From Loigolactobacillus iwatensis (GTDB lineage: Bacteria > Bacillota > Bacilli > Lactobacillales > Lactobacillaceae), in NCBI RefSeq assembly GCF_003950295.1, contig NZ_RHNP01000009.1, positions 1-64,000 of the forward strand: a stretch of 64,000 bases of DNA. The letters run 5' to 3'. Below the pieces are notes generated by a model. The model did no database searches and was not told where the DNA came from. It worked only from the letters and a program-made list of their open reading frames with translations. Position 1 is the first letter of the stretch. Each line of letters begins with the position of its first letter. Positions 1-64,000 of the stretch are shown here, one piece after another. The position numbers and the translations under genes were made by a program.

Positions 1-39
1 AAAAAACAGCATTAGAAGTTGCCTAACTTCTAACGCTGT
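1..39 (-). terminator. Rho-independent terminator (leftward)
   Basis: An inverted repeat (arms about 6-20 and 25-39, one internal mismatch, 4-base loop) is followed on the minus strand by six Ts at the window edge. It would stop leftward transcription that reads past the pepI terminator. Bases 40-176 hold no gene I can recognise. Confidence 0.7.
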
Positions 40-176
40 AAAATTGGCTATCAACAGGATTTGACAGAGAGCCAAATTTTGTGAACTTTTTATCTTTTAT
101 AATCAGCTTTTAATAAATCGTATACTAGTTCACAATCAAAATTGTATCTATCCTAAAATTAAGAACCTTGGTGCAC

Positions 177-216
177 AAAAAAATCCGCAACAACAATTAA
201 GCTTGTTCGCGGATTT
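177..216 (-). terminator. Terminator downstream of pepI
   Basis: The arms AAATCCGC(AACAA) at 181-193 and (TTGTT)CGCGGATTT at 203-216 pair with a single bulge. The minus strand continues into a run of seven Ts (177-183). It lies about 85 bases past the pepI stop. Confidence 0.8.
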
Positions 217-300
217 AAGATTAACTATTCTTAGTCATGTTTTCTGTGGTTGGGACCAGCTAACTTTTGCAAAGGTGGCCAACTCTTCAAAGCGGCCAGA

Positions 301-1182
301 TCAATCATGTTCAGTAAGCCACTTTTCGAGAATCTCGATATATTTATCGGTCTCTTCCACAAATGACATGTGGCGACTATGCGCGAATAACTCCCAGCGT
401 GCTCCTGGAATCCCATCATACATTGTCTTTGCAATAAGTGGTGTGCATAAATCATTAGTGCCACTAGTTACTAGAGTTGGCAGCTTGATGTCTTTTAATT
501 GAGCAGTATAATCGTAATTTTTTAGCGTCCCCAATGGATTATATTCATTAGGGCCCCACGCCGTCACGTAAGATTCAGTTCCGCTAACCTTTTTACGCCG
601 CAAAGGTTCTGGTGAACTGGCCGTTGGAGTTGCTGCGGCATGTTGTACCATATAACGATCATTTGCCGCTAAGTAAGCCGGAGCAGTATAATCGTTAGTT
701 GCCTCGGCATGAGCGATTGCTTTTTGATCTTCTTTTGATAAAAATTTAATCATTCGGTGCTGCTCTTGTGCCCAAAGTTTGGCTGACGGTAAGGTACTTG
801 CTAGTATCATGCTTTTGATACCAGCTGGCGCGTAATCGCAAGTATAAATCAACTCCAACATTCCACCCCAGGATTGACCTAATAAATGAACTTGATCTAA
901 ATTAAGGTATTTTCTTAAGGCAATCAGTTCATTTACCCAGGTTTCCGATCGCCATAACGCAGGATTAGATGGAACAGCCGAAAGACCACAACCTAATTGG
1001 TCGTACATAATTAATTGACGACCATCTACGGCCATTTGATCTAATATCTCAAAATAATTATGCGTTGAACCCGGGCCGCCATGAAGTAAAAGCAATGGTT
1101 TCTTGTTACCTTTTTGTTCACCAACAATCCGGTAATAAGTTTTATAACCCAAATACGGCATATAACCTTCTTCGATCTTCAT
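301..1182 (-). CDS. pepI: Prolyl iminopeptidase (alpha/beta hydrolase, S33)
   Basis: Cytosolic exopeptidase that releases N-terminal proline from peptides. At 293 aa it matches the usual length of lactobacillal PepI. The oxyanion-hole segment HGGPG is at residues 34-38 and the nucleophile elbow GQSWGG places the catalytic serine at 104. The probable acid is D244 (GTND) and the probable base H271 (SRHMSF). There is no signal peptide. The start is an ATG preceded by GGAGG. It is the last gene of a leftward series (POT transporter, tRNA-Sec, two ThrE-like genes, pepI), and its proline-releasing activity fits the PrdC and Xaa-Pro peptidase genes nearby. Family assignment is firm. Coupling to proline reduction is inference. 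Confidence 0.92.
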   Translation of the reverse strand: MKIEEGYMPYLGYKTYYRIVGEQKGNKKPLLLLHGGPGSTHNYFEILDQMAVDGRQLIMYDQLGCGLSAVPSNPALWRSETWVNELIALRKYLNLDQVHLLGQSWGGMLELIYTCDYAPAGIKSMILASTLPSAKLWAQEQHRMIKFLSKEDQKAIAHAEATNDYTAPAYLAANDRYMVQHAAATPTASSPEPLRRKKVSGTESYVTAWGPNEYNPLGTLKNYDYTAQLKDIKLPTLVTSGTNDLCTPLIAKTMYDGIPGARWELFAHSRHMSFVEETDKYIEILEKWLTEHD

Positions 1183-1251
1183 TGATATCCGCCTCCATAA
1201 TTCATTGTTATTAAATTCGTTAAAATAAAATTAATTGTAAAATTTTAGGAC

Positions 1252-1713
1252 CTACTTATTCTTTTGTTCTAACAATTTTTGACGCCTCCGGTAGGCATAG
1301 AACCACTTGGGTGAAAACTCATAAGCCACACTTATTCCTAAAGAAATAGCAATTGCAATCTTCAGAACTTGTACACCGGTTTGTGCGGCCTTTACTGAAT
1401 CACCAATAAAAAAATTATACGTAAAATTATAAATACCAATTCCTGGGACTAAACAAAAAATACCACAAATCAGAAAAATAGTTACGGGTGCGCGTAAAGC
1501 ATAAGCGGCTTCGCGGGATAAAAAGGTTAGCACCAACGCGGACACAAATGTTGCGGTAACTGGCACGGTCCAATAATGCATAATAACTAGGTAGATAAAC
1601 CAACCAAAGGCGCCAATCCCCCCACAATAAAGGTAATACCTTTTTGGTGATTCAAACAAAATGGCAAAAGATACTGTCCCTAAAAAACCAGCAATTAATT
1701 GAAGTAAGATAAT
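1252..1713 (-). CDS. Threonine/serine exporter small subunit (ThrE C-terminal half, DUF3815 type), probable ATT start
   Basis: Small membrane protein with about four transmembrane segments, the second half of a split ThrE-type exporter. The first ordinary start codon in frame is a TTG at 1659, giving 135 aa and cutting off the first membrane helix. The reading frame continues upstream without a stop to a TAA near 1735, and contains no ATG, GTG or TTG there. An ATT at 1711-1713 sits 7 bases after an AGGGGGG ribosome-binding site that overlaps the stop codon of the preceding gene. Starting there gives about 153 aa beginning with a hydrophobic helix (IILLQLIAGFLG), the length expected of this family. 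I therefore choose the ATT start. The transported substrate is unknown. Confidence 0.75.
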   Translation of the reverse strand: MILLQLIAGFLGTVSFAILFESPKRYYLYCGGIGAFGWFIYLVIMHYWTVPVTATFVSALVLTFLSREAAYALRAPVTIFLICGIFCLVPGIGIYNFTYNFFIGDSVKAAQTGVQVLKIAIAISLGISVAYEFSPKWFYAYRRRQKLLEQKNK

Positions 1714-1724
1714 TTGGCACCCCC

Positions 1725-2483
1725 CTAAAGCATATTAAACAACTGCAAAACAATACCAACACCAACCGAAATACAGAGTGAAGTCACCACTGCATCAATC
1801 ATTTGGCCCCAACCAGAACTATAATCTTCGTTAAATAAATAACGAATACCATTTACTAATGGAACTCCTGGAACTAGCGAAATAATACCGCCAATTATTA
1901 AACTATTTAACCGTAAAACGGGAAATAATTTAACGGCAATACAAGCTAAAATGCTGACCAGCATGCTACTTGTAACGTTGATAACAATTTTTGACATATT
2001 GACTCGCGGTAAAATAAAAATACTGTAGATGGATAAAATAATCCCTAAAATCAGTGCCCCTAACGAATCCCAAATCGTTCCGCCAAAAATATAACAGAAA
2101 CTAGCACTTCCCAAAGCGTAAGCAACTATTTTTAATCTAGTTGAAGTAAAACCTTGCTTTTTTATTTCTTCCAGCCGAGCCATAGCCTCCTCAGCAGTCA
2201 CTGTGCCTTCAGACATTTGTCGTGATAATGTATTGATGCCTTCAATTCGTCCCAACGAAATTGGTGAAATTGGAATGACCCGGACACGTGCTTGAACCAT
2301 GCCATTATCACAGTAGGCCGTCATAAAGATACCGTTTATTAAAACAAAGCTATCAAAATCCTTTAATTTTAAAGAAACGGCCACATGCCGAATTGTCAGT
2401 TCAACTCGTTTAATCTCCGCACCATTTTTTAACAGCGACTCCCCGATATCATAAACTAAATCAAACCGTTCCCGCTCATCCAC
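1725..2483 (-). CDS. Threonine/serine exporter large subunit (ThrE N-terminal half, DUF1212)
   Basis: 252 aa integral membrane protein. Residues 1-110 form the soluble DUF1212 portion (contains NGAEIKRVE and VRVIPISPISLGRIEGIN), followed by about five hydrophobic helices in the C-terminal half (AYALGSASFCYIF onward). In actinobacteria both halves are fused in ThrE; in Firmicutes they are commonly two adjacent genes, as here. The stop codon lies 12 bases before the proposed start of the small subunit, so the two are translationally linked. Family members export threonine or serine; in this proline-metabolism setting export of another amino acid or omega-amino acid is possible, but nothing in the sequence shows it. 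Confidence 0.85.
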   Translation of the reverse strand: MDERERFDLVYDIGESLLKNGAEIKRVELTIRHVAVSLKLKDFDSFVLINGIFMTAYCDNGMVQARVRVIPISPISLGRIEGINTLSRQMSEGTVTAEEAMARLEEIKKQGFTSTRLKIVAYALGSASFCYIFGGTIWDSLGALILGIILSIYSIFILPRVNMSKIVINVTSSMLVSILACIAVKLFPVLRLNSLIIGGIISLVPGVPLVNGIRYLFNEDYSSGWGQMIDAVVTSLCISVGVGIVLQLFNML

Positions 2484-2758
2484 TAGTCGCGCCTCCTACT
2501 TACCAAGCCTAAAATTTTTATGCCCTTTAACTTTTTACCCTAACCATCACGGCCTCCTCTTTTTTATATTGATTAAAAATGCGCTTACATGTTCAGTGTA
2601 CTATAAACCAATCCATTTTAAACCAAGGAATGTCAGGAAAAACACTCAAGTTCGACGTCACAATTATGGTAGGTACAGAAAACTGTATTTTCAAACACGT
2701 TTACACTGAATTAGTCAGGTAAATACTAAAGGTATTTTCCAAACATAATCTAAGCTAT

Positions 2759-2790
2759 AAAAAAAGCGCGAAACCAGATTAGTTTCGCGC
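2759..2790 (-). terminator. Terminator behind the tRNA-Sec gene
   Basis: A perfect 9-bp stem GCGCGAAAC / GTTTCGCGC with a 7-base loop is followed on the minus strand by seven Ts. It is 29 bases past the tRNA 3' end and would end the POT-transporter/tRNA transcript. The rest of the 2484-2818 gap contains the presumed promoter of the ThrE pair; I see no further gene. Confidence 0.85.
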
Positions 2791-2818
2791 CTTGCCTTAA
2801 ACGGCGTTAATTTGCTAT

Positions 2819-2915
2819 TGGCGGGAATGTGTGGGAATCGAACCCACCTAAGAAGCTCTTAACTCCTCATACTGGTTTTGAAGACCAGAGGGAACACCAG
2901 AACCCATCCACTCCC
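2819..2915 (-). tRNA. selC: tRNA-Sec (selenocysteine, anticodon UCA)
   Basis: The minus strand folds as a 97-nt tRNA with encoded CCA. The acceptor arm starts GGGAGTG and pairs with CATTCCC, followed by discriminator G and CCA; the eighth pair typical of bacterial tRNA-Sec would be a G-A mismatch. The anticodon arm is CTGGT-CTTCAAA-ACCAG, so the anticodon is UCA, reading UGA. The variable arm is long: TGAGGAG pairs with CTTCTTA over seven pairs around a 7-base loop. The T arm is GTGGG-TTCGATT-CCCAC. The D arm is imperfect (GGGTTC/GTTCCC around TGGT with two T-T oppositions). Anticodon, length and long variable arm together identify tRNA-Sec rather than serine or tryptophan suppressors. It lies 43 bases behind the POT gene and is probably co-transcribed with it. 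Confidence 0.85.
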
Positions 2916-2958
2916 ACCAAACATATTACACAGAACGTAAATAGTTGTCAATGTTCTT

Positions 2959-4419
2959 TTAAACGACTTGAATTAATCTTTGCAGTCTATTTCTAAAAGC
3001 AAACAGTAATAGACCAACTAAAATTGCAATAATTCCGAAAGTGCTAAAATAGGCAATTTCTGTTTCTGGTTGATAAAAGCGGACAATTTGTGCATTAATT
3101 GATTGCGCCGCGGCGTCGCCCAAAAACCAAACGCTCATCATTTGTGCCTGAAATGCTTTTGGTGCTAATTTAGTGGTTAACGATAAACCGACTGGTGAAA
3201 TCAACATTTCACCAACTTCTACTAATCCCCAACAAAGAATTAACCAAAACGGGCTAACCTTGGCGGAAGTTCCGAATAGTGCTACGGGAATAACCATAAC
3301 CAAGAACGAAATTCCTGCAAAAACCATACCGATAGCAAATTTATTTGGTGAAGAAGGCTGGCGTTTCCCCAATTTAGTCCAAAGAAAAGCAAACATTGGG
3401 GTGTACATAATAACGAATAAAGCATTAACACTCTGCAATTGACTAGGTTCAATGTGCATGCCCAGTATATGTAAATTCGTTTGTGAAGAAGCAAATAATG
3501 CTAAAACAACGGAACCTTGCTCGTAAATGGACCAAAAAACAATACTTGCAATGAACAGAAAAATATAAGCATAAATTCGCTTTCGTTCTGGGTCGGTTAC
3601 CTTACTGCTTCTGATGATAACCGTAAAATAAACAACTGGTAAAACAACACCTACAATTGTAATCAGTAAAATAATATTAGTGATCGAAAATTCACCAGTA
3701 ATCCCCATAATACCTAAAATAATGGCTAGTGCAATTAGTCCCAAGATTATTCCCTTAATAACATTTTTAGCGCTATCACTATTGAGTGGATCAGTTGGTT
3801 TTAAGCCATCATCACTTAAATACTTACGACCATTAAAGTAATACTGAAGCAGCCCTACAAACATACCAATTGCTGCAATTGAAAAGCCAAGATGATAATT
3901 ATAAGTTTGACCTAACCAACCCACTATCCAAGGCGCAATCAACGCCCCAATATTAATACCCATATAATAAATTGTGAAACCTGCATCACGCCGGGAATCC
4001 GTTTTACTATATAGACCACCAACCATGTCCGATACGTTAGGCTTTAATAACCCAGTACCCATAGTAATTAAAAGAATTGATAAAAGTAATCCAATCATGC
4101 CCATTGGAGTTGATAGGACAATGTGGCCAAACATAATTAAAATACCACCATAAAGTACCGTTCGCCGGGGTCCTAATATTCGATCACTAACAAACCCACC
4201 AACAACGCTGGACATGAATACAAGGGCACCATAAATTGCCATAATTGACGCCCCTAAAGGTGCATCAATTGCTAGGCCACCATTTTTAATCTTATCCAAC
4301 ATATAAAAAAGTAAAATAGCACGCATACCATAATAGCTAAATCGTTCCCATAATTCAGTGAAGAATAGGGTTGAAAGCCCTCTGGGATGACCGAAAAATT
4401 GATGATCATATTTATCCAT
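2959..4419 (-). CDS. dtpT: POT-family di/tripeptide:proton symporter (DtpT type)
   Basis: Membrane transporter that brings di- and tripeptides into the cell with protons. 486 aa with 12-14 hydrophobic helices. The family ExxER motif is intact (FTELWERFSYYGMRA near the N-terminus), and the PTR2 signature region GTGLLKPNVSDMVGGLY and the later FxxxxxE-type segment (WGLVEVGEMLISPVGLS) are present. The ATG start has GGAGG 7 bases upstream. It is flanked by prdC upstream and tRNA-Sec downstream on the same strand. Uptake of proline-containing peptides would feed the neighbouring peptidases; that substrate preference is inference. Confidence 0.93.
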   Translation of the reverse strand: MDKYDHQFFGHPRGLSTLFFTELWERFSYYGMRAILLFYMLDKIKNGGLAIDAPLGASIMAIYGALVFMSSVVGGFVSDRILGPRRTVLYGGILIMFGHIVLSTPMGMIGLLLSILLITMGTGLLKPNVSDMVGGLYSKTDSRRDAGFTIYYMGINIGALIAPWIVGWLGQTYNYHLGFSIAAIGMFVGLLQYYFNGRKYLSDDGLKPTDPLNSDSAKNVIKGIILGLIALAIILGIMGITGEFSITNIILLITIVGVVLPVVYFTVIIRSSKVTDPERKRIYAYIFLFIASIVFWSIYEQGSVVLALFASSQTNLHILGMHIEPSQLQSVNALFVIMYTPMFAFLWTKLGKRQPSSPNKFAIGMVFAGISFLVMVIPVALFGTSAKVSPFWLILCWGLVEVGEMLISPVGLSLTTKLAPKAFQAQMMSVWFLGDAAAQSINAQIVRFYQPETEIAYFSTFGIIAILVGLLLFAFRNRLQRLIQVV

Positions 4420-4779
4420 AATATTCCTCCAGTAATTTGAATACAGAACAAATCAAAAAGGTACTTTGCTAAACTTAAAAAATTATTGATTTATCTTAAG
4501 TTACTTTCTCAAAACTGTTTTTATACGTTACCTAAATCCTTATCCGATAACACTTAACGGTATCGGTAACTGAAAAGTGTTTGAAAAATTATTTTTACTA
4601 GTATTTTTCTGACCAAATTTATTTAGAATTGTCTGAAAGAACGGCCTTCTGTACTGCTTCGAACACTTTCTACGCCACAAGCGTGCACCTTAATTAATTG
4701 AAACTTTTTCACATGAGTTCTTATAGAAAAAGAGTGCCCATACTTATCAACACAAGTAATCACACTCTCCTAATTAAAA
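4420..4779. other. Non-coding gap between prdC and the POT gene
   Basis: No gene seen. Near the prdC end, 4731-4768 contains a weak two-part hairpin (AGAGTG/CACTCT with inner TACTT/AAGTA) with Ts on the minus-strand side, a possible prdC terminator. The remainder is AT-rich and presumably carries the promoter of the POT/tRNA-Sec unit; I could not assign clear -35/-10 boxes. Confidence 0.4.
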
Positions 4780-6093
4780 TTATTGGTCGTTCTCTGGCAA
4801 CATATGACGCATAATTCGTTCTCCAGTAGCACGACGAGCAAAATCGGTTGTATGGAAAACTGGTAAATTTAATTTTGGTGCAATTCCCATAACGGTATTT
4901 GTACAATCAGTACAATTACCAATTAATAAGGTCTTTGCTCCCATTTTACGTAAATTCAGAACTTTTTCAGCTTGTCCTGGGCAAACACCTGGATTAATAC
5001 ATTTAGCAGTCCCAGTCTTAGGATTAACAACAGCATTTTTACACCATTGAACACCGACAACATCGGCCCCCATTTTACCAGCGATTTCTTTCATTCGTTC
5101 TGGTGTCGCACTGCAGGCACAGGCTAACAAACCAACCTTTTCACCATTCAACTGTGGGAATGGAATAGTAGCAATAATGCCACCAGTAGTTTTGGTAATT
5201 GGTTGATCTCGTTCAGTATGTTTACCAGTGAAAGGACCACCCATAATTAATTCACCATAATCGGCCATTTCAGGATACTGATCTAACAATGTCCCAACGG
5301 GTGTTCCAACTGGTACATCCTTATGAACAGAAACAATTTCATTATCGCCCTGTAAACGACCAGCAATGGTAATATCTTTAGTAATAACTGGTTGGCGATC
5401 CTCAATTGCTTGTGCAACTCGAAAAACAGTTTCTACATTAATAACAATCGCATTAGCCGCATAAGGTAACTCATCCGTCTTCAAAAGCTTATCAATCTTA
5501 GAATCACGAATAATTGCTCTTTCTTCGCCTTCTGGATAACGGTTACGCAAGATTTCTAAAGAAATATCGTCATGTCCACGAATAGCTTCTTCTAAAAGAG
5601 CTACAGCATTGGTATGCTTACGCTTAATGGCAATCTGAACATCAGCAGCGTCAACAATTTCTTTTACGTATTCAATCCCCCGAATAATCTTTTCAGCATC
5701 GGTCTGAATTCTAGAAATATTATGACCCAAAATTGGCTCACATTCAGCGGCATTAATTAGTAAATGACCGTTAGTAATTGGTTTTGCCAATTTAGCATAC
5801 GTTGGAAAACCAGCACCGCCGGCACCAACAATACCCGCTAATTTAATCGCATCTACATTAGAATCTGTTGCTTCTATTGGTACAAAATCTTTAGGCTGCT
5901 CATCATCCGCATCAATTACAATAGCAGAATCAGTAATGTCACTGACCTTACCACTAACACTGGCATGCAGGTAAGCACCTAAGCCTTCTGGAATTCCAAT
6001 TAATTGTCCGCGTTTAACCACTTCACCGACTTTAATAGTTGGTTTTGCAGGTCCGCCAACATTTTGCTTTAATAACAAAGTGATTTGTTGCAC
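4780..6093 (-). CDS. prdC: PrdC-like, RnfC-related electron-transfer protein of D-proline reductase
   Basis: Resembles PrdC, the flavin/iron-sulphur RnfC-like protein that delivers electrons to D-proline reductase in Stickland clostridia. The N-terminal barrel-sandwich segment (LKQNVGGPAKPTIKVG, then GQLIGIPEGLGAYLHASVSG) and the nucleotide-binding loop GIVGAGGAGFPTYAKL with NAAECEP downstream are characteristic. The C-terminal quarter is cysteine-rich (LACACSATPERM, QWCKNAVV, CINPGVCPGQ, GNCTDCTN). Where clostridial proteins often carry a Cys or selenocysteine after the GAP motif, this protein has alanine. I choose a GTG start because AAGGGA lies 9 bases before it; an ATG nine bases further upstream overlaps that site, and the longest frame (ATG at 6135) has no ribosome-binding site. 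Product 437 aa. No in-frame UGA is present. Confidence 0.82.
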   Translation of the reverse strand: MQQITLLLKQNVGGPAKPTIKVGEVVKRGQLIGIPEGLGAYLHASVSGKVSDITDSAIVIDADDEQPKDFVPIEATDSNVDAIKLAGIVGAGGAGFPTYAKLAKPITNGHLLINAAECEPILGHNISRIQTDAEKIIRGIEYVKEIVDAADVQIAIKRKHTNAVALLEEAIRGHDDISLEILRNRYPEGEERAIIRDSKIDKLLKTDELPYAANAIVINVETVFRVAQAIEDRQPVITKDITIAGRLQGDNEIVSVHKDVPVGTPVGTLLDQYPEMADYGELIMGGPFTGKHTERDQPITKTTGGIIATIPFPQLNGEKVGLLACACSATPERMKEIAGKMGADVVGVQWCKNAVVNPKTGTAKCINPGVCPGQAEKVLNLRKMGAKTLLIGNCTDCTNTVMGIAPKLNLPVFHTTDFARRATGERIMRHMLPENDQ

Positions 6094-6451
6094 TTTAATC
6101 ATTCCCTTATGTTTTTTCACAAATGAAAAACACATAGCACACGTTAATAATAGCAGAAATAAAAATGAATGTAACCCTTTTCCAAAAAAGAAACTATTGC
6201 TTTACTATTAATCATAAATAATTTAAAGACTAATCCTTTAAAAAAATTGTTGTATTTGAACGACTAAAATATAAAGAACTAGCACCTACTAAGTTTAAAC
6301 ATGAGCTTAGTAGGTGCTAGTTCTGATGCATTAAAATTCTTGTTCGATTATATTAGATTCTTGCTTCCATTTCATAGCGAGTCGCAAGTTGTTTTAGTAA
6401 TATTTTTCTAAATTTCTCAAAACTAGTGCCTTTGCCGTAAATTCTGTTTAC
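6094..6451. other. Gap upstream of prdC
   Basis: No gene seen. It contains the 19-bp hairpin listed separately (6275-6324), and should contain the prdC promoter between the hairpin and 6135. I looked for a -24/-12 sigma-54 promoter, as used by some proline reductase operons, and did not find one. Confidence 0.4.
6275..6324 (-). terminator. Very strong hairpin downstream of the second POT gene
   Basis: Arms 6275-6293 and 6306-6324 are perfectly complementary over 19 bp around a 12-base loop. On the minus strand the stem is followed by TTATATTTT. It lies about 130 bases beyond the POT stop and 180 bases before prdC, so it separates the two leftward genes. The T tract is interrupted, so an RNA-stability or attenuation role is also possible. 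Confidence 0.65.
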
Positions 6452-7816
6452 CTATTCTGTCTTTTCAAGATCATCAAGCTTGCTACTCGAAAACCAGAGA
6501 ATAAGGCCTAAAATAATCACGATAATTGCCAAAATACCATAGCCCTTTTGGAATTGGCTAGGGACATCCGTTTTAAGTAGCTCATAAACTTTAGGATAAA
6601 TTAAAGTCGCGAAAAAGACGGCAATTGGCCAAAATCCTAGTAAAACACCCATTAATTTAGATGGTGCTAATTTTGTGATAAAGGAATTACCAACCGGCGA
6701 GAAGACCATTTCTCCGACTGACATTAAAATACTAATCAATACAATCCATAGTATTGAAGTACTTCCATGACCGACAATATCGGCCACCACCATAACAACG
6801 TAAGCAACCCCAATGAAAATTATACCCAAAGCCGTTTTTTTAAACATACTCAAATCGCCTTGTGGTCGTTGTGACAACTTAGTCCATAATTTACCAATAA
6901 TTGGACCTAAGGCAATACAGGCCAGTGCATTCATTGAATCAAAATAAGAAGTTGGTACTTTAAAACTACCAATTACCCAGTTGGCACGATTTAAGAAAGC
7001 AGCGCCATCCCCGTAACCAAAGTAGTAGTAAGTTGGCATGTAAGCCAAATACCAGACCATCCAAAATACTACAGAGAATAAAGTTACTAAAATAATTGCC
7101 ATAACTCTCTTTTTATCGCCTGAAGTTAATGGCTTATTCTTATTTGCTTCTTTAGTTGCTTGTTCTTCATCACTGATTTTAAATTTACGCTGATCAACTT
7201 TAAATGGCTTTTTACCAGCATCACCCAATGACTTTCCGTTAACCGTAAACCAAATAGCATCAGCAAAAAGTAATAATCCACAAATCAAGAAGACAAAATT
7301 AAATCCGTATGAGGCAATTAATAACACAATAAATGTAGTCCCAATGAAGGAACCGACGTTTACAAATGAATATTGCACTGAAAAAGCTTCATTAAGATCT
7401 TTTTCATCGGTAAATAAAAGACCATTAACACCCGATAGATTACCCTTAAATAGGCCCGTACCCACTGCTACTAAGATAATCATAATCCAAACCATTGGTA
7501 TTGAATGTGCCTGCCAGGTAACTAGGTATCCTGCGCCCATTAAAAACATGCCCAAGGTGACACAAATTCGCGGACTTAGCCAATAATCCGCAATATATCC
7601 GCCAATAACGGGGGCGATATACGTCATTGCAATGAAAGTTGCCGCCATTGAAGCCGCTTTTACATCACTAAGCCCTAGTCCGCCATTACCAACGGAAGTG
7701 GCAATCCAAATCGCCAGCATATACTTAACTGTATAAAAGGCGGCTCGTTCCAGCGTAAATCCTATGGAACAGACATAAAAACCAAATGGTTTCTTTTTCT
7801 TTATCGGTGTATTCAT
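6452..7816 (-). CDS. Second POT-family peptide transporter, atypical proton-coupling motif
   Basis: 454 aa membrane transporter of the proton-dependent oligopeptide family: about 12 helices, with PTR2 features GTGLFKGNLSGVNGLL and SVGEMVFSPVGNSFITKLAPSKL. The start is an ATG behind GAAGG; a TTG six codons upstream is less likely. Compared with the canonical ExxER helix-1 motif, this protein reads FTLER, so the first glutamate is missing while the second Glu and the Arg remain. These residues take part in proton coupling in characterised POT proteins, so transport energetics or substrate may differ from the DtpT-like neighbour. It is divergent from the Xaa-Pro peptidase gene across a 700-base gap and faces prdC downstream. 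Confidence 0.88.
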   Translation of the reverse strand: MNTPIKKKKPFGFYVCSIGFTLERAAFYTVKYMLAIWIATSVGNGGLGLSDVKAASMAATFIAMTYIAPVIGGYIADYWLSPRICVTLGMFLMGAGYLVTWQAHSIPMVWIMIILVAVGTGLFKGNLSGVNGLLFTDEKDLNEAFSVQYSFVNVGSFIGTTFIVLLIASYGFNFVFLICGLLLFADAIWFTVNGKSLGDAGKKPFKVDQRKFKISDEEQATKEANKNKPLTSGDKKRVMAIILVTLFSVVFWMVWYLAYMPTYYYFGYGDGAAFLNRANWVIGSFKVPTSYFDSMNALACIALGPIIGKLWTKLSQRPQGDLSMFKKTALGIIFIGVAYVVMVVADIVGHGSTSILWIVLISILMSVGEMVFSPVGNSFITKLAPSKLMGVLLGFWPIAVFFATLIYPKVYELLKTDVPSQFQKGYGILAIIVIILGLILWFSSSKLDDLEKTE

Positions 7817-8512
7817 AGTTTTACCTTCTTTCAACCAAATCTATTTTTAACTACTAATCATATTAATGTAAGCCAGCCTTCTAAAAAATAACTTTCCGTT
7901 CTCTTCTTTCATCAAGGATCACGTTTAAGTACACTACGAATTTCTGTTTAACGTAATAGTATTTAAGTAAGACAACAAATAATAATCTGTGGGATAGATA
8001 GCTTTTGCCAATTTTACCTCCTAAATATTCTAATAAGTTTACAGGTAGCTCGCAATTGATCATTTATTCACTTAAAAGGATTTAGATTTGTTAATAATTA
8101 ACCTAACAATTTTATATTTACCGTGTTAATTATAGCATCTTTAAAATTACTAATATTTGTATTAAATTTTAATTAGCAGTAATTAGTCCTATTTATACTT
8201 TTTCTATAAATAAGTGATTCCAATGATTACGCCCATATGACAGGACTTATGTAGCTATCAAAAAAATAAAATAAATTGAACATAAAATATTTAAAGAGTA
8301 TATTTCAAATTAATTTTAATTAAGCATTGAATAAGCACTGTTTAATAAGCGCTTTCATAAAAAACGCTAAAAATCATTTTTAAAAAAATAAATTAGTCTA
8401 ATATAAGCAAAATTATACATGTATTTGTGAAATTATCTCAAACTGGTTTTAGTTGATGAAATTTTAGACTATACTTACTGTGAATTCAATTATATCTAAG
8501 GAAGTGAAGCTT
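7817..8512. promoter_or_regulatory. Divergent control region between the POT gene and the Xaa-Pro peptidase gene
   Basis: About 700 AT-rich bases without a convincing gene; a 60-codon frame at 7881-8063 has no ribosome-binding site. A cre-like sequence, AATAAGCGCTTTCA at 8344-8357, matches 12 of 14 positions of the CcpA box and lies roughly 120 bases before a TATACT element (8469-8474) that could serve as the -10 of the peptidase gene. Catabolite control of peptide use is therefore plausible but unproven. Confidence 0.4.
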
Positions 8513-9583
8513 TTGAAAAACGAAACAAAGATTCAAGCCTTTTTGGTAGAACAACATTTAGATGCCTTTTTTATTGCCAAAAGAGTGAATGTCCGTTTTG
8601 CAAGTGGTTGGACTGGCGATGACTCTTATATTTTGTTGACTCAAAAAAATCAATATTTCTTAACTGACCCTCGTTATACGGAACAAGCGGACCTTGAAAT
8701 TCCAGACTACAATATTATTAACTGGCGCTTACCGGGAAAAACGGTTGGTGACACTGTTGCGCAGTTAGCCCAAGAAAACAACCTGAAAACAATAGCATTT
8801 GAATCGGATTATCTGAATTTTGATATGTACGATGATTTTCGAGAAAAAAGTAACGTAGATTTAATTAAGGCCGGCGGTGTTATTGATAAAATGCGTATCA
8901 TTAAAACATCAGAAGAAATTCAAAATATGCGCATTGCCTGTGATATTTCTTGTCGTGCGTTCGAACGTATTTTGAAAGATATCCATGTCGGTGTCACAGA
9001 AAAAGAATTGGCCGCAAAACTTTCTCTATACATGGTCGAAGAAGGTGCCGATACTCAGCCTTATGGTAATATCTTAATTTCAGGTGCTCGCACTTCTTTA
9101 CTTCATGGTATTCCCTCAAAAAAGGCTATTGAATACGGTGATTTTGTTTTGATGGACTACGGTTGTCAATATAATGGTTATTTATCCGATATGACAAGAA
9201 CAGTTGTTGTTGGTAAGGCAACCGCAAAGCAGCGTGAAGTTTACGAGTACGAAAAGCGTTCATTGGAAGCTTGTGAAGAAATCATGCAAGCTGGTGTATC
9301 TGCTAAAGAATTCTATCCAAAATCATTAGAGCCGCTTCAAGGAACAAATTACGCTGACTACACTTACGCTAATATTGGCCATAGTATTGGTTTATTTGTT
9401 CACGAATTACCTTACCTTTCTACTCAGTTTAACGATATTCTGGAGGAAAATACAGTTATAACCATCGAACCAGGTATTTATTTACCTAATTGGGGTGGAA
9501 TTCGTATCGAAGACCAAGTGCTTGTTAAAAAAGATGGCTTTGAAAATATGATCAGTATTCCCCATGATTTAATTGAATTATAG
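8513..9583 (+). CDS. Xaa-Pro peptidase (M24B, PepP/PepQ type)
   Basis: Metallopeptidase that cleaves peptides or dipeptides next to proline in the cytosol. The N-terminal creatinase-like domain (about residues 1-125) is followed by the pita-bread domain with the expected metal ligands: Asp in LMDYGCQYNGYLSDMTR (two Asp), His in NIGHSIGLFVHELP, Glu in TIEPGIYLP and the last Glu in GIRIEDQV. The TTG start at 8513 is chosen since AAGGAAG lies 7 bases before it; a GTG 11 codons upstream has no such site. Length 356 aa is normal. Aminopeptidase P versus prolidase cannot be settled by eye. It is followed 78 bases later by a C69 dipeptidase gene. Confidence 0.9.
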   Translation: MKNETKIQAFLVEQHLDAFFIAKRVNVRFASGWTGDDSYILLTQKNQYFLTDPRYTEQADLEIPDYNIINWRLPGKTVGDTVAQLAQENNLKTIAFESDYLNFDMYDDFREKSNVDLIKAGGVIDKMRIIKTSEEIQNMRIACDISCRAFERILKDIHVGVTEKELAAKLSLYMVEEGADTQPYGNILISGARTSLLHGIPSKKAIEYGDFVLMDYGCQYNGYLSDMTRTVVVGKATAKQREVYEYEKRSLEACEEIMQAGVSAKEFYPKSLEPLQGTNYADYTYANIGHSIGLFVHELPYLSTQFNDILEENTVITIEPGIYLPNWGGIRIEDQVLVKKDGFENMISIPHDLIEL

Positions 9584-9661
9584 TTCTCGCCTTTTATTTT
9601 CAAAAGATTAACTTATTAAGATGCTGTTTTTTAATGAAGCCAACCTTAAGGAGTAATACTC

Positions 9662-11104
9662 ATGATAAAAGATAAAAAGAATTTCAATTCAGATTGTACA
9701 GCAATACTAGTTGGGAAAAATGCCAGTATGGATGGCTCTACTATGATTGCACGTGATGAAGATGGTCATGATGGTGTTAAACCAAAATTATTTGTCACTT
9801 ATCCAGCAAAAGATCACAATGGTGAAACATTTATTTCGACTTATAATGGCGTTAAGGTTCCTTTAACCGAAAAAGCCTGCCGTTACACAGCAACTCCAAA
9901 TGCCGATCAAAGTGAAGGTATTTGGGACGAACAAGGTATTAATGAATATAACGTTGGAATGAGCGCTACAGAAACTGAGTTTACCAATCCTCGTGTTTTA
10001 GGCTATGATCCGTTAGTTGAGGATGGAATTGATGAAGATTCAATGGTTACCTTGGTATTACCCTATATTAAGACAGCTCGTGAAGGTGTTATTCGTTTAG
10101 GTGGCCTCATTGAAAAGTATGGTACTGGAGAAACTAACGGTATTGCTTTCAATGATAAAGACGAGATTTGGTATCTCGAAACAGGCGGCGGCCATCAATG
10201 GGTTGCCCAACGGATTCCAGACGATGCCTACGCTGTTGCACCAAATATTATGTGTATCGAAGAAATCGACTTTAACAATTCAGACTTTTTTATGACTTCA
10301 AGTAATATCCAAGCCTTTGTCGAAACAAATCATTTAAATCCAAATCCACAAACTTTTAATTTTAGAAATATATTTGGAACAAAAGATGAAGCAGACGCCT
10401 ACTATAACACGCCTCGCTCATGGTATGGTCAAAAATTATTTACACCAGACTTAGAGCAAGCACCAACTAGTCAGGATATTCCCTTTATTCAAAGAGCAAA
10501 TCGTAAAATTGCAGTTGAAGACGTCGAATTCTTTTTATCCTCCCATTATAATGGCACGCCTTATGATCCTTTTGATACCTATGCTTCTGGAACAAAAGAC
10601 GAACAGAAAAAATTCCGTTCAATTGCATTAGATCGTAATCACTGCGCCTGCATACTCCAAATCCGTAATCATGTGGCCGAACAATTAGCTGCAGTACAAT
10701 GGATCAACCTAGGTTTCTACTGCTATAGCCCGTTTGTTCCATTCTATACAAATGTCACCGATACCCCTAAAAATTATCAAGTTGCGGATGCTAAAGTTTC
10801 GCTAAATAGTGCGTATTGGCTGTACAAGGCGTTACAAGTAGTTGTTGAACCGCATTATCATCAATTTATTAGCCAGGTTAACGATTACCGCGATACAAGT
10901 CAAAGTTACGTTTTGGGACGTTTGAAAAAAATCGACACTGATGCTGCTCAGTTATCAGCTGATAAAATCACAAGCTATCTGACAAAGGCCAATGATGATA
11001 CTGCAGGAAACATCACAAATAAAACTGAAGTATTATTAAGTGATTTATTCAAACAATCGTTGTTATCTTCAAAATATTTCTTTGATCGTGGACAGAACTT
11101 ATAA
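9662..11104 (+). CDS. pepD: C69-family dipeptidase (PepD type)
   Basis: Broad-specificity dipeptidase, an N-terminal nucleophile hydrolase. 480 aa; the predicted nucleophile is the cysteine in SDCTAILVGKNAS (about residue 12), exposed after removal of a short propeptide. Family motifs MIARDED, EGIWDEQGINEYNVGMSATET and the WYLETGGGHQWVAQR segment are clear. The ATG start has AAGGAG 8 bases upstream. It lies behind the Xaa-Pro peptidase and probably shares its promoter, since no terminator separates them. Together they would finish degradation of peptides imported by the two POT carriers. Confidence 0.92.
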   Translation: MIKDKKNFNSDCTAILVGKNASMDGSTMIARDEDGHDGVKPKLFVTYPAKDHNGETFISTYNGVKVPLTEKACRYTATPNADQSEGIWDEQGINEYNVGMSATETEFTNPRVLGYDPLVEDGIDEDSMVTLVLPYIKTAREGVIRLGGLIEKYGTGETNGIAFNDKDEIWYLETGGGHQWVAQRIPDDAYAVAPNIMCIEEIDFNNSDFFMTSSNIQAFVETNHLNPNPQTFNFRNIFGTKDEADAYYNTPRSWYGQKLFTPDLEQAPTSQDIPFIQRANRKIAVEDVEFFLSSHYNGTPYDPFDTYASGTKDEQKKFRSIALDRNHCACILQIRNHVAEQLAAVQWINLGFYCYSPFVPFYTNVTDTPKNYQVADAKVSLNSAYWLYKALQVVVEPHYHQFISQVNDYRDTSQSYVLGRLKKIDTDAAQLSADKITSYLTKANDDTAGNITNKTEVLLSDLFKQSLLSSKYFFDRGQNL

Positions 11105-11133
11105 TATCTTTGTTACTATATTTATAATTAAAG

Positions 11134-11168
11134 AATCGCCAACATAACGAATATGTTGACGATTTTTT
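11134..11168 (+). terminator. Terminator of the peptidase operon
   Basis: Stem AATCG-CCAACAT / ATGTTG-CGATT with a small loop and a single bulge, followed by six Ts, 30 bases after the pepD stop. Confidence 0.8.
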
Positions 11169-11444
11169 GATATTTTAGATAGTTAAGTATAAATGGCAAT
11201 TCTGAAGCTGATACCGAAAATGTCTTTGCAATTTCCGTCGGCTCTGCTTGTACTGCTATCAGCCAATAATCTTCACACGATTAATTACTAGGTGTGGTTC
11301 TGCTGTCCGCGTTTATACGAAATAATTCGTGTTAGCTTCAGTAAGGATAACTTCGGCAGATATTAATTATTTCGTAACTCAATTAGGCCGAATTATCGCT
11401 AAGGTTAAAGTCCAATAAAACGAAATACGAAAATTATATTTTGC
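11169..11444. other. Gap without recognised gene
   Basis: About 275 bases between two terminators. No open frame with a ribosome-binding site and no structure I can name; it may be decayed sequence. Scattered copies of a TTTCGTAT/TACGAAAT-like word occur but form no clear array. Confidence 0.3.
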
Positions 11445-11499
11445 AAAAAGAGCGCCTGAGCAACTATTTTTACAAGATAATTGCTCAGGCGCTCTTTTT
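11445..11499. terminator. Bidirectional terminator between the peptidase and aro regions
   Basis: Perfect 19-bp arms (11445-11463 and 11481-11499) beginning AAAAAGAGCGCC and ending GGCGCTCTTTTT, loop of 17 bases. Ts follow the stem on both strands, so it can stop leftward aroE-aroD transcripts and any rightward read-through. Confidence 0.85.
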
Positions 11500-11639
11500 G
11501 AAATAATTTATTAGTACAAATATCCCCGTACATACTTAAAATTATTAGAACAACCTTCTAGTACTACTATCCGTTAAACATCCTTATTTATCAAAAATGG
11601 CCTTCACTAATGTAGTTTAAATCAGATTTAAACTAACGC

Positions 11640-11764
11640 TACTCAATGGCGTACATTTGGGTTTACCGCGTAACGTAAGCTAAGCACGTGAACCCAGACT
11701 CTTGGCACATGTTCTAGAGTGCTACTCAAAAATGGCAAACGGCTAGAACTGTTGTCCCAGCCGC
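11640..11764. repeat. Dispersed intergenic repeat family A, copy 1
   Basis: Shares GCGTAACGTAAGCTAA, GCACGTGA(A/G)CCCAGACT, TTCTAGAGT and TGTCCCAGCCGC in the same order with 48823-48992, and shorter parts with 51137-51237 (inverted). It lies immediately downstream of aroD. This copy lacks the hairpin insert present in the 48.8-kb copy. Confidence 0.75.
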
Positions 11765-11780
11765 TTACAGTCATTGATCA

Positions 11781-12542
11781 TCAGTCAAGTGCTAATTCAG
11801 CCAAATTATGGCGCAACATTTTAAGTTCAATTTGACCTGGCGCTGAAGCTGCACCAACCGTTCCAAACGTTAGTGCTGAACCAAATACTTCCCCACTAAT
11901 TCGGCTGATTTTACCAAGGTTACCCATTGCCATCGTAATCAATGGAATTGTTAATTGGCGGTGTGCTGCCTCGGTTGCCGCCAATAGTGTTGAAACATCT
12001 GCAGCAGACTGCGGCATTACAGCTATCTTAGCAACGTCAGCGTTCAGTTGAGCCATCTGAGTGAGCCGACTAATGATTTCGGTCTTAGCCGGTGTTTGTT
12101 GAAAGTCATGATTGCTCATAATAATCGCAATATTTGAATCGTGTGCGGCAGTAATTAAATCGCCAACAATTCGTTGTGGTAAAAATAATTCAATATCAAG
12201 TGCATCAGTTAGCTGATGATTAATAATTTGTTGATAAATGGCAACATAGTTATCTGCACTAAGTGGCATCCCACCGCCTTCTTTTTGCGTACGGAAGGTT
12301 GTCAGTAGCGGAATATCACCAAGTAGTTTATTTAATTGTAGCGCCGTTTCGCGATAATTTTCAAAATTAAGAATGTCCTGATAATAATCCAGTCGCCATT
12401 CAATTAAATCCGGCCTAGCAGCAACAATCTTATTTGCTTGTTCTAAAATGGTTGACCGATCCTTACCAGTGATTGGTACGGCAATTTTTGGTCGGCCACT
12501 ACCCAACACAACTTGTTTTAATTTAACCGTGGTAACTGTCAA
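11781..12542 (-). CDS. aroD: 3-dehydroquinate dehydratase, type I
   Basis: Interconverts 3-dehydroquinate and 3-dehydroshikimate through a Schiff base. 253 aa, a normal type I length. Visible active-site residues: E48 and R50 in EWRLDYY, R84 and E88 (FRTQKEGGG), general base H145 (MSNHDF) and Schiff-base lysine K172 (AKIAVMPQ). The start is a TTG preceded by GAAGGGA at about 11 bases. It follows aroE (119-base gap) in a leftward pair controlled next to a divergent LysR gene. Grouped with dehydrogenases and regulators rather than with other chorismate-pathway genes, it probably serves quinate/shikimate use, not only aromatic biosynthesis; that role is inference. Confidence 0.95.
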   Translation of the reverse strand: MTVTTVKLKQVVLGSGRPKIAVPITGKDRSTILEQANKIVAARPDLIEWRLDYYQDILNFENYRETALQLNKLLGDIPLLTTFRTQKEGGGMPLSADNYVAIYQQIINHQLTDALDIELFLPQRIVGDLITAAHDSNIAIIMSNHDFQQTPAKTEIISRLTQMAQLNADVAKIAVMPQSAADVSTLLAATEAAHRQLTIPLITMAMGNLGKISRISGEVFGSALTFGTVGAASAPGQIELKMLRHNLAELALD

Positions 12543-12661
12543 TGAAGATCAATTCCCTTCTTAATCTGAATAAACAAACTCCTTGAAAATGATGGTGCGC
12601 ACTTGCAACCACGAAGGCTACTAACCAAAAATACCTGATGATAATAGCAAACTATCTACTG

Positions 12662-13543
12662 CTATTTACTAGCGTCTGAGAAAAGCAGTTCATGAATATA
12701 ATCCACCGGCATATCTTCACCAGTCCAAAGTTTGAAGGCCTGGGCGCCCTGCTCAAGCATCATACCCAAACCATTAAACACGTGTTTAACGCCAGCCTTC
12801 TTGGCAACCTGCATTAACTTTGTTTCTCGCGGTGCGTAAACTGTATCAAAAACGATCATATCCTGCCGGAAAAAACTAGGGTCCGTGATTAAGCTCTGAT
12901 CTTGTAGTGGTTTCATACCAACACTAGTTGCATCACAATAAATAGCAGAATCAGCGATTTCAGAACGGTACTTATCTTGTTCGTCCAGTGAATGTAAAGT
13001 TGCTTTACACTTAGTTTGGGCGTTAATGGTTGCAACATTTTTTTTTGCTTGCTCCCAGTGAGCATCCTTTAAATTAAAGATTGAAATTTCTTTAACGCCA
13101 TCAAGAGCTGCCTGAATCGCAATTGCCGTACCTGCACCACCTGCTCCTGCCAAGGTCATTTTTTTACCCCGAATATCTAAATTTTCATCATCTAGAGATT
13201 GCATGAAACCAGTACCGTCAGTTGTGTAGCCAGTTAAAACACCAGTATCGTTCACAATTGTGTTAACCGCGCCCACCATTTCTGCTGCAGGGTCCAATTT
13301 ATCCAATAACGGAATGACTTTTTGCTTGTTAGGCATTGAAATATTTGAACCACGCATACCTAATGTCCGAATAGCATCAATAGCGCCTGGCAATTCTTTA
13401 TTTGTGACGTCAAATGCAAGGTAAGCGTAATTTAATCCTAACTTTGCAAAAGCATTATTGTGCATTGTTGGTGACATTGAATGGCGAATGGGATAGGCCA
13501 TTAATCCAATTAAAATAGTGTGTCCATCAAGTCTTTCTGCCAT
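12662..13543 (-). CDS. aroE: Shikimate/quinate dehydrogenase paralogue 1
   Basis: NAD(P)-dependent dehydrogenase interconverting shikimate and 3-dehydroshikimate, or quinate and 3-dehydroquinate. 293 aa from an ATG with GAGGGA about 9 bases upstream; a longer upstream frame has no such site. Substrate-binding residues are in place: S22 and S24 (HSMSP), catalytic K73 (NISMPNK), N94 (GAVNT) and D109 (TTDG). The nucleotide loop is GAGGAGTA. The usual NTDG reads TTDG, a small divergence. It heads the aroE-aroD pair and diverges from a LysR gene 174 bases away, suggesting substrate induction. Quinate versus shikimate preference cannot be read by eye. Confidence 0.92.
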   Translation of the reverse strand: MAERLDGHTILIGLMAYPIRHSMSPTMHNNAFAKLGLNYAYLAFDVTNKELPGAIDAIRTLGMRGSNISMPNKQKVIPLLDKLDPAAEMVGAVNTIVNDTGVLTGYTTDGTGFMQSLDDENLDIRGKKMTLAGAGGAGTAIAIQAALDGVKEISIFNLKDAHWEQAKKNVATINAQTKCKATLHSLDEQDKYRSEIADSAIYCDATSVGMKPLQDQSLITDPSFFRQDMIVFDTVYAPRETKLMQVAKKAGVKHVFNGLGMMLEQGAQAFKLWTGEDMPVDYIHELLFSDASK

Positions 13544-13717
13544 AATAAAAATCCCTCTTTCATAGTTCATTTTACAATATATTAAGCTAGCTTTAGTCAA
13601 AAAATCATTTGTTACATAGTTCACTTATAATGGTAGTGCTTTCAATTAGTGAAATAAATAATGTTAATTTGATTAAATAATAGAATGTATCTATTATTTA
13701 GTTTAGAGGTGATCATT
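13544..13717. promoter_or_regulatory. aroE / LysR divergent promoter region
   Basis: A short AT-rich spacer between divergent genes, the normal place for LysR-type operators. It contains ATAATGGTAG and AATAATAGAATGTAT-type elements, but I could not pick out one convincing T-N11-A dyad. Confidence 0.4.
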
Positions 13718-14647
13718 ATGAATTTACGCCATTTAATCTTTTTCCGAGAATTGGCACACACTCAGTACATGGCAAAAGCGGCCGAAAATCTAAATATTTC
13801 ACAGCCTTCATTAAGTTACGCTATTAGTCATTTAGAACAAGAATTAGGAGCACCGTTATTTGAAAAAGACGGCCGTAATATTAAGTTAACTTCTTTTGGC
13901 AAGATTTATTTAGAATTTGTTCAACGTGGTTTAACTGAATTAGACAATGGTCAAGCACTAATTAGTCAGCTTTTAAATGTGAATGAAGGCCATATCCACT
14001 TAGGATTTACCTATACGCTTGGGCAACGCTTAGTTCCTGAACTAGTAACCAAATTTCAAAAAGATCCGGCCAATCAAAAAATCACTTTTTCTTTTGCGCA
14101 AGGCAACACAACGCAATTATTGACTGATTTATTGGCCGAACGATATGATTTCGTTCTGTCTTCCCATATTGCTGCTATCGGCGATCAAAACCTGCACAAT
14201 AAATTGACCTTCACCCCAATTGTTCAACAAGAGATTGTTTTGGCTGTTCCCAATGATCATCCTCTAGCTAGTCGTGATACTGTCTCGCTAAAGGAAATTC
14301 AAAATTATCCTCTAATCTATTTTTCTAAAAATAGCGGCTTACGACCGTTACTAGATAATTTATTGAAGACGGCAAACGTTAAACCAAATATTCGTTGTGA
14401 AATTGAGGAAGACCACACTATAATCGGCTTTGTTCAGTACGGTTATGGCATTGCTTTAGTTCCCAACTTACCACAATTGGACCACTCATTAGTTCATATT
14501 GTACATATTAAAGAAAGTAGCGCCACTCATCAAATTTATTTAGTTTTAAAAAATAATCATTTTTCTCCACCATCTTCTTCACGCTTTCAGAATTTTGTCG
14601 AAAACTACTGCCAGAAAAATTTCACCGCCAAAAAACGGTTAATCTAG
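13718..14647 (+). CDS. LysR-family transcriptional regulator (aroE/aroD linked)
   Basis: 309 aa. N-terminal winged HTH (MNLRHLIFFRELAHTQYMAKAAENLNISQPSLSYAISHLEQEL, written here in parts: helices at residues 1-20 and 28-48) with the typical GAPLFEKDGR wing, followed by a periplasmic-binding-like effector domain from about residue 90. The start is the ATG behind GAGGTGAT; an ATG 11 codons upstream lacks a site. It is divergent from aroE-aroD, and by family habit would activate them in response to a pathway metabolite such as quinate or a shikimate derivative. The effector is not identifiable from sequence. Confidence 0.9.
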   Translation: MNLRHLIFFRELAHTQYMAKAAENLNISQPSLSYAISHLEQELGAPLFEKDGRNIKLTSFGKIYLEFVQRGLTELDNGQALISQLLNVNEGHIHLGFTYTLGQRLVPELVTKFQKDPANQKITFSFAQGNTTQLLTDLLAERYDFVLSSHIAAIGDQNLHNKLTFTPIVQQEIVLAVPNDHPLASRDTVSLKEIQNYPLIYFSKNSGLRPLLDNLLKTANVKPNIRCEIEEDHTIIGFVQYGYGIALVPNLPQLDHSLVHIVHIKESSATHQIYLVLKNNHFSPPSSSRFQNFVENYCQKNFTAKKRLI

Positions 14648-14742
14648 GGAGTATTTTGGGGTTAATAGTCTTGCTAGGCTTTGATTTTTCTGCTACTTTC
14701 ATCCCGTGGTAATCTTAGTCGCTAAAAAAAGGGGGCCTAAAA

Positions 14743-15393
14743 ATGAGTGAACATCCTAAATTTTCCAATACCATGCCAGTTAGCGAATTTCTAGAACATT
14801 ATTGGTACAAAACGGAATTACAGACAATCTGCCGGCAAAATAAACTACCAACATTTGGCACTAAGGCCGAATTAACCAATTACTTAGTGGCATTTTTAAA
14901 TGATATCCCTTCGAACAAAATAAAAACAGTCCGTAAAGTCACTAGACAAAAGTCGTTAAAATCTTACGAAATTACCCCAAAAACTAAGTTACTCAATTCA
15001 GGGTTCTCATTAAACAACGAAGCTCGACAATTTTTCACCGATTACTTTCACACCACTAAATTTTTCTTTAAAAAGATCATGACAATTAAACTCCGTGAAG
15101 TACAACGAACAAAAGATGTGCATGCGGATGTTGCCGCTTTAATTAAATTTTATTTAGATGATCAAAATCACGAAAAAAGCTTTAATAACGCCGAGGAAAG
15201 TACTTATCAGTGGAATAATTTTGTCAGAGATTTTTGTAAAGATCCACAGTCTACTAACTACTCAAATAAGCTTAAAGTCGCAGCAATTTTATGGCAGAAG
15301 GTTAAACTAGGTCGCGGTGCCAAACAATATAAGTCGGTCTTAATTCAACGTTATAGTACCGCAATTCAAAACTATCTGTTACCCAGTAAATAA
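14743..15393 (+). CDS. SAP-domain protein (DUF6434 type)
   Basis: 216 aa soluble basic protein. Residues about 12-48 form a SAP-like helix-extension-helix (SEFLEHYWYKTELQTICRQ then GTKAELTNYLVAFL), a fold often used for nucleic-acid binding. The C-terminal half (about 95-210) is the conserved region of the DUF6434 family, with YQWNNFVRDFCKD and KLKVAAILWQKVK. Function unknown. The start ATG follows a GGGGG purine stretch about 7 bases upstream. It is isolated between a LysR gene and a terminator, and looks unrelated to the surrounding pathway. Confidence 0.8.
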   Translation: MSEHPKFSNTMPVSEFLEHYWYKTELQTICRQNKLPTFGTKAELTNYLVAFLNDIPSNKIKTVRKVTRQKSLKSYEITPKTKLLNSGFSLNNEARQFFTDYFHTTKFFFKKIMTIKLREVQRTKDVHADVAALIKFYLDDQNHEKSFNNAEESTYQWNNFVRDFCKDPQSTNYSNKLKVAAILWQKVKLGRGAKQYKSVLIQRYSTAIQNYLLPSK

Positions 15394-15408
15394 ATACTAG
15401 AATTCAAA

Positions 15409-15445
15409 GGACTAACTCCATTAAACTCACGAGTTAGCCCTTTTT
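15409..15445 (+). terminator. Terminator of the SAP-domain gene
   Basis: Stem GG(A)CTAACTC / GAGTTAG(C)CC with a 12-base loop followed by five Ts, 16 bases past the stop codon. Confidence 0.8.
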
Positions 15446-15539
15446 GATTTTCTGATTTGATTACTATGATAATCAACAGTTGGTTGAAAAAGGCAATTTC
15501 AGTACCCTTCAACCGCTCATCTTAAAATTAAACCTGCTT

Positions 15540-17258
15540 TTATTTAACTTGACTGGCACTACTGCCGGCAACATAACCTGAAGCAATCCCCCATGTATTC
15601 ATCATGCTTGGCATTGAGTCATGGCCGTTAGCTCCACCGACTACTTCCCCGGCGCCGTATAAATGAGCAACTGGCCGTTCGTGACTATCTTCCAAGGCCA
15701 TATCGGTTGCTTGTGCCATGTAGCCGCCTAAGGTTGTGGCAAACCGCGCACGTTGTTCAATAATATAATACGTGTCACCCTCAAAGTCGTGTAAATATTG
15801 CGCATCGCGATCAAATTCGGGATCCTTTTTAGCCTGAACATAACCTTCATAATTTTTAACGGTTGTTGCTAACTTTTCCGCATCAATTCCGGCAAGTTCG
15901 GCCGCCCTTTTTAAAGTGCCCTTTACTAAAATTGGGCTTTTAGCACCATTATTATTGAAATAGCTCTGAATTTCTTCGGCAGTAAAGTCGTGCAGAACCA
16001 ATAAATTATAAAATGCGCGCCAAGTACGTGCATCCATCACTAAGAAAGCAATTTGATCTGGTTGCTTCAAGATTGCATCGCGGAATGTAACGTAGACGTC
16101 AGATTCATTTACAATCCGTTTACCATTTTTGTTGACGTAAATTGCACCCATGTCCGTTGCCTTTTTCGAAGCATACGTTGTTAATTTGGCAATTCCAGGT
16201 TCGACTTCCAAACCGTGCGGGTAAACTTTATACCAATCCAAATCGTGTGCCTTTAAATCCATTGATTTCATAAATTGATATGAGTCACCGGTAGAAGTCA
16301 TCGGTCCGTAATAATCGATTTGCTTGCTCTTATCACTGCGCATCGCCGTATTGGCACCGTACCCACCAGAGGCCAGGACCACAGAAGTTGCCTTCACGTT
16401 AATTGTTGTGTGCTGACCCGCCGCAACAAATCCAGTTAGTTGACCCTTATCATCTTTTAATAGATTCTCAACCCGCGTATCCAATAAAATTTGGCCACCT
16501 TTGGCCTCAAATGCATGGGCCACTTTTTTAATAAGCTCATAACTACTGGCACTAGGTAATTCAATCTGGCGCTCAACAGAGTGTTCCGGCGTTTGCGTTT
16601 GGGCTGCTTGATAGTCTAAGCTAGCAAATTGGCTGATAAAATCAATGGCCCGACCAATATTATCAGTCATTAAGTCGGTTAATTCTGGATAATTCGTATA
16701 CGCACACTCCCGGGAAACATCATCAAATAAACGCTGTGGTGAGTCCTGCTTAGCTTTAGCACCGAAAATCGTTTGACTAACCTTGGAGCCAGTTCCAGTG
16801 ACGTTAGAACCATTTAAAATGGTTGCACCACCTAAGTAGCCATTTTTTTCAACTAAAATGACTTTCTTCCCTAAACTTAACGCACGACATGCAGCCACCA
16901 AACCAGCCTCACCACCGCCAATGACCGCAACGTCCGCCGTTAAATCAATCACTTTGTGAGGAACTTCTGCTTTTGGCTTAGCCGCAATCTGAACCCCGTC
17001 AGTAGCAACCGCTGTTTGGGCCGAATCCAGAATCGCCTTTGTCATAACCGTTGCGCCACTAATTGCATCAACCGAAAAACTTTGTTGCTTAAGAATACTG
17101 GCCTTTAACTTACCAAAAGCTTGATTAAAAATGCCAGGAGTTTCTGAATGTTTAATGACTTTAACATCATCAATTTGGTTACCAGCAACATCAACTTCAA
17201 ACGTAATCATACCGTTATGACCTTTTGCTTGTGTTTCAATTTTATCAACTTTTTTCAA
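15540..17258 (-). CDS. Fumarate-reductase-like flavoprotein with N-terminal FMN-binding domain (candidate enoate reductase)
   Basis: 572 aa cytosolic flavoprotein, no signal peptide. Residues 1-85 are an FMN_bind domain with the flavinylation motif DAISGAT (acceptor Thr70), normally charged by ApbE, which is not in the window. Residues 107 to the end form an FAD_binding_2 domain with ADVAVIGGGEAG and VILVEKNGYLGGAT, and close with the family C-terminus YGAGEVVGG. This architecture occurs in soluble fumarate, urocanate and acrylate/cinnamate reductases, which reduce a double bond next to a carboxylate. The TTG start has AGGAGG 8 bases upstream. It is followed to the left by a LysR-controlled region and lies beside AroE paralogues and MFS carriers. 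Shikimate or another unsaturated cyclic acid is an attractive substrate; this is inference. Confidence 0.85.
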   Translation of the reverse strand: MKKVDKIETQAKGHNGMITFEVDVAGNQIDDVKVIKHSETPGIFNQAFGKLKASILKQQSFSVDAISGATVMTKAILDSAQTAVATDGVQIAAKPKAEVPHKVIDLTADVAVIGGGEAGLVAACRALSLGKKVILVEKNGYLGGATILNGSNVTGTGSKVSQTIFGAKAKQDSPQRLFDDVSRECAYTNYPELTDLMTDNIGRAIDFISQFASLDYQAAQTQTPEHSVERQIELPSASSYELIKKVAHAFEAKGGQILLDTRVENLLKDDKGQLTGFVAAGQHTTINVKATSVVLASGGYGANTAMRSDKSKQIDYYGPMTSTGDSYQFMKSMDLKAHDLDWYKVYPHGLEVEPGIAKLTTYASKKATDMGAIYVNKNGKRIVNESDVYVTFRDAILKQPDQIAFLVMDARTWRAFYNLLVLHDFTAEEIQSYFNNNGAKSPILVKGTLKRAAELAGIDAEKLATTVKNYEGYVQAKKDPEFDRDAQYLHDFEGDTYYIIEQRARFATTLGGYMAQATDMALEDSHERPVAHLYGAGEVVGGANGHDSMPSMMNTWGIASGYVAGSSASQVK

Positions 17259-17440
17259 ACTAATAGCCTCCTAAGCAATCTTTTTAAGATTTAAATCTAA
17301 CGTTAATTTAATTTCACCAGCACCCGTTACAAAATTTCAGCAACGTTGAAAGTTTGTTTAATCATTTGTTGTCCAGCAGTAATTTCAGCAAAAACAGTGA
17401 GCTAACACTAACTGGTCTAATTCAGTATTTTGATTAATTT

Positions 17441-17545
17441 GCATTATTTCAAAATCGTTATTATTTGCTGATATTTCTTTCTCAGCAGCAACCAAATGTT
17501 GGTAGACTGCTGCGACAACTTGCAGCCGATTTTGAAATAATATGC
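17441..17545. repeat. Inverted repeat enclosing a structured segment
   Basis: Arm GCATTATTTCAAAATCG (17441-17457) is mirrored by CGATTTTGAAATAATATGC (17527-17545), differing only by a two-base insertion. The 69 bases between contain AGCAGCAACCAA opposed to TTGG...CTGCTGC. It could be a leader RNA fold, a small miniature element, or a regulator site. Confidence 0.45.
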
Positions 17546-17744
17546 AGGAGATAATTATTCCCATTAATGAAAATTGTGAAATAAGCTTTTTACCCGTTAT
17601 TGTTAGTCACCGCGATCCATTCAGAAGTTTGATTGTTACCTTATTCACATTAAATGATAGCCTTCCAAACTAATTAAATAAATAATAAAAATTAGATTAA
17701 TCAATAAATAATATTTATGAATAGGCTTCACCAAATTAATTTTC

Positions 17745-17806
17745 AAAAAAAATATTGGTCTACAGGAGTTATTCAAATAAATATCTGAATAAACTCTGTA
17801 GACCAA
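17745..17806 (-). terminator. Terminator of the TIM-barrel/SDR/aroE/MFS operon
   Basis: A long stem (TTGGTCTACA..GAGTT..ATTCA with its near-perfect complement ending TGTAGACCAA) is followed on the minus strand by ATATT and eight Ts. It lies 60 bases behind the last MFS gene. Confidence 0.85.
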
Positions 17807-17863
17807 TAACAATTAATTCTTTAAAGTGACATGAAATAACGGCCCAGTCCCTACGCTCTAACC

Positions 17864-19057
17864 TTAAATGAAATGGTATTTTAGATTTCTTAATAGTACA
17901 ACTAAAATTATTGCAACACCAATTAGTGTGACACCAACGTCGATCTGAAAAACTCGGAGCACACTAACGGCCGTGTCGTTAATAATAAAGCTTGATACAA
18001 ACGGACCAACAAAATAGGTTAGCGCCGTTGCAAAACTATAGTAGCCAGTCACCTTTCCCTTTTTCAGTGGAAAGTACTGGGTCAATACGGTTAATCCTAG
18101 CTGCCAGATTCCGCCAGCGGCAAAAAAGCCGATAACAATACTGGTTATTCTAATCATCAAAAGGCTAGGCGCACTAACCAAAAGGATTAAGAACAATAAA
18201 GAAATCGCAGAATAAATCGTAACTAAATACATTGGTCGTATTTTAGTAACTAGCACTGAGGTTATAAATACTGAGCATAGTGAAGAAATTGCGTACCAAG
18301 AGATTAATCCTTTTGCGGTACCAGCACTGAGTCCCAAAACAGTGCTCCCAAAATTTGGCAGATACTGTGAATAGACGTAAAAGGTAAATGAAATCGTAAA
18401 CCCAAGAATAATTAACGCCATACCATCAATTGCCATTTTTGGTCGATTATTGGTTTGCTTTGTTGCTGCCGCTGCAATCTTTTGCTTTGTGGCTGCCGGT
18501 TTTGTAGTCTGCGCGGCAAATGTACTACTGGCTATTAAAATAATATCTACAGCAATAATAATTGCCATCAAAATTAGCGTAATTTTAGCATCAGGTGCCA
18601 CAGCAACAATAAATGGTAGCACAAACTGTGCTAGTGACATTGCTGCTTTAACTAACGAATTCATGCTCGCGGCTCGAGATTCAAAAGCATCCGTTAATGC
18701 TGGATAGCTAGAAGCATCATCAAAAGAATTTGTCACGCCGAGGAACAAGGCAAAAATTGCCGCCATAATCATACTGGTACTTAGGGCCAAGCCAATTAAA
18801 AATATAATAGTAGCGACCATCCCGACAATCATCGTTGGTTTACGCCCAATTCGATCAGATAAATCGCCAGCAAACAGTACCGTAATTAGACGACCAATCC
18901 CAATCATTGAAATAACTGTCGAAATTCCCGCTAAGTTTGTGTTCCACATTTTTTGAAAATTCGAACTATATTGAGAAATAATAATCGTTGCCATCCCTAA
19001 AATGGCATAATTGATGTATATTCCGGATGCTAATGGTATAAATTGCTTTTTCTTCAT
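17864..19057 (-). CDS. MFS transporter, paralogue 2 (candidate cyclitol/aromatic acid carrier)
   Basis: 397 aa with 12 predicted helices and the MFS loop motif DLSDRIGRKPTMIVG between helices 2 and 3. Start at the ATG behind GAGGTT; a longer frame upstream lacks a site. It is similar in layout to the gene just upstream (IYINYAILGMA versus LYFAYAMLGIA near the N-terminus, and SAAGG/FAAGG segments), so the two are probably duplicates. It is the last gene of a six-gene leftward operon with two AroE paralogues, an SDR and a TIM-barrel enzyme. Carriage of quinate, shikimate or a product is inferred from this setting only. Confidence 0.85.
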   Translation of the reverse strand: MKKKQFIPLASGIYINYAILGMATIIISQYSSNFQKMWNTNLAGISTVISMIGIGRLITVLFAGDLSDRIGRKPTMIVGMVATIIFLIGLALSTSMIMAAIFALFLGVTNSFDDASSYPALTDAFESRAASMNSLVKAAMSLAQFVLPFIVAVAPDAKITLILMAIIIAVDIILIASSTFAAQTTKPAATKQKIAAAATKQTNNRPKMAIDGMALIILGFTISFTFYVYSQYLPNFGSTVLGLSAGTAKGLISWYAISSLCSVFITSVLVTKIRPMYLVTIYSAISLLFLILLVSAPSLLMIRITSIVIGFFAAGGIWQLGLTVLTQYFPLKKGKVTGYYSFATALTYFVGPFVSSFIINDTAVSVLRVFQIDVGVTLIGVAIILVVLLRNLKYHFI

Positions 19058-19099
19058 TTTTAACAACCTCAATCTAGAGAGTGTATGCGCCAAACTTGT

Positions 19100-20320
19100 T
19101 TACTTAGCACTAACTACTTGTTGCTTACTTCGTTTAACAAATAACGCGAGGCAGATCCCAATTACTGTGATCACTACATTTAATAAAATAATCAAACGTG
19201 GCGCGTTGCCACTGAATGAACCTGTAATGAATGCCGCCAATGATAAGACAGCATAGTTAGCAATACTTGACGCGATCATCACTAACGATGTCGCAGTTCC
19301 CTTATTAAGCGGGAAGAAATTAATCGTCGTTGAAGTAGCTAATTGAAGAACACCACCAGCGGCTGAATAACCAATTACAAAACTACCAATGTACAAAATA
19401 ATCGGTTGTTGAATAAAGTAACACAATAATAACATGATAACGGCAATACTTGGGTAAAGAACCAAGATAGTTGTTTCTTTAATTCCCATGTGAATAAATT
19501 GGGCCGTTGCCAAAACTGCAACAGCAGCCCCGGCAGCATAGAAAGATTGAAGAACACTTGGATCTTTAATTCCATAACTGCTTCCTAATTCTTGATTACA
19601 GTTCAGCCAGAGCATAAAAGTTGTCGAGCTTGTGAAACCAATTAGAATCGCTGCTATAGAAGCGGGCGTGAAATGCATGTGTTTTTTCTCAGCTGGCTTA
19701 GCTTCCTTCTTATCCGTAACGACTTTGTTTTGAACTGGAAAAGGTAAGGTCATTACCAAAACAGCATCAATTAACATGGCAATTCCGCAAATCACAAAAA
19801 TGGTGTGGTAGGAAAAATTGGCCATTGTAACCCAACCGATAAAGAAAGGAAGTAAAAATTGGGCAATTACAATGGAAAATTTAGTAAATAAGTTTGCAAT
19901 TGATGCTGATTTCGGAAACATTTCCATTAAGCTTGGTGAAACACAAGTATCTAAAAACGAGTTAGCGATCCCATTTAGAATCCCAATTGCGTAGGCAAAC
20001 CAGAAGTTTTGCACGATCGTGATTCCAAAAAAGAACAGTGCGTAAAGTAAAACCCCAATTAACCCGCTAACCCGGCGACCGAATTTATCCGATACCGGAC
20101 CAGAAAATGGGTAAGCAATCAAGCGACCAAGTCCAAAAGCAGCCACCACGGATACGACCATACTAACGTCGACCATTCCCGAAGATAAGGTTTGTGCGCC
20201 CCAGGCCTTGGCAAATTCACTTTTATACTGACTGAGAATTGATGAGGCAATCCCCAACATCGCGTAAGCAAAATAAAGCGCAAAGGCAGTGGGAAGAAAC
20301 TTCTTTGTATTATTTTCCAT
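19100..20320 (-). CDS. MFS transporter, paralogue 1 (candidate cyclitol/aromatic acid carrier)
   Basis: 406 aa, 12 predicted helices, motif A as GPVSDKFGRRVSGLIG. Its ribosome-binding site AAGGAG is formed by the last codons of the preceding aroE paralogue, whose TAG stop ends 5 bases before the ATG, so translation is coupled. The neighbouring downstream gene is a paralogue. Two similar carriers in one operon could divide uptake and efflux, or substrate and product exchange. The substrate cannot be read from sequence; shikimate-pathway neighbours point to quinate or shikimate. Confidence 0.86.
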   Translation of the reverse strand: MENNTKKFLPTAFALYFAYAMLGIASSILSQYKSEFAKAWGAQTLSSGMVDVSMVVSVVAAFGLGRLIAYPFSGPVSDKFGRRVSGLIGVLLYALFFFGITIVQNFWFAYAIGILNGIANSFLDTCVSPSLMEMFPKSASIANLFTKFSIVIAQFLLPFFIGWVTMANFSYHTIFVICGIAMLIDAVLVMTLPFPVQNKVVTDKKEAKPAEKKHMHFTPASIAAILIGFTSSTTFMLWLNCNQELGSSYGIKDPSVLQSFYAAGAAVAVLATAQFIHMGIKETTILVLYPSIAVIMLLLCYFIQQPIILYIGSFVIGYSAAGGVLQLATSTTINFFPLNKGTATSLVMIASSIANYAVLSLAAFITGSFSGNAPRLIILLNVVITVIGICLALFVKRSKQQVVSAK

Positions 20321-20325
20321 AATCA

Positions 20326-21201
20326 CTACTCCTTACTGAAAAACAGAGCCTTAACTTCATCAACAGGCATTTCCTGACCCGTATAAAGCTGAAAAGCCGC
20401 TGCGCCTTGCCAAATAAGCATTCCCCGGCCACCAATCACAGTTGCACCCTGTTTTTCAGCATCTTGAAGCATTTTTGTTTTATCAGGACTATAAACTGTA
20501 TCAGTAACGACTAATCCTGGTCGAAAAGCACTTGAATCTTCAATGTTAGTCGTTGCAATATTCGGAGTCATTCCAACTTTAGTTGCGTTCCCAAAAATAT
20601 CACTATTAGCAATCATTTGGTATAAGTTGGCCTTATCTTGAATGTCATTGACCGTTACTTGGCAATTAGGAACACTCTTCATAATCTTAGCGGCTGTCTT
20701 TTCAGCATTTTGGAAGAAAACATCTTTTGGATTAAAAATGTTAATCTGCTTAGCGCCATCTAATGCAACCTGAACGGCAATTGCGGTTCCGGCCCCACCG
20801 GCACCAATCAACGTAATGACTTTATCCTTAACGTCAACACCATTATGCTTTAGATTTTGAACATAGCCAGCACCATCTGTATTATAGCCAGTCAAAATGC
20901 CGTTATCATTGACGATCGTATTGACGGCACCAACCAATTTAGCGGCCGGCGACAATTGATCAACCAATTCAGCCGCTTTTTGTTTACAGGGCATTGTCAC
21001 ATTAGCTCCCCGCATACCAAAAAGCCGCATGGAATCAAGTGCCGTTGCCATTTCTTCTGCTTTTATATCAAAAGCTAAGTAAGCATAATTAATTTTCTTG
21101 TCAGCAAAACTATAATTATACATTGCTGGTGAACCAGAATGTTTCACTGGTGTCCCAAACAATCCCAATAATACTGTACGTCCATCAATTCTTTTTTCCA
21201 T
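20326..21201 (-). CDS. Shikimate/quinate dehydrogenase paralogue 2
   Basis: 291 aa AroE-family NAD(P)-dependent dehydrogenase. It keeps the full set of canonical residues: S22 and S24 (HSGSP), K73 (NVTMPCK), N94 (GAVNT), D109 in an intact NTDG, and the dinucleotide loop GAGGAGTA. The ATG lies behind GGGTGAT. It is third in the operon, 36 bases after paralogue 3 and coupled to the MFS gene. Of the three AroE copies in the window this is the closest to textbook AroE. It may act on shikimate or quinate in the degradative direction. Confidence 0.9.
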   Translation of the reverse strand: MEKRIDGRTVLLGLFGTPVKHSGSPAMYNYSFADKKINYAYLAFDIKAEEMATALDSMRLFGMRGANVTMPCKQKAAELVDQLSPAAKLVGAVNTIVNDNGILTGYNTDGAGYVQNLKHNGVDVKDKVITLIGAGGAGTAIAVQVALDGAKQINIFNPKDVFFQNAEKTAAKIMKSVPNCQVTVNDIQDKANLYQMIANSDIFGNATKVGMTPNIATTNIEDSSAFRPGLVVTDTVYSPDKTKMLQDAEKQGATVIGGRGMLIWQGAAAFQLYTGQEMPVDEVKALFFSKE

Positions 21202-21237
21202 AAAAATCACCCGTTATTAAATAAAATTCAGGTAGCA

Positions 21238-22128
21238 CTATTTGTTAGCTTTGGCCTGTTGCTGCTCATATTCTTGGTACTCTTTCGCTGGCATCTCTTT
21301 GCCAACAAATAATTTATAGGCTGCTGCACCTTGCCACAATAACATTCCCTTACCTGGGGCTGTCCGGCAACCAATCTTTTCAGCATCTAAAATTAATTTG
21401 GTCTTCAGCGGATTATAGACAGTATCAGCGACCACTAAATCTTTGCGTAGAAAACTTGGATCAACCAAGGATTGACCGTCTTGTGGCTTCATACCGATGA
21501 TCGTGGCGTTAACTAAAATATCAGCTGAAGCAATTTCTTCTTTAAGTTTATCATTATCTTCTAAATGGAAAGCATTAGCCGTTACAGTTGGGGCCTCTTT
21601 TTGAATCTTTTTAACGGTTTCTTCGGCACGGGCATAAAATTCATCGTCGCGATTGAAAATTGATAGTTCTTTGGCACCATCTAACGCGCTTTGAACTTGA
21701 AGCGCTGTGGCCGCACCACCAGCACCAATAACCACTAATTTTTTACCCGCAACGTCAATCCCATGCTCTTTCAAATTACGAACAAAGCCAATTCCATCAG
21801 TAATATGACCCGTAATTTTACCATTATCATTGACGAAAACATTGATTGCCCCAATAATTCTGGCCGCTGGTGACAACTCATCAACTAAAGTTGCCGCAAT
21901 GTTTTTACACGGCATCGTAATGTTGCCACCACGAATATTAAATAACTTAATCGTTTTCATTGCCGCGGCCATTTGTTCCTTTTTTACATCAAAAGCCATA
22001 TATGCGTAATCTAGACCTTGTTTTTGAAAACTGTAATTATACATTGCTGGCGAGCCGGAATGACCAACGGGTGAACCAACTAAACAAAATAACCCTGTTG
22101 TCCCTGAAATTCGTTTTTCCATTATCAT
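21238..22128 (-). CDS. AroE-family dehydrogenase paralogue 3, diverged active site
   Basis: 296 aa, same fold and order of motifs as its neighbour: HSGSP, NITMPCK with K75, N96, D111, and VIGAGGAATAL for the cofactor. Two normally constant spots differ: GA(V/I)NT reads GAINVF, and NTDG reads HITDG. Catalytic Lys and Asp remain, so it is probably active but on another ligand, for instance a reduced or amino-substituted cyclitol acid. The first ATG is preferred because AAAGG lies 6 bases before it; a second ATG two codons on would be 12 bases away. Gap to the SDR gene upstream is 129 bases, without a terminator. Confidence 0.88.
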   Translation of the reverse strand: MIMEKRISGTTGLFCLVGSPVGHSGSPAMYNYSFQKQGLDYAYMAFDVKKEQMAAAMKTIKLFNIRGGNITMPCKNIAATLVDELSPAARIIGAINVFVNDNGKITGHITDGIGFVRNLKEHGIDVAGKKLVVIGAGGAATALQVQSALDGAKELSIFNRDDEFYARAEETVKKIQKEAPTVTANAFHLEDNDKLKEEIASADILVNATIIGMKPQDGQSLVDPSFLRKDLVVADTVYNPLKTKLILDAEKIGCRTAPGKGMLLWQGAAAYKLFVGKEMPAKEYQEYEQQQAKANK

Positions 22129-22257
22129 AACGAACCTTTCTTAATCAATTTTACAAGCTCAATTTATCACTAATCATCCTAAAAAATTGGAACTACCAAT
22201 TTGCATCAATAGCTCCAACTGATTTAGTGACTATTTGAAAATACTTTGCTTTCTCTA

Positions 22258-23097
22258 TTATTTCTTAGCAGGTTGGTGGTGTTTAACGGCGTATTCACGA
22301 CGGCCACCTGGCTTAGGAATTTGGTCACCCATCATGATTCCGAATCCACCTTCAACCGTTAATTCGCCACCGTTTGTATAGTCGGAACGGTCACTAGATA
22401 GATAAATAACTGCATTCGCAATATCATCAAGTGTCCCAATCCGCTTGCTAGCGGTTAAATTCTTGCGACCCTCTTCAACTTTAGGGTCGGAATAAAAGTC
22501 CTGTGATAACGGTGTTTTAACTAAGCAAGGGAGAACACAATTGCTTCGTACACCGAACTGGCCCCATTCAGCAGCTATTTGCCGAGACATCATGTTTACG
22601 CCGGCTTTAGTTGTACTGTAAGTTCCACTATAAGTTTCTGGGAAGCGTGAAGCAATCGTTGAAATATGAATCATTATGCCCTTATGTTGCTTAATCATCA
22701 CACGGCCAAAGCGTTGTGACATTAAGAAGTAACCCGTTAAATTAACGTTTAACGCCATATTCCATTCATCTAGGCGTAGATCTTCTAATGGTGAAAAACG
22801 CAAAATTGCGGCCGTATTAACCAAGACATCTACTCGGCCAAAGTGATCGACAACTTTTTTAACTGCTGCATCAACTTCTTTTTCACTCGTTGTATTACAT
22901 TTAACGGCTAATGTATCAACCCCATATTTATCGTGTAATGCTTTGGCACGTTCTTCCGTTTTTTCTTCAAGTAAATCAACCAAAGCAATATTAGCACCTT
23001 GTTTAGCGTATTCTTCTGTAAACTTAGTCCCCATACCACCAACAGCACCAGTTACAACAACAACTTTACCTTCTAATCCTAACCAACTATCACTCAT
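22258..23097 (-). CDS. SDR-family oxidoreductase
   Basis: 279 aa classical short-chain dehydrogenase. The cofactor motif TGAVGGMG is at residues 16-23, NTAAIL at about 94-99, catalytic Ser146 or 150 (HISTIAS), Tyr160 and Lys164 (YSTTK). D41 after the second strand (ALVDLLEE) suggests preference for NAD. The C-terminus is longer and more basic than usual (GGRREYAVKHHQPAKK). The ATG has GGAGG upstream. It sits between the TIM-barrel gene and AroE paralogue 3, so its substrate is likely a hydroxylated cyclohexane carboxylate, for example dihydroshikimate or quinate; this is inferred from location. Confidence 0.88.
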   Translation of the reverse strand: MSDSWLGLEGKVVVVTGAVGGMGTKFTEEYAKQGANIALVDLLEEKTEERAKALHDKYGVDTLAVKCNTTSEKEVDAAVKKVVDHFGRVDVLVNTAAILRFSPLEDLRLDEWNMALNVNLTGYFLMSQRFGRVMIKQHKGIMIHISTIASRFPETYSGTYSTTKAGVNMMSRQIAAEWGQFGVRSNCVLPCLVKTPLSQDFYSDPKVEEGRKNLTASKRIGTLDDIANAVIYLSSDRSDYTNGGELTVEGGFGIMMGDQIPKPGGRREYAVKHHQPAKK

Positions 23098-23162
23098 AAA
23101 TTGAACCTCCGTATAATTAATTTATTGTTTAATTTGCGTTACAACATAGAAATCAACAACTG

Positions 23163-23999
23163 TTATTTCAAAATTTCGGGCCAGGCTTCTTGTAATACTT
23201 TAACGGTATTATCGTAGGTGTACTTAGCCACCCAATCGATTCCTTTATTCATGTAACCGTCAGAAATAACTTCGACTCCGACAACCTTTGGATCAACACC
23301 TGCGTCTTTAACCATCTTAACGAAGGCAACCGTATCTGCTTTACCAACCCCAGGAGCCAAACGATCGTGCATTGATTCATCACGTAAAATTGTTTCTGCA
23401 TAAGGTCGTTCATAAGCATCATCTAATTGAATTGAAACTACCTTTTTGGCTTGTTCCTTAGTTAATAAATCGTAGGGCTGATTTGCGCGTACCCAGTGCC
23501 AAGTATCTAGCAACATCATGGCGTTGTCGCAGTTTGCCGCCTGTAAAATTTTCCAAGTTTTATCAAGGTTTGGTAACCCGCTATAAGGCATTGGTTCCAA
23601 AGCAATAATCAAATCCCCCGCACGGCTGCATAATTCCTGTAATTTCTTTGCAGTATATTCAACTGAATAAGTTTCCATCAATCCAGTATTAATGTGTTTA
23701 ACACCGAATAGTTCGCACATGTGGAAACAAGCCTGTTCTTTATACTTTTGTTCGTACGAACGTGATTCTTCACACCACTGAACGATATACTCAACTTCTG
23801 TACACCGAATTTGATACTTTCTAAGTAATGCCAAAATATCATCATCTGACAAACCTTCATTTACTGCATCTACATAAGTCTCTGCCCGTAAACCGATACC
23901 ATCATAACCTGCTTCGTGAGCGGCCTTACACCGTTGCTCAAATGTACATTTATCACCGAGTGTCCATGAACTAACTGTAATTGGATGTGATTCTGCCAT
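23163..23999 (-). CDS. TIM-barrel sugar isomerase/epimerase-like enzyme, candidate 3-dehydroshikimate dehydratase
   Basis: 278 aa AP_endonuc_2/xylose-isomerase-like barrel. Probable metal ligands follow the family order: E135 (ALEPMP), D165 or H168 (LLDTWHW), Q191/D193 (IQLDD) and E243 (GVEVISDG). 3-dehydroshikimate dehydratases of the QuiC/AsbF kind share this fold and produce protocatechuate. The alternative is an inosose- or ketose-type isomerase or dehydratase. It is the first gene of the operon with two AroE paralogues and the SDR, and the same window contains a protocatechuate/gallate-type decarboxylase set, which favours the dehydratase reading. The ATG lies behind GAGGGGG. Fold is sure, reaction is inference. 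Confidence 0.75.
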   Translation of the reverse strand: MAESHPITVSSWTLGDKCTFEQRCKAAHEAGYDGIGLRAETYVDAVNEGLSDDDILALLRKYQIRCTEVEYIVQWCEESRSYEQKYKEQACFHMCELFGVKHINTGLMETYSVEYTAKKLQELCSRAGDLIIALEPMPYSGLPNLDKTWKILQAANCDNAMMLLDTWHWVRANQPYDLLTKEQAKKVVSIQLDDAYERPYAETILRDESMHDRLAPGVGKADTVAFVKMVKDAGVDPKVVGVEVISDGYMNKGIDWVAKYTYDNTVKVLQEAWPEILK

Positions 24000-24290
24000 T
24001 CTAAAAACCCCCTCAATTTTGTAGGATCTATGTTTTGTGAAGATAAAATTTATTACTAGAGTGTGTTTGAAAAAGCGGTTAGCTTCTGCTCCGCAATTGA
24101 GTTACTGGCATAAACTTCGTAAACACGAAAGATAGTCCCTCTAAATACTTTGCTTTTATTTCAAATGAACTAATTCACAAATTCATTGTAAGCGCTCATC
24201 AAAATAGCGTCTAATTGATTATCATCGACTAATCTATAGTTAAAGGCTATAATTAGCTTGATCATGACAGTAGAAAAGGGGGCCCAACAC
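24000..24290. promoter_or_regulatory. Divergent control region with a cre-like site
   Basis: It lies between the six-gene leftward operon and a rightward LysR gene. TGTAAGCGCTCATC at 24187-24200 matches 12 of 14 positions of the CcpA cre consensus. A partial copy of repeat family B occupies 24056-24135. A LysR operator is expected but not resolved. Confidence 0.5.
24056..24135 (-). repeat. Dispersed repeat family B, partial copy
   Basis: The minus-strand word AACCGCTTTTTCAAACAC then (A)CTCTAG matches the right end of the 41.0-kb copy with one mismatch; CTCCGCAATTGAG nearby recurs at about 50755. Confidence 0.65.
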
Positions 24291-25172
24291 TTGAATCTAT
24301 ACCATTTACGTTACTTTTCAGTTTTGGCCGAAACCGAGAATTACACCAAGGCGGCAAAATTGTTAAGCATTACACAGCCCAGCCTTAGCAACGCAATTCA
24401 TTCGTTAGAACAAGAAATTAAAGTTAAATTATTCGCTAAGAAGGGCCGCAATGTTTACTTGACAAAATCGGGCAAACTATTTGTTACCGAAGTCAATAAA
24501 GCACTGACAACGCTGGATCATGGCATCTCTGAAGTTCAAAAGAGTAACCAGCACGATACATTAATCCGAATTGCGACTTTAAGAACACTTAGCACCCAAT
24601 GGTTACCAAACACCGTTCATGATTTTTTGGCAGCTAATCAAAGAACACAGATTCACTTTGAGTTTTCAACTGATACTGGGCTCTCCCCAGACATCATTCA
24701 AGGCCTTCGCACTGAAAAATACGATATTAGTTTTTGCTCTAAAGTTGACGATCAAGAGGACATTGACTATTTTCCAATTGCGGAACAAGAATTGGTAGTT
24801 ATTACACCAAATAATCACCCACTAGCGGCCAAAAAAGAGATTAATCTGGCAGAAACATTACCGTATAAACAAATTACCTTTTCACCGCGAAGTGGGTTAT
24901 ATTCAATAATGCGGCAATTATTTGCAGAGTGCGGCGGTCATCCAACAAGCGTTTACTCGATTGAAGAAGATCAAGCAGTAGCCGGCCTAGTTGCTAATAA
25001 TTTTGGTATCGCGGTCGTCCCTAACATGACCATTTTAAAATCAATGCCAATTAAAATAATTCCACTAACCTTTCCAAAATGGAAACGTGTCTTTTACATG
25101 GCAACGTTGAAACAACACTACCAAACCCCTGCAGTTAACCACTTTGTTAATTTTATAAAAGAGCAAGACTAA
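24291..25172 (+). CDS. LysR-family regulator (aroE paralogue operon linked)
   Basis: 293 aa. HTH in residues 1-60 (NLYHLRYFSVLAETENYTKA, SITQPSLSNAIHSLE, KLFAKKGRNVYLTKSG) and an effector domain after about residue 90. I prefer the TTG start, which has AAAAGGGGG 8 bases upstream; an ATG 11 codons earlier has none. It resembles the LysR beside aroE-aroD (both have ...ENxxISQPSLSxAIxxLEQE, with ITQ in this one). It diverges from the TIM-barrel/SDR/aroE/MFS operon and presumably controls it. The effector is unknown. Confidence 0.88.
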   Translation: MNLYHLRYFSVLAETENYTKAAKLLSITQPSLSNAIHSLEQEIKVKLFAKKGRNVYLTKSGKLFVTEVNKALTTLDHGISEVQKSNQHDTLIRIATLRTLSTQWLPNTVHDFLAANQRTQIHFEFSTDTGLSPDIIQGLRTEKYDISFCSKVDDQEDIDYFPIAEQELVVITPNNHPLAAKKEINLAETLPYKQITFSPRSGLYSIMRQLFAECGGHPTSVYSIEEDQAVAGLVANNFGIAVVPNMTILKSMPIKIIPLTFPKWKRVFYMATLKQHYQTPAVNHFVNFIKEQD

Positions 25173-25214
25173 GATCCGTTCATAAAATGATTAGGTAAAA
25201 TATCTCTAAACGAC

Positions 25215-25253
25215 AAAAAAACTGTGGCGAAAATACTTCGTCACAGTTTTTTT
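25215..25253. terminator. Bidirectional terminator
   Basis: AAAAAACTGTG(G)CGAA and its complement ending in TTTTTTT form a stem of about 16 bp. It lies between the convergent LysR gene and the PRD regulator gene and can serve both strands. Confidence 0.85.
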
Positions 25254-25327
25254 GTTTCTATTCGGGCTTTGTTTCACCCTAATCCGATCGACAGCATCCG
25301 TAATAATCCTCAATTGCAAAGTAGAAT

Positions 25328-27088
25328 CTAGCTACTTTTTGAAACATTCCCTAGCAGCTTAAGCACTGTCAGGTAGTCCTTCTTTTGACTTAACAGATTA
25401 ATATCCTGCTGCTTTAATTGCCGATAAAGGTAGCCGAAAATATTGCTCTCTTGTTCACTATCCTTATCAACCAAAACGACTAGGATCATGTTTACCGATG
25501 TTCGTTCAAGCTTTCGATCACCATCAAAAGTAATTGCAAATAAACGAAATGAGCTGGTTAAACTAGTCGTTGCGTGAGGGATTGATATGTGATTCAACAC
25601 AAGCCGATTGCCTTCTCGTTCACGACTAATTAGACTTTCTTTTTGCTTTTTGGTCATCACTGTTCTTTTTACAAAGTCTTTCAACCCAGTTTCCAGCAAG
25701 GAATCAATATTCTTTGTACCAGGGACATGCACCCAATTAATTTCCGGGAAAAAGTTAATTAAATTTTGTTGAAAATAATTTTTAGCAGCCAGTTCATGTA
25801 ACTGCGCGATCACATCTTGATTCACTACGCCAGTAAACGTCAAGTTATACTGCAATTCATGTTTCTTATCTGCCGCCTGCAACTCACCATTATAAATAAG
25901 TAAGGCAAACTTATTGGTTGCCGCCAGCCGAATTGCTTCTTTCGTCGATGTGACCAGCGTGACGTCAACATTCATTGTGTTCTCTTCAATAATTAATTTA
26001 TTAATATCACCAAATGATGGTCTGGTGGCGTGTAATAAAATTTTCACGCGTGCTTCCCTATGATTTTGAACTGCATAAATTAAATAAAGCGCTAATAAGT
26101 TTTCATCAATGTAGCTATTTTTGAATTCTACAGAAAGAATATTCTTTAATTCTAATCCAAAATCGAAAAGAAATGGATTTCTAATCCGCAGCAGATCCAT
26201 TTGGCCATCAAGATCGTCAATTTGATAGATTGGAAAAGTAATACTTCTGGTTAAATGCTTTAAAATTTTCTGGTAGAATAGACGGTCACTGAAATCAAAG
26301 TGATACTTTTGATTAATCGTGTCAATTATTTGGCGAATACCATCAATATCCAACTTAGCTAAATTGGCAGTCTTTAGAGCAAAGAAAGTGGTTAAAAGTG
26401 AATCTCCGCTTTCACCGGCTGAATTAATTTGGGCAAAAATATTATTATCGCCTTTAATAGCTAAATAGGTGGTTGCGTACTGCACTACTGCCAAAACCTG
26501 TGCCTGAAATTGCTTAGTATTTTCGTTTTTTAAAATAAATTCATTAGCGGAATTACTTTTTTGTAAATTAATTTTTAATTCAAGCAACTGTTTTTCTTGC
26601 GGATAAGAAAATTCAACTAATTCTGGATCTTTAAAAATAAGGTTCGACATAAAATCTAACCGCCGTTCAAAGGGTATCTCCACGAAATAGCCCTTACCAG
26701 TTTGTGATTTAATGTTTAATATTTTTGCGTATTCTTCCCGCAAATAGGCTAGCTCACTTTGAATGGCAACCTTAGACAAAAAAGTGGTTTCCTCTAACGT
26801 TGCTGCCGTTATAAACTTATTGGCCAGCAGCAAAAAAAGGATTTGATTACTCGTTTGTTTTATCTGCTGTAGATGTTGATTTAAGACGGCCTGATTAGTT
26901 ATTTTAAGGTGATAGCCCTTAAAATTCGTAACCTCACCTAAGTTTTCTTCTTTTAACCAATAATTAATTGCCGCAACGTCGCGAATAATTGTCCGCCGTG
27001 ATGCATCCAAAATATTTGCCAGCTCATCACCGGATAAATCGTGTTGTTCCAGTAAAGTAATTATTTTAATTTGGCGATCATTGAACAT
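25328..27088 (-). CDS. PRD-containing transcriptional regulator with EIIB/EIIA domains (BglG/Mga type)
   Basis: 586 aa activator-type regulator of PTS operons. N-terminal HTH (residues 5-60, DLSGDELANILDASRRTIIRDV), a second HTH-like part to about 150, PRD domains in about 180-390, an EIIB-like segment (VKILLHATRPSFGD onward), and a C-terminal EIIA-fructose-like domain with the phosphorylatable His in HISIPHATT. Such proteins are switched by PTS phosphorylation. It is the last gene of the EIIA-EIIBC-PatB operon and so probably reports on that transporter's sugar. The ATG lies behind AAGGAG. Confidence 0.88.
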   Translation of the reverse strand: MFNDRQIKIITLLEQHDLSGDELANILDASRRTIIRDVAAINYWLKEENLGEVTNFKGYHLKITNQAVLNQHLQQIKQTSNQILFLLLANKFITAATLEETTFLSKVAIQSELAYLREEYAKILNIKSQTGKGYFVEIPFERRLDFMSNLIFKDPELVEFSYPQEKQLLELKINLQKSNSANEFILKNENTKQFQAQVLAVVQYATTYLAIKGDNNIFAQINSAGESGDSLLTTFFALKTANLAKLDIDGIRQIIDTINQKYHFDFSDRLFYQKILKHLTRSITFPIYQIDDLDGQMDLLRIRNPFLFDFGLELKNILSVEFKNSYIDENLLALYLIYAVQNHREARVKILLHATRPSFGDINKLIIEENTMNVDVTLVTSTKEAIRLAATNKFALLIYNGELQAADKKHELQYNLTFTGVVNQDVIAQLHELAAKNYFQQNLINFFPEINWVHVPGTKNIDSLLETGLKDFVKRTVMTKKQKESLISREREGNRLVLNHISIPHATTSLTSSFRLFAITFDGDRKLERTSVNMILVVLVDKDSEQESNIFGYLYRQLKQQDINLLSQKKDYLTVLKLLGNVSKSS

Positions 27089-27105
27089 AGCAACATTGAC
27101 TCCTT

Positions 27106-28269
27106 TTATGCGTGGATAGCCAATGCCAGCCGCTTCAGGCCATCTTCAAGCTTTTTTCTTGGGCAGGCAATGTTCATTCGGATATAGTGACTATCCCCGT
27201 ACGTCGCTCCCGCCATGATGCCTACACGACCAGTATTAACCAGTTTATCTTGCAATTTTGCACTAGTTAAATTTAATTTGCTAACGTTTATCCAAGCAAG
27301 ATAGGTCGCTTCTGGTTTAACAAAAATTAGTTCTGGAATATTTTTGGCTATAAAATCTTGAACCAACTGCATATTTTGCGCCAAATAAGCTTTTAACTCA
27401 TCAACGTAAGTAACCGATTGATTGTAAGCGGCAATTTGGGCAGTAATGCCAAAAATACTTGCTGAGGATAAGGCATTCTTTTGCTTTAGCTCATGTAAAA
27501 ATTGTACCAATAAATCATCATCTGGGCAAAGAAGGTATGATCCAACTAATCCGGGAATATTGAATGTTTTACTCGCCGAGCTGCATAAAACGATATCTTT
27601 ATGCGTAAGCTCGGTAATTGGCGTATAGCAGTTAGTCCCGTAAACAATGTCACTATGAATATCATCAGAAATAATAAAAACATGATTCTGCTGGCATAAC
27701 TGAACTATTTTTTGCAGCTCTTTTTTGGAAAATACCTTTCCGGTTGGATTATGCGGATTAGTTAATAACAATATCTTATTATGCTCTTCTTCTAAAAATA
27801 GTCGTAATGTATCCCAATCAATTTGGTAATCCTGGTCCGCACCAGTTAATTTAACCGGCAGCAATCGTCTGTGGTTACTCTGAATAATATTGTAAAAGGC
27901 GTCGTACATCGGTGCAAAAACAATAACGCCATCATTTTCTTCACTTTTCATTCGAATAAAGCTAGCAATTGAAAACCCCACGCTTGGACTATAGGAAATC
28001 CAATCGCCCGCAATTTTTGCTTGATGTCTGTTTTTAAACCAGTTAACAATACTGTCCTTGTATTCTGAGTGATTCCACCGAGTATAACCGTAAATTGGGT
28101 GTGCCATTCTTTTGGCTAACGCGGTTTGCACTTCCTCTGGAACGGGAAAATCAGTGTCCGAGATCGAAAACGGTAAGATATCTTCTCTGCCAAAACGATC
28201 GGAAATATAATCCCATTGTGTACTAGAAGTATGGTGCCGATCAATTACTTTATCAAAATCAATTTTCAT
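27106..28269 (-). CDS. PatB/MalY-type PLP enzyme (C-S beta-lyase or aminotransferase)
   Basis: 387 aa fold-type I PLP protein. NPHNPTGK is at residues 171-178, D202 (ISDDIHSD) stacks on the cofactor, and the Schiff-base lysine is K234 in SSASKTFNI. PatB/MalY enzymes cleave cystathionine-like thioethers; some act as aminotransferases. The start is the ATG behind GGAGG, since the frame extends 20 codons upstream without a site. It lies between a fructose-type PTS and its PRD regulator, 17 bases before the latter. In E. coli MalY is also tied to sugar control. What a C-S lyase does in a PTS operon is unclear; a thio-conjugated sugar is one thought, not evidence. Confidence 0.88.
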   Translation of the reverse strand: MKIDFDKVIDRHHTSSTQWDYISDRFGREDILPFSISDTDFPVPEEVQTALAKRMAHPIYGYTRWNHSEYKDSIVNWFKNRHQAKIAGDWISYSPSVGFSIASFIRMKSEENDGVIVFAPMYDAFYNIIQSNHRRLLPVKLTGADQDYQIDWDTLRLFLEEEHNKILLLTNPHNPTGKVFSKKELQKIVQLCQQNHVFIISDDIHSDIVYGTNCYTPITELTHKDIVLCSSASKTFNIPGLVGSYLLCPDDDLLVQFLHELKQKNALSSASIFGITAQIAAYNQSVTYVDELKAYLAQNMQLVQDFIAKNIPELIFVKPEATYLAWINVSKLNLTSAKLQDKLVNTGRVGIMAGATYGDSHYIRMNIACPRKKLEDGLKRLALAIHA

Positions 28270-28344
28270 ATTAGTAACCTCCATTTTAAATCTGCTTCGA
28301 AATAAAAACAGATGCGCCGACTTCAGCACACCTGTAATTAAACG

Positions 28345-29889
28345 CTAATTAATTGTATGTTTAACACTTGCACTTGTATCAGTTTCTGTACTGGCTTCTA
28401 CACCAACTTTAGCGTTAATTTCTGTGCTATCTGGTTCATCATTACCAGCTACCTGTAATTTTTCCAACTGCTTTTTCGCCTTATGCTTCAGCCATGCGCC
28501 TTTAAAGACAAGTATGAAAGTTACATTCAGGAACAGACCAATTGCAAGAACTAGGTAGAACCAATACCAAGGTTTCATCAAGCCAATTAATGGATCAAAG
28601 ATACCGATCCCAGGAGCAAGTCGTTCCAGCCCAAACGCCATCGATAATGACCCCGTAATACCACCGGCCAACGTATTAGCCGCAATCATTGGCAACGGTG
28701 CTGCTAAGGCAAACGGAATAGCAGGCTCGGTGGCAACGGTCATCCCAACGATAAATGCTGAAACACTTGAATCTTTTTCTGCTTTACTGAACATTGAAGG
28801 TCTGATCCAGCTTGCAATTGCTGCGGCCATAGGTGGTAACAGCGTAACAACACCCACAATACCGTACCAAGTGTAAACGTGTGAACTTAACAGCGAGAAG
28901 CCGAAGAACCAGGCCGTCTTATTAACTGGGCCACCCATATCAAAGGCCAACATACAACCCACAAGGAACCCACCAGCAATTTTGGCTGAAGGTGGCATAT
29001 TATTAAGGAACAAGAGCATATTTTTCATGATAAAGGCCATGAAAGGTCCGATTAAGTAATAAGTTAATAGTCCAAATATTGCGAGCGTAATAAACGGGAT
29101 AATTAGATAACCCATCAATGACGCAATACTCTTAGGTAATTTTATTTTCTTGAAGTATTTTACAAAGTAACCAATACTAAGCCCAAGAACAATTGCTCCT
29201 AAGAATCCAGCACCTGATTCAGTTCCCAATAATGTACTATCGTTGGCCAAATACGTTGCAATAAAGGCCGGCGCAAAGGCTGGTTTATCACCAATCGACA
29301 TTGCAATGTAGGCCCCCATGATTGGAATCATAAAAGTGAAGCCTAAATTACCAATTTGTTGAACAACCCAGGCTAAGGATGGCCGCACTCCATTTGCCAA
29401 CGCCGTGTCTGGCATCCCGAATTGAACCATCATGCTACCAATAGCAACAAGTAATCCACCACCGATAACGAATGGTAAAGCTGCGGAAACCCCGGCCATC
29501 AAATGACTCATGATGCCGTCTTGGGCAACTGCACTGTCGCCAAGTTTAACCTTAGAGGCATTAAATAATTTAGCCTTTTTAGCGATGTTATCAAAAATAG
29601 TTTCAATATGTTTTAAAGCTTCGGACACTGGTAGTTCAACAACTTTCTTGTTATCAAAACGTGCCTTATCCTCATCCGTCATTCCCTTTCCTAGCGCCAG
29701 AATAACGTAATCAGCCTTCGCAATATCCGCTGGCGCCAATTTATTTTCAACACCACTAGCACCTTGTGTTTCAACGTGAATTTCGTAACCTAACGATTTG
29801 GCCTTTTGTTCCAACGCTTCAGCTACCATGTAAGTATGGGCGATACCAGCAGGACAGTTTGTCACGGCAACAATTTTCAATTTTGTCAT
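28345..29889 (-). CDS. Fructose-type PTS transporter, EIIBC
   Basis: 514 aa. EIIB domain in residues 1-100 with the phospho-cysteine C12 in VTNCPAGIAHT. The EIIC domain from about 125 to 470 has eight or more membrane segments and ends in a charged, Thr/Ser/Glu-rich tail of about 35 residues that is not part of the transport domain. EIIA is a separate gene 19 bases upstream. Imports and phosphorylates a sugar of the fructose/mannitol type; the true sugar is not evident. The ATG has GGAGG 8 bases upstream. Confidence 0.92.
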   Translation of the reverse strand: MTKLKIVAVTNCPAGIAHTYMVAEALEQKAKSLGYEIHVETQGASGVENKLAPADIAKADYVILALGKGMTDEDKARFDNKKVVELPVSEALKHIETIFDNIAKKAKLFNASKVKLGDSAVAQDGIMSHLMAGVSAALPFVIGGGLLVAIGSMMVQFGMPDTALANGVRPSLAWVVQQIGNLGFTFMIPIMGAYIAMSIGDKPAFAPAFIATYLANDSTLLGTESGAGFLGAIVLGLSIGYFVKYFKKIKLPKSIASLMGYLIIPFITLAIFGLLTYYLIGPFMAFIMKNMLLFLNNMPPSAKIAGGFLVGCMLAFDMGGPVNKTAWFFGFSLLSSHVYTWYGIVGVVTLLPPMAAAIASWIRPSMFSKAEKDSSVSAFIVGMTVATEPAIPFALAAPLPMIAANTLAGGITGSLSMAFGLERLAPGIGIFDPLIGLMKPWYWFYLVLAIGLFLNVTFILVFKGAWLKHKAKKQLEKLQVAGNDEPDSTEINAKVGVEASTETDTSASVKHTIN

Positions 29890-29908
29890 ATGATGACCTC
29901 CTTCACTT

Positions 29909-30355
29909 TTAGGAAACTAGAATATTTTGAATTGCTTCAAACACTTCGTCTTGACTACCATTTTTTAGAATAGCAATAAAATCTTGGTGCATTAATTGGC
30001 GACTTAATTTTGCTAATAATTTCAAATGAACATCCGATTGATCTACAGGAATCATTAGAGAAATCCAGGTATTAACGGGTTTATCATCCAATGATTGCCA
30101 TTCGATTAGGTTAGAACTACGTGCAAAGAAAACGCCGGCCTCCAAAATTTCTTTGGATTTTGTATGTGGAATCGCAACACCGTTACCAAAACCTGTTGTT
30201 GATTCTTCTTCTCTGGCCAATAAGTCCTTGTACAAATTGTCGGCATCCTTAGCGTGACCGTTCTTTTGCGCAAGTTCAGCAAATTCCTGCATAACCTCTT
30301 TTTGTGTCGTGGCTTTTAAATCCATAATCATATTATCTTTTGAAAATAAACTCAT
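29909..30355 (-). CDS. Fructose-type PTS EIIA
   Basis: 148 aa cytosolic phosphocarrier. The active histidine is H64 in NGVAIPHTKS, typical of the PTS_EIIA_2 family. It heads the operon EIIA-EIIBC-PatB-regulator. The ATG has AAGGGGGA upstream, and a cre site lies about 120 bases before the gene. Confidence 0.93.
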   Translation of the reverse strand: MSLFSKDNMIMDLKATTQKEVMQEFAELAQKNGHAKDADNLYKDLLAREEESTTGFGNGVAIPHTKSKEILEAGVFFARSSNLIEWQSLDDKPVNTWISLMIPVDQSDVHLKLLAKLSRQLMHQDFIAILKNGSQDEVFEAIQNILVS

Positions 30356-30474
30356 AGAATTTCCCCCTTCATTTGCTTATTACAATTTTTATTTGACAAG
30401 AACGCCCTGCTTAATGATAAGCATAATCTGTCCTTGAAGTAGCTATCCTTTATTTAGCATAATTTTATTATATC

Positions 30475-30488
30475 TGTCAGCGCTTACT
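30475..30488. promoter_or_regulatory. CcpA cre box before the PTS operon
   Basis: TGTCAGCGCTTACT matches 13 of 14 positions of the cre consensus TGWNANCGNTNWCA. Its position upstream of the EIIA gene indicates carbon catabolite repression of the operon. Confidence 0.7.
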
Positions 30489-30681
30489 TTATTAATATGC
30501 TATTTGTCACTAACAAAGTGACAAGGTGATCAAAAGGCAGTCCAGCACTGTAATTTGGCCCAATTTTTTATTTATTTCTGTCCATTATAATAACTTTTAC
30601 ATTATAATTACCCACTACTAAAAAATGCTCTAAAGCTCCTCTGTAAAATAGAATCTGAATGGGCCTCTAATAATTCCCAGC

Positions 30682-30714
30682 AAAAATAGGCCGGGACAAA
30701 AGTCCTGGCCTATT
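30682..30714 (-). terminator. Terminator behind the HcrB-like gene
   Basis: AATAGGCC-G-GGAC / GTCC-T-GGCCTATT is a 13-bp stem with an AAAA loop, followed by Ts on the minus strand. The core GGGACAAAAGTCC recurs inside repeat family A. Confidence 0.8.
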
Positions 30715-30773
30715 GCTATTTCCAATCGTTTTTCTAGAACATACGCCCAAACTAAGGCTGCCTTAAAACGGCT

Positions 30774-33179
30774 TTAGTTAGTAACTGAATTCTGTGCCTT
30801 AGCAACGGCATTTTTAACAGCACTTTTAATTGCTCTGCTAGAGGCTGAGGCACCTGAAATGGCATCAACGTCATAGGTGTTCTTAGCAACCATCTCAGTA
30901 GGTAATTTTTCAACAGCTGCCTGGCCGACATCAGCACTTTCACTTTGTTGAACAATTTCAACTTTTTTGATTTTATCATTCGCGTAAGTGACGCGCGCAA
31001 CAACCTGCCCGCCAATACCAGCATCACTTACACCTAAGTATTGATTAGGTTCAATCTTAATGTCAGTAAGATCAGTCTTTTGAGCCAGATCATTTTGACC
31101 AACAATTGCGGCAGCACCCGCAACTGGATCGGCCACAACTTCAGTATCTTCTTTTGGTTTTGCGGCATTTTCACCAGCAATTTTACCAAAGATTAAACAC
31201 TCGGCCAAATTTCCGCCGCCTTGATATTGATTAGCATTAATACCGCCCAACTCACCAGCACCATAGAGATGTGGGATTGGCTGGTTATTGATATCCAAAA
31301 TTTCTGCATCAACGTTTCGCTGTGGTCCACCTTGCGTATTCAAAACATCATGCGTTAATGCAGCGGCATAAAATGGACCTGCGTCAAATGCCCGTAGTGT
31401 TTTAGGATCACGATTATAAGCGTAATCACGACCGTTTTTAGCAAATTCATTAAAATCAGTTACGGTTTGTTGTAATTTTTCTGGATTAGCCTCGATCTTG
31501 TTCGCCAATTCATTTAAGGAATCCGCTTTAACTAAGTTTTCCAAGAAGGCAGCGTACGGAATCTTTTTATTCTGCTTAAATTGGTCTAATTGGGACTGAT
31601 CAAAAATTAAATAGGGGTGGACATTTGTTCGTGGAATACGCCAAGTACCATGATCGTAAATGTGGCCGTGGCGATTTGTTTCATCCTCTTTAAAGTAACG
31701 ACTGCCATCATCGGCAACGGTTATGATGCTTCCTGTATAAAGATCCGGCCATTGATCGATAATTAAGCGTGCTCGTTGGCCTTCTGGAACATCAAAGGCC
31801 ATTCCGTGCAACATTCCTAGAGCTTCATAATTATTCATATGCCACATTTTGGCGCCAACTTCTGCGGCCATATTCAGGCCATCGCCGCGATTATAAAGTG
31901 AGCCTAGTGGTGCCAAATGTTCTGCACCTAAGTAATTCTGAATTTGCTGCTTATTATTTTCAAAACCACCCACAGTCAGTACAACACCATTTTTAGCACG
32001 AATATTATAAAGTTTGCCTGCTCGTTTAATTGTCGCACCTAAAATAACCTTTGTTTCTGGATCTTGAATTAAATGCGTCGCCCGTGAGTTCAACCAAACA
32101 TCGATCTTATCCGTCCGATCCAGAACTTTTTGCCGTAAAATTTTCCACAAGGCCGCATCAAACATGCCTGCGTGCACAGTTGTGAAATCATACGCTTCGA
32201 CACCCTTGTACTCTGGATATTCAAAAATTGCGTCTTTAATCGGAATATTAGTTTGGCTCAAATCAAACTCATTTTTAAAACTAAATGGTTCAACATTTAA
32301 ATATTTTTTGACGTAATCACGCATATGGACCATTCCATCAACGTAAACATCAATCATATCTTCTGGAAGAGCCATTGGCGCCGTTAAAATCTTATAGTAC
32401 GCTTTTGCATCCTCAAAATTATCACCCGTTCCAATTAATTGAGCCGAATAACGTGTATTACCACCCTCCTTACCTGCAGGGGCCGCATCAACTAATAAAA
32501 CTTTTGCGTCATTATCTGCAGCAAACCGGGCTGCCGTTGCACCGGCACCACCAAAACCAAGAACAAGTGTATCATAGGTCGCACTCCAATTAATTTGATC
32601 AGTATAAGCCATATTATCTACTCCTTCCTTAACAGTTGGATTCAATTTCTTTACGTAATCGATATAATTAGCAAAACATTGCTCTAAAAATGAAATCGTC
32701 TGGGCGGCCTTTAAATTATGCCGTTCGTCAAAAGCATCCTTACAGTAATTCAATAAAAATTCATTTCCCGGCAAAACTGACGCATCGACACCTGGTGAAT
32801 CCAAAATCTGCCGTAAATTCATTTGGGCCCGGGAAGTTCCTTGGGGACCATAAGAGGCACCCACAATCATAACCGGCTTATGCGCAAATGGATGATCGGC
32901 ACAAGAAAGCCATTCAATTAAACTCTTTAACGCGGCCGGAATTGCATGATCATATTCCGGAGTTGCAATAATTACGCCATCGGCCTGAGCAACTTTTTGC
33001 GAAAATTCAGTCACAACCGCTGGTATGCAATCACTATTATTTTCGTTAAACAACGGAATATCCTGAATTTCTAAAAGATCAATCGTTGCTCTGGATGCAA
33101 AATGTCGTTTCATAAATTGCAGTAAAAATCGATTATAGGAAAAATCAGCGTTAGTCCCTACAATGCCAACTAATTTCAT
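30774..33179 (-). CDS. hcrB: HcrB-like enoate reductase: FMN-reductase + FAD + FMN-binding fusion
   Basis: 801 aa. Residues 1-180 are a flavodoxin-like NAD(P)H-dependent FMN reductase module (TPEYDH at about 73-78, GASYGPQGTSRAQ). Residues about 200-690 form a fumarate-reductase-type FAD domain (TLVLGFGGAGATAARFAA, EGGNTRYSAQL, C-terminal YGAGELGGINANQYQGGGN). The last 100 residues are an FMN_bind domain with flavinylation motif DAISGAS. The order and length match L. plantarum HcrB (about 812 aa), which reduces hydroxycinnamic acids such as caffeate to phenylpropionic acids with NADH-derived electrons. A small HcrA-type partner is not adjacent. Divergent from a LysR gene across 197 bases, as in the known locus. 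The ATG lies behind GTGGTGAT. Hydroxycinnamate is the likeliest substrate; other enoates remain possible. Confidence 0.82.
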   Translation of the reverse strand: MKLVGIVGTNADFSYNRFLLQFMKRHFASRATIDLLEIQDIPLFNENNSDCIPAVVTEFSQKVAQADGVIIATPEYDHAIPAALKSLIEWLSCADHPFAHKPVMIVGASYGPQGTSRAQMNLRQILDSPGVDASVLPGNEFLLNYCKDAFDERHNLKAAQTISFLEQCFANYIDYVKKLNPTVKEGVDNMAYTDQINWSATYDTLVLGFGGAGATAARFAADNDAKVLLVDAAPAGKEGGNTRYSAQLIGTGDNFEDAKAYYKILTAPMALPEDMIDVYVDGMVHMRDYVKKYLNVEPFSFKNEFDLSQTNIPIKDAIFEYPEYKGVEAYDFTTVHAGMFDAALWKILRQKVLDRTDKIDVWLNSRATHLIQDPETKVILGATIKRAGKLYNIRAKNGVVLTVGGFENNKQQIQNYLGAEHLAPLGSLYNRGDGLNMAAEVGAKMWHMNNYEALGMLHGMAFDVPEGQRARLIIDQWPDLYTGSIITVADDGSRYFKEDETNRHGHIYDHGTWRIPRTNVHPYLIFDQSQLDQFKQNKKIPYAAFLENLVKADSLNELANKIEANPEKLQQTVTDFNEFAKNGRDYAYNRDPKTLRAFDAGPFYAAALTHDVLNTQGGPQRNVDAEILDINNQPIPHLYGAGELGGINANQYQGGGNLAECLIFGKIAGENAAKPKEDTEVVADPVAGAAAIVGQNDLAQKTDLTDIKIEPNQYLGVSDAGIGGQVVARVTYANDKIKKVEIVQQSESADVGQAAVEKLPTEMVAKNTYDVDAISGASASSRAIKSAVKNAVAKAQNSVTN

Positions 33180-33376
33180 TAACAATCACCACTTAATTTG
33201 TATATTTTTTAACAATATTGTCTAAAAAGAAGCCTAAAATAGAACATCTTCATTATGTAATCGGTTGCTTGAAAAGTAAAATTACTTTTCAAGATTAATT
33301 TTATAACTATTTAGTAATAGTATAAATACTGTTATAATCAATTTATTTATAACTATTTACATTTAGAGGCGATTTA
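33180..33376. promoter_or_regulatory. HcrB/LysR divergent promoter with operator-like repeats
   Basis: AGTATAAATACT at 33319-33330 is a perfect dyad. The word TTATAACTATTTA occurs twice (33301-33313 and 33346-33358), flanking it. TATAAT at 33333-33338 fits a -10 box for the LysR gene. This layout is typical for LysR-controlled divergent promoters. Confidence 0.55.
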
Positions 33377-34288
33377 ATGAACAACCAATTGCACTCAATC
33401 CTCATTGGTGTGAAAAAATATCCAACAATAACAAAAGTTGCACAAGCTTGCTTCGTGACCCAACCGTATATTAGTCGGCTACTGGCCCAAACTGAGAAGC
33501 ACTTTAACCTTAAATTAGTTAATCGCGATGCAAAACCAATCACACTCACCTACGCTGGCGAACGGATGCTAACCTATTTACAAAAACAAGATCAAATGCA
33601 GCAGGAAATGACGGAAGAACTCAGTCATTTGGCCCAGCACAAATTTGGATCGGTCACCTTAGCGCTGAACCAGCCTCTATCTGATCGCTGGCTACCTAAG
33701 TTTTTGCCGGCCATTTCTGCACAATACCCCCAACTGCACATTAATATTGTTGAATTAACAACTAGCCTAGCCGAACAGCAACTTCCTTCCGGTAAGATTG
33801 ATATTTTTATTGGCAAAACCATCTTTAATAAACGAATCATTTGTCATGAATTAGGTAACGTTAAGCTACTTTTACTAGTGCCAAGCACATCAAAGTTATA
33901 CCACTCTAATCAATACTATCGGGAAATTACTGCTGCCGATATCCAAAAACTAAACAGCGAACCTTTTATCAGCTTAGGCGGAGAGTCACGATTTCAAGAA
34001 ATGGTTGATCATTTCTTGCGCGATAGCGGCGTCACTATCGAAAATAGAATTGAGGCACCAAATTCGCAAATTACGACGGCACTAGCTGCTAGTGGCCTAG
34101 GCTGCACAATTACAACCGGACAGATTATTGAACAATTACATTTAACGAACGCAGATGGGATTAATTTACTGGAAATTCCCGCTGATCTACTTTCTTTAAA
34201 TTTTGGTATTTCCTACCGAAAATCTAATGCGACCGCCACTGTTATTCGCGAGATCGTCCGGCAAATCCAGCAAACAAAATTATTTTAG
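33377..34288 (+). CDS. LysR-family regulator next to the HcrB-like gene
   Basis: 303 aa. A shortened, atypical N-terminal HTH (VKKYPTITKVAQACFVTQPYISRL, split by helices at 12-20 and 25-40; wing FNLKLVNRDAKPITLTYAG) precedes an effector domain. Position and orientation equal those of HcrR relative to the hydroxycinnamate reductase genes of L. plantarum, so control by hydroxycinnamates is plausible. Its 3' end overlaps the convergent next LysR gene by 9 bases. Confidence 0.88.
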   Translation: MNNQLHSILIGVKKYPTITKVAQACFVTQPYISRLLAQTEKHFNLKLVNRDAKPITLTYAGERMLTYLQKQDQMQQEMTEELSHLAQHKFGSVTLALNQPLSDRWLPKFLPAISAQYPQLHINIVELTTSLAEQQLPSGKIDIFIGKTIFNKRIICHELGNVKLLLLVPSTSKLYHSNQYYREITAADIQKLNSEPFISLGGESRFQEMVDHFLRDSGVTIENRIEAPNSQITTALAASGLGCTITTGQIIEQLHLTNADGINLLEIPADLLSLNFGISYRKSNATATVIREIVRQIQQTKLF

Positions 34289-35152
34289 CAACATTCGCCG
34301 CAACTGTTTCACCGGTGCCTTTACGTGTCCCTCTGGTAGAACCAATAATAACTGACTGTGAAGTGTCTGCTTTAATGGTACCAATTGAACTTGATCATCC
34401 AAAAATGGCTGTGCGGCCCGCCGAAATAAAATTGCGACCTGCTGGGCATCCCGAACCATAGCAATAACGGTTTCAATGTGGGAACTAACAAAATGAATGT
34501 TGGGCGTAAATCCCGCCGCCTGACATAAATCTAAAATTGGCTGTTGAACACCTGAATCTGCCGGTAAAGTAACGAAACTGGCCGTTCGCAATTGATTAAT
34601 CGCTAACCGCTTATTGTCGGCCCAGAGACTCCTTTTAGGAACAACGGCAACTAACTCATCTTCGGCAAGTACATCTACACGTTTGAAATTAGCGGGTAAT
34701 TGCGTATCGCGCACAATTGCTAAGTCACGTTCACCAGCAGTTAATTGCTGCAATACTTGGTCATTTTCAGCCTCTTCTAAATCAACATCAATTTGGGGAT
34801 ATTTTCGTAAAAAAGCGGCCAGCCGTGCCGTTAAACCGTATTGTGCCATAACCGGAACGGCCGCAATTCGAATTTTGCCCCGCTGCAAAGTTTGGTAACC
34901 ACCAACTTCATTCAACAAAAGCTGCTGTTGCGTTAAAATAGTTGCAACATAACGAGCGAGACTTTCACCAGCATCAGTAATGATGACGCGGCGCCGATTA
35001 TGCCGATCAATTAACTGAATATCTAATTCGGCCTCTAAGCGCTTGATCTGCTTTGAAAGGGCCGACTGTGAAATATTCAGGCTTACCGCGGCCGCAGAGA
35101 AGCTTTTACTTTTAACAACTTGTTCGAATGCCTTTAACTGATCGAAATTCAT
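34280..35152 (-). CDS. LysR-family regulator next to lpdB/lpdD
   Basis: 290 aa. HTH at residues 1-60 (FEQVVKSKSFSAAAVSLN, ISQSALSKQIKRLEAELD, LIDRHNRRRVIITDAG) and effector domain from about 88. Divergent from lpdB with a 118-base spacer that contains a dyad (see operator). By analogy with the tannin/gallate regulon of L. plantarum it probably induces the decarboxylase genes in the presence of gallate- or protocatechuate-type acids. The ATG lies behind GGAAGGTGA. Confidence 0.88.
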   Translation of the reverse strand: MNFDQLKAFEQVVKSKSFSAAAVSLNISQSALSKQIKRLEAELDIQLIDRHNRRRVIITDAGESLARYVATILTQQQLLLNEVGGYQTLQRGKIRIAAVPVMAQYGLTARLAAFLRKYPQIDVDLEEAENDQVLQQLTAGERDLAIVRDTQLPANFKRVDVLAEDELVAVVPKRSLWADNKRLAINQLRTASFVTLPADSGVQQPILDLCQAAGFTPNIHFVSSHIETVIAMVRDAQQVAILFRRAAQPFLDDQVQLVPLKQTLHSQLLLVLPEGHVKAPVKQLRRMLLK

Positions 35153-35184
35153 TACGTCACCTTCCTATTATGCCATCATAGAAT

Positions 35185-35206
35185 AAGTCGCTTTGAAAGT
35201 CGACTT
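35185..35206. promoter_or_regulatory. Candidate LysR operator before lpdB
   Basis: AAGTCG-N10-CGACTT is a clean dyad in the spacer between the LysR gene and lpdB, with spacing suited to a LysR dimer. I did not find the same dyad before lpdC. Confidence 0.45.
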
Positions 35207-35270
35207 GTTCGCCTACCTAGCAAACTTTACAATGAATTAAATGAATTGTCTTGAAAGGCAGGCTAAACCT

Positions 35271-35834
35271 ATGAAAAAGATTATTGTCGGCGTTACCGGT
35301 GCTTCGGGGACTATCTATGCAATTGCGCTGCTTCAAGCGCTACAGGCACGTTCTGATGTTGAAACTCACTTAGTTTTAAGCGCCTGGGCCCAGAAAAATT
35401 TAGCGTTAGAAACAACTTTAACCCTAACGGATGTTAGATCCTTAGCCAACTTCAATTATTCCGAACGTGATCAAGGTGCAAAGATTGCATCAGGTTCTTT
35501 TCTAAATGACGGTATGGTTGTTGTCCCGGCTAGCATGAAAACCGTTGCCGGTATAGCTTGTGGCTTTGCGGATAATTTAATTGGTCGGGCGGCTGACGTT
35601 GCACTGAAGGAACGGCGTAAATTAATTATTGTTCCACGTGAAACACCCCTTAGCACGATCCACTTAGAAAATTTACTAAAATTATCTCGTTTAGGTGCTC
35701 AAATCATTCCACCAATTCCCGCTTTTTACAATCAACCAAAGACAATTAATGATATCGTCAACCACACAACAATGAAATTATTAGACGCAGTTGGCATTTC
35801 AACTGGCATCAGTCCCCGGTGGCAAGGTGATTAG
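35271..35834 (+). CDS. lpdB: Prenylated-FMN synthase (UbiX-like), LpdB
   Basis: 187 aa flavin prenyltransferase making the prenyl-FMN cofactor for the UbiD-type decarboxylase LpdC. The UbiX start GVTGASGTIYAIALL, the VPASMKTVAGIACGFADNLI segment (cut here into PASMKT and GFADNLI), and VPRETPLSTIHLENLLKL are all present. The ATG at 35271 is preferred: it directly opens the domain and AAAGG lies about 13 bases before it; a frame extension of 10 codons has no family match. Followed by lpdD after 39 bases. In L. plantarum lpdB and lpdD are likewise paired while lpdC is elsewhere. Confidence 0.92.
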   Translation: MKKIIVGVTGASGTIYAIALLQALQARSDVETHLVLSAWAQKNLALETTLTLTDVRSLANFNYSERDQGAKIASGSFLNDGMVVVPASMKTVAGIACGFADNLIGRAADVALKERRKLIIVPRETPLSTIHLENLLKLSRLGAQIIPPIPAFYNQPKTINDIVNHTTMKLLDAVGISTGISPRWQGD

Positions 35835-35873
35835 AACCTACCGCTAATATAGATACATTAAGGAGGTCTATTA

Positions 35874-36284
35874 ATGCCTAAATTTACGGTTAAACAAACA
35901 GCCTATGAAATGCAGCTTGACTTAAAACGTGAGAACCAGGATTTACTATTAATTTTAACTGGCGGCGACGTTCCTCATTTCGGTGTTGTAACTACACTAA
36001 CGAAGACGACAACGCCAGCTACTGTCCGCTTTCCAAGCCACGCCGGTCGATTACACAAAGAAAACGTACTAACGGAACGGTTGGCCAATAAGTTGCAATC
36101 TCAATTGACTGGGACTTGTACAATTATTGGTGGCGTACACGTCAATCAGATTACCCAGGCACAGATCGATGCCTCTTTTACCATGGTTGATACGCTTGCT
36201 AATCAGGCCCTGAACTGGCTTAATTTACACCCAGCCAAACAAGTAGCCATTTCCTACGCCAAACTGTCTAAACCAACTAAGTAA
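35874..36284 (+). CDS. lpdD: LpdD, accessory protein of gallate/protocatechuate decarboxylase
   Basis: 136 aa small soluble protein of the LpdD/UbiD-accessory family, with GGDVPHFGVVTTL, FPSHAGRLHKENVLTERLA and GGVHVNQITQAQI (split motifs). Its exact role is unsettled; in L. plantarum the gene accompanies lpdB. The ATG lies behind AAGGAGG. It ends 126 bases before convergent lpdC, across a bidirectional terminator. Confidence 0.88.
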   Translation: MPKFTVKQTAYEMQLDLKRENQDLLLILTGGDVPHFGVVTTLTKTTTPATVRFPSHAGRLHKENVLTERLANKLQSQLTGTCTIIGGVHVNQITQAQIDASFTMVDTLANQALNWLNLHPAKQVAISYAKLSKPTK

Positions 36285-36353
36285 ACGGGTCACTGAGCTA
36301 ATGAATTCACTTACCGCCATCTCTTTTTTACTAATTTAATTACTACAAAAATA

Positions 36354-36393
36354 AAAGACGACCAAAAAGTTAGTTTACTTTTTGGTCGTCTTT
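36354..36393. terminator. Bidirectional terminator between lpdD and lpdC
   Basis: Perfect 16-bp arms AAAGACGACCAAAAAG / CTTTTTGGTCGTCTTT with an 8-base loop between convergent genes. The A-rich and T-rich flanks suit both directions. Confidence 0.88.
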
Positions 36394-36409
36394 CATTTCA
36401 TTAATACCA

Positions 36410-37885
36410 TTATTTCAAATATTTCCGCCAATCCGACACTTTTTTAAACTGTGCCCGGGTAAATTGTTTTTTCATATCAACTGGTACTGTACCATCCAAT
36501 ATCAATTTGGAAGACATCCCGCGAGTACGAATTGATTTAGGATCATATTCTGGCCGTTCTGAGGGATCTAACGGGTGATTACGCATTCCCGGTAGTACGA
36601 CAATATCTTCGTCGGCCTGAAAACGTGTGTTAATCGTCCACATCACATCATTCATATCAAAAATATCAACATCCTCATCAACCAAAATGACCGTCTTCAA
36701 TTCTTTAAACGAGGCAAAGGCTAATAGAGCAGCCTGCCGTTGAATTCCTTCGTCAGCTTCGTCCTCTTTATGAATTTGCATAATGGTCATTAACTTACCA
36801 CCACCAGCAGGAGGATTGTAGACGTTCAAAACTTTGCCGGGTAAGGCGCGATTAACCAACGACAAAATACTGGCCTCAGTCGGAATTCCGGCCAAACTAA
36901 CGTGTTCTTCACTAGGACCAATTACCGTCTGCATAATTGGCCGGTCCTTCCGGTGCGTAACGGCCTTTACTTTAATAACGTTAACCGCTGGATTTGCATC
37001 ACCATCATAGCCAGGAAATTCAGGCATTGCTTTGCCTGTATTAGTATTAATATCTTCCTGAATTGTCGTTTGCGGCAAAATTTCCCCCTCAATCGTAAAT
37101 TCAGCACGGGCCAACGCCTTTTCATTAACGGTTAGACCGGCTACTAATTGAACAGGCTCTTGACGCAGCGCGCCAGCAACACCTAATTCATTGTAGCCAA
37201 GTGGTGTCGTCGGTGGCTCAAAAGTTGCTCCCACCGTGATTGCCGGATCGAGACCGATGTTAATTGTGACTGGCATCGGCTTATCAATCTTTTGATAATC
37301 TTTCAAGAAGGCGCCAATGTGCCGGCCACCTGGCATAATGTAAATACCGATTGTATCCTTATCTTCCAAAACCATCCGGTGAATGGTTACATCGCTCATC
37401 GTTTTTTCAGGATTGGACCCGGCGACTAACCCCATCGTGATGTAAGGTCCGGCATCGTATTCAGTGTTAGTTGGTGCCGCAATTAATTTTCGAATATCAA
37501 AATCAGGATCACTCACGCGGTGAACTACTTCATGGGCAGGTGCTTGCTCCTCACTAACGGTTACCGGTGCAACGGGGTGTTCCACTGCCTGGTTTAACAG
37601 TTGACCCAACGTGTGGTAATCATGGTGAAATAGTTGTCCAACCCGTTTACGGCTGGCCAATAGACCAATTAGCACCCGAGTTTCGGGAAAACCGATCACG
37701 TTATTAAACATCATGGCGGGCCCTTCCTGTGTTGGCCGCTGGACCGTTCCCCCGGCACCAATATAGCGATAAACACCGGCTAATTCAGCATTGGGATCAA
37801 CTGCTTCATCAGTTTCGTGGTACTGGGTTGGTTCTTCTTTTAATTCAGCCAAAACACTACGTAAATCATAAGGTTGTTTGCTCAA
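36410..37885 (-). CDS. lpdC: UbiD-family non-oxidative aromatic acid decarboxylase (gallate/protocatechuate), LpdC
   Basis: 491 aa, nearly the length of L. plantarum LpdC (490), which decarboxylates gallate to pyrogallol and protocatechuate to catechol with prenyl-FMN. Catalytic candidates: R170 (TIHRMV), R188 (GGRHIG), and the Glu cluster E262, E266, E268 (AEFTIEGEI). The segment TTPLGYNELGVAGALR is also typical. The TTG start has AGGAGG 7 bases upstream. It is convergent to lpdB-lpdD, which supply the cofactor and accessory protein. In this window protocatechuate could come from 3-dehydroshikimate. Confidence 0.92.
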   Translation of the reverse strand: MSKQPYDLRSVLAELKEEPTQYHETDEAVDPNAELAGVYRYIGAGGTVQRPTQEGPAMMFNNVIGFPETRVLIGLLASRKRVGQLFHHDYHTLGQLLNQAVEHPVAPVTVSEEQAPAHEVVHRVSDPDFDIRKLIAAPTNTEYDAGPYITMGLVAGSNPEKTMSDVTIHRMVLEDKDTIGIYIMPGGRHIGAFLKDYQKIDKPMPVTINIGLDPAITVGATFEPPTTPLGYNELGVAGALRQEPVQLVAGLTVNEKALARAEFTIEGEILPQTTIQEDINTNTGKAMPEFPGYDGDANPAVNVIKVKAVTHRKDRPIMQTVIGPSEEHVSLAGIPTEASILSLVNRALPGKVLNVYNPPAGGGKLMTIMQIHKEDEADEGIQRQAALLAFASFKELKTVILVDEDVDIFDMNDVMWTINTRFQADEDIVVLPGMRNHPLDPSERPEYDPKSIRTRGMSSKLILDGTVPVDMKKQFTRAQFKKVSDWRKYLK

Positions 37886-38298
37886 TTTATTTCCTCCTTA
37901 ATATTTGATTTCTGCGTGAATGAAAAATTAATTATCTCAAAAACGCGTTCTAAACTGCTCTCATTTAATATTTTTAGATCGCTATTCAAAACAAAATACT
38001 TCCAGCAAACTTATAGTATAGCTAAAATTTACTGGCATCAATTCAAATTTATTAGCAATCCATTCCAAATTAGAATAATAATATTAGTTGCTCCACTAAT
38101 TTAGAATAAATACTGCCGATTAAAGTCCACCAAAGAAGCCCTACTTAAAAACTGAATGCCTTACGCCGCGTTTTTTTCTGCTACGTGCTATAATTTCGGA
38201 ATGGTCTAAGAAGAACGGCGTGTTTCCAAACGCGCTTCTAGGCAACTTAATAAAAAATCGTTATAATAAAAACTAATCTAACAGTGAGGTGAACGGCT
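37886..38298. promoter_or_regulatory. lpdC upstream region
   Basis: No credible gene (a 76-codon frame at 37874-38104 overlaps the lpdC start and has no ribosome-binding site). On the minus strand TTGATG (38036-38041) and TATACT (38015-38020), 15 bases apart, are a possible lpdC promoter. Near-direct repeats AATTAGAATAA and AATTTAGAATAAA lie upstream of it (about 38070-38110). TATAAT at 38262-38267 could be the -10 of the deoxyribosyltransferase gene. Confidence 0.4.
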
Positions 38299-38742
38299 AT
38301 GACCCAAATTTACTTAGCAGGCCCCTTTTTTTCAACTGAACAAATCAAACGCTTAAAAAAAGTTGCCGTCAAATTACAACAGAATCCAACTGTCGAAAAT
38401 TATTTTTCGCCCATGATGGATACCAATCACGCCGGACTTGAAGAAGGCACAAAAAAATGGCAAGCCTTAGTCTACCAAGAGGACATGGCTGGCTTAACAA
38501 CCGCTGATGTTGTTGTTGCCATTTATGATTATATACCTGGCTACACTGATCCCGGCACAATGTTCGAAATTGGTTACGCCACTGCTAAAAAAATTCCAGT
38601 AGTCCTCTATCACGAAGGCCCTGAGCCACTGAACCTAATGATTAGCCAAGGTCTAACAACTTACGTTACTGAAGCTAAACAACTTGCAACCTTGAATTTT
38701 ACTAACCTACCGAAAATTGCTTACCAAGGTGACGTTTTTTAG
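38299..38742 (+). CDS. ntd: Nucleoside 2-deoxyribosyltransferase
   Basis: 147 aa enzyme exchanging bases between 2'-deoxynucleosides, a nucleoside salvage step typical of lactobacilli. It has IYLAGPFFS at the start, D70 region TTADVVVAIYDY, and the nucleophile E90 in GTMFEIGYA. The length is a little below the ~157 aa of well-known enzymes but complete. The ATG lies behind GAGGTGA. It stands alone. Confidence 0.9.
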   Translation: MTQIYLAGPFFSTEQIKRLKKVAVKLQQNPTVENYFSPMMDTNHAGLEEGTKKWQALVYQEDMAGLTTADVVVAIYDYIPGYTDPGTMFEIGYATAKKIPVVLYHEGPEPLNLMISQGLTTYVTEAKQLATLNFTNLPKIAYQGDVF

Positions 38743-38800
38743 GATTAACGCTTAATCGTTGACTTAACGAGGTACCAATAGACCGTTTCACGTGAACCAA

Positions 38801-38852
38801 AACAAAACTGGGTGGTAAGCGTCCGGTTAAATACCGTGTTCTTACCACCCAG
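38801..38852. terminator. Terminator between the deoxyribosyltransferase and PBP genes
   Basis: Perfect 12-bp arms CTGGGTGGTAAG / CTTACCACCCAG with a 21-base loop. T-rich sequence follows on the minus strand, so it mainly serves the leftward PBP gene and may also act rightward. Confidence 0.7.
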
Positions 38853-39021
38853 AAAGTTGCTTAAAGTTTCGTCCAATATTTGGGGTTCACTTCACAGCCT
38901 CATTTTTGATTTAAAACATTAAACTGCTAACAACCTAATTAGCCAGAAAACTTTAAAGATTTACTTGGCCGGCTAAGTATTTAAACGGCTATAAAAAACA
39001 GATCGTTTTTCGCAACATTCA

Positions 39022-40989
39022 TTAATAGAAATCTTCTAAATAGGGTTTAATCATTTGAACAACTGGCTCACTGCCTTTGCCTTCCATCATTGCCACCGTT
39101 AAGTAACGGCCCTGCTCAGGATCAAAGGCAAAGACAAAACCATTTTGTTTACCTTGAATATCCTGTTGCTGCTTTAATTCGGCCGTTCCGGTTTTTGCCG
39201 CCATTTGGTGACCATCAATTTGTAAATCATGCGCCGTGCCAGCCGGATCACTGACCACTTGTTCTAATGCTTGAACTACCGCCGCAGTATTTTGCGGTTT
39301 AATTACTTGTTGCCCTTTTTTCGCCGACTGTTTGCTCAGCAAAGTTGGTAATTGAATACGTCCTTGGTTGGCGAAAACACTATAGGTTACCGCCTGCTGA
39401 ATTGGTGTCATCAGTAACTGGCCTTGACCGTAGCCGGAATCGGCCAATAATTGGGCCGACAAATGTTGTTGATTGGCAACCTGTGCAGTTGGCATTGTTA
39501 GTGGTATGGCCAACTTTTTACCAAAAATAAATGGTTTCAGGCCTTTATAAAAGGCGGATTGGCCCATTGCCAAAGTGGTTTGAGCGAACCAAATATTATC
39601 CGAATTAATCAGGGCCTGGGCCATGTTTTCCTCTGGTGTATTTGTAACCCGTGTAATTTGATAATTTCCCCAGCTATGATTTGGCTGCCACTTTAAACCA
39701 CTTATTTTCCGGGTCGTATTGGTAGTGATGGTCCCGTTATCAAGCGCAATTCCTGCAGTTACAGCCTTAAAGGTCGAACCAGGCGCATAGCGGGTTAAAT
39801 AACGAGCCAGAAATGGATTATTGGAATTATCAAGGTATTTCTGATAATCTTTTTGCGTTATACCATTAGCAAACAAATTTGGATCATAACTTGGGCTACT
39901 AACCAAGGTTGTCAGTTGTCCCGTTTTCGGAGCCATTGTTACCACAGCACCAGGTTGCCCCGCTAAACTCTGGTAGGCTTTTTCTTGCTGCGTTCGATCA
40001 ATTGTTAAGTTTAGATTATGCCCATTCTTTTTTTGTTTCTTTTGAATGACCCGCACTAACTGATCGTCATCATAAATAGCGATTCGACCACCATCATGAC
40101 CACTCAACCGTTGATTGTAAGTTCGTTCTAAACCTGTCTTCCCAATTTGATCGCCACTTTGTAAGGTTGGGTGTTTCTTTAAATCTTCCGCCGTTACTTG
40201 GCCAACGTAGCCCACTAATTGAGCGCTGGCTTCTTTGCTAGGGTATTTTCGCGCAGCAACTGCTCGGTAAGTAATACCCGCCAATTGTGGTTGTGCAGCA
40301 CCCTCGGCTAACGTCTTCACGGGAACAAAACTATCCGGCTGAACCCAAGATTGTTTTAAATTTTGTTGTAACGTTTTCTTAGAAACGGCAAACGTTTGGC
40401 TAATCTTAGTTAAATTTTGCTCAGTTATTTTTTGTGGAACCATTCCTGCCTGCATTAACTGGCCGTCTTCTGCCAATGGCCGGCCTTTCCGATCCAAAAT
40501 TTTTCCGCGGTGGCCTTGATCCCAAACAACATCAATTGTTTCAGTGCCAGACATTTTCGGGAAAAGTAGCGCAGGTGTCCAAATAACCCGCCATTTTCCC
40601 TGCCGCTTAACCACTTCACCACGATAATTACGAACAGTAAGCGGTCCTAGCGCCGTTACTAAATGTAGTTCATAACTAAATTGATAACGCTGCTTAGTTT
40701 CGCGTTTTAATTTTAAATTTTTAACGTTCATTTGTTTGGCACTAATTTGCCCAAAAACGTTGACACTCCTTTGAACAACTTTTTTCGTCGTATAATGGTA
40801 ATCCATCCCCTTTAACTGCCGCTTATCGATGTAATTCACCATCCCGACAAAATCTTGTTTATTAAAGTGGCTGGTAAACTGACGTACCGTTCTTTCAGCT
40901 TGCTGCCTTTGTTGATACCACATAATTCCGCTGGCTCCCACTAATAGAAGTAATATCCCAGCAAGCAGACCCCATAACCATTTTTTCAT
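39022..40989 (-). CDS. Penicillin-binding protein with MecA-like N-terminal domain (transpeptidase)
   Basis: 655 aa class B PBP, anchored by one N-terminal helix (residues 4-24) and otherwise extracellular. Residues about 30-145 are the NTF2-like MecA_N domain, then a dimerisation part, then the transpeptidase domain with S405-x-x-K408 (GSTFK), S463-D-N465 and K599-T-G-T. Cross-links peptidoglycan. The MecA_N class includes intrinsically low-affinity PBPs (PBP2a, PBP5fm, PBP3), so reduced beta-lactam binding is possible but not shown. The ATG lies behind GGAGG. No cell-division neighbours, so an accessory PBP is likely. Confidence 0.92.
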   Translation of the reverse strand: MKKWLWGLLAGILLLLVGASGIMWYQQRQQAERTVRQFTSHFNKQDFVGMVNYIDKRQLKGMDYHYTTKKVVQRSVNVFGQISAKQMNVKNLKLKRETKQRYQFSYELHLVTALGPLTVRNYRGEVVKRQGKWRVIWTPALLFPKMSGTETIDVVWDQGHRGKILDRKGRPLAEDGQLMQAGMVPQKITEQNLTKISQTFAVSKKTLQQNLKQSWVQPDSFVPVKTLAEGAAQPQLAGITYRAVAARKYPSKEASAQLVGYVGQVTAEDLKKHPTLQSGDQIGKTGLERTYNQRLSGHDGGRIAIYDDDQLVRVIQKKQKKNGHNLNLTIDRTQQEKAYQSLAGQPGAVVTMAPKTGQLTTLVSSPSYDPNLFANGITQKDYQKYLDNSNNPFLARYLTRYAPGSTFKAVTAGIALDNGTITTNTTRKISGLKWQPNHSWGNYQITRVTNTPEENMAQALINSDNIWFAQTTLAMGQSAFYKGLKPFIFGKKLAIPLTMPTAQVANQQHLSAQLLADSGYGQGQLLMTPIQQAVTYSVFANQGRIQLPTLLSKQSAKKGQQVIKPQNTAAVVQALEQVVSDPAGTAHDLQIDGHQMAAKTGTAELKQQQDIQGKQNGFVFAFDPEQGRYLTVAMMEGKGSEPVVQMIKPYLEDFY

Positions 40990-41564
40990 TTATGCCACCT
41001 CCAATGACTCTAGATCGTATTTGGAAAATACGCTCGTTAGTATTTTCCTGACTAAGTTGACGGAAACGTGTCTAAAAAAGCAGATTATTACGGATAGCTA
41101 CGCCGGTCGAACGATCCGCCGCGCGACTCTTTTTCGCCTGGCTGCCATGTTTCTTGCGGTGACTGAGACGGGCTTAGTCGAGGAAACACAGTTATGGACT
41201 TTATAACTGTGCTCCCTAATTTTCGCCACAAGAATGGACAACGTTCATAGCAGCAAAGAATATTAGCGTTCTTTGCTGCTATTCCTCCTGCATTGCGGAG
41301 TAGTAGGCTATACGCCATAATCTAACCGCTTTTTCAAACACTCTCTAGATTACACTAATTAAGCAAGTGAATTCTACAACGAATTACCTTCACGTACACA
41401 AAACGCACCGTTTTTTTTAAATTTTGAGATTAGTCCACGTTATTTGTAATAAAAGATGAGTATTTTTCCTGAAAGGTAAGCTCTTTCATTAGTTGGCAAC
41501 AAAAATGAGTCAAAAGGTAATTACAACATCTAATTACCTTTTGGCTCAGCTAAATTCAAAATCA
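40990..41564. repeat. Dispersed repeat family B, long copy, with flanking non-coding DNA
   Basis: From about 41015 to 41348 the sequence is a mosaic repeat: the right end GCTTTTTCAAACACTCTCTAG (41328-41348) is exactly repeated at 50865-50885 and, inverted with one change, at 24056. The inner dyad CACAGTTAT/ATAACTGTG with adjoining CTTAGTCGAGG recurs, inverted, at about 61757-61800. Short frames in both directions are artefacts of the repeat. From 41349 to 41500 I see nothing further. Confidence 0.7.
41507..41547 (-). terminator. Terminator of the YhgE-MarR operon
   Basis: Arms 41507-41523 and 41531-41547, GAG(T)CAAAAGGTAATTA and its complement, pair over 17 positions with one mismatch around a 7-base loop. 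It lies 18 bases behind the MarR gene. Confidence 0.75.
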
Positions 41565-42023
41565 CTATTCTTTTGTTGCTTTATCTCTGCTAATGATCTT
41601 CTTACTAACATCTTGCATAATCCGTAATAAATCGTTAGCCTCATCTTCACCTAATAAATCAACCCAGGCGTAAAACCGTTTATGAATGGCCTGGTTAATC
41701 CTTTCAGTAACTTCTTGGCCCTTAGTTGTTAAAAGAAGGTATAGGCGGCGCCGATCATTTATATCGCGTTCTTGTACGATGTAATTTTGTTCCAGCATGA
41801 CGCGAATCTGCCGGGAAATTGCAGCGCGAGTCACACCCCGCTTGGCCGCAATTTCTGACATACCCATCTGCTGGCCGTTATCAATATCACGCATGATCAA
41901 AAATTGTTCAAAGGATAAATGATAACGTTTGGTCGGTTCAGAAACCAGATCGCCAACGTACTTAAAGGAAGTCAAATAAACATTAATGTATTTCTCTAGT
42001 AAATCATTATTTTCTTTTGCCAT
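41565..42023 (-). CDS. MarR-family transcriptional regulator
   Basis: 152 aa winged-helix regulator. The HTH is in the middle (MGMSEIAAKRGVTRAAISRQI), with the wing DINDRRRLYLLLT. The ATG at 42023 is chosen because AAGGGG is 8-9 bases upstream; a GTG three codons earlier sits almost on that site. It follows the giant YhgE/Pip gene by 45 bases, an arrangement common in lactobacilli, and probably regulates that gene in response to an unknown stress. Confidence 0.9.
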   Translation of the reverse strand: MAKENNDLLEKYINVYLTSFKYVGDLVSEPTKRYHLSFEQFLIMRDIDNGQQMGMSEIAAKRGVTRAAISRQIRVMLEQNYIVQERDINDRRRLYLLLTTKGQEVTERINQAIHKRFYAWVDLLGEDEANDLLRIMQDVSKKIISRDKATKE

Positions 42024-42068
42024 TTGACACACCCCTTATTAGCGATTTTATACCTCCATAATAGCATA

Positions 42069-45000
42069 CTATGCTGCTTGCTTGGAAATTCTTTTGGCCT
42101 TTAATAAAGGTAAACTGAAAATAACCGCGAATACAAGTAGAGCTATGAGACTTGCGATTGGGCTAGTTGCCAATCCGTTCATTGCGTAATTCAAACCATT
42201 TAACAAGTACGTACCTGGTAAAATCAGGCTTATTCCGCGGTAAACGGTTGATAACATCGCATTAGGCAACAGACCACCTGAGACAATTAATTGAACGAAA
42301 AGCAAGGCTAAGGTTGCAAGAACTCCTAGCGTTCCCCACCAGCGATCAAAAGCAAAGACAATCAGTGTGAATATTCCGCCACCCAACAATAAGAAGCCGA
42401 ATAAGCTGACTGGATGTGCAACTGTAATGCCCATTAACATGATAACGATGGTCATCAAAAGTGCTGATAGCCCTAATACACTACCTAATAACAATGCCTT
42501 TTGCCGCCGCGATTGTGCGCGCCAACGTGAACTATAACGATTAAAACCTAATTCGATTAAAATGGCACCTACAAATGAAACCATCAATACAACTAATGGC
42601 GCCAAAACATTCATTAATGGTTTGGCCAAATTATCAGCCTGAACCTTGTTTGAAACTGGCGTGACAAAATGATTAACGTTAGCCGGTTCAGTATTTAAAT
42701 TACTGACTTGGGCGCTGCCGGCAGCCAATTTTTTATTGAGCGTGCCCATTCCGTTATCCACTTTGCTAATGCCGGAATCAACCTTACGATCCCCAGTGGC
42801 CAATTGTTGTGCGCCATCAGCCAATTGACTGGTACCATCATTTAACGTACTACTGTTACTTGTTAATTGTTTACCACCTGAATTTAACTGATTGATCCCA
42901 CTAATTAGTGTTGGCACTTGACTATTTAACTGATTCAAGCCAGTTGTCAACTGATTAGAACCACCAGCCAACTGATTAACACCACTAATTAAAGTTGGTA
43001 CTTGACCATTTAATTGACCTAAACCACTGGCCAATTGCTGTGTTCCACTAACTAATTGCCCATTTTGGGCGACTAACTGCTGACTACCAGTGTTGACTTT
43101 ACTAGCACCGTTAGCTAACTGATTGGCCCCAGTAACGGTTTGATTGGCCCCAGTAGCTAGTTGGTTAACGCCATTTGCTAGGCTTGGAACTTGACCGTTC
43201 AATTGGCCTAAACCACTAGCCAACTGCTGTGTTCCACTAGTTAATTTATCATTTTGAGCAACCAATTGCTGACTGCCAGTTGCGGCCTTATTGGCCCCTG
43301 CAGACAATTGGGTAATGCCGCCCGTTAAGCTTGGCACTTGCCCATTTAATTGATTTAAACCACCCGCTAATGCAGTAGCACCACCAGTTAATTTATCATT
43401 TTGAGCAACCAACTGTTTGCTACCTGCTGCAGCTGTGTCCACACCATTTGTGTAGGCCTGAATTCCTGGCAGTAACCCAACTTGGCCATTGCCACCGTTT
43501 AATCCGCTGGCTACCTGTTGCAGGCCAGTGTGTAATTGTTCGGTTGCTTGAATGGCACCCATTGTCGTTGCCGTATTACCTTGTTGTTTTAAACCAGAAC
43601 TAACTTTAACTAATCCTGCTTGAAGCTGACTAATAGCCGTTTTAGCACCACTAATCACTGCTGGCGCGCCAGTTTGTTGATCGGCCAATTGATTAATACC
43701 GTTCTTCAAGGCCGTTAACTTAGGCTGTAACGCGTTTAATTGTTGTAACTGCGTTTGAGTATCTTCTAATGCAGGTTTGACAGTACCTAATGCTGTCCCT
43801 ACTTTGCCTAAATTGGCTTGTAAGGCCGTTGCGTCACCACCAGCACTTTGTAGCTGACTGCCTGCAGCAGCGACAGAAGTAGTACTGGTATCTAATTTAG
43901 CCTGAATGGCACTCACTTGTTTAACTAAATCAGGATTCTGTTTGAGTGTAGCGTCCGCGGCTAAACTCGCTACAGCGGCCTTGGTATCATTCAAACTGGT
44001 TGTAGCAGTCGCCAATTGACCACTCGCCGAGCTTTGATTATTAGCAAAAACTTTGGCACTAAGGTCACTTAAATTACTACCAGCGGCGGTTGCAGCAGTA
44101 CCACTAGTTGTCGCTGCTGTACTGACCGTGTTTAAATCGGTCGTTATTTTACCACTATCAATTGAAGTTACTGGCCCACTGATACCGGCACTAAGCTGAT
44201 CAATTCCTTTACTTAGTTGATCAAAGCCGGCGTTTAACTTTTGAATATCTGGCTGGCTAGTATTCACTTGATCATCAATTTCCTGTGCGGCCTGGGTTAA
44301 TGATTGCTGTAATTGACCGCTACCTTGAACTAGCTGACTAACACCACCATTGATTTGTTGACCACCACTATTTAAAGTTGCGCTGGAACTCGTTAGTTGA
44401 CCTAGGCCTGAATTCAATTTGTTAGCAACTAATGTGTAGGCTGTAACCCCGGTGCTTAAGCTACTACCGCCATCATTTAACTGAAAGACTGCGTTAGATA
44501 ATGGTTGACTGGCCAATTGTAACTGAGTTAAACCAGTTGCTAGCTGCTGATTACCCGTTGCCACCTGACTAGCACCGTTTGTATAAGCAGTAACGCCACT
44601 ATTTACTTGCTGACTGCCATCATATAATTGAAAAACAGCACTAGCTAGCGGTTGAATTTTTGTTTGCAGCTGATTAAGCCCAGTTGCAACTTGCTGATTG
44701 CCCGTTGCTAGTTGCTGGCTACCACTGGCCAATTGTTGATTGGCAGTCGCAATTTGACTAGCGCCATTTGTATAAGCAGTAACACCACTATTTAATTGAT
44801 TGCCACCACTGGCCAACTGTGAGACACCACTGGCCAAAGGTTGCGTTTTGGTCTGTAATTGGTTCAAACCAGCGCTTAATTGTGTACTACCTGTATACAA
44901 TTGGAACACACCACTGGCTAAGGGTTTGCTGGCCGATTGTAATTGTTTAACGCCGGCCGCTAGCTGATCAACCCCAGCGGTATATTTCGCTTCACCCGCC

Positions 45001-45635
45001 TTAAAGGTGACCATCTTATCCGCTAATATATCCAAATTACTAGCGATCTGCTTATTTCCACTAACAAGCTGGCCGGTACCCTTCTTTAATTTTTTGGTCC
45101 CATTGTGAGCCTGCTCAACGCCCTGTCCTAACTGGTTAATTGAACTCAGCATTGCTTGATCGTAAGCACGTTGCACATTGGCAACAACTTGTGACCGTAG
45201 CTTCTGGGCCACCGTATCAGTAATCAAATGTGAAGCAAAATTATTGTGATCGGATAGATCAACCTTAATTTGACTGACCTTTGGCCGCTTGTTTAAAACA
45301 GTCGTTGCGTTTTTAGAAAAATTAGTTGGTAACGTTAACTTCATCAAATAGCTACCATCTTTTAATTTTTCGTTGGCCGTTTGTTTGGAAACAAAATGCC
45401 ACGTGACCTGATGATTATGCCGTAATGCCTTTTCAACACCTGTTCCCAATGCCACCGTCTTTCCCTGGAATTTGGCATTTTGGTCTTGATTAACAACTGC
45501 CACATTAATGCGGCTAGTGTTCGTTCGTTGTTCGTAGGCAACAAAATTTAACGCAATAAATAATAATAATAGCGGAATAATAATAATGAGCCCGACGAGT
45601 AGCAACTGGCGTGAATGATTCTTGATGGTTTGCAT
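42069..45635 (-). CDS. YhgE/Pip-family membrane protein with a giant repeat domain
   Basis: 1188 aa, longer than the usual 700-900 aa. One N-terminal helix (residues about 10-31), the conserved YhgE ectodomain (VAVVNQDQNAKFQGK) to about 160, then roughly 820 residues dominated by repeats of the pattern QL-x2-G-x2-QL-x2-GL-x-QL with many Ser/Thr/Asn/Gln, then five C-terminal helices from about 1005. The repeats resemble those of Pip, the lactococcal phage infection protein, and of type VII-linked EsaA. It is predicted to span the membrane and extend through the wall. Function in lactobacilli is unknown; a phage-receptor-like or secretion role is inference. Translation start has AGGAGG 11 bases upstream. 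Confidence 0.9.
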   Translation of the reverse strand: MQTIKNHSRQLLLVGLIIIIPLLLLFIALNFVAYEQRTNTSRINVAVVNQDQNAKFQGKTVALGTGVEKALRHNHQVTWHFVSKQTANEKLKDGSYLMKLTLPTNFSKNATTVLNKRPKVSQIKVDLSDHNNFASHLITDTVAQKLRSQVVANVQRAYDQAMLSSINQLGQGVEQAHNGTKKLKKGTGQLVSGNKQIASNLDILADKMVTFKAGEAKYTAGVDQLAAGVKQLQSASKPLASGVFQLYTGSTQLSAGLNQLQTKTQPLASGVSQLASGGNQLNSGVTAYTNGASQIATANQQLASGSQQLATGNQQVATGLNQLQTKIQPLASAVFQLYDGSQQVNSGVTAYTNGASQVATGNQQLATGLTQLQLASQPLSNAVFQLNDGGSSLSTGVTAYTLVANKLNSGLGQLTSSSATLNSGGQQINGGVSQLVQGSGQLQQSLTQAAQEIDDQVNTSQPDIQKLNAGFDQLSKGIDQLSAGISGPVTSIDSGKITTDLNTVSTAATTSGTAATAAGSNLSDLSAKVFANNQSSASGQLATATTSLNDTKAAVASLAADATLKQNPDLVKQVSAIQAKLDTSTTSVAAAGSQLQSAGGDATALQANLGKVGTALGTVKPALEDTQTQLQQLNALQPKLTALKNGINQLADQQTGAPAVISGAKTAISQLQAGLVKVSSGLKQQGNTATTMGAIQATEQLHTGLQQVASGLNGGNGQVGLLPGIQAYTNGVDTAAAGSKQLVAQNDKLTGGATALAGGLNQLNGQVPSLTGGITQLSAGANKAATGSQQLVAQNDKLTSGTQQLASGLGQLNGQVPSLANGVNQLATGANQTVTGANQLANGASKVNTGSQQLVAQNGQLVSGTQQLASGLGQLNGQVPTLISGVNQLAGGSNQLTTGLNQLNSQVPTLISGINQLNSGGKQLTSNSSTLNDGTSQLADGAQQLATGDRKVDSGISKVDNGMGTLNKKLAAGSAQVSNLNTEPANVNHFVTPVSNKVQADNLAKPLMNVLAPLVVLMVSFVGAILIELGFNRYSSRWRAQSRRQKALLLGSVLGLSALLMTIVIMLMGITVAHPVSLFGFLLLGGGIFTLIVFAFDRWWGTLGVLATLALLFVQLIVSGGLLPNAMLSTVYRGISLILPGTYLLNGLNYAMNGLATSPIASLIALLVFAVIFSLPLLKAKRISKQAA

Positions 45636-45639
45636 CTCC

Positions 45640-45930
45640 CTAGCAACCTCCTAAATAGTTTAAGGTCTATTCTGTGCTTGGTACAAAATCTTATTACCAG
45701 ATAGCACGAAAAATATGACCTTCTGAAGAATTTAATGCCACTTTTGATTCTTGTTAATGGGCTATATCGTATATGCCATTAACAATATAAAACTATCGCG
45801 CAAAATTGATCGCTTGTCAATTTTATTTTTATAAAATCAGAACTAAAGCGTACTTGAAAAATACTAATAATAGTATTTATTTCATAAAATGATTACCAGG
45901 TCTTCATGCTTTCTTCAAAAACCATTAGTA
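45640..45930. other. Gap upstream of yhgE
   Basis: AT-rich, includes a short GGCTATA..TATGCC dyad near 45760-45780 and presumably the yhgE promoter. No gene seen. Confidence 0.3.
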
Positions 45931-45939
45931 TGCTAATTA

Positions 45940-46070
45940 CATAGAGATGAGGTACTTTCCTACCTTATCAATCTACCCTAAAAACTCCTAATTTAATGAT
46001 AAGCAGCTATAGCCCTAACTATAGCTACCTCTAAATCAAACCTTCTAACCCTAATTAGAAGGTTTTTTTT
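45940..46070 (+). ncRNA. Candidate small RNA: three hairpins with CCCUAA loops and a terminator
   Basis: Three hairpins follow one another in an intergenic gap. H1: GATGAGGTA (45946-45954) pairs with TACCTTATC (45961-45969). H2: AGCTATAG (46005-46012) pairs perfectly with CTATAGCT (46019-46026), loop CCCTAA. H3: AACCTTCTAA (46039-46048) pairs perfectly with TTAGAAGGTT (46055-46064), loop again CCCTAA, followed by eight Ts. The linker between H1 and H2 has a third CCCTAA (in CTACCCTAAAA). A rightward transcript ending in a full terminator with no frame in it fits a trans-acting small RNA; repeated C-rich loops are the usual seed for blocking GGG-containing ribosome-binding sites. A TATGCT at 45929-45934 could be its -10. 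Confidence 0.55.
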
Positions 46071-46124
46071 GTCTTCAACCATAGCTTGAAAAAGTAAATG
46101 TACTTACTGCCTATTGGCCTCTTT

Positions 46125-46153
46125 TTGTGACTGTCACTCAAATATGGCATAAT
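46125..46153 (+). promoter_or_regulatory. Promoter of ktrB
   Basis: -35 TTGTGA (46125-46130), 17-base spacer, -10 CATAAT (46148-46153), about 30 bases before the ktrB start. I see no room for a c-di-AMP riboswitch between it and the gene. Confidence 0.6.
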
Positions 46154-46182
46154 GAAGGCATTAACAATAAGGGGGTAAGCTA

Positions 46183-47532
46183 GTGGAACTGCCTGGTTTC
46201 AAACATCGGATACCACTGCCTAGAATATTAACTTTTGGTTTCTTTATTTTGATCATTCTAGGTGGCTTGCTTCTATCATTACCAATGGCCACGCGCAATG
46301 GCCACGCAACTTCGTTTATAGATGCACTATTCACTGCAACTTCGGCCATTTGTATCACTGGACTGACCACCGTTAATACAGCGGCGCACTGGTCGGTCTT
46401 TGGTCAAAGCATTATTATGCTGCTCGTTGAAATTGGTGGACTGGGCTTCATGTCATTTACAGTTCTGCCATTTATCCTGTTCCGCCGCCATGTCGATCTA
46501 ACAACACGGCTACTGGTCAAAGAATCACTTAACTTCGAAAATCTCTCAGATGTTAGTAGTGTTATGAAGTACGTCATTGGTCTATCCGCACTTATCCAAA
46601 GCATTGGTGCTGGTCTATTATTTATCGATTTTTACCCGCGCTATGGATTAGGCCGCGGATTATTTATCAGCGTCTTTCAATCAATCATGGCTTTTTGTAA
46701 TGCCGGTTTCGATTTATTTGGCAATAGTTTAGAAAGCTACCAAAATGATCCCTATTTACTTTTAGTGATTAGTGCGTTAATCATTGCTGGTGGACTGGGT
46801 TTTCTAGTCTGGCGGGATCTACTTCTGCTCCGAAAACGGAAACGACTGTCCTTACATACTAAGTTGGCTTTGAGCACCAGTGCCATTTTGTTAGTTGGTG
46901 GCACGCTTATTTTTAGTTTGACTGAAAATAATTTGGCTGTATTGACGCCTAACGTTAGCCCGTTTAATCGTTTGATTAACACCTTCTTTCTAGCGGTAAC
47001 GCCACGAACGGCCGGCCTAACAACACTGCCTTACCACCAACTTTCAATTGCCGGAATTGTCCTGACGATCGTTCTCATGTTTATTGGTGGGACCTCTGGC
47101 TCAACGGCCGGCGGAATCAAGACAACCACGTTCGGTTTGTTAACTTTACAGAGTTGGGCAGTTTTACGTGGCCACCACGATGTCGAATTTAGCAAACGCC
47201 GTTTCAGTGACCAAAATATTCTGCGCGCACTCATGTTGGTTTTTGCCAGCATAGCGCTTGTCGTCACTGCTATCATGATTTTAACGGCAACGGAAGCAAC
47301 GCCGGCACGCTACGGGTTAGAGTACGTCACGTTTGAGGTGGTTTCGGCCTTTAGTACCACCGGCATGTCACTTGGTTTAACACCTCACCTAAGCGTAATT
47401 GGCAAGCTGATTATCATGTTGTTAATGTTTCTAGGCCGTGTTGGAATTTACACCGTGATGTTCACTGCCCTAAACACGAACCGCACAAAAAAAGGTTACC
47501 GCTACCCTACCGAAAATATTCTTATCGGTTAG
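46183..47532 (+). CDS. ktrB: Potassium uptake channel subunit KtrB (TrkH family)
   Basis: 449 aa membrane protein of four M1-P-M2 repeats. The four selectivity-filter segments are visible: AICITGLTT, FCNAGFDLF, TPRTAGLTT and FSTTGMSLG, each with the key glycine. It forms the K+ path and works with the KtrA ring encoded next. The GTG start follows AAGGGGG. Confidence 0.94.
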   Translation: MELPGFKHRIPLPRILTFGFFILIILGGLLLSLPMATRNGHATSFIDALFTATSAICITGLTTVNTAAHWSVFGQSIIMLLVEIGGLGFMSFTVLPFILFRRHVDLTTRLLVKESLNFENLSDVSSVMKYVIGLSALIQSIGAGLLFIDFYPRYGLGRGLFISVFQSIMAFCNAGFDLFGNSLESYQNDPYLLLVISALIIAGGLGFLVWRDLLLLRKRKRLSLHTKLALSTSAILLVGGTLIFSLTENNLAVLTPNVSPFNRLINTFFLAVTPRTAGLTTLPYHQLSIAGIVLTIVLMFIGGTSGSTAGGIKTTTFGLLTLQSWAVLRGHHDVEFSKRRFSDQNILRALMLVFASIALVVTAIMILTATEATPARYGLEYVTFEVVSAFSTTGMSLGLTPHLSVIGKLIIMLLMFLGRVGIYTVMFTALNTNRTKKGYRYPTENILIG

Positions 47533-47639
47533 AACCTTTTAGGATGTGGTAATAATCATTGGTCGACTGCTATAAAAATGACCACTAATTACCTAACTTA
47601 AGTGTGTATCAAAAATATTTTCCAGAAAGGACCAGCCTT

Positions 47640-48302
47640 ATGAAACAAAATTTTGCTGTCATCGGCCTAGGTCGTTTTGGTACCAGCATTTGCCGTGTGT
47701 TGGCCCAAGAGCACCAAGATGTTTTGGCAATTGACATTAATGAAGAACGCGTGAATAGTCTGGCAAATATTGCAACTCAGGTTGTTGTTGCCGATGGTCA
47801 GGATGAAGAAACTTTAAAATCACTTGGAATTGGTAATTTTGATCACGTCATCGTATCGATCGGTAAAAATATTCAGGCAAATATTCTAGTGACGTTAATT
47901 GTTAAGGAATTAGGTGTTCCTGACATCACCGCCAAGGCAGAAAATAATACCCACGCTCGTGTTTTGACCCGAATTGGTGCCGATCATGTTGTTCACCCTG
48001 AACGTGACATGGGCGAGCGTGTAGCTCATCACTTGCTATCCCCAAATATTCTAAATTATTTGGCACTAAATGATGATGTAACGATGGCAGAAATTAAAAT
48101 TACGAATCCTAAGTTTACCGGTAAAACACTTCAGGCGATTAACTTTCACCAACAATTTGGACTAACGGTTATTGCCATTCAACACGGCAATAAAGTAACT
48201 GTTTCACCCGCGGGCGACGCACTGGTTCAGCTAAATGACGAATTGTCAGTCGTTGGCCCAACAACTGCCGTGGACCGACTAGACGCGCAAATGAAGAACT
48301 AA
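47640..48302 (+). CDS. ktrA: Potassium uptake regulatory subunit KtrA (RCK)
   Basis: 220 aa cytosolic protein. RCK_N Rossmann domain with GLGRFGTS at the start and an acidic D in AIDINEERV, then RCK_C from about residue 135. Binds nucleotides and gates KtrB; RCK_C of KtrA proteins can bind c-di-AMP. The start is the ATG behind AGAAAGGA; a longer frame upstream lacks a site. 107 bases after ktrB, same operon. Confidence 0.93.
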   Translation: MKQNFAVIGLGRFGTSICRVLAQEHQDVLAIDINEERVNSLANIATQVVVADGQDEETLKSLGIGNFDHVIVSIGKNIQANILVTLIVKELGVPDITAKAENNTHARVLTRIGADHVVHPERDMGERVAHHLLSPNILNYLALNDDVTMAEIKITNPKFTGKTLQAINFHQQFGLTVIAIQHGNKVTVSPAGDALVQLNDELSVVGPTTAVDRLDAQMKN

Positions 48303-48383
48303 TTTGGCCAAAGTAATGCTGTTTTAGCCAAAAAACTGGTATTATAAAGGTGAAATTAGCTGAATTTTAGGGAGGATCTAACA

Positions 48384-48800
48384 ATGACTGATTTAGAAAA
48401 AGTAATGCTTGGTGCCAACAAATTAGCGTACGCCACTAGTTTGGAAAATATTCCTAATCTAAGAATTGTAAATTTTGTTTGGGAAAAAGAAACACCCGCA
48501 GTTGTCTATTTTGCTTCAGTTCACGATTCACAAGGTGTTCAGGAGTTTTTAAGTAGTAAAAAAATCGCCTTTTCAACGATTCCTGACTCCGGTAACGCTC
48601 ACGTAGCAACCAACGATGCGACGGGGATTGCATCAAAACGAACTTTGGCCGAAATGCGCGAAACTTTCCTTAAACAAATTCCCGGTTTTGATAAGGTACT
48701 TAACCTAATTGGCGATCAATTAGCTGTCTATGAAATCCACATTCACTCGACTGAGGTTGACCTTGGCCTAGGTAATGGTAATAATCGTTTAACTTTCTAA
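48384..48800 (+). CDS. Pyridoxamine 5'-phosphate oxidase-like (split-barrel flavin) protein
   Basis: 138 aa. N-terminal part resembles the PNPOx-like split barrel (KLAYATSLENIPNLRIVNFVWE cut at the strand breaks, VYFASVHDSQGVQEFLS). The C-terminal half is less typical. True PNP oxidase residues are not evident, so a flavin- or F420-like binding protein of unknown substrate is the safer call. The ATG lies behind GGGAGGA. Probably its own transcript after ktrA. Confidence 0.7.
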   Translation: MTDLEKVMLGANKLAYATSLENIPNLRIVNFVWEKETPAVVYFASVHDSQGVQEFLSSKKIAFSTIPDSGNAHVATNDATGIASKRTLAEMRETFLKQIPGFDKVLNLIGDQLAVYEIHIHSTEVDLGLGNGNNRLTF

Positions 48801-48822
48801 TCCACTAAAAATGGCTAGGGAG

Positions 48823-48992
48823 TGGAGCAAAAGTCGGTTTTGGGTTCACTGCGTAACGTAAGCTAATTTAATAACCATAATACGGTTATTAAATTAGCTG
48901 TAGTTAGGCACGTGAGCCCAGACTTTTGGCGCACGTTCTAGAGTAATGCCCAAAAATAGTAGGCAGTCAGGACTTTTGTCCCAGCCGCCTAC
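48823..48992. repeat. Dispersed repeat family A, copy 2 with a hairpin insert
   Basis: Collinear with 11640-11764, but between GTAAGCTAA and GGCACGTGA it holds an extra dyad: AGCTAATTTAATAACC (48861-48876) and its perfect complement (48884-48899), spacer 7 bases. The right end carries the GGACTTTTGTCCCAGCC motif. Confidence 0.75.
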
Positions 48993-49005
48993 TATTTTTA
49001 TTTAC

Positions 49006-50508
49006 TCAATTTATACTTTTCAGTTCGATTTTTTGTGTGGCAACAGCCGCAGTGAACATTCGGTCATGATCGACCAGTAACATTGCTGGCTGGTAATCTA
49101 AAACCAATTGTTGAATCTGCTCCCGCGTTAAAACGTCTAAGTAATTTAGCGGTTCATCCCAAATGTAAAGTTCTGCCGGTTCACACAGCGAGCGGGCCAG
49201 TGCCACTTTACGCTTCTGCCCCATACTGAATTGCTCAATTCGTTTACTAAATAATTGTCGTTCAAAACCTAATTTTCGCAGAACCGTTAATAACTGCGTT
49301 AAATCAACTTGCTTTTCTGCGGCAAATTCAGATAAGCTACCAGTTAGTTCAGAAAATTTTTGGGCCAAATATGAGTAATGACTAGTCGCCAAATTAACAT
49401 TTCCACTAGCAATTAATCGCTGCTCACCTAAAATGGCCTTAAGAATAGTTGATTTCCCAGTTCCATTAGCACCGGACAAAACTAAACGTTCACCTGGCGA
49501 AATACTGAAAGCCAACGGTTGATTTAATGGTTGTTGCTGCTTAACAACTAACTGTTCAATAGTCAATAATGCCTGCTTAGTTCGTCCAAGCTGGTAGTTA
49601 AGTGGCAATTCATCTGTTTCCTCAACGTTTTGCAATAATTGCTTTTTGGCCTTGACGGCTGCAGTGGACCGCTTCTGAATTGCCAGTGATCGCTTCATTA
49701 CTTTGGCCGCACGGTGGCCCACAAAACCACGATCAAGGTTAGCGTGCTCCTCACTTTTATGACTAACATACTTACCGCGTTCGGCCTGTTTAGACCACTG
49801 CTTTTTTTGCGCAGCCGTTTGTTCCAAACGTTTAATGTCGTGGCGCAATTTATGTTCTGTTCGTTGTTCAAACTGCTCCTGCTCTTTTTTGGCCTGTTGC
49901 CAAGTACTGTAGTTACCCTGTTGAACGGTTATTTGAGCACGTTCAATTGCCAAAGTATGGTCGATCACTTGGTTTAGAAATAATCGATCATGACTAACGA
50001 CAATAAACCCCCGTTTCTTTTGAAGATATTTGGCAACAATCTCCCGACCAGATTGGTCTAAGTGATTAGTTGGCTCGTCAATCAGTTGGAAATGTGTATT
50101 ATCCGCAAATAACGCGGCCAGTCCAACTTTGGTCTGCTCGCCTGGACTTAACGTCCGGTACGGGCGGTAAAGTATTTCTGGATCAGCAGCCAATAATTCA
50201 CATTCGCGCTCAACTTGCCATTCCTCGCCGAGATCAATTTGACCATCGGTTTGTAAAATTGTCATAAAAGGCAAGCTAGTATCAATGACTTTTTGTGGAA
50301 AATAGGTAAAGACTTGATCCGTTATAATTTGACCATCATAAGCTAGTTGGCCTAACAATAGGCGTAATAAAGTCGTTTTTCCTCGTCCATTACGTCCAAT
50401 TAGGCCTAGTTTCCAGCTGGCATCTAGTTTTAAAGTTGTATTTTTAAAAATTGCTGTTGCCATATCTGGATAGTGAAAATTTAAATTTTGAATTTGAATT
50501 GTTCCCAT
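49006..50508 (-). CDS. ABC-F ATPase, Lsa-like (ribosome-associated)
   Basis: 500 aa, two ABC domains and no membrane part. Walker A motifs GRNGRGKTT (about 38-46) and GANGTGKST (about 345), signatures LSPGEQTK and FSMGQKRK, and a charged linker with EHKLRHDIKRLEQ and RGKYVSHKSEEHANLDRG (cut at KY). The length and the N-terminal wording resemble the Lsa/VmlR group, which displace lincosamides, pleuromutilins and streptogramin A from the ribosome. Many lactobacilli carry such genes intrinsically; whether this one protects is untested. The ATG lies behind GGGGTGAT. A terminator-like hairpin stands in its leader (see next). Confidence 0.88.
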   Translation of the reverse strand: MGTIQIQNLNFHYPDMATAIFKNTTLKLDASWKLGLIGRNGRGKTTLLRLLLGQLAYDGQIITDQVFTYFPQKVIDTSLPFMTILQTDGQIDLGEEWQVERECELLAADPEILYRPYRTLSPGEQTKVGLAALFADNTHFQLIDEPTNHLDQSGREIVAKYLQKKRGFIVVSHDRLFLNQVIDHTLAIERAQITVQQGNYSTWQQAKKEQEQFEQRTEHKLRHDIKRLEQTAAQKKQWSKQAERGKYVSHKSEEHANLDRGFVGHRAAKVMKRSLAIQKRSTAAVKAKKQLLQNVEETDELPLNYQLGRTKQALLTIEQLVVKQQQPLNQPLAFSISPGERLVLSGANGTGKSTILKAILGEQRLIASGNVNLATSHYSYLAQKFSELTGSLSEFAAEKQVDLTQLLTVLRKLGFERQLFSKRIEQFSMGQKRKVALARSLCEPAELYIWDEPLNYLDVLTREQIQQLVLDYQPAMLLVDHDRMFTAAVATQKIELKSIN

Positions 50509-50566
50509 ATCTGATCACCCCGTTATCTTGTGATGACCGGCTAAAACCCATTTTCTGGTACACAAA

Positions 50567-50590
50567 AAAGGACACAGTGCTGTGTCCTTT
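50567..50590 (-). terminator. Terminator or attenuator before the ABC-F gene
   Basis: AAAGGACACAG-TG-CTGTGTCCTTT is a perfect palindrome followed by TTT (six Ts in all) on the minus strand. It lies 59 bases before the ABC-F start. It could end EPS transcripts, but its closeness to the start codon fits transcription attenuation of the resistance gene. Confidence 0.65.
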
Positions 50591-50599
50591 GATCAACTA

Positions 50600-50885
50600 A
50601 CAAATTATGTCCTGGGAGAGTGTTGGGACAAGCGTTTAGATTCCGAGGATTACTGACGTTGTCGATCGGACTAGGATGAACCCAAGTCCGAATCGCAGCC
50701 TAAACAGACGAATTACCTTTGAAAAAGGTGATTTGGCTGTTGTAGCTACTATTCCGCAATTGAGGATTATTAGCCAAGTACGCTAATAATCTTGATGCTT
50801 CATCCGTTATCCATTCAACTACGGCGAAAGGCGCCAAGTTGAAACATGGCAACCGCAGGAATCTGCTTTTTCAAACACTCTCTAG
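50600..50885. repeat. Dispersed repeat family B, copy
   Basis: Ends with GCTTTTTCAAACACTCTCTAG (50865-50885), identical over 21 bases to 41328-41348; CCGCAATTGAG at about 50755 also recurs near 24097. Its left part (GAGAGTGTTGGGACAAGCG) is different from the 41-kb copy. Confidence 0.65.
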
Positions 50886-51136
50886 TACCTAAACTTGATG
50901 TTATTGTGATCAAAGTGAGTCCAAGTTGCACCGAAAATAGCCTTCAGGAATAGTTCCCTGCACCGGCCGAATTTCAATTAGCGACAACTTGTATTCTTCA
51001 ATCCCATCAACATCCCTTCGTTTTAAATTAAAATTAGTTTAGCACGTCCTGGCCGAGAACACAACTTGAATTAGTGATGTGCTTTGAGCCCCTGGTTCTG
51101 TCTCAATCTATTCTAATCTGATCGCCATTAGTGTGG

Positions 51137-51237
51137 CCAATAACAACTCTTAATTGCAGAGGCTGGGATAAAACTGCTTATTGTTTTCAAACATTGCTCT
51201 AGAACGTGAACTTCAAACCGACTTTTATTCCACTCCT
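51137..51237 (-). repeat. Dispersed repeat family A, shortened inverted copy
   Basis: On the minus strand GAGTGGAATAAAAGTCGGTTT, GTTCACGTTCTAGAGCAATG and TTTTATCCCAGCC appear in the same order as in the 48.8-kb copy, with the central part missing. Confidence 0.65.
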
Positions 51238-51250
51238 TTTGGTTCGTTCC

Positions 51251-52615
51251 CTAGTATCCTAAAGTCTGTGGCAGCAAGTACTCACCTTTGTCAGACGTTG
51301 ACTTCAATTTCTTTTGAGTGGACTTAGCAGTTTCAGCATTCAAGGTTGCGGCACCAAATAAGATTAGGAAAATTGGGAAAAGTTTAACCCCATTGGCAAA
51401 CTGTACTGCAGTAACCCCAATTAGGCTGATACTAATTAGTAAGCCTAACCGGCCGGCCAGCAAATTTTTTCTAATCCAACTAAATATCATTAAGCAATAA
51501 AGACTGACACCCAACGGACCAACTTCTAATAACAGATTAATAAACCAATTAAAGGCGGTGTTATACCGTAATTGTGACCCAATTGTTTGTTCGATATAAC
51601 TAGGTAACATGTTAAAGCCAACACCAAACCAATTTTTCTGATACAGGCCCAGGACAGTCATCATATTTTGATAACGTTCCTGATTACCTTGATCCTGCAA
51701 ATTCATTGTTCTTACTGACTCAATTAATGAAGTCATTACGTGATTTGATTGGAAGAAATCAATAATACTCGCAAAATTTATAAATAAAAGACCAAATATT
51801 GCTGTCCCCCCAATAATCAAAAGCGATAAACTGCTATACGTTAACGACTGAATAATATATTTACGTTGAATAATCAGAAAGGCAATGAATAAAATAATCA
51901 GTAAAGCAGTATTTGCCGATGAAGAAATAATCAAAAAGCTAAATAATAGAAGGAGTATAAGCCAATGGAAGAAGCCCATCTTTTGAAAATATAACGCAAC
52001 TAACAATGCAGCAATTAAAAAGACTGCGTAGTAGGACGTTTCCAAGTAAAGCCCCGAAGCACGGTACGTTGTTAAGAAATTAATATCCGTAATTTCTCTC
52101 AATTGTGCGTTCCATGGCAGTGAAACGTAGTAATCTTTCTGTGGAAATAGGTTATAAAGTGTTATAAAGCGGCTGGTAGTAAAACCAATGTACTGTAAAA
52201 CTGCCATAATAACATTGGCGATAATGCCAAACCAAACGCCCTTATACACGATGCTTAAGCGATCGGGTAGACATAAAACTGCTAAGTAGACGAAGGTTGC
52301 CAAGATTAACATAAATTGACAGGTAAAAAAGCTTTTAAAAACAACTGGTTTATAAACAAAGGTGATTGCCGTTGGTATGATTGAAAGAAAACAAGAAGCT
52401 AGAAAGAGCCAATACCAACCACTGACGCGTTTAAACCCAGAAATGAGTCGCTTTCGATCACTAATACAAAGGTAAAATAATAATAAGAAACTAAAAACAT
52501 ATACCCAAAGAATAGGCGTAATCCCAACTAGTAAGAAATAAATTGAGTCACAACAAGCAAATAAGCCGATAAGAAAAGCCAGTATAGAAATGATGTTACC
52601 TTTAATTTTAGCCAT
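51251..52615 (-). CDS. Exopolysaccharide polymerase (Wzy / O-antigen ligase-like)
   Basis: 454 aa with about 11-12 hydrophobic helices and one larger outer loop near residues 285-345 (SVRTMNLQDQGNQERY, FGVGFNMLPSYIEQ). This topology and loop are typical of Wzy polymerases that join repeat units outside the membrane. The ATG overlaps the end of the preceding glycosyltransferase gene by 8 bases. It is the last gene of the EPS operon. Confidence 0.85.
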   Translation of the reverse strand: MAKIKGNIISILAFLIGLFACCDSIYFLLVGITPILWVYVFSFLLLFYLCISDRKRLISGFKRVSGWYWLFLASCFLSIIPTAITFVYKPVVFKSFFTCQFMLILATFVYLAVLCLPDRLSIVYKGVWFGIIANVIMAVLQYIGFTTSRFITLYNLFPQKDYYVSLPWNAQLREITDINFLTTYRASGLYLETSYYAVFLIAALLVALYFQKMGFFHWLILLLLFSFLIISSSANTALLIILFIAFLIIQRKYIIQSLTYSSLSLLIIGGTAIFGLLFINFASIIDFFQSNHVMTSLIESVRTMNLQDQGNQERYQNMMTVLGLYQKNWFGVGFNMLPSYIEQTIGSQLRYNTAFNWFINLLLEVGPLGVSLYCLMIFSWIRKNLLAGRLGLLISISLIGVTAVQFANGVKLFPIFLILFGAATLNAETAKSTQKKLKSTSDKGEYLLPQTLGY

Positions 52616-53573
52616 AGGCACGCACACCCGATCTAATGATTATCTGATATAAGGACCATAAGTGATTAAATAGCCAGCCCTCAATTCGTTCTATTCTTGC
52701 CAATTCAAGTTTGCGGTAGGTACTTTGCGTGAGCTCTTGATGTAGCTCGTGTAATTGCGTAGAAAAATTAGTTGGCCCATCTTTTGCGCGTATTAATGAA
52801 CGTAAGAGAATCATTTGACTTCTATAAAAATGTTTGTTTGCCAGCTCTTGCGCGTAGTGGGGACTATCTGAATAAATTAGGCGGGAGACACGACCGATAT
52901 CAAATACGATTGGGTTAAAATTCTCATTCGGATTTCGTGAATTAAAGCCCTGATTAGAATGATATTCATATAAAATATCATCTATGAAAGTTGCTTTTGT
53001 AATTAACCGGCAGATTTGATAAAGATATAGCTTATCTTCGTTAATTTTGATATCTTCTAAAAATCTAACTTGTTTAGCAACTTTACGTTTGATTAACTTA
53101 GTCCACAGATTAATTGGTAACTGATCATCTAAGAATGCAGTTAAAAGTGCCTTTTGCGTGGCATATTCTGCGGCCTGACCAATTTTTTCTGACTGACCTT
53201 TTTGGTTTACTTTTAAAGCACAACAGCCGACCAAATCTTGTTGGGTTTTCATTGCCGTTTCACTTAATCGCGCTAAGTAATTAGAACGTAGGTGATCATC
53301 AATGTCACTGAAGATAACGTAATCGCCCTGGGCATGCTCTAAGCCTAGGTTTCTTGCGGCAGAGACACCCTGATTTTGTGACTGTTGCAACATTTTAGTT
53401 GGTATTTCTTTTCGTTGCAATAACTTTAAAAGGTGCTTTTGGCTACCATCAGTCGAGCCATCATCAATCAAAATTAATTCATAATTTTGATACGTCTGCG
53501 CGGCCATATCCCGTACAAAACCTTGAACATATTGTCTGGCATTAAAAAATGGGACAATCACACTAATTAACAT
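52608..53573 (-). CDS. Family 2 glycosyltransferase (EPS)
   Basis: 321 aa GT-A enzyme. N-terminal SVIVPFFNARQYV, then LIDDGSTDGS and the metal-binding D-x-D region FSDIDDHLR. Inverting transfer of a sugar onto the growing lipid-linked repeat unit on the inner membrane face. The sugar is unknown. The ATG lies behind GAAGGTGA. Confidence 0.9.
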   Translation of the reverse strand: MLISVIVPFFNARQYVQGFVRDMAAQTYQNYELILIDDGSTDGSQKHLLKLLQRKEIPTKMLQQSQNQGVSAARNLGLEHAQGDYVIFSDIDDHLRSNYLARLSETAMKTQQDLVGCCALKVNQKGQSEKIGQAAEYATQKALLTAFLDDQLPINLWTKLIKRKVAKQVRFLEDIKINEDKLYLYQICRLITKATFIDDILYEYHSNQGFNSRNPNENFNPIVFDIGRVSRLIYSDSPHYAQELANKHFYRSQMILLRSLIRAKDGPTNFSTQLHELHQELTQSTYRKLELARIERIEGWLFNHLWSLYQIIIRSGVRAYG

Positions 53574-53590
53574 ACATTCACCTTCTTTAT

Positions 53591-54724
53591 TTAGGAATTA
53601 TTTTCAGTTATCAATTGCCGGTAAAGTTGCAACATTTGGGGAGCAGCTTCATTAATATCATAGCCAGCGGCGCGAACGTAATTAAGCCCACTTTTTCGCT
53701 GAATTAATGGCTGAGTTAATGCACGCCGCATTGCTTGGGTCCAGGCAACAGTCGGTGCATCTAATGAAATAGCCTCATAGTTTGGGGCTAGTGAAACTTC
53801 GGTCGTTACTCTATCGGAAACAACACAGGGAACCCCTGCAGCCTGGGCCTCTAATAAAATAATTGGTAACCCTTCGTAAAACGACGGTAGCAAAACGACA
53901 TCGCAGGCCTGCAATAGTTCGGCCACATCCGTTCGGTAACCTAGAAAGGAAACCTTAGATTGCAGCTCTAACTGCTGTACTTGCTCTCTTACTTGGGCCA
54001 TTAATTCACCATTTCCCACAAGTAGTAAGTGTGCGTTGGCTTCCTTTTGGCAAAATGCTGCAAACAAGGTCAACAACTGCCGGTGATTTTTAGAAGCAGT
54101 AAAGCGGCCAAAGTGAGCAAAAACTTTTTTCCCAGTTAACTGATGCTTGGCCCGTTCATGTTTACGCGTAGCCGGTGAAAATTGAAATGCCTTTAATGAA
54201 ATAGCGTTAGGAATAACTTCAAATGAGCTTTTATCACCAAACAACCAACTACCTGCAAGCTGTGAACAGGCAAAATATGTGTTTGCGGCCTGTTTGACAG
54301 GCTGTTTCAAAAGATTGCCCACAGCACGTTTGGCAAAATTCTGACTTGTAAATTCTGTACTATGTGAATGAATAATTCTAACTGGTATTCCAGCTATTTT
54401 TGCCTGGCGTAACAATTGAAAACTTTTGCTCGAAGCATGGGCGTGAACAATATCAAAATTCGAATGTTGTTTAAAATATTGCTTAAGCTTAGTTTCAAAT
54501 TTCAAAAAATCTAGGGGCGTTTTAAGTTTTACCCCCACCAAGCGTTGAATAGTTATCTTTTTTTGGAGTTCTATTTCTAGTGGACTTGGTGGATCTTCAT
54601 CAAGGGTCAAGATAGTGCCATTGATTTGTCCTTTTGGAAAATGGTCAATATACTCTTTTAACAACGATTGAATACCGCCAAGCGCTAGTGTATCAACAAA
54701 ATAAAGTAATTCAATGGTCTGCAT
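53591..54724 (-). CDS. Family 4 glycosyltransferase (EPS)
   Basis: 377 aa GT-B enzyme. N-terminal acceptor domain with LALGGIQSLLKEYI and HAHASSKSFQLL, C-terminal donor domain with FAHFGRFTASKNHRQ and the retaining EX7E motif in PSFYEGLPIILLEAQAAGVP. Retaining transfer of an unknown sugar to the repeat unit. 21 bases after the previous gene; the ATG lies behind GGAGGTG. Confidence 0.9.
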   Translation of the reverse strand: MQTIELLYFVDTLALGGIQSLLKEYIDHFPKGQINGTILTLDEDPPSPLEIELQKKITIQRLVGVKLKTPLDFLKFETKLKQYFKQHSNFDIVHAHASSKSFQLLRQAKIAGIPVRIIHSHSTEFTSQNFAKRAVGNLLKQPVKQAANTYFACSQLAGSWLFGDKSSFEVIPNAISLKAFQFSPATRKHERAKHQLTGKKVFAHFGRFTASKNHRQLLTLFAAFCQKEANAHLLLVGNGELMAQVREQVQQLELQSKVSFLGYRTDVAELLQACDVVLLPSFYEGLPIILLEAQAAGVPCVVSDRVTTEVSLAPNYEAISLDAPTVAWTQAMRRALTQPLIQRKSGLNYVRAAGYDINEAAPQMLQLYRQLITENNS

Positions 54725-54745
54725 AACGCACCTCCGTCTTAATAA

Positions 54746-55876
54746 TTAGGTCCCATAGGCTTCGGAAATTTGAGCAACCATCTGTTCTAAAGAAAAGCGC
54801 TTTTGAAAATCCTTTTGAATTGTTTCCTTGCATAATTCCTGTTGGATTGCTTTTTCTACCATCAAAACTGCTTGTTTAATGTCCGTTGCATCGAATAGGT
54901 AGCCGTTAACGCCTTCTTGAACAACTTCGGTATTGCCAACAACTCGTGAAGCAATAACAGGAATATGGGCGCGCAATGCCTCTAACGGTGCGTATGGTAA
55001 ACCTTCATAAAGGGAAGGTAATAGAAAATAATCATAACCCGTAACCAAACGTTCACTATCCGCCCGGTAGCCCATTAGATGTACTTGACCACCTAAATTA
55101 TTTTTAGCTACGTAGTCCGAAACTTCCTTGAACAAGGGACCATCCCCCACATAAACAAAATGAATTTGAGGATATTTTTGCGTGATTTTCTCTGCAATTT
55201 TGACAAAAGTGAAGGGATCTTTTTGTTCACACAAGCGCGAATTGTTTCCAATCACGATTGCATCAGCAGGGATATTCAATTCACGCCGGATATAGCCGCG
55301 GTATCGTTGTTCGCTTTTGGGTAATCCATTATAGATAACCTTGAATTTTTTTTGATGATCAATCTTAGCCAACACCGCTCGTGTGCGTTCTCCGTTAGAG
55401 ACGGCAAAAATTCGAGTTGTTGCGGCTCTGCTTAAAAAGCGTTCAATTTGGATAAAAACAAATCTTTTCTGCTTACTAAATTCTGGAGCAAGAAATGAAA
55501 ATGCATGTGGTGTATAGAAGACTTTGTCTACCCGGCAAGTCTTGGCCGCTAAACGGCCCAAAATTCCTGCCTTAGAAGAATGACAGTGAACAATATCTGG
55601 TCGTAATTTTCGAATTACTTTTAATAATTGGTAAAAAGCAACCCCATCTTGATACAAATCAATATCACGACCAAGCGCCTCACAGGGAATTAGCGTTGCA
55701 ACAGACTCCAGTTGAGATTTTACTTTCGTAAAGGCCGCATCAACTCGGCGCGTTCCATAAAATAAAGTAATGTCAAAAACATTTTGGTCCAGGGCCTGAA
55801 TAAGATCCACCAAATGCCTTCGAACACCGCCGCTCATTGTTTCGGCAATAAGTAATAATTTCTTCTTTTCGTCCAT
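54746..55876 (-). CDS. Family 4 glycosyltransferase (EPS)
   Basis: 376 aa GT-B enzyme: AETMSGGVRRHLVDL and CHSSKAGILGRLAAK in the acceptor domain, GNNSRLCEQKDPFTF and EX7E motif PSLYEGLPYAPLEAL in the donor domain. It resembles EpsD/CapM-like enzymes that often add the second sugar after the priming transferase. It starts 1 base after the priming transferase gene. Confidence 0.9.
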   Translation of the reverse strand: MDEKKKLLLIAETMSGGVRRHLVDLIQALDQNVFDITLFYGTRRVDAAFTKVKSQLESVATLIPCEALGRDIDLYQDGVAFYQLLKVIRKLRPDIVHCHSSKAGILGRLAAKTCRVDKVFYTPHAFSFLAPEFSKQKRFVFIQIERFLSRAATTRIFAVSNGERTRAVLAKIDHQKKFKVIYNGLPKSEQRYRGYIRRELNIPADAIVIGNNSRLCEQKDPFTFVKIAEKITQKYPQIHFVYVGDGPLFKEVSDYVAKNNLGGQVHLMGYRADSERLVTGYDYFLLPSLYEGLPYAPLEALRAHIPVIASRVVGNTEVVQEGVNGYLFDATDIKQAVLMVEKAIQQELCKETIQKDFQKRFSLEQMVAQISEAYGT

Positions 55877-55877
55877 A

Positions 55878-56573
55878 TCAATGCGCTCCTTTCCTCGTCA
55901 CAACCGTTAAGGCAGTTTGGCCAATAATTTTAAGATCAAACGGCATACTGCGATGACGGACATAAAATAACTCTAATTCACAACGCTCTGGATACTGAAC
56001 ATCGCTACGACCATTAACTTGCCAGTAACCGGTCAAACCAGGCCGAACTGCTAGTAATAGCGCCGTTTTATTCCCATAATGTTTTAACTCTTCAAAAGTA
56101 ATTGGCCGTGGCCCAACAACACTCATATCACCTTTTAAAACATTAAATAATTGAGGTAGCTCATCCAAACTTGTTTTTCGTAAAAAACGACCTAAGCGGG
56201 TAATGCGCGGATCTTTGCCCTCAGGAAACTTATGCCCATTACGAATAAATTCGGCGTATAACTTTTCGTCTTGCTTTAATGTCTGTTCGGCATTACAAAT
56301 CATTGTGCGAAATTTATAAACATTAAAACCACGTTGATTCTTCCCCTGGCGGACATGTGAAAAGAAAACGGGACTTTTGGGGTCGCTGATTTTGCTAAAA
56401 GCACTGATAATTAAGATCAATGGTAGGCCAACAACCAATCCGCCGCCTGCCAAAATAATGTCTAGCCCCCGCTTACTAAATTGATAAACCTGCGATTCTT
56501 TACGGTTATTAGTCGTCATAGCTTCGATATTTTTAGAAACTGAGGACGTATATTTCTCATCTGCCTTTTTCAT
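55878..56573 (-). CDS. Undecaprenyl-phosphate sugar-1-phosphate transferase (priming)
   Basis: 231 aa bacterial sugar transferase. One membrane hairpin (about residues 35-58) and the catalytic domain with FNVYKFRTM, DELPQLFNVLKGDMSVVGPRP and RPGLTGYWQVNGR. It starts the lipid-linked repeat unit by transferring a hexose-1-phosphate, probably glucose or galactose, to undecaprenyl phosphate. The N-terminal 30 residues are a soluble extension. The ATG lies behind GGAAGG. Confidence 0.93.
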   Translation of the reverse strand: MKKADEKYTSSVSKNIEAMTTNNRKESQVYQFSKRGLDIILAGGGLVVGLPLILIISAFSKISDPKSPVFFSHVRQGKNQRGFNVYKFRTMICNAEQTLKQDEKLYAEFIRNGHKFPEGKDPRITRLGRFLRKTSLDELPQLFNVLKGDMSVVGPRPITFEELKHYGNKTALLLAVRPGLTGYWQVNGRSDVQYPERCELELFYVRHRSMPFDLKIIGQTALTVVTRKGAH

Positions 56574-56618
56574 ACCGTAACTTCCTTCCTTAACCTTGAA
56601 CGACTACCGATTTCACTA

Positions 56619-57218
56619 CTAACTTGATCGCCGCCAAGCAACTACTACCAGAAGCAGGCTACTAATCATTAGTCCAATTAGGCCACCAACCATCATATTA
56701 AATGAGCTGCTGGGTGCAATCGATTCACCACTATATTGGGCCTGCGAGATTCTGATTGGCCGTAATGTAACTGAAAGTGTATTTGCCCTTTTAGCAAAAA
56801 CTTTGCTAAGTGTTTGGTTTATTTGCTGGGCCTTCCGCGCAGTATCAGCAGTAACAATTAGTCTAAATAAATTAGAATTTTCTTGGTGTTGAATACTGAC
56901 ATTATTAGCTAACGAATTAGCATTAACCGAAATTCCATTTTCACGTAATTGTTGTCTAGATGGATTAAGTACAAAATTACTTTTTACCAAATCTTGATAA
57001 CCGGCTACAGTCGTGTTAATTTGCTCACCACTCATATCTTGAGGTGCACTTTTTTTAGGTCGTAAAACTAACTCGCTGACCGATTGAAACTGGGGTTTAA
57101 TTAAATAATTAGTTGCGGCCCAACCGGCAAAAATTCCGACACCAGTAACGACTATTACTAACCACCACCAACGTTTTATAACCTTAAAAAGGCCATTTTT
57201 ATCAACTATCTTCGTCAT
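56619..57218 (-). CDS. Wzz/YveK-type chain-length determinant
   Basis: 199 aa with two membrane helices (about 18-38 and 173-192) enclosing an outer domain. The proline/glycine-rich second helix is typical of polysaccharide co-polymerases. It lacks a fused kinase, and no separate tyrosine kinase or phosphatase gene is in the cluster. It overlaps the flippase gene by 17 bases, so expression is coupled. Confidence 0.87.
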   Translation of the reverse strand: MTKIVDKNGLFKVIKRWWWLVIVVTGVGIFAGWAATNYLIKPQFQSVSELVLRPKKSAPQDMSGEQINTTVAGYQDLVKSNFVLNPSRQQLRENGISVNANSLANNVSIQHQENSNLFRLIVTADTARKAQQINQTLSKVFAKRANTLSVTLRPIRISQAQYSGESIAPSSSFNMMVGGLIGLMISSLLLVVVAWRRSS

Positions 57219-58713
57219 CGCTAATTGCTCCCTTCTTCATGAAACGGTCCTTAAAACCTGTTTGGAATAATCGGCCAAAAATGGCCAAATAAGATTTAAA
57301 TTCATTGATGCGTAGTAAATGGCTACCTACTAGATAGATTCCTACACCAAACGTCACTTCAATCATTAGATTAATCCAGGTGATTTGCCCGAGGAAGTAA
57401 TGCAATCCCGCCACACTAACTCCCATAAAGCCGCTTAATCCTAAAATTACCAGACTATCTTTAATTTGCTGAAAAGTTGTATAGGACACAAAGCGCCCAG
57501 AATAAAATGAGTCAAGTACGAAAGAAAACAGTGCGTGAACAACTAACAACCAAATTAGTACCATAATATTTAGTTGTAGGAGGTAAACTAGGCCAAACAA
57601 TCCCAGGCCGACACCTTTTTTAATCACTTCTAATCGTAAGAAAAGATCCGAACGACCAAATATCTGTAATATATTTAAGTTAATCGCCTGTAAGGGGAAA
57701 AATATCCCTGCCAGACAAAGCGGCAATAGGAACGGAGCCGCTGGTGCCCACTGTTGTCCAAAAACAAGTACTAAAATCGGTTTACTTAATGCACCAATTC
57801 CGATCATCAGTGGAAAAATAAAGTAAATTGTATGCAGAATCACCCGGCGATAACCATTGTGTAGGGCCACCTTATCGGATTGAATTTTACTCAAGGCCGG
57901 ATAACTCACCTTTTGAATAGCTACGGTCGTCGAATCAGTCGTCATCTGACTAATTTTTTCAGCGTTTGTAAAGTAACCAAGTGTGGTAACTGAAAAGAAA
58001 CGACCAATCACAACGTAAAGTAAGTTATTATAGGTTGTGTTAATTAATCCCGCGGCGGTTAATTTCCAGCCAAAGCTGTACATTTTTTTTAATGCTTTAA
58101 AATCAAATTCCCATTTAGGCCACCATTTTGCAGCGATCATAAATCCAATGGTCTGCCAAATTTGTGTCACAACCATTTGCCAAACAATACTCCAAACACC
58201 AAAGCCCGCTAATGCTAGACCGATAGCTAATCCACCTGAAACGACGGATCCAGTTAGTGTGATTTTCATTTGCACTTTAAAATTTAACTCCCGTGCTAAG
58301 ATGGTACGACTAATTAGACTTAATGAATTAATCAATAAGATGCTACTAACTACTCGAATAACCGGTACTAAAATCCCCGTTTTATAAAAATCAGCAATTA
58401 GTGGTGCGCTGGCAAATAGTAGCCCATAAAGTAATGCTGCGCAGAGAATATTGAAAACAAACACTGTTGTGCAGGCTCGCATTGTGATTTTCTTCTCTCG
58501 AATCAACGCATTTTGAAACCCGCTATCGATTAGAGATTGAGAAAGTGCGATAAAAATGTTAATCATCCCAATAACACCAAAATCCGCTGGAATTAATAAG
58601 CGGGCCAGAAATATTTGAATGACTAACTTTAATCCTTGATTTCCTAATAGCTCTACACCAGTCCATAAAAAGCCGTTAATTGCCTTTAACCGTAAACTAG
58701 TTGGTTGTGCCAT
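57202..58713 (-). CDS. Polysaccharide repeat-unit flippase (Wzx / MATE-like)
   Basis: 503 aa, about 14 helices, polysaccharide_synt family: starts with LRLKAINGFLWTGVELLG and has LARLLIPADFGVIGMINIF and FVFNILCAALLYGLLF (cut). Moves undecaprenyl-linked units across the membrane. It follows the aminotransferase gene by 12 bases and overlaps the chain-length gene. Confidence 0.9.
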   Translation of the reverse strand: MAQPTSLRLKAINGFLWTGVELLGNQGLKLVIQIFLARLLIPADFGVIGMINIFIALSQSLIDSGFQNALIREKKITMRACTTVFVFNILCAALLYGLLFASAPLIADFYKTGILVPVIRVVSSILLINSLSLISRTILARELNFKVQMKITLTGSVVSGGLAIGLALAGFGVWSIVWQMVVTQIWQTIGFMIAAKWWPKWEFDFKALKKMYSFGWKLTAAGLINTTYNNLLYVVIGRFFSVTTLGYFTNAEKISQMTTDSTTVAIQKVSYPALSKIQSDKVALHNGYRRVILHTIYFIFPLMIGIGALSKPILVLVFGQQWAPAAPFLLPLCLAGIFFPLQAINLNILQIFGRSDLFLRLEVIKKGVGLGLFGLVYLLQLNIMVLIWLLVVHALFSFVLDSFYSGRFVSYTTFQQIKDSLVILGLSGFMGVSVAGLHYFLGQITWINLMIEVTFGVGIYLVGSHLLRINEFKSYLAIFGRLFQTGFKDRFMKKGAISDDEDS

Positions 58714-58725
58714 ATCATCACATCC

Positions 58726-59850
58726 TTACGAAGCATTTGCTTCCAATTGGCCGCTATCGATAATGATCTGACAAATCTGATCAATTATTTCAAACTCAAG
58801 GTTGGGGTAAAGTGGTAAGGTTAAAACGCGCTGTGCATAATCGTGTGCGATTGGTGTTGCCTGAATTGGATAATTATTTTGAATACTAGGTGATTCGCTT
58901 GTTAATGGGTAAAAATATTTACGTGGGAAAATATTTTGTTTCATCAAACGATCAATAATCGTTTCCCGGCAACAGCCAAACGTATCGTGGAATAAAACTG
59001 GGAAATAGGCGGCGTTACTTTCTATTCCATTCTGCTGCGGATTTAATTGAATCCCAGGGATATTCTGTAATCGTTCATAATAGTACTGATACCGCATTTT
59101 ACGCTGCTCAATCATGGCGTCGTTTTGCCGTAAATTACAAAGTCCCATTGCTGCGGAAAATTCATTCATTTTACCATTTAAACCAATTTCTACTGGCTCA
59201 CCATTTTTTAAACCAAAGTTTTTTAATTGTGTGAGTCGATTATGGATTTGCTCATCGTTGGCAACGATTGCACCACCTTCAATCGTATTAAACAATTTAG
59301 TGGCGTGAAAACTGTAGGTTGTAATATCGCCAAACTGACCAAGACTCTTGCCAAAATATTTGGTTCCAAAACTATGGGCACCATCATAAATTAATTTAAG
59401 GTTATATTTAGTAGCAAGATCGGCGAACGCCTCAACATCACAAGCATTACCGTAAATGTGAACGGGCAAAATTGCCTTGGTTCTAGGTGTAATCAAGGCC
59501 TCTACTTTAGCGGGATCAAGCGTAAACGTTTCGGGATCTATATTCGCAAAAACTGGTGTCAGTCCTGCCCGGCAGATTGCGTTAGTTGTGGAAATAAAAG
59601 TGAACGGCGTCGTGATGACTTCGCCACCATGTAGGTCAAATGCTGCTAAGGCCAGTTCTAAAGCCGTGTGACCATTAGTTACCAACGAAAGGCTGTCTAC
59701 TTCCAAATAATTTTTAAGTTGTTTGGTAAGCTTCTGAACTTTTACACCTTCATTGGTTAACCATTTGCTTTGCCACAAATCAGTAATTTCCTCGATGTAT
59801 TCTGTAAGTGATGGCATTGTAGATTCCGTTACTAAAATTTTTTTGCTCAT
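58726..59850 (-). CDS. DegT/DnrJ/EryC1-family sugar aminotransferase
   Basis: 374 aa PLP enzyme transferring an amino group to a nucleotide-bound keto-sugar. The Schiff-base lysine is K185 (SFHATKLFN), and D156/H159 (IYDGAHSFG) contact the cofactor. It implies an amino-deoxysugar in the polymer, but no sugar dehydratase is in the window to make its substrate. It is the first gene of the leftward EPS operon; the ATG lies behind GGAAGG. Confidence 0.9.
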   Translation of the reverse strand: MSKKILVTESTMPSLTEYIEEITDLWQSKWLTNEGVKVQKLTKQLKNYLEVDSLSLVTNGHTALELALAAFDLHGGEVITTPFTFISTTNAICRAGLTPVFANIDPETFTLDPAKVEALITPRTKAILPVHIYGNACDVEAFADLATKYNLKLIYDGAHSFGTKYFGKSLGQFGDITTYSFHATKLFNTIEGGAIVANDEQIHNRLTQLKNFGLKNGEPVEIGLNGKMNEFSAAMGLCNLRQNDAMIEQRKMRYQYYYERLQNIPGIQLNPQQNGIESNAAYFPVLFHDTFGCCRETIIDRLMKQNIFPRKYFYPLTSESPSIQNNYPIQATPIAHDYAQRVLTLPLYPNLEFEIIDQICQIIIDSGQLEANAS

Positions 59851-60257
59851 TTTTTTGGCCTTCCTTCACATAAAATTAAGTAATATCAATTTTTTTATTA
59901 GTGTTAAGCTTTGGCGATTAACAACTTCCTGATTCACTAAGGAATAAATGATTTTCATTTTTTCCTATATTTAGCGTTTCACTCATTATAGTGGGAAAAA
60001 TATAGCCAAACAATAAATATACACCTTATAGAAACTATTATTTTTAGCGGATAACAGTCAGCTATAAATCTATCTTACCTATAAGTTATTCATTTAAATA
60101 GAGTGGTAAAAATGCTACTTTGATTAGAGATTACCTTATAAACGTTAATCCAGTGGCCTTTTTTAGCTAGTACGTATGAAATTAAATAGCATCTAGAACA
60201 GCAAAATTCGCTAGAAATTTAGCGAATTGTTAGTTTGCTTGCATGTACTGATGCAAA
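59851..60257. promoter_or_regulatory. EPS operon leader
   Basis: About 400 AT-rich bases upstream of the aminotransferase gene, free of genes. It should carry the main EPS promoter. TATAATGAG/CTCATTATA-type and TATAGAAAC-like words occur, but no clear promoter pair was fixed. Confidence 0.35.
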
Positions 60258-60313
60258 AGAAGACTACTAGATTTAGTCCCACAATATTGTGGGACTAAAT
60301 CTAGTAGTCTTCT
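60258..60313. terminator. Perfect 56-base palindrome (terminator)
   Basis: Arms 60258-60285 and 60286-60313 are exact complements over 28 bases without a spacer (AGAAGACTACTAG... and its mirror). It lies 22 bases past the GT2 stop and is followed on the minus strand by TTTTGC. It is the strongest hairpin in the window and should isolate the GT2 gene from the EPS operon. Confidence 0.75.
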
Positions 60314-60335
60314 CCATAATTAAACTGATAATTTT

Positions 60336-61466
60336 TTAAACTAAGGTACAAAATAGATGGTAACTTTGATAATCTCGCTCTAACAACGCATTTTCTAAAT
60401 CATGGTACGCAGAATTCTTAGTTCTAAAATTCGGAAAATTTTGTTTAAGTAGTTTAGTAGAAAGGACAAAAATACTTTTACGTATTTCTACTGGAAGGTC
60501 GCTAGTTCGTCGGAAATTAAGTTGAATTTGGTTTAACGTTGCATCATAGAGTTCCTGTTTTTTGGCTATTCCTAGCGTTTTCATATCAGCAAACATTTGC
60601 TCAGTAACCCAGAAAGTATCAATACTCTTGGAACTTTTGCGCGATTGCCGGCTAATACCGTTTTTATTACGCCGGTACCAGTAGACGATGTCGCTAATCG
60701 TTGTTGCCTTTTGACAACGGGTGAAAATTAAATAACGAAAAATCGTGTCGTCAAACCAATAGTCTTTGGGAAATCTAACATTCGCAAATAAGTTACTTTT
60801 AATTACCTTACCCCACGGAAATCCGTTCAGGTTTTCTAGGGCAGCAACATTTTCTCCATCGTTATGAATGTTACGGGTCAAAATATTATTATCCTTATGG
60901 AACCGAAGATAGCTACCTTCCACAATATCAGAATCGGTGGAAAAAGCGGCCTCTAAAAGCTTTTGAACGGCATTTTCTGCTAATTTATCATCCGAATCGA
61001 TCAGCATTAAATAGCGACCTTCTGTAGCGTCCAATCCACGGTTGCGGGAACCGGCAAACCCTCGATTGGCCTGATCAATAACCTTAACGTTTAAAATTGA
61101 TTCATATTTTTTTAAAAATTGGAGCGTGTTATCGGTCGAACCATCATTAACTATCGTAACTGAAAAGGAGTAATCCGTTTTTTGATTGACAATCGACCCA
61201 ATACAGTCATCAATGTAGGGTTCAGCATTATACGCGGCCACAATAATCTCTAAATCGTATTTAACCGGGAAACGCCCCTTTGAACTGTAACTTTTTCCAA
61301 CTGGCTTAGGACTGGCTTTTGATAAATGGGCAGTCGCCATTTGCTCATCAGGTAACTCGTTAGTAATGCCATTAGTCAGTGCCGCATTAAATAACTTATT
61401 TTTATAAATTAGCTGATTAAGGTTCATCCGCTTTAAGATTTCTCCAGCAATAATATTGATCGCCAT
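60336..61466 (-). CDS. Family 2 glycosyltransferase with N-terminal extension
   Basis: 376 aa. Residues 1-70 are a low-homology extension; the GT-A domain begins at about 72 with LEIIVAAYNAEPYID, then TIVNDGSTDNT and the metal site LMLIDSDDKL. The ATG lies behind AAGGGGGA. It precedes the EPS operon on the same strand but is separated by a 56-base palindrome and a long leader, so it is a single-gene unit. It may modify the EPS or a wall polymer; acceptor unknown. Confidence 0.88.
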   Translation of the reverse strand: MAINIIAGEILKRMNLNQLIYKNKLFNAALTNGITNELPDEQMATAHLSKASPKPVGKSYSSKGRFPVKYDLEIIVAAYNAEPYIDDCIGSIVNQKTDYSFSVTIVNDGSTDNTLQFLKKYESILNVKVIDQANRGFAGSRNRGLDATEGRYLMLIDSDDKLAENAVQKLLEAAFSTDSDIVEGSYLRFHKDNNILTRNIHNDGENVAALENLNGFPWGKVIKSNLFANVRFPKDYWFDDTIFRYLIFTRCQKATTISDIVYWYRRNKNGISRQSRKSSKSIDTFWVTEQMFADMKTLGIAKKQELYDATLNQIQLNFRRTSDLPVEIRKSIFVLSTKLLKQNFPNFRTKNSAYHDLENALLERDYQSYHLFCTLV

Positions 61467-61930
61467 TGTATTTCCCCCTTACGTTATAAAAAACGGTTGT
61501 TTTTGAAACTCACCTCTATTACTAAGTACAGCGTAAGATAAATTCATTATTTAAATTATGCCATTTTAGTTGGCCGCCAAACTAGTTTTATGTTGAGCTT
61601 TAATTAAAACAGTTATATTTTAAATAATTATTTTCTTTCTAAACAATGCGACCTTACTTTTCAGAATTCGACGTGTCATATCCTATAAATTAGTCAAATG
61701 TGCAATAATCTTAATTCTCCACCCGGTGTTCCATTCAACAAGGCATAAGTCGCCAAAAAACATAGTTATAAAGTCCATGACTGTGTTTTCTCGACTAAGT
61801 TCGCCTTGGTCACCACAGAAATCTACTTTCTCAAACACTCCTCGGATTGGCCCAAAAATAATGGGACAAATAATTTCCAAATACAAACTAAGTACACTAT
61901 AAATCCTCAGAATGAACACGAAAGAACGTC
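61467..61930. repeat. Non-coding gap with family B repeat fragments
   Basis: At 61757-61800 the sequence AGTTATAAAGTCCAT and TCTCGACTAAG mirrors the inner part of the 41-kb repeat; TTTCTCAAACACTCCT at about 61829-61844 resembles its right end. Short frames on both strands here are not convincing genes. From 61467 to 61680 I see only AT-rich DNA with the presumed GT2 promoter. Confidence 0.5.
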
Positions 61931-61977
61931 AAAAAAATCGCTAAAAGCCAGCCTAATGGTCCTAACTTTTAGCGATT
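61931..61977 (-). terminator. Terminator of the phosphatase gene
   Basis: AATCGCTAAAAG / CTTTTAGCGATT form a perfect 12-bp stem with an 18-base loop, followed on the minus strand by seven Ts. Confidence 0.85.
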
Positions 61978-62014
61978 CTTTTCATTTTAATAATGCTCCT
62001 CATATCTAAGGACA

Positions 62015-62674
62015 TTAATCCACTGCTCGATTATAGTAGCTAACTTGCACCGTCTGAATTTTTGTTTCACCAGTTAACACCAACTTTGTTACGGCCGCAT
62101 TTGCTGGTGTTAGTTGGGTCAATAAAGTTGGCGCATACTTTGCAACTAAGGCACGAATTACTGAACTATGTGAGATTAACAAAACCTGCGCCCCAGACAC
62201 AGCCTGCTTAAAAATCAATTCTAGCCCTTGATTAAAACGTAGCCAGAATTGTTGGCTGCTTTCTGCTAAATTGGTTGGGTCCGCTTGACTTAAAAAATCC
62301 TGCGCCCGGTCAATGGAATAAGTTTGAACTAAATCCGAATAATTTTGACAACGATGCTGGCGTGCTATCTTTTGCCACGTACGTGTGATCTCCTGTCCTT
62401 CAAAGGAGCCATAAAAATGTTCCCGTAAGAGTGGCGTAATAACTGGGGCCTTTTGCTGGAACTGTTGCGCAATAATTTGCCCAGTTTGGATTGCACGACC
62501 AACATCGCTGGAAAAGGCCAAAGCAAACGTTTGGCCACTTAATTGCTGGCCAGTCCTCGTCACTTGTTGAATTCCTTTTGGCGTTAAGGGCGTATCGCTC
62601 CAGCCTTGAAAGTAACCAAAAACATTAAAATAAGTTTCACCGTGTCGAACCAAATAAATTGCAATCGACTTCAT
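62015..62674 (-). CDS. Histidine phosphatase (phosphoglycerate-mutase-like)
   Basis: 219 aa. The catalytic RHG motif is in IYLVRHGETYFN, and the second His in LLISHSSVIRAL. A Glu/Arg pair for phosphate binding is present (FSSDVGRAIQTGQI). Such small enzymes are phosphatases more often than mutases; the substrate is unknown. The ATG lies behind GGGGGTGA. It follows the P-type ATPase gene by 21 bases and is co-transcribed with it. Confidence 0.9.
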   Translation of the reverse strand: MKSIAIYLVRHGETYFNVFGYFQGWSDTPLTPKGIQQVTRTGQQLSGQTFALAFSSDVGRAIQTGQIIAQQFQQKAPVITPLLREHFYGSFEGQEITRTWQKIARQHRCQNYSDLVQTYSIDRAQDFLSQADPTNLAESSQQFWLRFNQGLELIFKQAVSGAQVLLISHSSVIRALVAKYAPTLLTQLTPANAAVTKLVLTGETKIQTVQVSYYNRAVD

Positions 62675-62695
62675 AGTCACCCCCACTTTCTTTTA

Positions 62696-64000
62696 CTATT
62701 TCTGCCGTTCGGTTCCTAAAATACCCGTTTTTTTATAGTATTGCATTTTAACCCAATCCAAGATTAAAGTTGCAAAAATCACGATTACAATTACTGTCAA
62801 AACCCATAACCAGCTAACTTGGGGCGTGACAAAACCTGTTATGGCCATAATGGTTGCTAAAACGATATCAAGTAAAACAACCCAACCAACTGATTTACTT
62901 GGGGCGTACTCCCAAAAATGGTCACGAGTTCTAGTCATAATAATCGTTGTCATGGCACTATAAATTAAATAGATAAACATTAATGTACTAATCTTGCCAT
63001 TACTTAATTGCGCCACCTCTAAATAGTACCAAAACATTACCAAACCGACGACAACCCAAGAAACGGCAAAAATACTAGCAATCTTACCTAACTGACCAAG
63101 GTCCCAGTGTTCCGGAATACTGGTTGGCCAGGCACGATCAGTTCCTAAGGTCAAAGTAACGCAATCATTCATGATAACAATAAAAATAATTAAATTTAAC
63201 GATACAGGGAAGAAACCAGCAAACACAAAACCTAGGGTAAGTAGTGCCGCTAATTGCGCCGTCCGCGACAGTTTAGTGATTGTCCAAGTCATCATTCGGC
63301 GATAAACTCGGTGGCCCCCATCGATTACTTTAACAATATCGGCCAACGTTGAACGCGTTAAAACAATTTTCGCGGCCGATTTGGCAATATCGGTTGCACT
63401 GGCAACTGCAATCCCAACATCTGCCCGTTGTAGTGCCGGCGCATCATTAACACCATCACCAGTCATACCAACGACCATGCCTAATTCTTGTAACTTTTTC
63501 ACGATTGCTAATTTATCCTGCGGGTAGACATCCGCAAAACCATCAAATGAAAGTGGATCGGATTTGGCATCTGCTAACGTGCCAATTTGGGAACCAATTC
63601 CAACCTGTTCGGCAATCGTTTGCGCAGTATAAGATGTATCACCCGTCAACATCATAACCCGCACACCACGGTCTTGAACCGCTTTAATAGATGTAATCGC
63701 ATCAGCACGTGGTTGATCAACTAACTCAATTAACCCAACGATCTCTGCTTGTTTTGCCGTTTGTAAAGCAACCGCAAGAACTCGGGTACCGCGACTAGCC
63801 AAGGCTGTTACTTCCTGTTCCAAATTTGGTTGCAAAACCGCACTTGCGGCAACAATATTCGGCGAACCTAGAATTACCACCTGAGTTTGACCATTATCTA
63901 CAAAACTAGCCTTGGCTGTTTTGGTGGCCGGATCAAAGGCAGTGAATTTAGTTCGTTTAAAGGGTAACAAATGATTGGTGGCAGCCGCTTTAACCAGTGC
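62696..64000 (-). CDS. P-type cation/proton ATPase, C-terminal part (cut by window edge)
   Basis: Partial: the frame stays open to the last base (upstream residues ALVKAAATNH). Visible are the end of the nucleotide-binding domain, MLTGDTSYTA, TGDGVNDAPAL of the hinge, and six C-terminal membrane helices. DKTGT lies outside the window. The helix-5/6 segment (VSLNLIIFIVIMNDCVTLTLG) and the short C-terminal part resemble P3A proton pumps of acid-tolerant bacteria. Ion specificity is not certain without the N-terminal half. Confidence 0.88.
   Translation of the reverse strand, partial: ALVKAAATNHLLPFKRTKFTAFDPATKTAKASFVDNGQTQVVILGSPNIVAASAVLQPNLEQEVTALASRGTRVLAVALQTAKQAEIVGLIELVDQPRADAITSIKAVQDRGVRVMMLTGDTSYTAQTIAEQVGIGSQIGTLADAKSDPLSFDGFADVYPQDKLAIVKKLQELGMVVGMTGDGVNDAPALQRADVGIAVASATDIAKSAAKIVLTRSTLADIVKVIDGGHRVYRRMMTWTITKLSRTAQLAALLTLGFVFAGFFPVSLNLIIFIVIMNDCVTLTLGTDRAWPTSIPEHWDLGQLGKIASIFAVSWVVVGLVMFWYYLEVAQLSNGKISTLMFIYLIYSAMTTIIMTRTRDHFWEYAPSKSVGWVVLLDIVLATIMAITGFVTPQVSWLWVLTVIVIVIFATLILDWVKMQYYKKTGILGTERQK

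Follow-up and report, generated by a model that had tools for sequence, protein, structure and literature searches.

What does a PrdC-like protein, the electron-transfer protein of D-proline reductase, do beside a selenocysteine tRNA and a group of peptidases in a lactic acid bacterium? The question is raised by the window analysed here, that is, the whole stretch of 64,000 nucleotides at positions 1 to 64,000 of the forward strand of contig NZ_RHNP01000009.1 from Loigolactobacillus iwatensis (assembly GCF_003950295.1). Neither proline reduction nor genetically encoded selenocysteine is a textbook trait of lactobacilli. A first-pass annotation made this point for the proline pathway, but there is a precedent in the prdA to selD region of the L. 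salivarius plasmid pMP1046A (PMC4165912). That annotation also listed PepI, an Xaa-Pro peptidase, a C69 dipeptidase, two POT carriers, PrdC and a tRNA-Sec. All were confirmed at or near the places it gave, and a ThrE pair that it had missed is part of the same gene set, with an inferred role in export:

301..1182, minus strand: PepI, a proline iminopeptidase that frees N-terminal proline (NF045945, 513.7 bits, cut-off 400)
1252..1659, minus strand: ThrE_2-type exporter subunit (PF12821, 102.5 bits)
1725..2483, minus strand: ThrE-type exporter subunit (PF06738, 186.5 bits)
2819..2915, minus strand: tRNA-Sec with anticodon TCA (ARAGORN; RF01852, 70.6 bits, cut-off 47)
2959..4419, minus strand: POT1, an oligopeptide:H+ symporter (TIGR00924, 434.9 bits, cut-off 130.2)
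4780..6135, minus strand: PrdC, D-proline reductase electron-transfer protein (TIGR04481, 614.9 bits, cut-off 490)
6452..7834, minus strand: POT2, a peptide carrier (TIGR00924, 171.8 bits, cut-off 130.2)
8480..9583, plus strand: Xaa-Pro peptidase of family M24, PepQ-like (PF00557, 202.9 bits)
9662..11104, plus strand: C69 family dipeptidase, PepD (NF033678, 629.2 bits, cut-off 250)

The NCBIfam matches shown for the Xaa-Pro peptidase are all below cut-off (NF040821 gives 226.5 bits against 630), and its relatives are found near PrdC in L. bifermentans (75%) and in genome G003 (71%), where a 44% relative of the C69 dipeptidase adjoins PepQ. POT1 has the same place in L. bifermentans as in the window, with PrdC on one side and tRNA-Sec on the other; L. 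bifermentans DSM 20003 also has prdA, prdB and selA besides prdC. Homologues of the ThrE pair adjoin peptidases and prdC in the Enterococcus raffinosus megaplasmid.

The window very probably holds one half of a complete selenium-dependent D-proline reductase system, the half for peptide supply and electron transfer; there are no data on the system's activity, product or expression. The first-pass annotation had predicted prdA/prdB, a proline racemase and selABD elsewhere in the genome, and regarded the absence of prdA/prdB or selABD as refuting. The prediction held: contig C30 of the same genome carries prdA, prdB, prdD/E-like genes, a proline racemase, selA, selB, selD, yedF and an SclA-like enzyme. 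PrdA (TIGR04480, 948.3 bits, cut-off 700) has the motif LTCIGPASK, with the Thr-Cys at which cleavage would give the pyruvoyl group, and TCIGPA[ST]K is present in 37 of 37 regions. PrdB (TIGR04483, 401.3 bits, cut-off 300) has one in-frame UGA at residue 151 (AG-U-GTCHR, UxxC). The racemase (PF05544, 398.5 bits; NF010576, 502.2 bits, below the cut-off of 556) contains both Cys motifs, which across the regions occur as SPCGTGTSA in 36/37 and as the NMCGHNTI pattern in 33/37. SelA (592.6 bits), SelB (347.3 bits) and SelD (379 bits) are all above cut-off. The suggestion that the missing genes might lie to the left of base 1 is neither supported nor excluded: the window begins at a contig end and there is no exact overlap with the ends of C30, so that a join of C30 at this point lacks support. 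The two halves are on separate contigs and physical linkage is not established.

PrdC has RnfC_N and FMN-binding domains. One rival explanation makes the window's PrdC an RnfC-like protein with another partner and the tRNA-Sec a relic. In its favour, PrdC matches the rnfC model (184.5 bits, below the cut-off of 245.95) and is a Cys form, with NCTDCTN aligned where the Sec form has CxxU. However, PrdC exceeds its own cut-off and is found together with PrdB, both above cut-off, in the same 12 of 397 Lactobacillaceae genomes. The Rnf membrane subunit (PF02508) has no match in this genome, while 4 of 14 control genomes match. Against a relic, prdB with its UGA is intact and tRNA-Sec, SelA, SelB and SelD, the set for selenocysteine decoding, are all encoded in one genome. 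The tRNA-Sec score is the highest among the 397 genomes. This rival is very unlikely and largely refuted by prdA/prdB and selABD on C30.

A second rival, also very unlikely, regards the system as a decaying import in which a stop codon interrupts prdB and makes it a pseudogene. The L. salivarius copy was read in this way in 2014, when LSJ_2018 was listed as "Proline reductase, probable pseudogene" (PMC4165912). The plasmid record now labels the salivarius gene prdB, the stop coincides with the UGA of AG-U-GTCHR, a motif present in 32 of 33 Lactobacillales PrdB sequences read, and the Sec machinery is present in the genome. Synonymous sites after the UGA are also frozen. In the 32 UGA-containing sequences, which include near-copies, each of codons +7 to +11 is represented by a single codon, as is +6 in the 26 sequences with Thr there. 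Normalised codon entropy averages 0.32 at +1 to +16, against 0.70 for upstream and 0.66 for downstream codons; among 88 other 16-codon windows it reaches 0.48 at the lowest. About six synonymous-frozen codons downstream of UGA across Lactobacillales fit a bSECIS, which is an inference from sequence alone. A short CUGC/GCAG stem recurs after the UGA, but UGA genes (-6.8 to -10.7 kcal/mol) and the Cys-PrdB gene (-11.9 kcal/mol) are not told apart by folding energy, which was dropped as a test because the Cys gene folds best.

Rfam at gathering thresholds found only the tRNA-Sec in the window and nothing on C30, with no known T-box or riboswitch. Rex-binding sites with at most three mismatches numbered 30 in the window (24 expected) and 5 in locus L004 (5.6 expected), and none stood out above chance, so they give no hint of redox control.

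The prd and sel genes might work while the peptidases and POT carriers are ordinary nutrition genes placed there by chance. In favour of this third rival, 72 of the 80 genomes have a POT relative of some kind, in most cases at about 25-35% identity, and only 5 of the 33 prd regions read (these exclude the window's genome and L. bifermentans) have PepI and POT2 alongside prd. The main reading is further weakened in that no relative of POT2 exceeds 40% identity in 13 of 33 Prd-positive genomes and in that PepI is about 5 kb from POT2 in the window. Against the rival, POT2 at 66% identity or more is found in 15/33 Prd-positive and 0/47 Prd-negative genomes tested. Within genera g1 and g4 the figures are 8/9 and 0/21, the Prd-negative genomes including G033, which bears Grd selenoproteins. 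In 18 of 19 loci examined PepI adjoins a POT2 relative, even where cassette and prd are on different contigs (the second POT2 matches in G716 and G404, for which there was no locus, were left out). The 80-genome sample was hand-picked and includes related species that do not count as independent; from genera g73, g57, g65, g47, g48 and g53 it has no Prd-negative member. Chance placement is unlikely. The presence of POT2 in Prd-positive but not Prd-negative genomes, usually beside PepI, supports a dedicated supply of proline peptides.

The genes, the intact motifs, the in-frame UGA with its conserved downstream element and the co-occurrences are shown; the reduction itself, the flow through the pathway, the source of the electrons, the export of a product and the gain are inferred. 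In the proposed pathway, POT1 and POT2 would import proline-containing di- and tripeptides, from which PepI, the Xaa-Pro peptidase and the C69 dipeptidase would free L-proline. The racemase on C30 would convert this to D-proline, and PrdA/PrdB would open the ring to give 5-aminovalerate. The FMN domain of PrdC would take up electrons, with NADH as the most likely donor, and PrdC would pass them to PrdA/PrdB, into whose PrdB subunit the tRNA-Sec with SelA, SelB and SelD would insert selenocysteine. The ThrE pair might export a product, and the partner amino acid or 5-aminovalerate is a possible cargo of the ThrE_2 subunit. Because no Rnf membrane subunits were found in the genome, the likely role is soluble NADH reoxidation and the main gain is taken to be NAD+ regeneration, by which carbon from sugar or amino acids could go to acetate and ATP. 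The first-pass reading of peptide import, proline release and reduction to 5-aminovalerate as an electron sink is supported by the genes. As for its term Stickland, the strict pairing of amino-acid oxidation with reduction is not established, and the electrons may come from sugar.

A bolder reading, towards which we lean only slightly, is that Lactobacillales carry a transferable "proline respiration" module with its own fuel supply, in which a PepI-POT2-Xaa-Pro peptidase cassette tracks D-proline reductase even when unlinked, and that the module in Lactobacillaceae is being weaned off selenium stepwise. In that case Cys-type PrdC would have replaced Sec-PrdC in the line of Loigolactobacillus, Bombilactobacillus and L. 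salivarius, and genome G224, with both Cys-PrdB and Cys-PrdC, would be a further step. Cys-type PrdC of this line is deeply separate in an unrooted tree, and PrdB of the Cys-PrdC and Sec-PrdC groups forms one clade, whereas PrdC does not. The PrdC tree has 22 rows, a root drawn at the midpoint only and long branches, above all G224. It omits 14 of 33 regions, those of 13 Lactobacillales genomes and of the E. raffinosus plasmid, in which PrdC was missed by motif but is detected by tblastn, and 10 phylum loci yielded no PrdC. The PrdB tree has 41 rows after thinning of near-copies and odd lengths (L037, L091, L093, L095, L100, L101, L104, L106, L218, L219, L227, L228) and lacks Peptoclostridium (no sequence obtained) and Paraclostridium (L121).

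The distribution of tRNA-Sec bears on the same reading. It is above cut-off in 12/397 genomes, namely 11 with UGA-PrdB and G033, which has glycine-reductase-type selenoproteins. Neither selA nor a tRNA-Sec above cut-off was found in G224 (selB and selD were outside the search). Genome G922 has Cys-PrdB yet retains two tRNA-Sec matches just above cut-off (50.6 and 48.0 bits; the best matches of the 13 genomes besides G922 and G224 score 64.5-81.1 bits), so an invariable link between Cys-PrdB and the loss of Sec decoding is not settled.

The machinery is of the known clostridial kind and the L. salivarius megaplasmid copy is already in print. The literature searched contains no report of the peptide cassette, of the Cys-type PrdC lineage or of a lactobacillus with Cys-PrdB and without detected selA or tRNA-Sec, and "lactobacill" is absent from the main text of a 2026 selenoproteome review. 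Lactic acid bacteria, including L. reuteri in one report, are reported to make selenocysteine from selenite (PMC6588266), but no such report in the literature searched links this to proline reductase. Should the pathway operate, proline peptides would serve some lactobacilli as an electron sink; these bacteria would produce 5-aminovalerate and need selenium, and might be competitors of C. difficile for proline. The POT2/PepI cassette points to the likely route of proline peptides, and species with Cys-PrdB and their Sec-PrdB relatives offer a natural comparison for why the enzyme uses selenium.

Among known systems, the E. raffinosus megaplasmid pCX012922 has in a row an Xaa-Pro peptidase, the ThrE pair, a second Xaa-Pro peptidase, PepI, POT2 (70%), prdC, prdA and prdB. 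Its prdC is only about 47% identical to that of the window and sel genes are absent from the 29,890 bases read; G003 shares the placement of peptidases and a carrier upstream of prdC-prdA-prdB. Region R1 of Ligilactobacillus salivarius pMP1046A contains prdA, CBO2463, prdB, prdD, a prdE-like gene, the racemase, TauE, yedF, selB, a class-V PLP enzyme, selA, prdC and selD, and has been interpreted as interconversion of L- and D-proline with selenocysteine synthesis (PMC4165912). Its PrdC is likewise a Cys form, 74% identical to that of the window. Unlike the window genes on contig NZ_RHNP01000009.1, this prd-sel region is on a megaplasmid, and PepI, POT and the Xaa-Pro peptidase are absent from the 29,896 bases read. 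With the D-proline reductase of Stickland clostridia (prdABCDEF) the system shares PrdA with the cleavage motif, Sec-PrdB, PrdC, a PrdD/E-like pair and the racemase. It differs in its lactobacillus host, in the lack of a detected Rnf membrane subunit, in a PrdC that is a Cys form instead of CxxU and on a separate contig from prdA/prdB, and in the peptidase-carrier cassette joined to it. In C. difficile, CcpA links the regulation of pepI and of Xaa-Pro dipeptidase genes to that of proline reductase (PMC3510511).

Both halves of a D-proline reductase system are present in the genome of Loigolactobacillus iwatensis (89 contigs totalling 2,622,292 bases; completeness 99.99%, contamination 0.58%). 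The first-pass annotation had described a proline-centred Stickland island at 301-11104 and predicted prdA, prdB, prdF and the sel genes elsewhere in the genome, possibly left of base 1. A Gly_reductase family search of the genome led to a second contig, C30 (32,287 bases, read whole), with selA on the same contig. It carries prdA, prdB and the sel genes, and in place of prdF a gene of the proline racemase family. The placement left of base 1 is neither supported nor excluded because no overlap was found that joins the ends of C30 and of the window's contig, C89.

Features of the proline reductase system in L. iwatensis and in the related genome G224
Window, left end, minus strand: PepI, ThrE-type exporter pair, tRNA-Sec, first POT-family peptide carrier (POT1), PrdC, second carrier (POT2, 6452-7834)
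Window, after POT2, plus strand: M24 Xaa-Pro peptidase, C69 dipeptidase
C30, 27646-29562: prdA, 948.3 bits (cut-off 700)
C30: CBO2463-domain gene
C30, 26583-27308: prdB, single UGA at codon 151, 401.3 bits (cut-off 300)
C30: prdD, 353.6 bits (cut-off 320)
C30, past prdD in this order: prdE-like gene, proline-racemase-family gene, TauE/SafE transporter
C30, beyond a stretch of other genes, all on one strand: selD, yedF, DUF3343-like gene, selB, SclA-like PLP enzyme, selA
C30, L003:3787-5220: second proline-tRNA ligase, proS family I, 593.6 bits (cut-off 437)
G224, C121:19107-25155 (L033, L072): prd locus with Cys-PrdB and Cys-PrdC

PrdC, situated between PepI and POT2 and built of RnfC_N and FMN domains, passes the NCBIfam equivalog model with 614.9 bits (cut-off 490); the rnfC model gives 184.5 bits, under its cut-off of 245.95. 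On C30, PrdA retains an intact cleavage motif (LTCIGPASK), the racemase likewise keeps its two cysteine motifs, and PrdB is 92-98% identical to PrdB of L. bifermentans, which argues against contamination. The DUF3343-like gene has no family match and is labelled from a homologue, and the SclA-like enzyme reaches 307 bits in the SclA model (cut-off 525, not passed). The usual bacterial proline-tRNA ligase is on contig C37; the second, which we take to be of the archaeal/eukaryotic type, recurs in 11 of the prd regions read. These number 33, come from 21 order genomes, 10 family genomes and two named plasmids, and are in some cases truncated by contig ends. 

Several neighbouring genes were also observed. 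The block between TauE and selD (C30:12450-23178, L003/L004) encodes a YdjY-domain protein, VTT-type membrane proteins, CCG and 4Fe-4S proteins (HdrB/HdrC-like), an ABC importer, two 'arsenosugar' glycosyltransferase-like genes, a phosphotransferase and a nucleoside hydrolase. Much of this is present in L. bifermentans as well; the function is unknown, sulfur/selenium uptake or a selenosugar being possible. A putative desulfidase related to TudS (NF045597, 146.7 bits, cut-off 130) and a small membrane protein without Pfam match lie 5' of prdA (C30:30006-31056, L004:10006-11056), and relatives of both occur in 6 of the 33 regions. Adjoining the island, at 11781-17258 of the window, are dehydroquinase/shikimate-dehydrogenase-like genes and a LysR-like regulator (labels by eye) and a 572-residue flavocytochrome-c-like reductase (211 bits, under the cut-off of 285.45), conceivably a further electron sink.

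Among 397 Lactobacillaceae genomes, PrdC matches 22 at E 0.001 and PrdB matches 13; each exceeds its cut-off in 12, and these are the identical genomes. With stricter filters, tRNA-Sec exceeds its cut-off in 12 as well: the 11 with UGA in PrdB, and G033, where neither PrdB nor PrdC exceeds its cut-off. In G033 a GrdX/GrdG-like/GrdA/GrdB/TrxB/TrxA/GrdC/GrdD set adjoins selD-selA (the GrdX, TrxA and TrxB labels being tentative), and GrdA and GrdB each contain a UGA. The twelfth Prd genome, G224, has cysteine (TGC) at the selenocysteine position of PrdB, no selA match in the genome, and a best tRNA-Sec score of 38.4 bits against a cut-off of 47 (129/129 candidates scored). Because tRNA-Sec follows UGA-containing PrdB and the Grd-bearing G033 and is absent from G224, UGA and the recoding machinery come and go together within the limits of these tests. 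No PrdD/E or sel genes were found in the stretch of the G224 locus read. This locus is a possible selenium-free D-proline reductase, a reading from sequence alone, with selB and selD of G224 outside the search.

Glycine/sarcosine/betaine-reductase sets were seen in two lactobacilli, G033 (L076:124-7975) and G384 (L077:4685-12833), both with UGA in GrdA (266.3 and 248.1 bits, cut-off 130) and GrdB (694.1 and 644.1 bits, TIGR01917 cut-off 602.2); GrdC and GrdD were scanned in G033 only. GrdB-like UGA genes under the PrdB cut-off occur in 7 of the 397 genomes. A 179-residue selA remnant (G068:C95:16154-16645, 169.5 bits, under cut-off), found in a congener where neither PrdB nor tRNA-Sec passes its threshold, is likely a trace of lost selenocysteine decoding.

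In 32 Lactobacillales UGA-PrdB genes (11 from the family set, 21 from the order set, near-copies kept) the UGA is flanked by AG-U-GTCHR, and synonymous sites are almost invariant from codon +5 to +12. Codons +7 to +11 are a single codon each in all 32, as is +6 in the 26 with threonine. Mean normalised codon entropy is 0.32 for +1 to +16; upstream codons give 0.70 and those farther downstream 0.66, and the least variable of the 88 other 16-codon windows stands at 0.48. The corresponding stretch differs in the Cys-PrdB gene of G224, which has no need of a bSECIS. Folding energy by itself gave no sign of a bSECIS downstream of the UGA. The frozen stretch matches the bSECIS prediction, and we infer that the UGA is used.

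PrdC of the window is a cysteine form (NCTDCTN; NCSDCSN in G224) shared with G191, G105, G106, G224 and the L. salivarius plasmid; prdC lies past selA in G105, G106 and this plasmid. The seven Prd-positive genomes of genus g4 have a selenocysteine form, CQDUTN, a CxxU form already known (PMC13188914). One branch (100/100) of the PrdC tree (22 rows) parts the two forms; in this tree g4 falls with other Lactobacillales and Acetoanaerobium, whereas the PrdB tree unites g4 with the window's group (100/98). The simplest reading is an exchange of PrdC in the lineage of the window. Both trees are only midpoint-rooted, and the long branch of G224 in each makes its placement unsure.

On a single contig of G003 (genus g4), PepI, POT2, Xaa-Pro peptidase, C69 dipeptidase (44%), an unlabelled ORF, a second ProRS (opposite strand) and tRNA-Sec are followed by prdC, prdA, prdB, prdD, prdE, racemase, TauE and selD to selA. 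In 5 of the 33 regions PepI and POT2 lie close to prd, and 29-30 of them contain the sel genes. Whether linked to prd or not, relatives that share 66% identity or more with POT2 occur in 15 of 33 Prd-positive versus 0 of 47 Prd-negative genomes (one of the 15, in G404, is frame-disrupted), and in 8 of 9 versus 0 of 21 within g1 and g4, the genera with both states. Five other Prd-positive genomes have a 45-49% relative and 13 have none above 40%. Of 19 loci examined, 18 have PepI next to the POT2 relative. The 80 genomes were hand-picked among the ones scanned earlier, and six genera contributed Prd-positive members only.

In the proposed working, proline peptides would be imported and hydrolysed, proline racemised, and D-proline reduced by PrdA/PrdB with electrons from PrdC. 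Because PrdC has RnfC_N/FMN domains and the genome yielded no Rnf membrane subunit, a soluble NADH route is inferred, whose benefit would be to regenerate NAD+. This scheme needs no classical Stickland pair, as NADH from sugar would suffice. The first-pass observation and interpretation both held, proline reduction itself being an inference from sequence alone.

The machinery is of a type already known; what is unusual is the host, and activity is inferred. Proline reductase has been counted in 110 organisms (PMC5029168), E. faecalis was at one time described as the sole SelD-bearing member of Lactobacillales (PMC1794560), and a grdB and selA are listed for Enterococcus durans (PMC8894896). 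Relatives of prdA occur in 22 plasmid records. Eight are Terrisporobacter plasmids of about 21 kb; the one read (L120, T. petrolearius pTPHSE2) has prdA-CBO2463-prdB. In the open-access literature searched (mostly titles and abstract starts; subscription papers outside), no proline-peptide cassette beside a lactobacillus prd locus, no measured proline reduction by any lactobacillus and no Cys-PrdB in lactobacilli were found. No description was found there of the dedicated peptide cassette, of the lineage with Cys-PrdC, or of the relative that appears to be free of selenium and could serve for comparison.

Plasmid records of L. salivarius and E. raffinosus carry annotated prdA/B/C/D. The prdA to selD region of L. 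salivarius JCM1046 pMP1046A, with prdB entered as a probable pseudogene, was interpreted as proline interconversion and selenocysteine synthesis (PMC4165912). The Enterococcus raffinosus megaplasmid pCX012922 has an Xaa-Pro peptidase, ThrE pair, Xaa-Pro peptidase, proline iminopeptidase and peptide carrier followed by prdC, prdA, CBO2463 and prdB, and PepI and POT2 adjoin prdC in the same manner in G589, G596 and G692, all of one genus. A published parallel is C. difficile, where CcpA co-regulates pepI and Xaa-Pro dipeptidase genes with proline reductase (PMC3510511).
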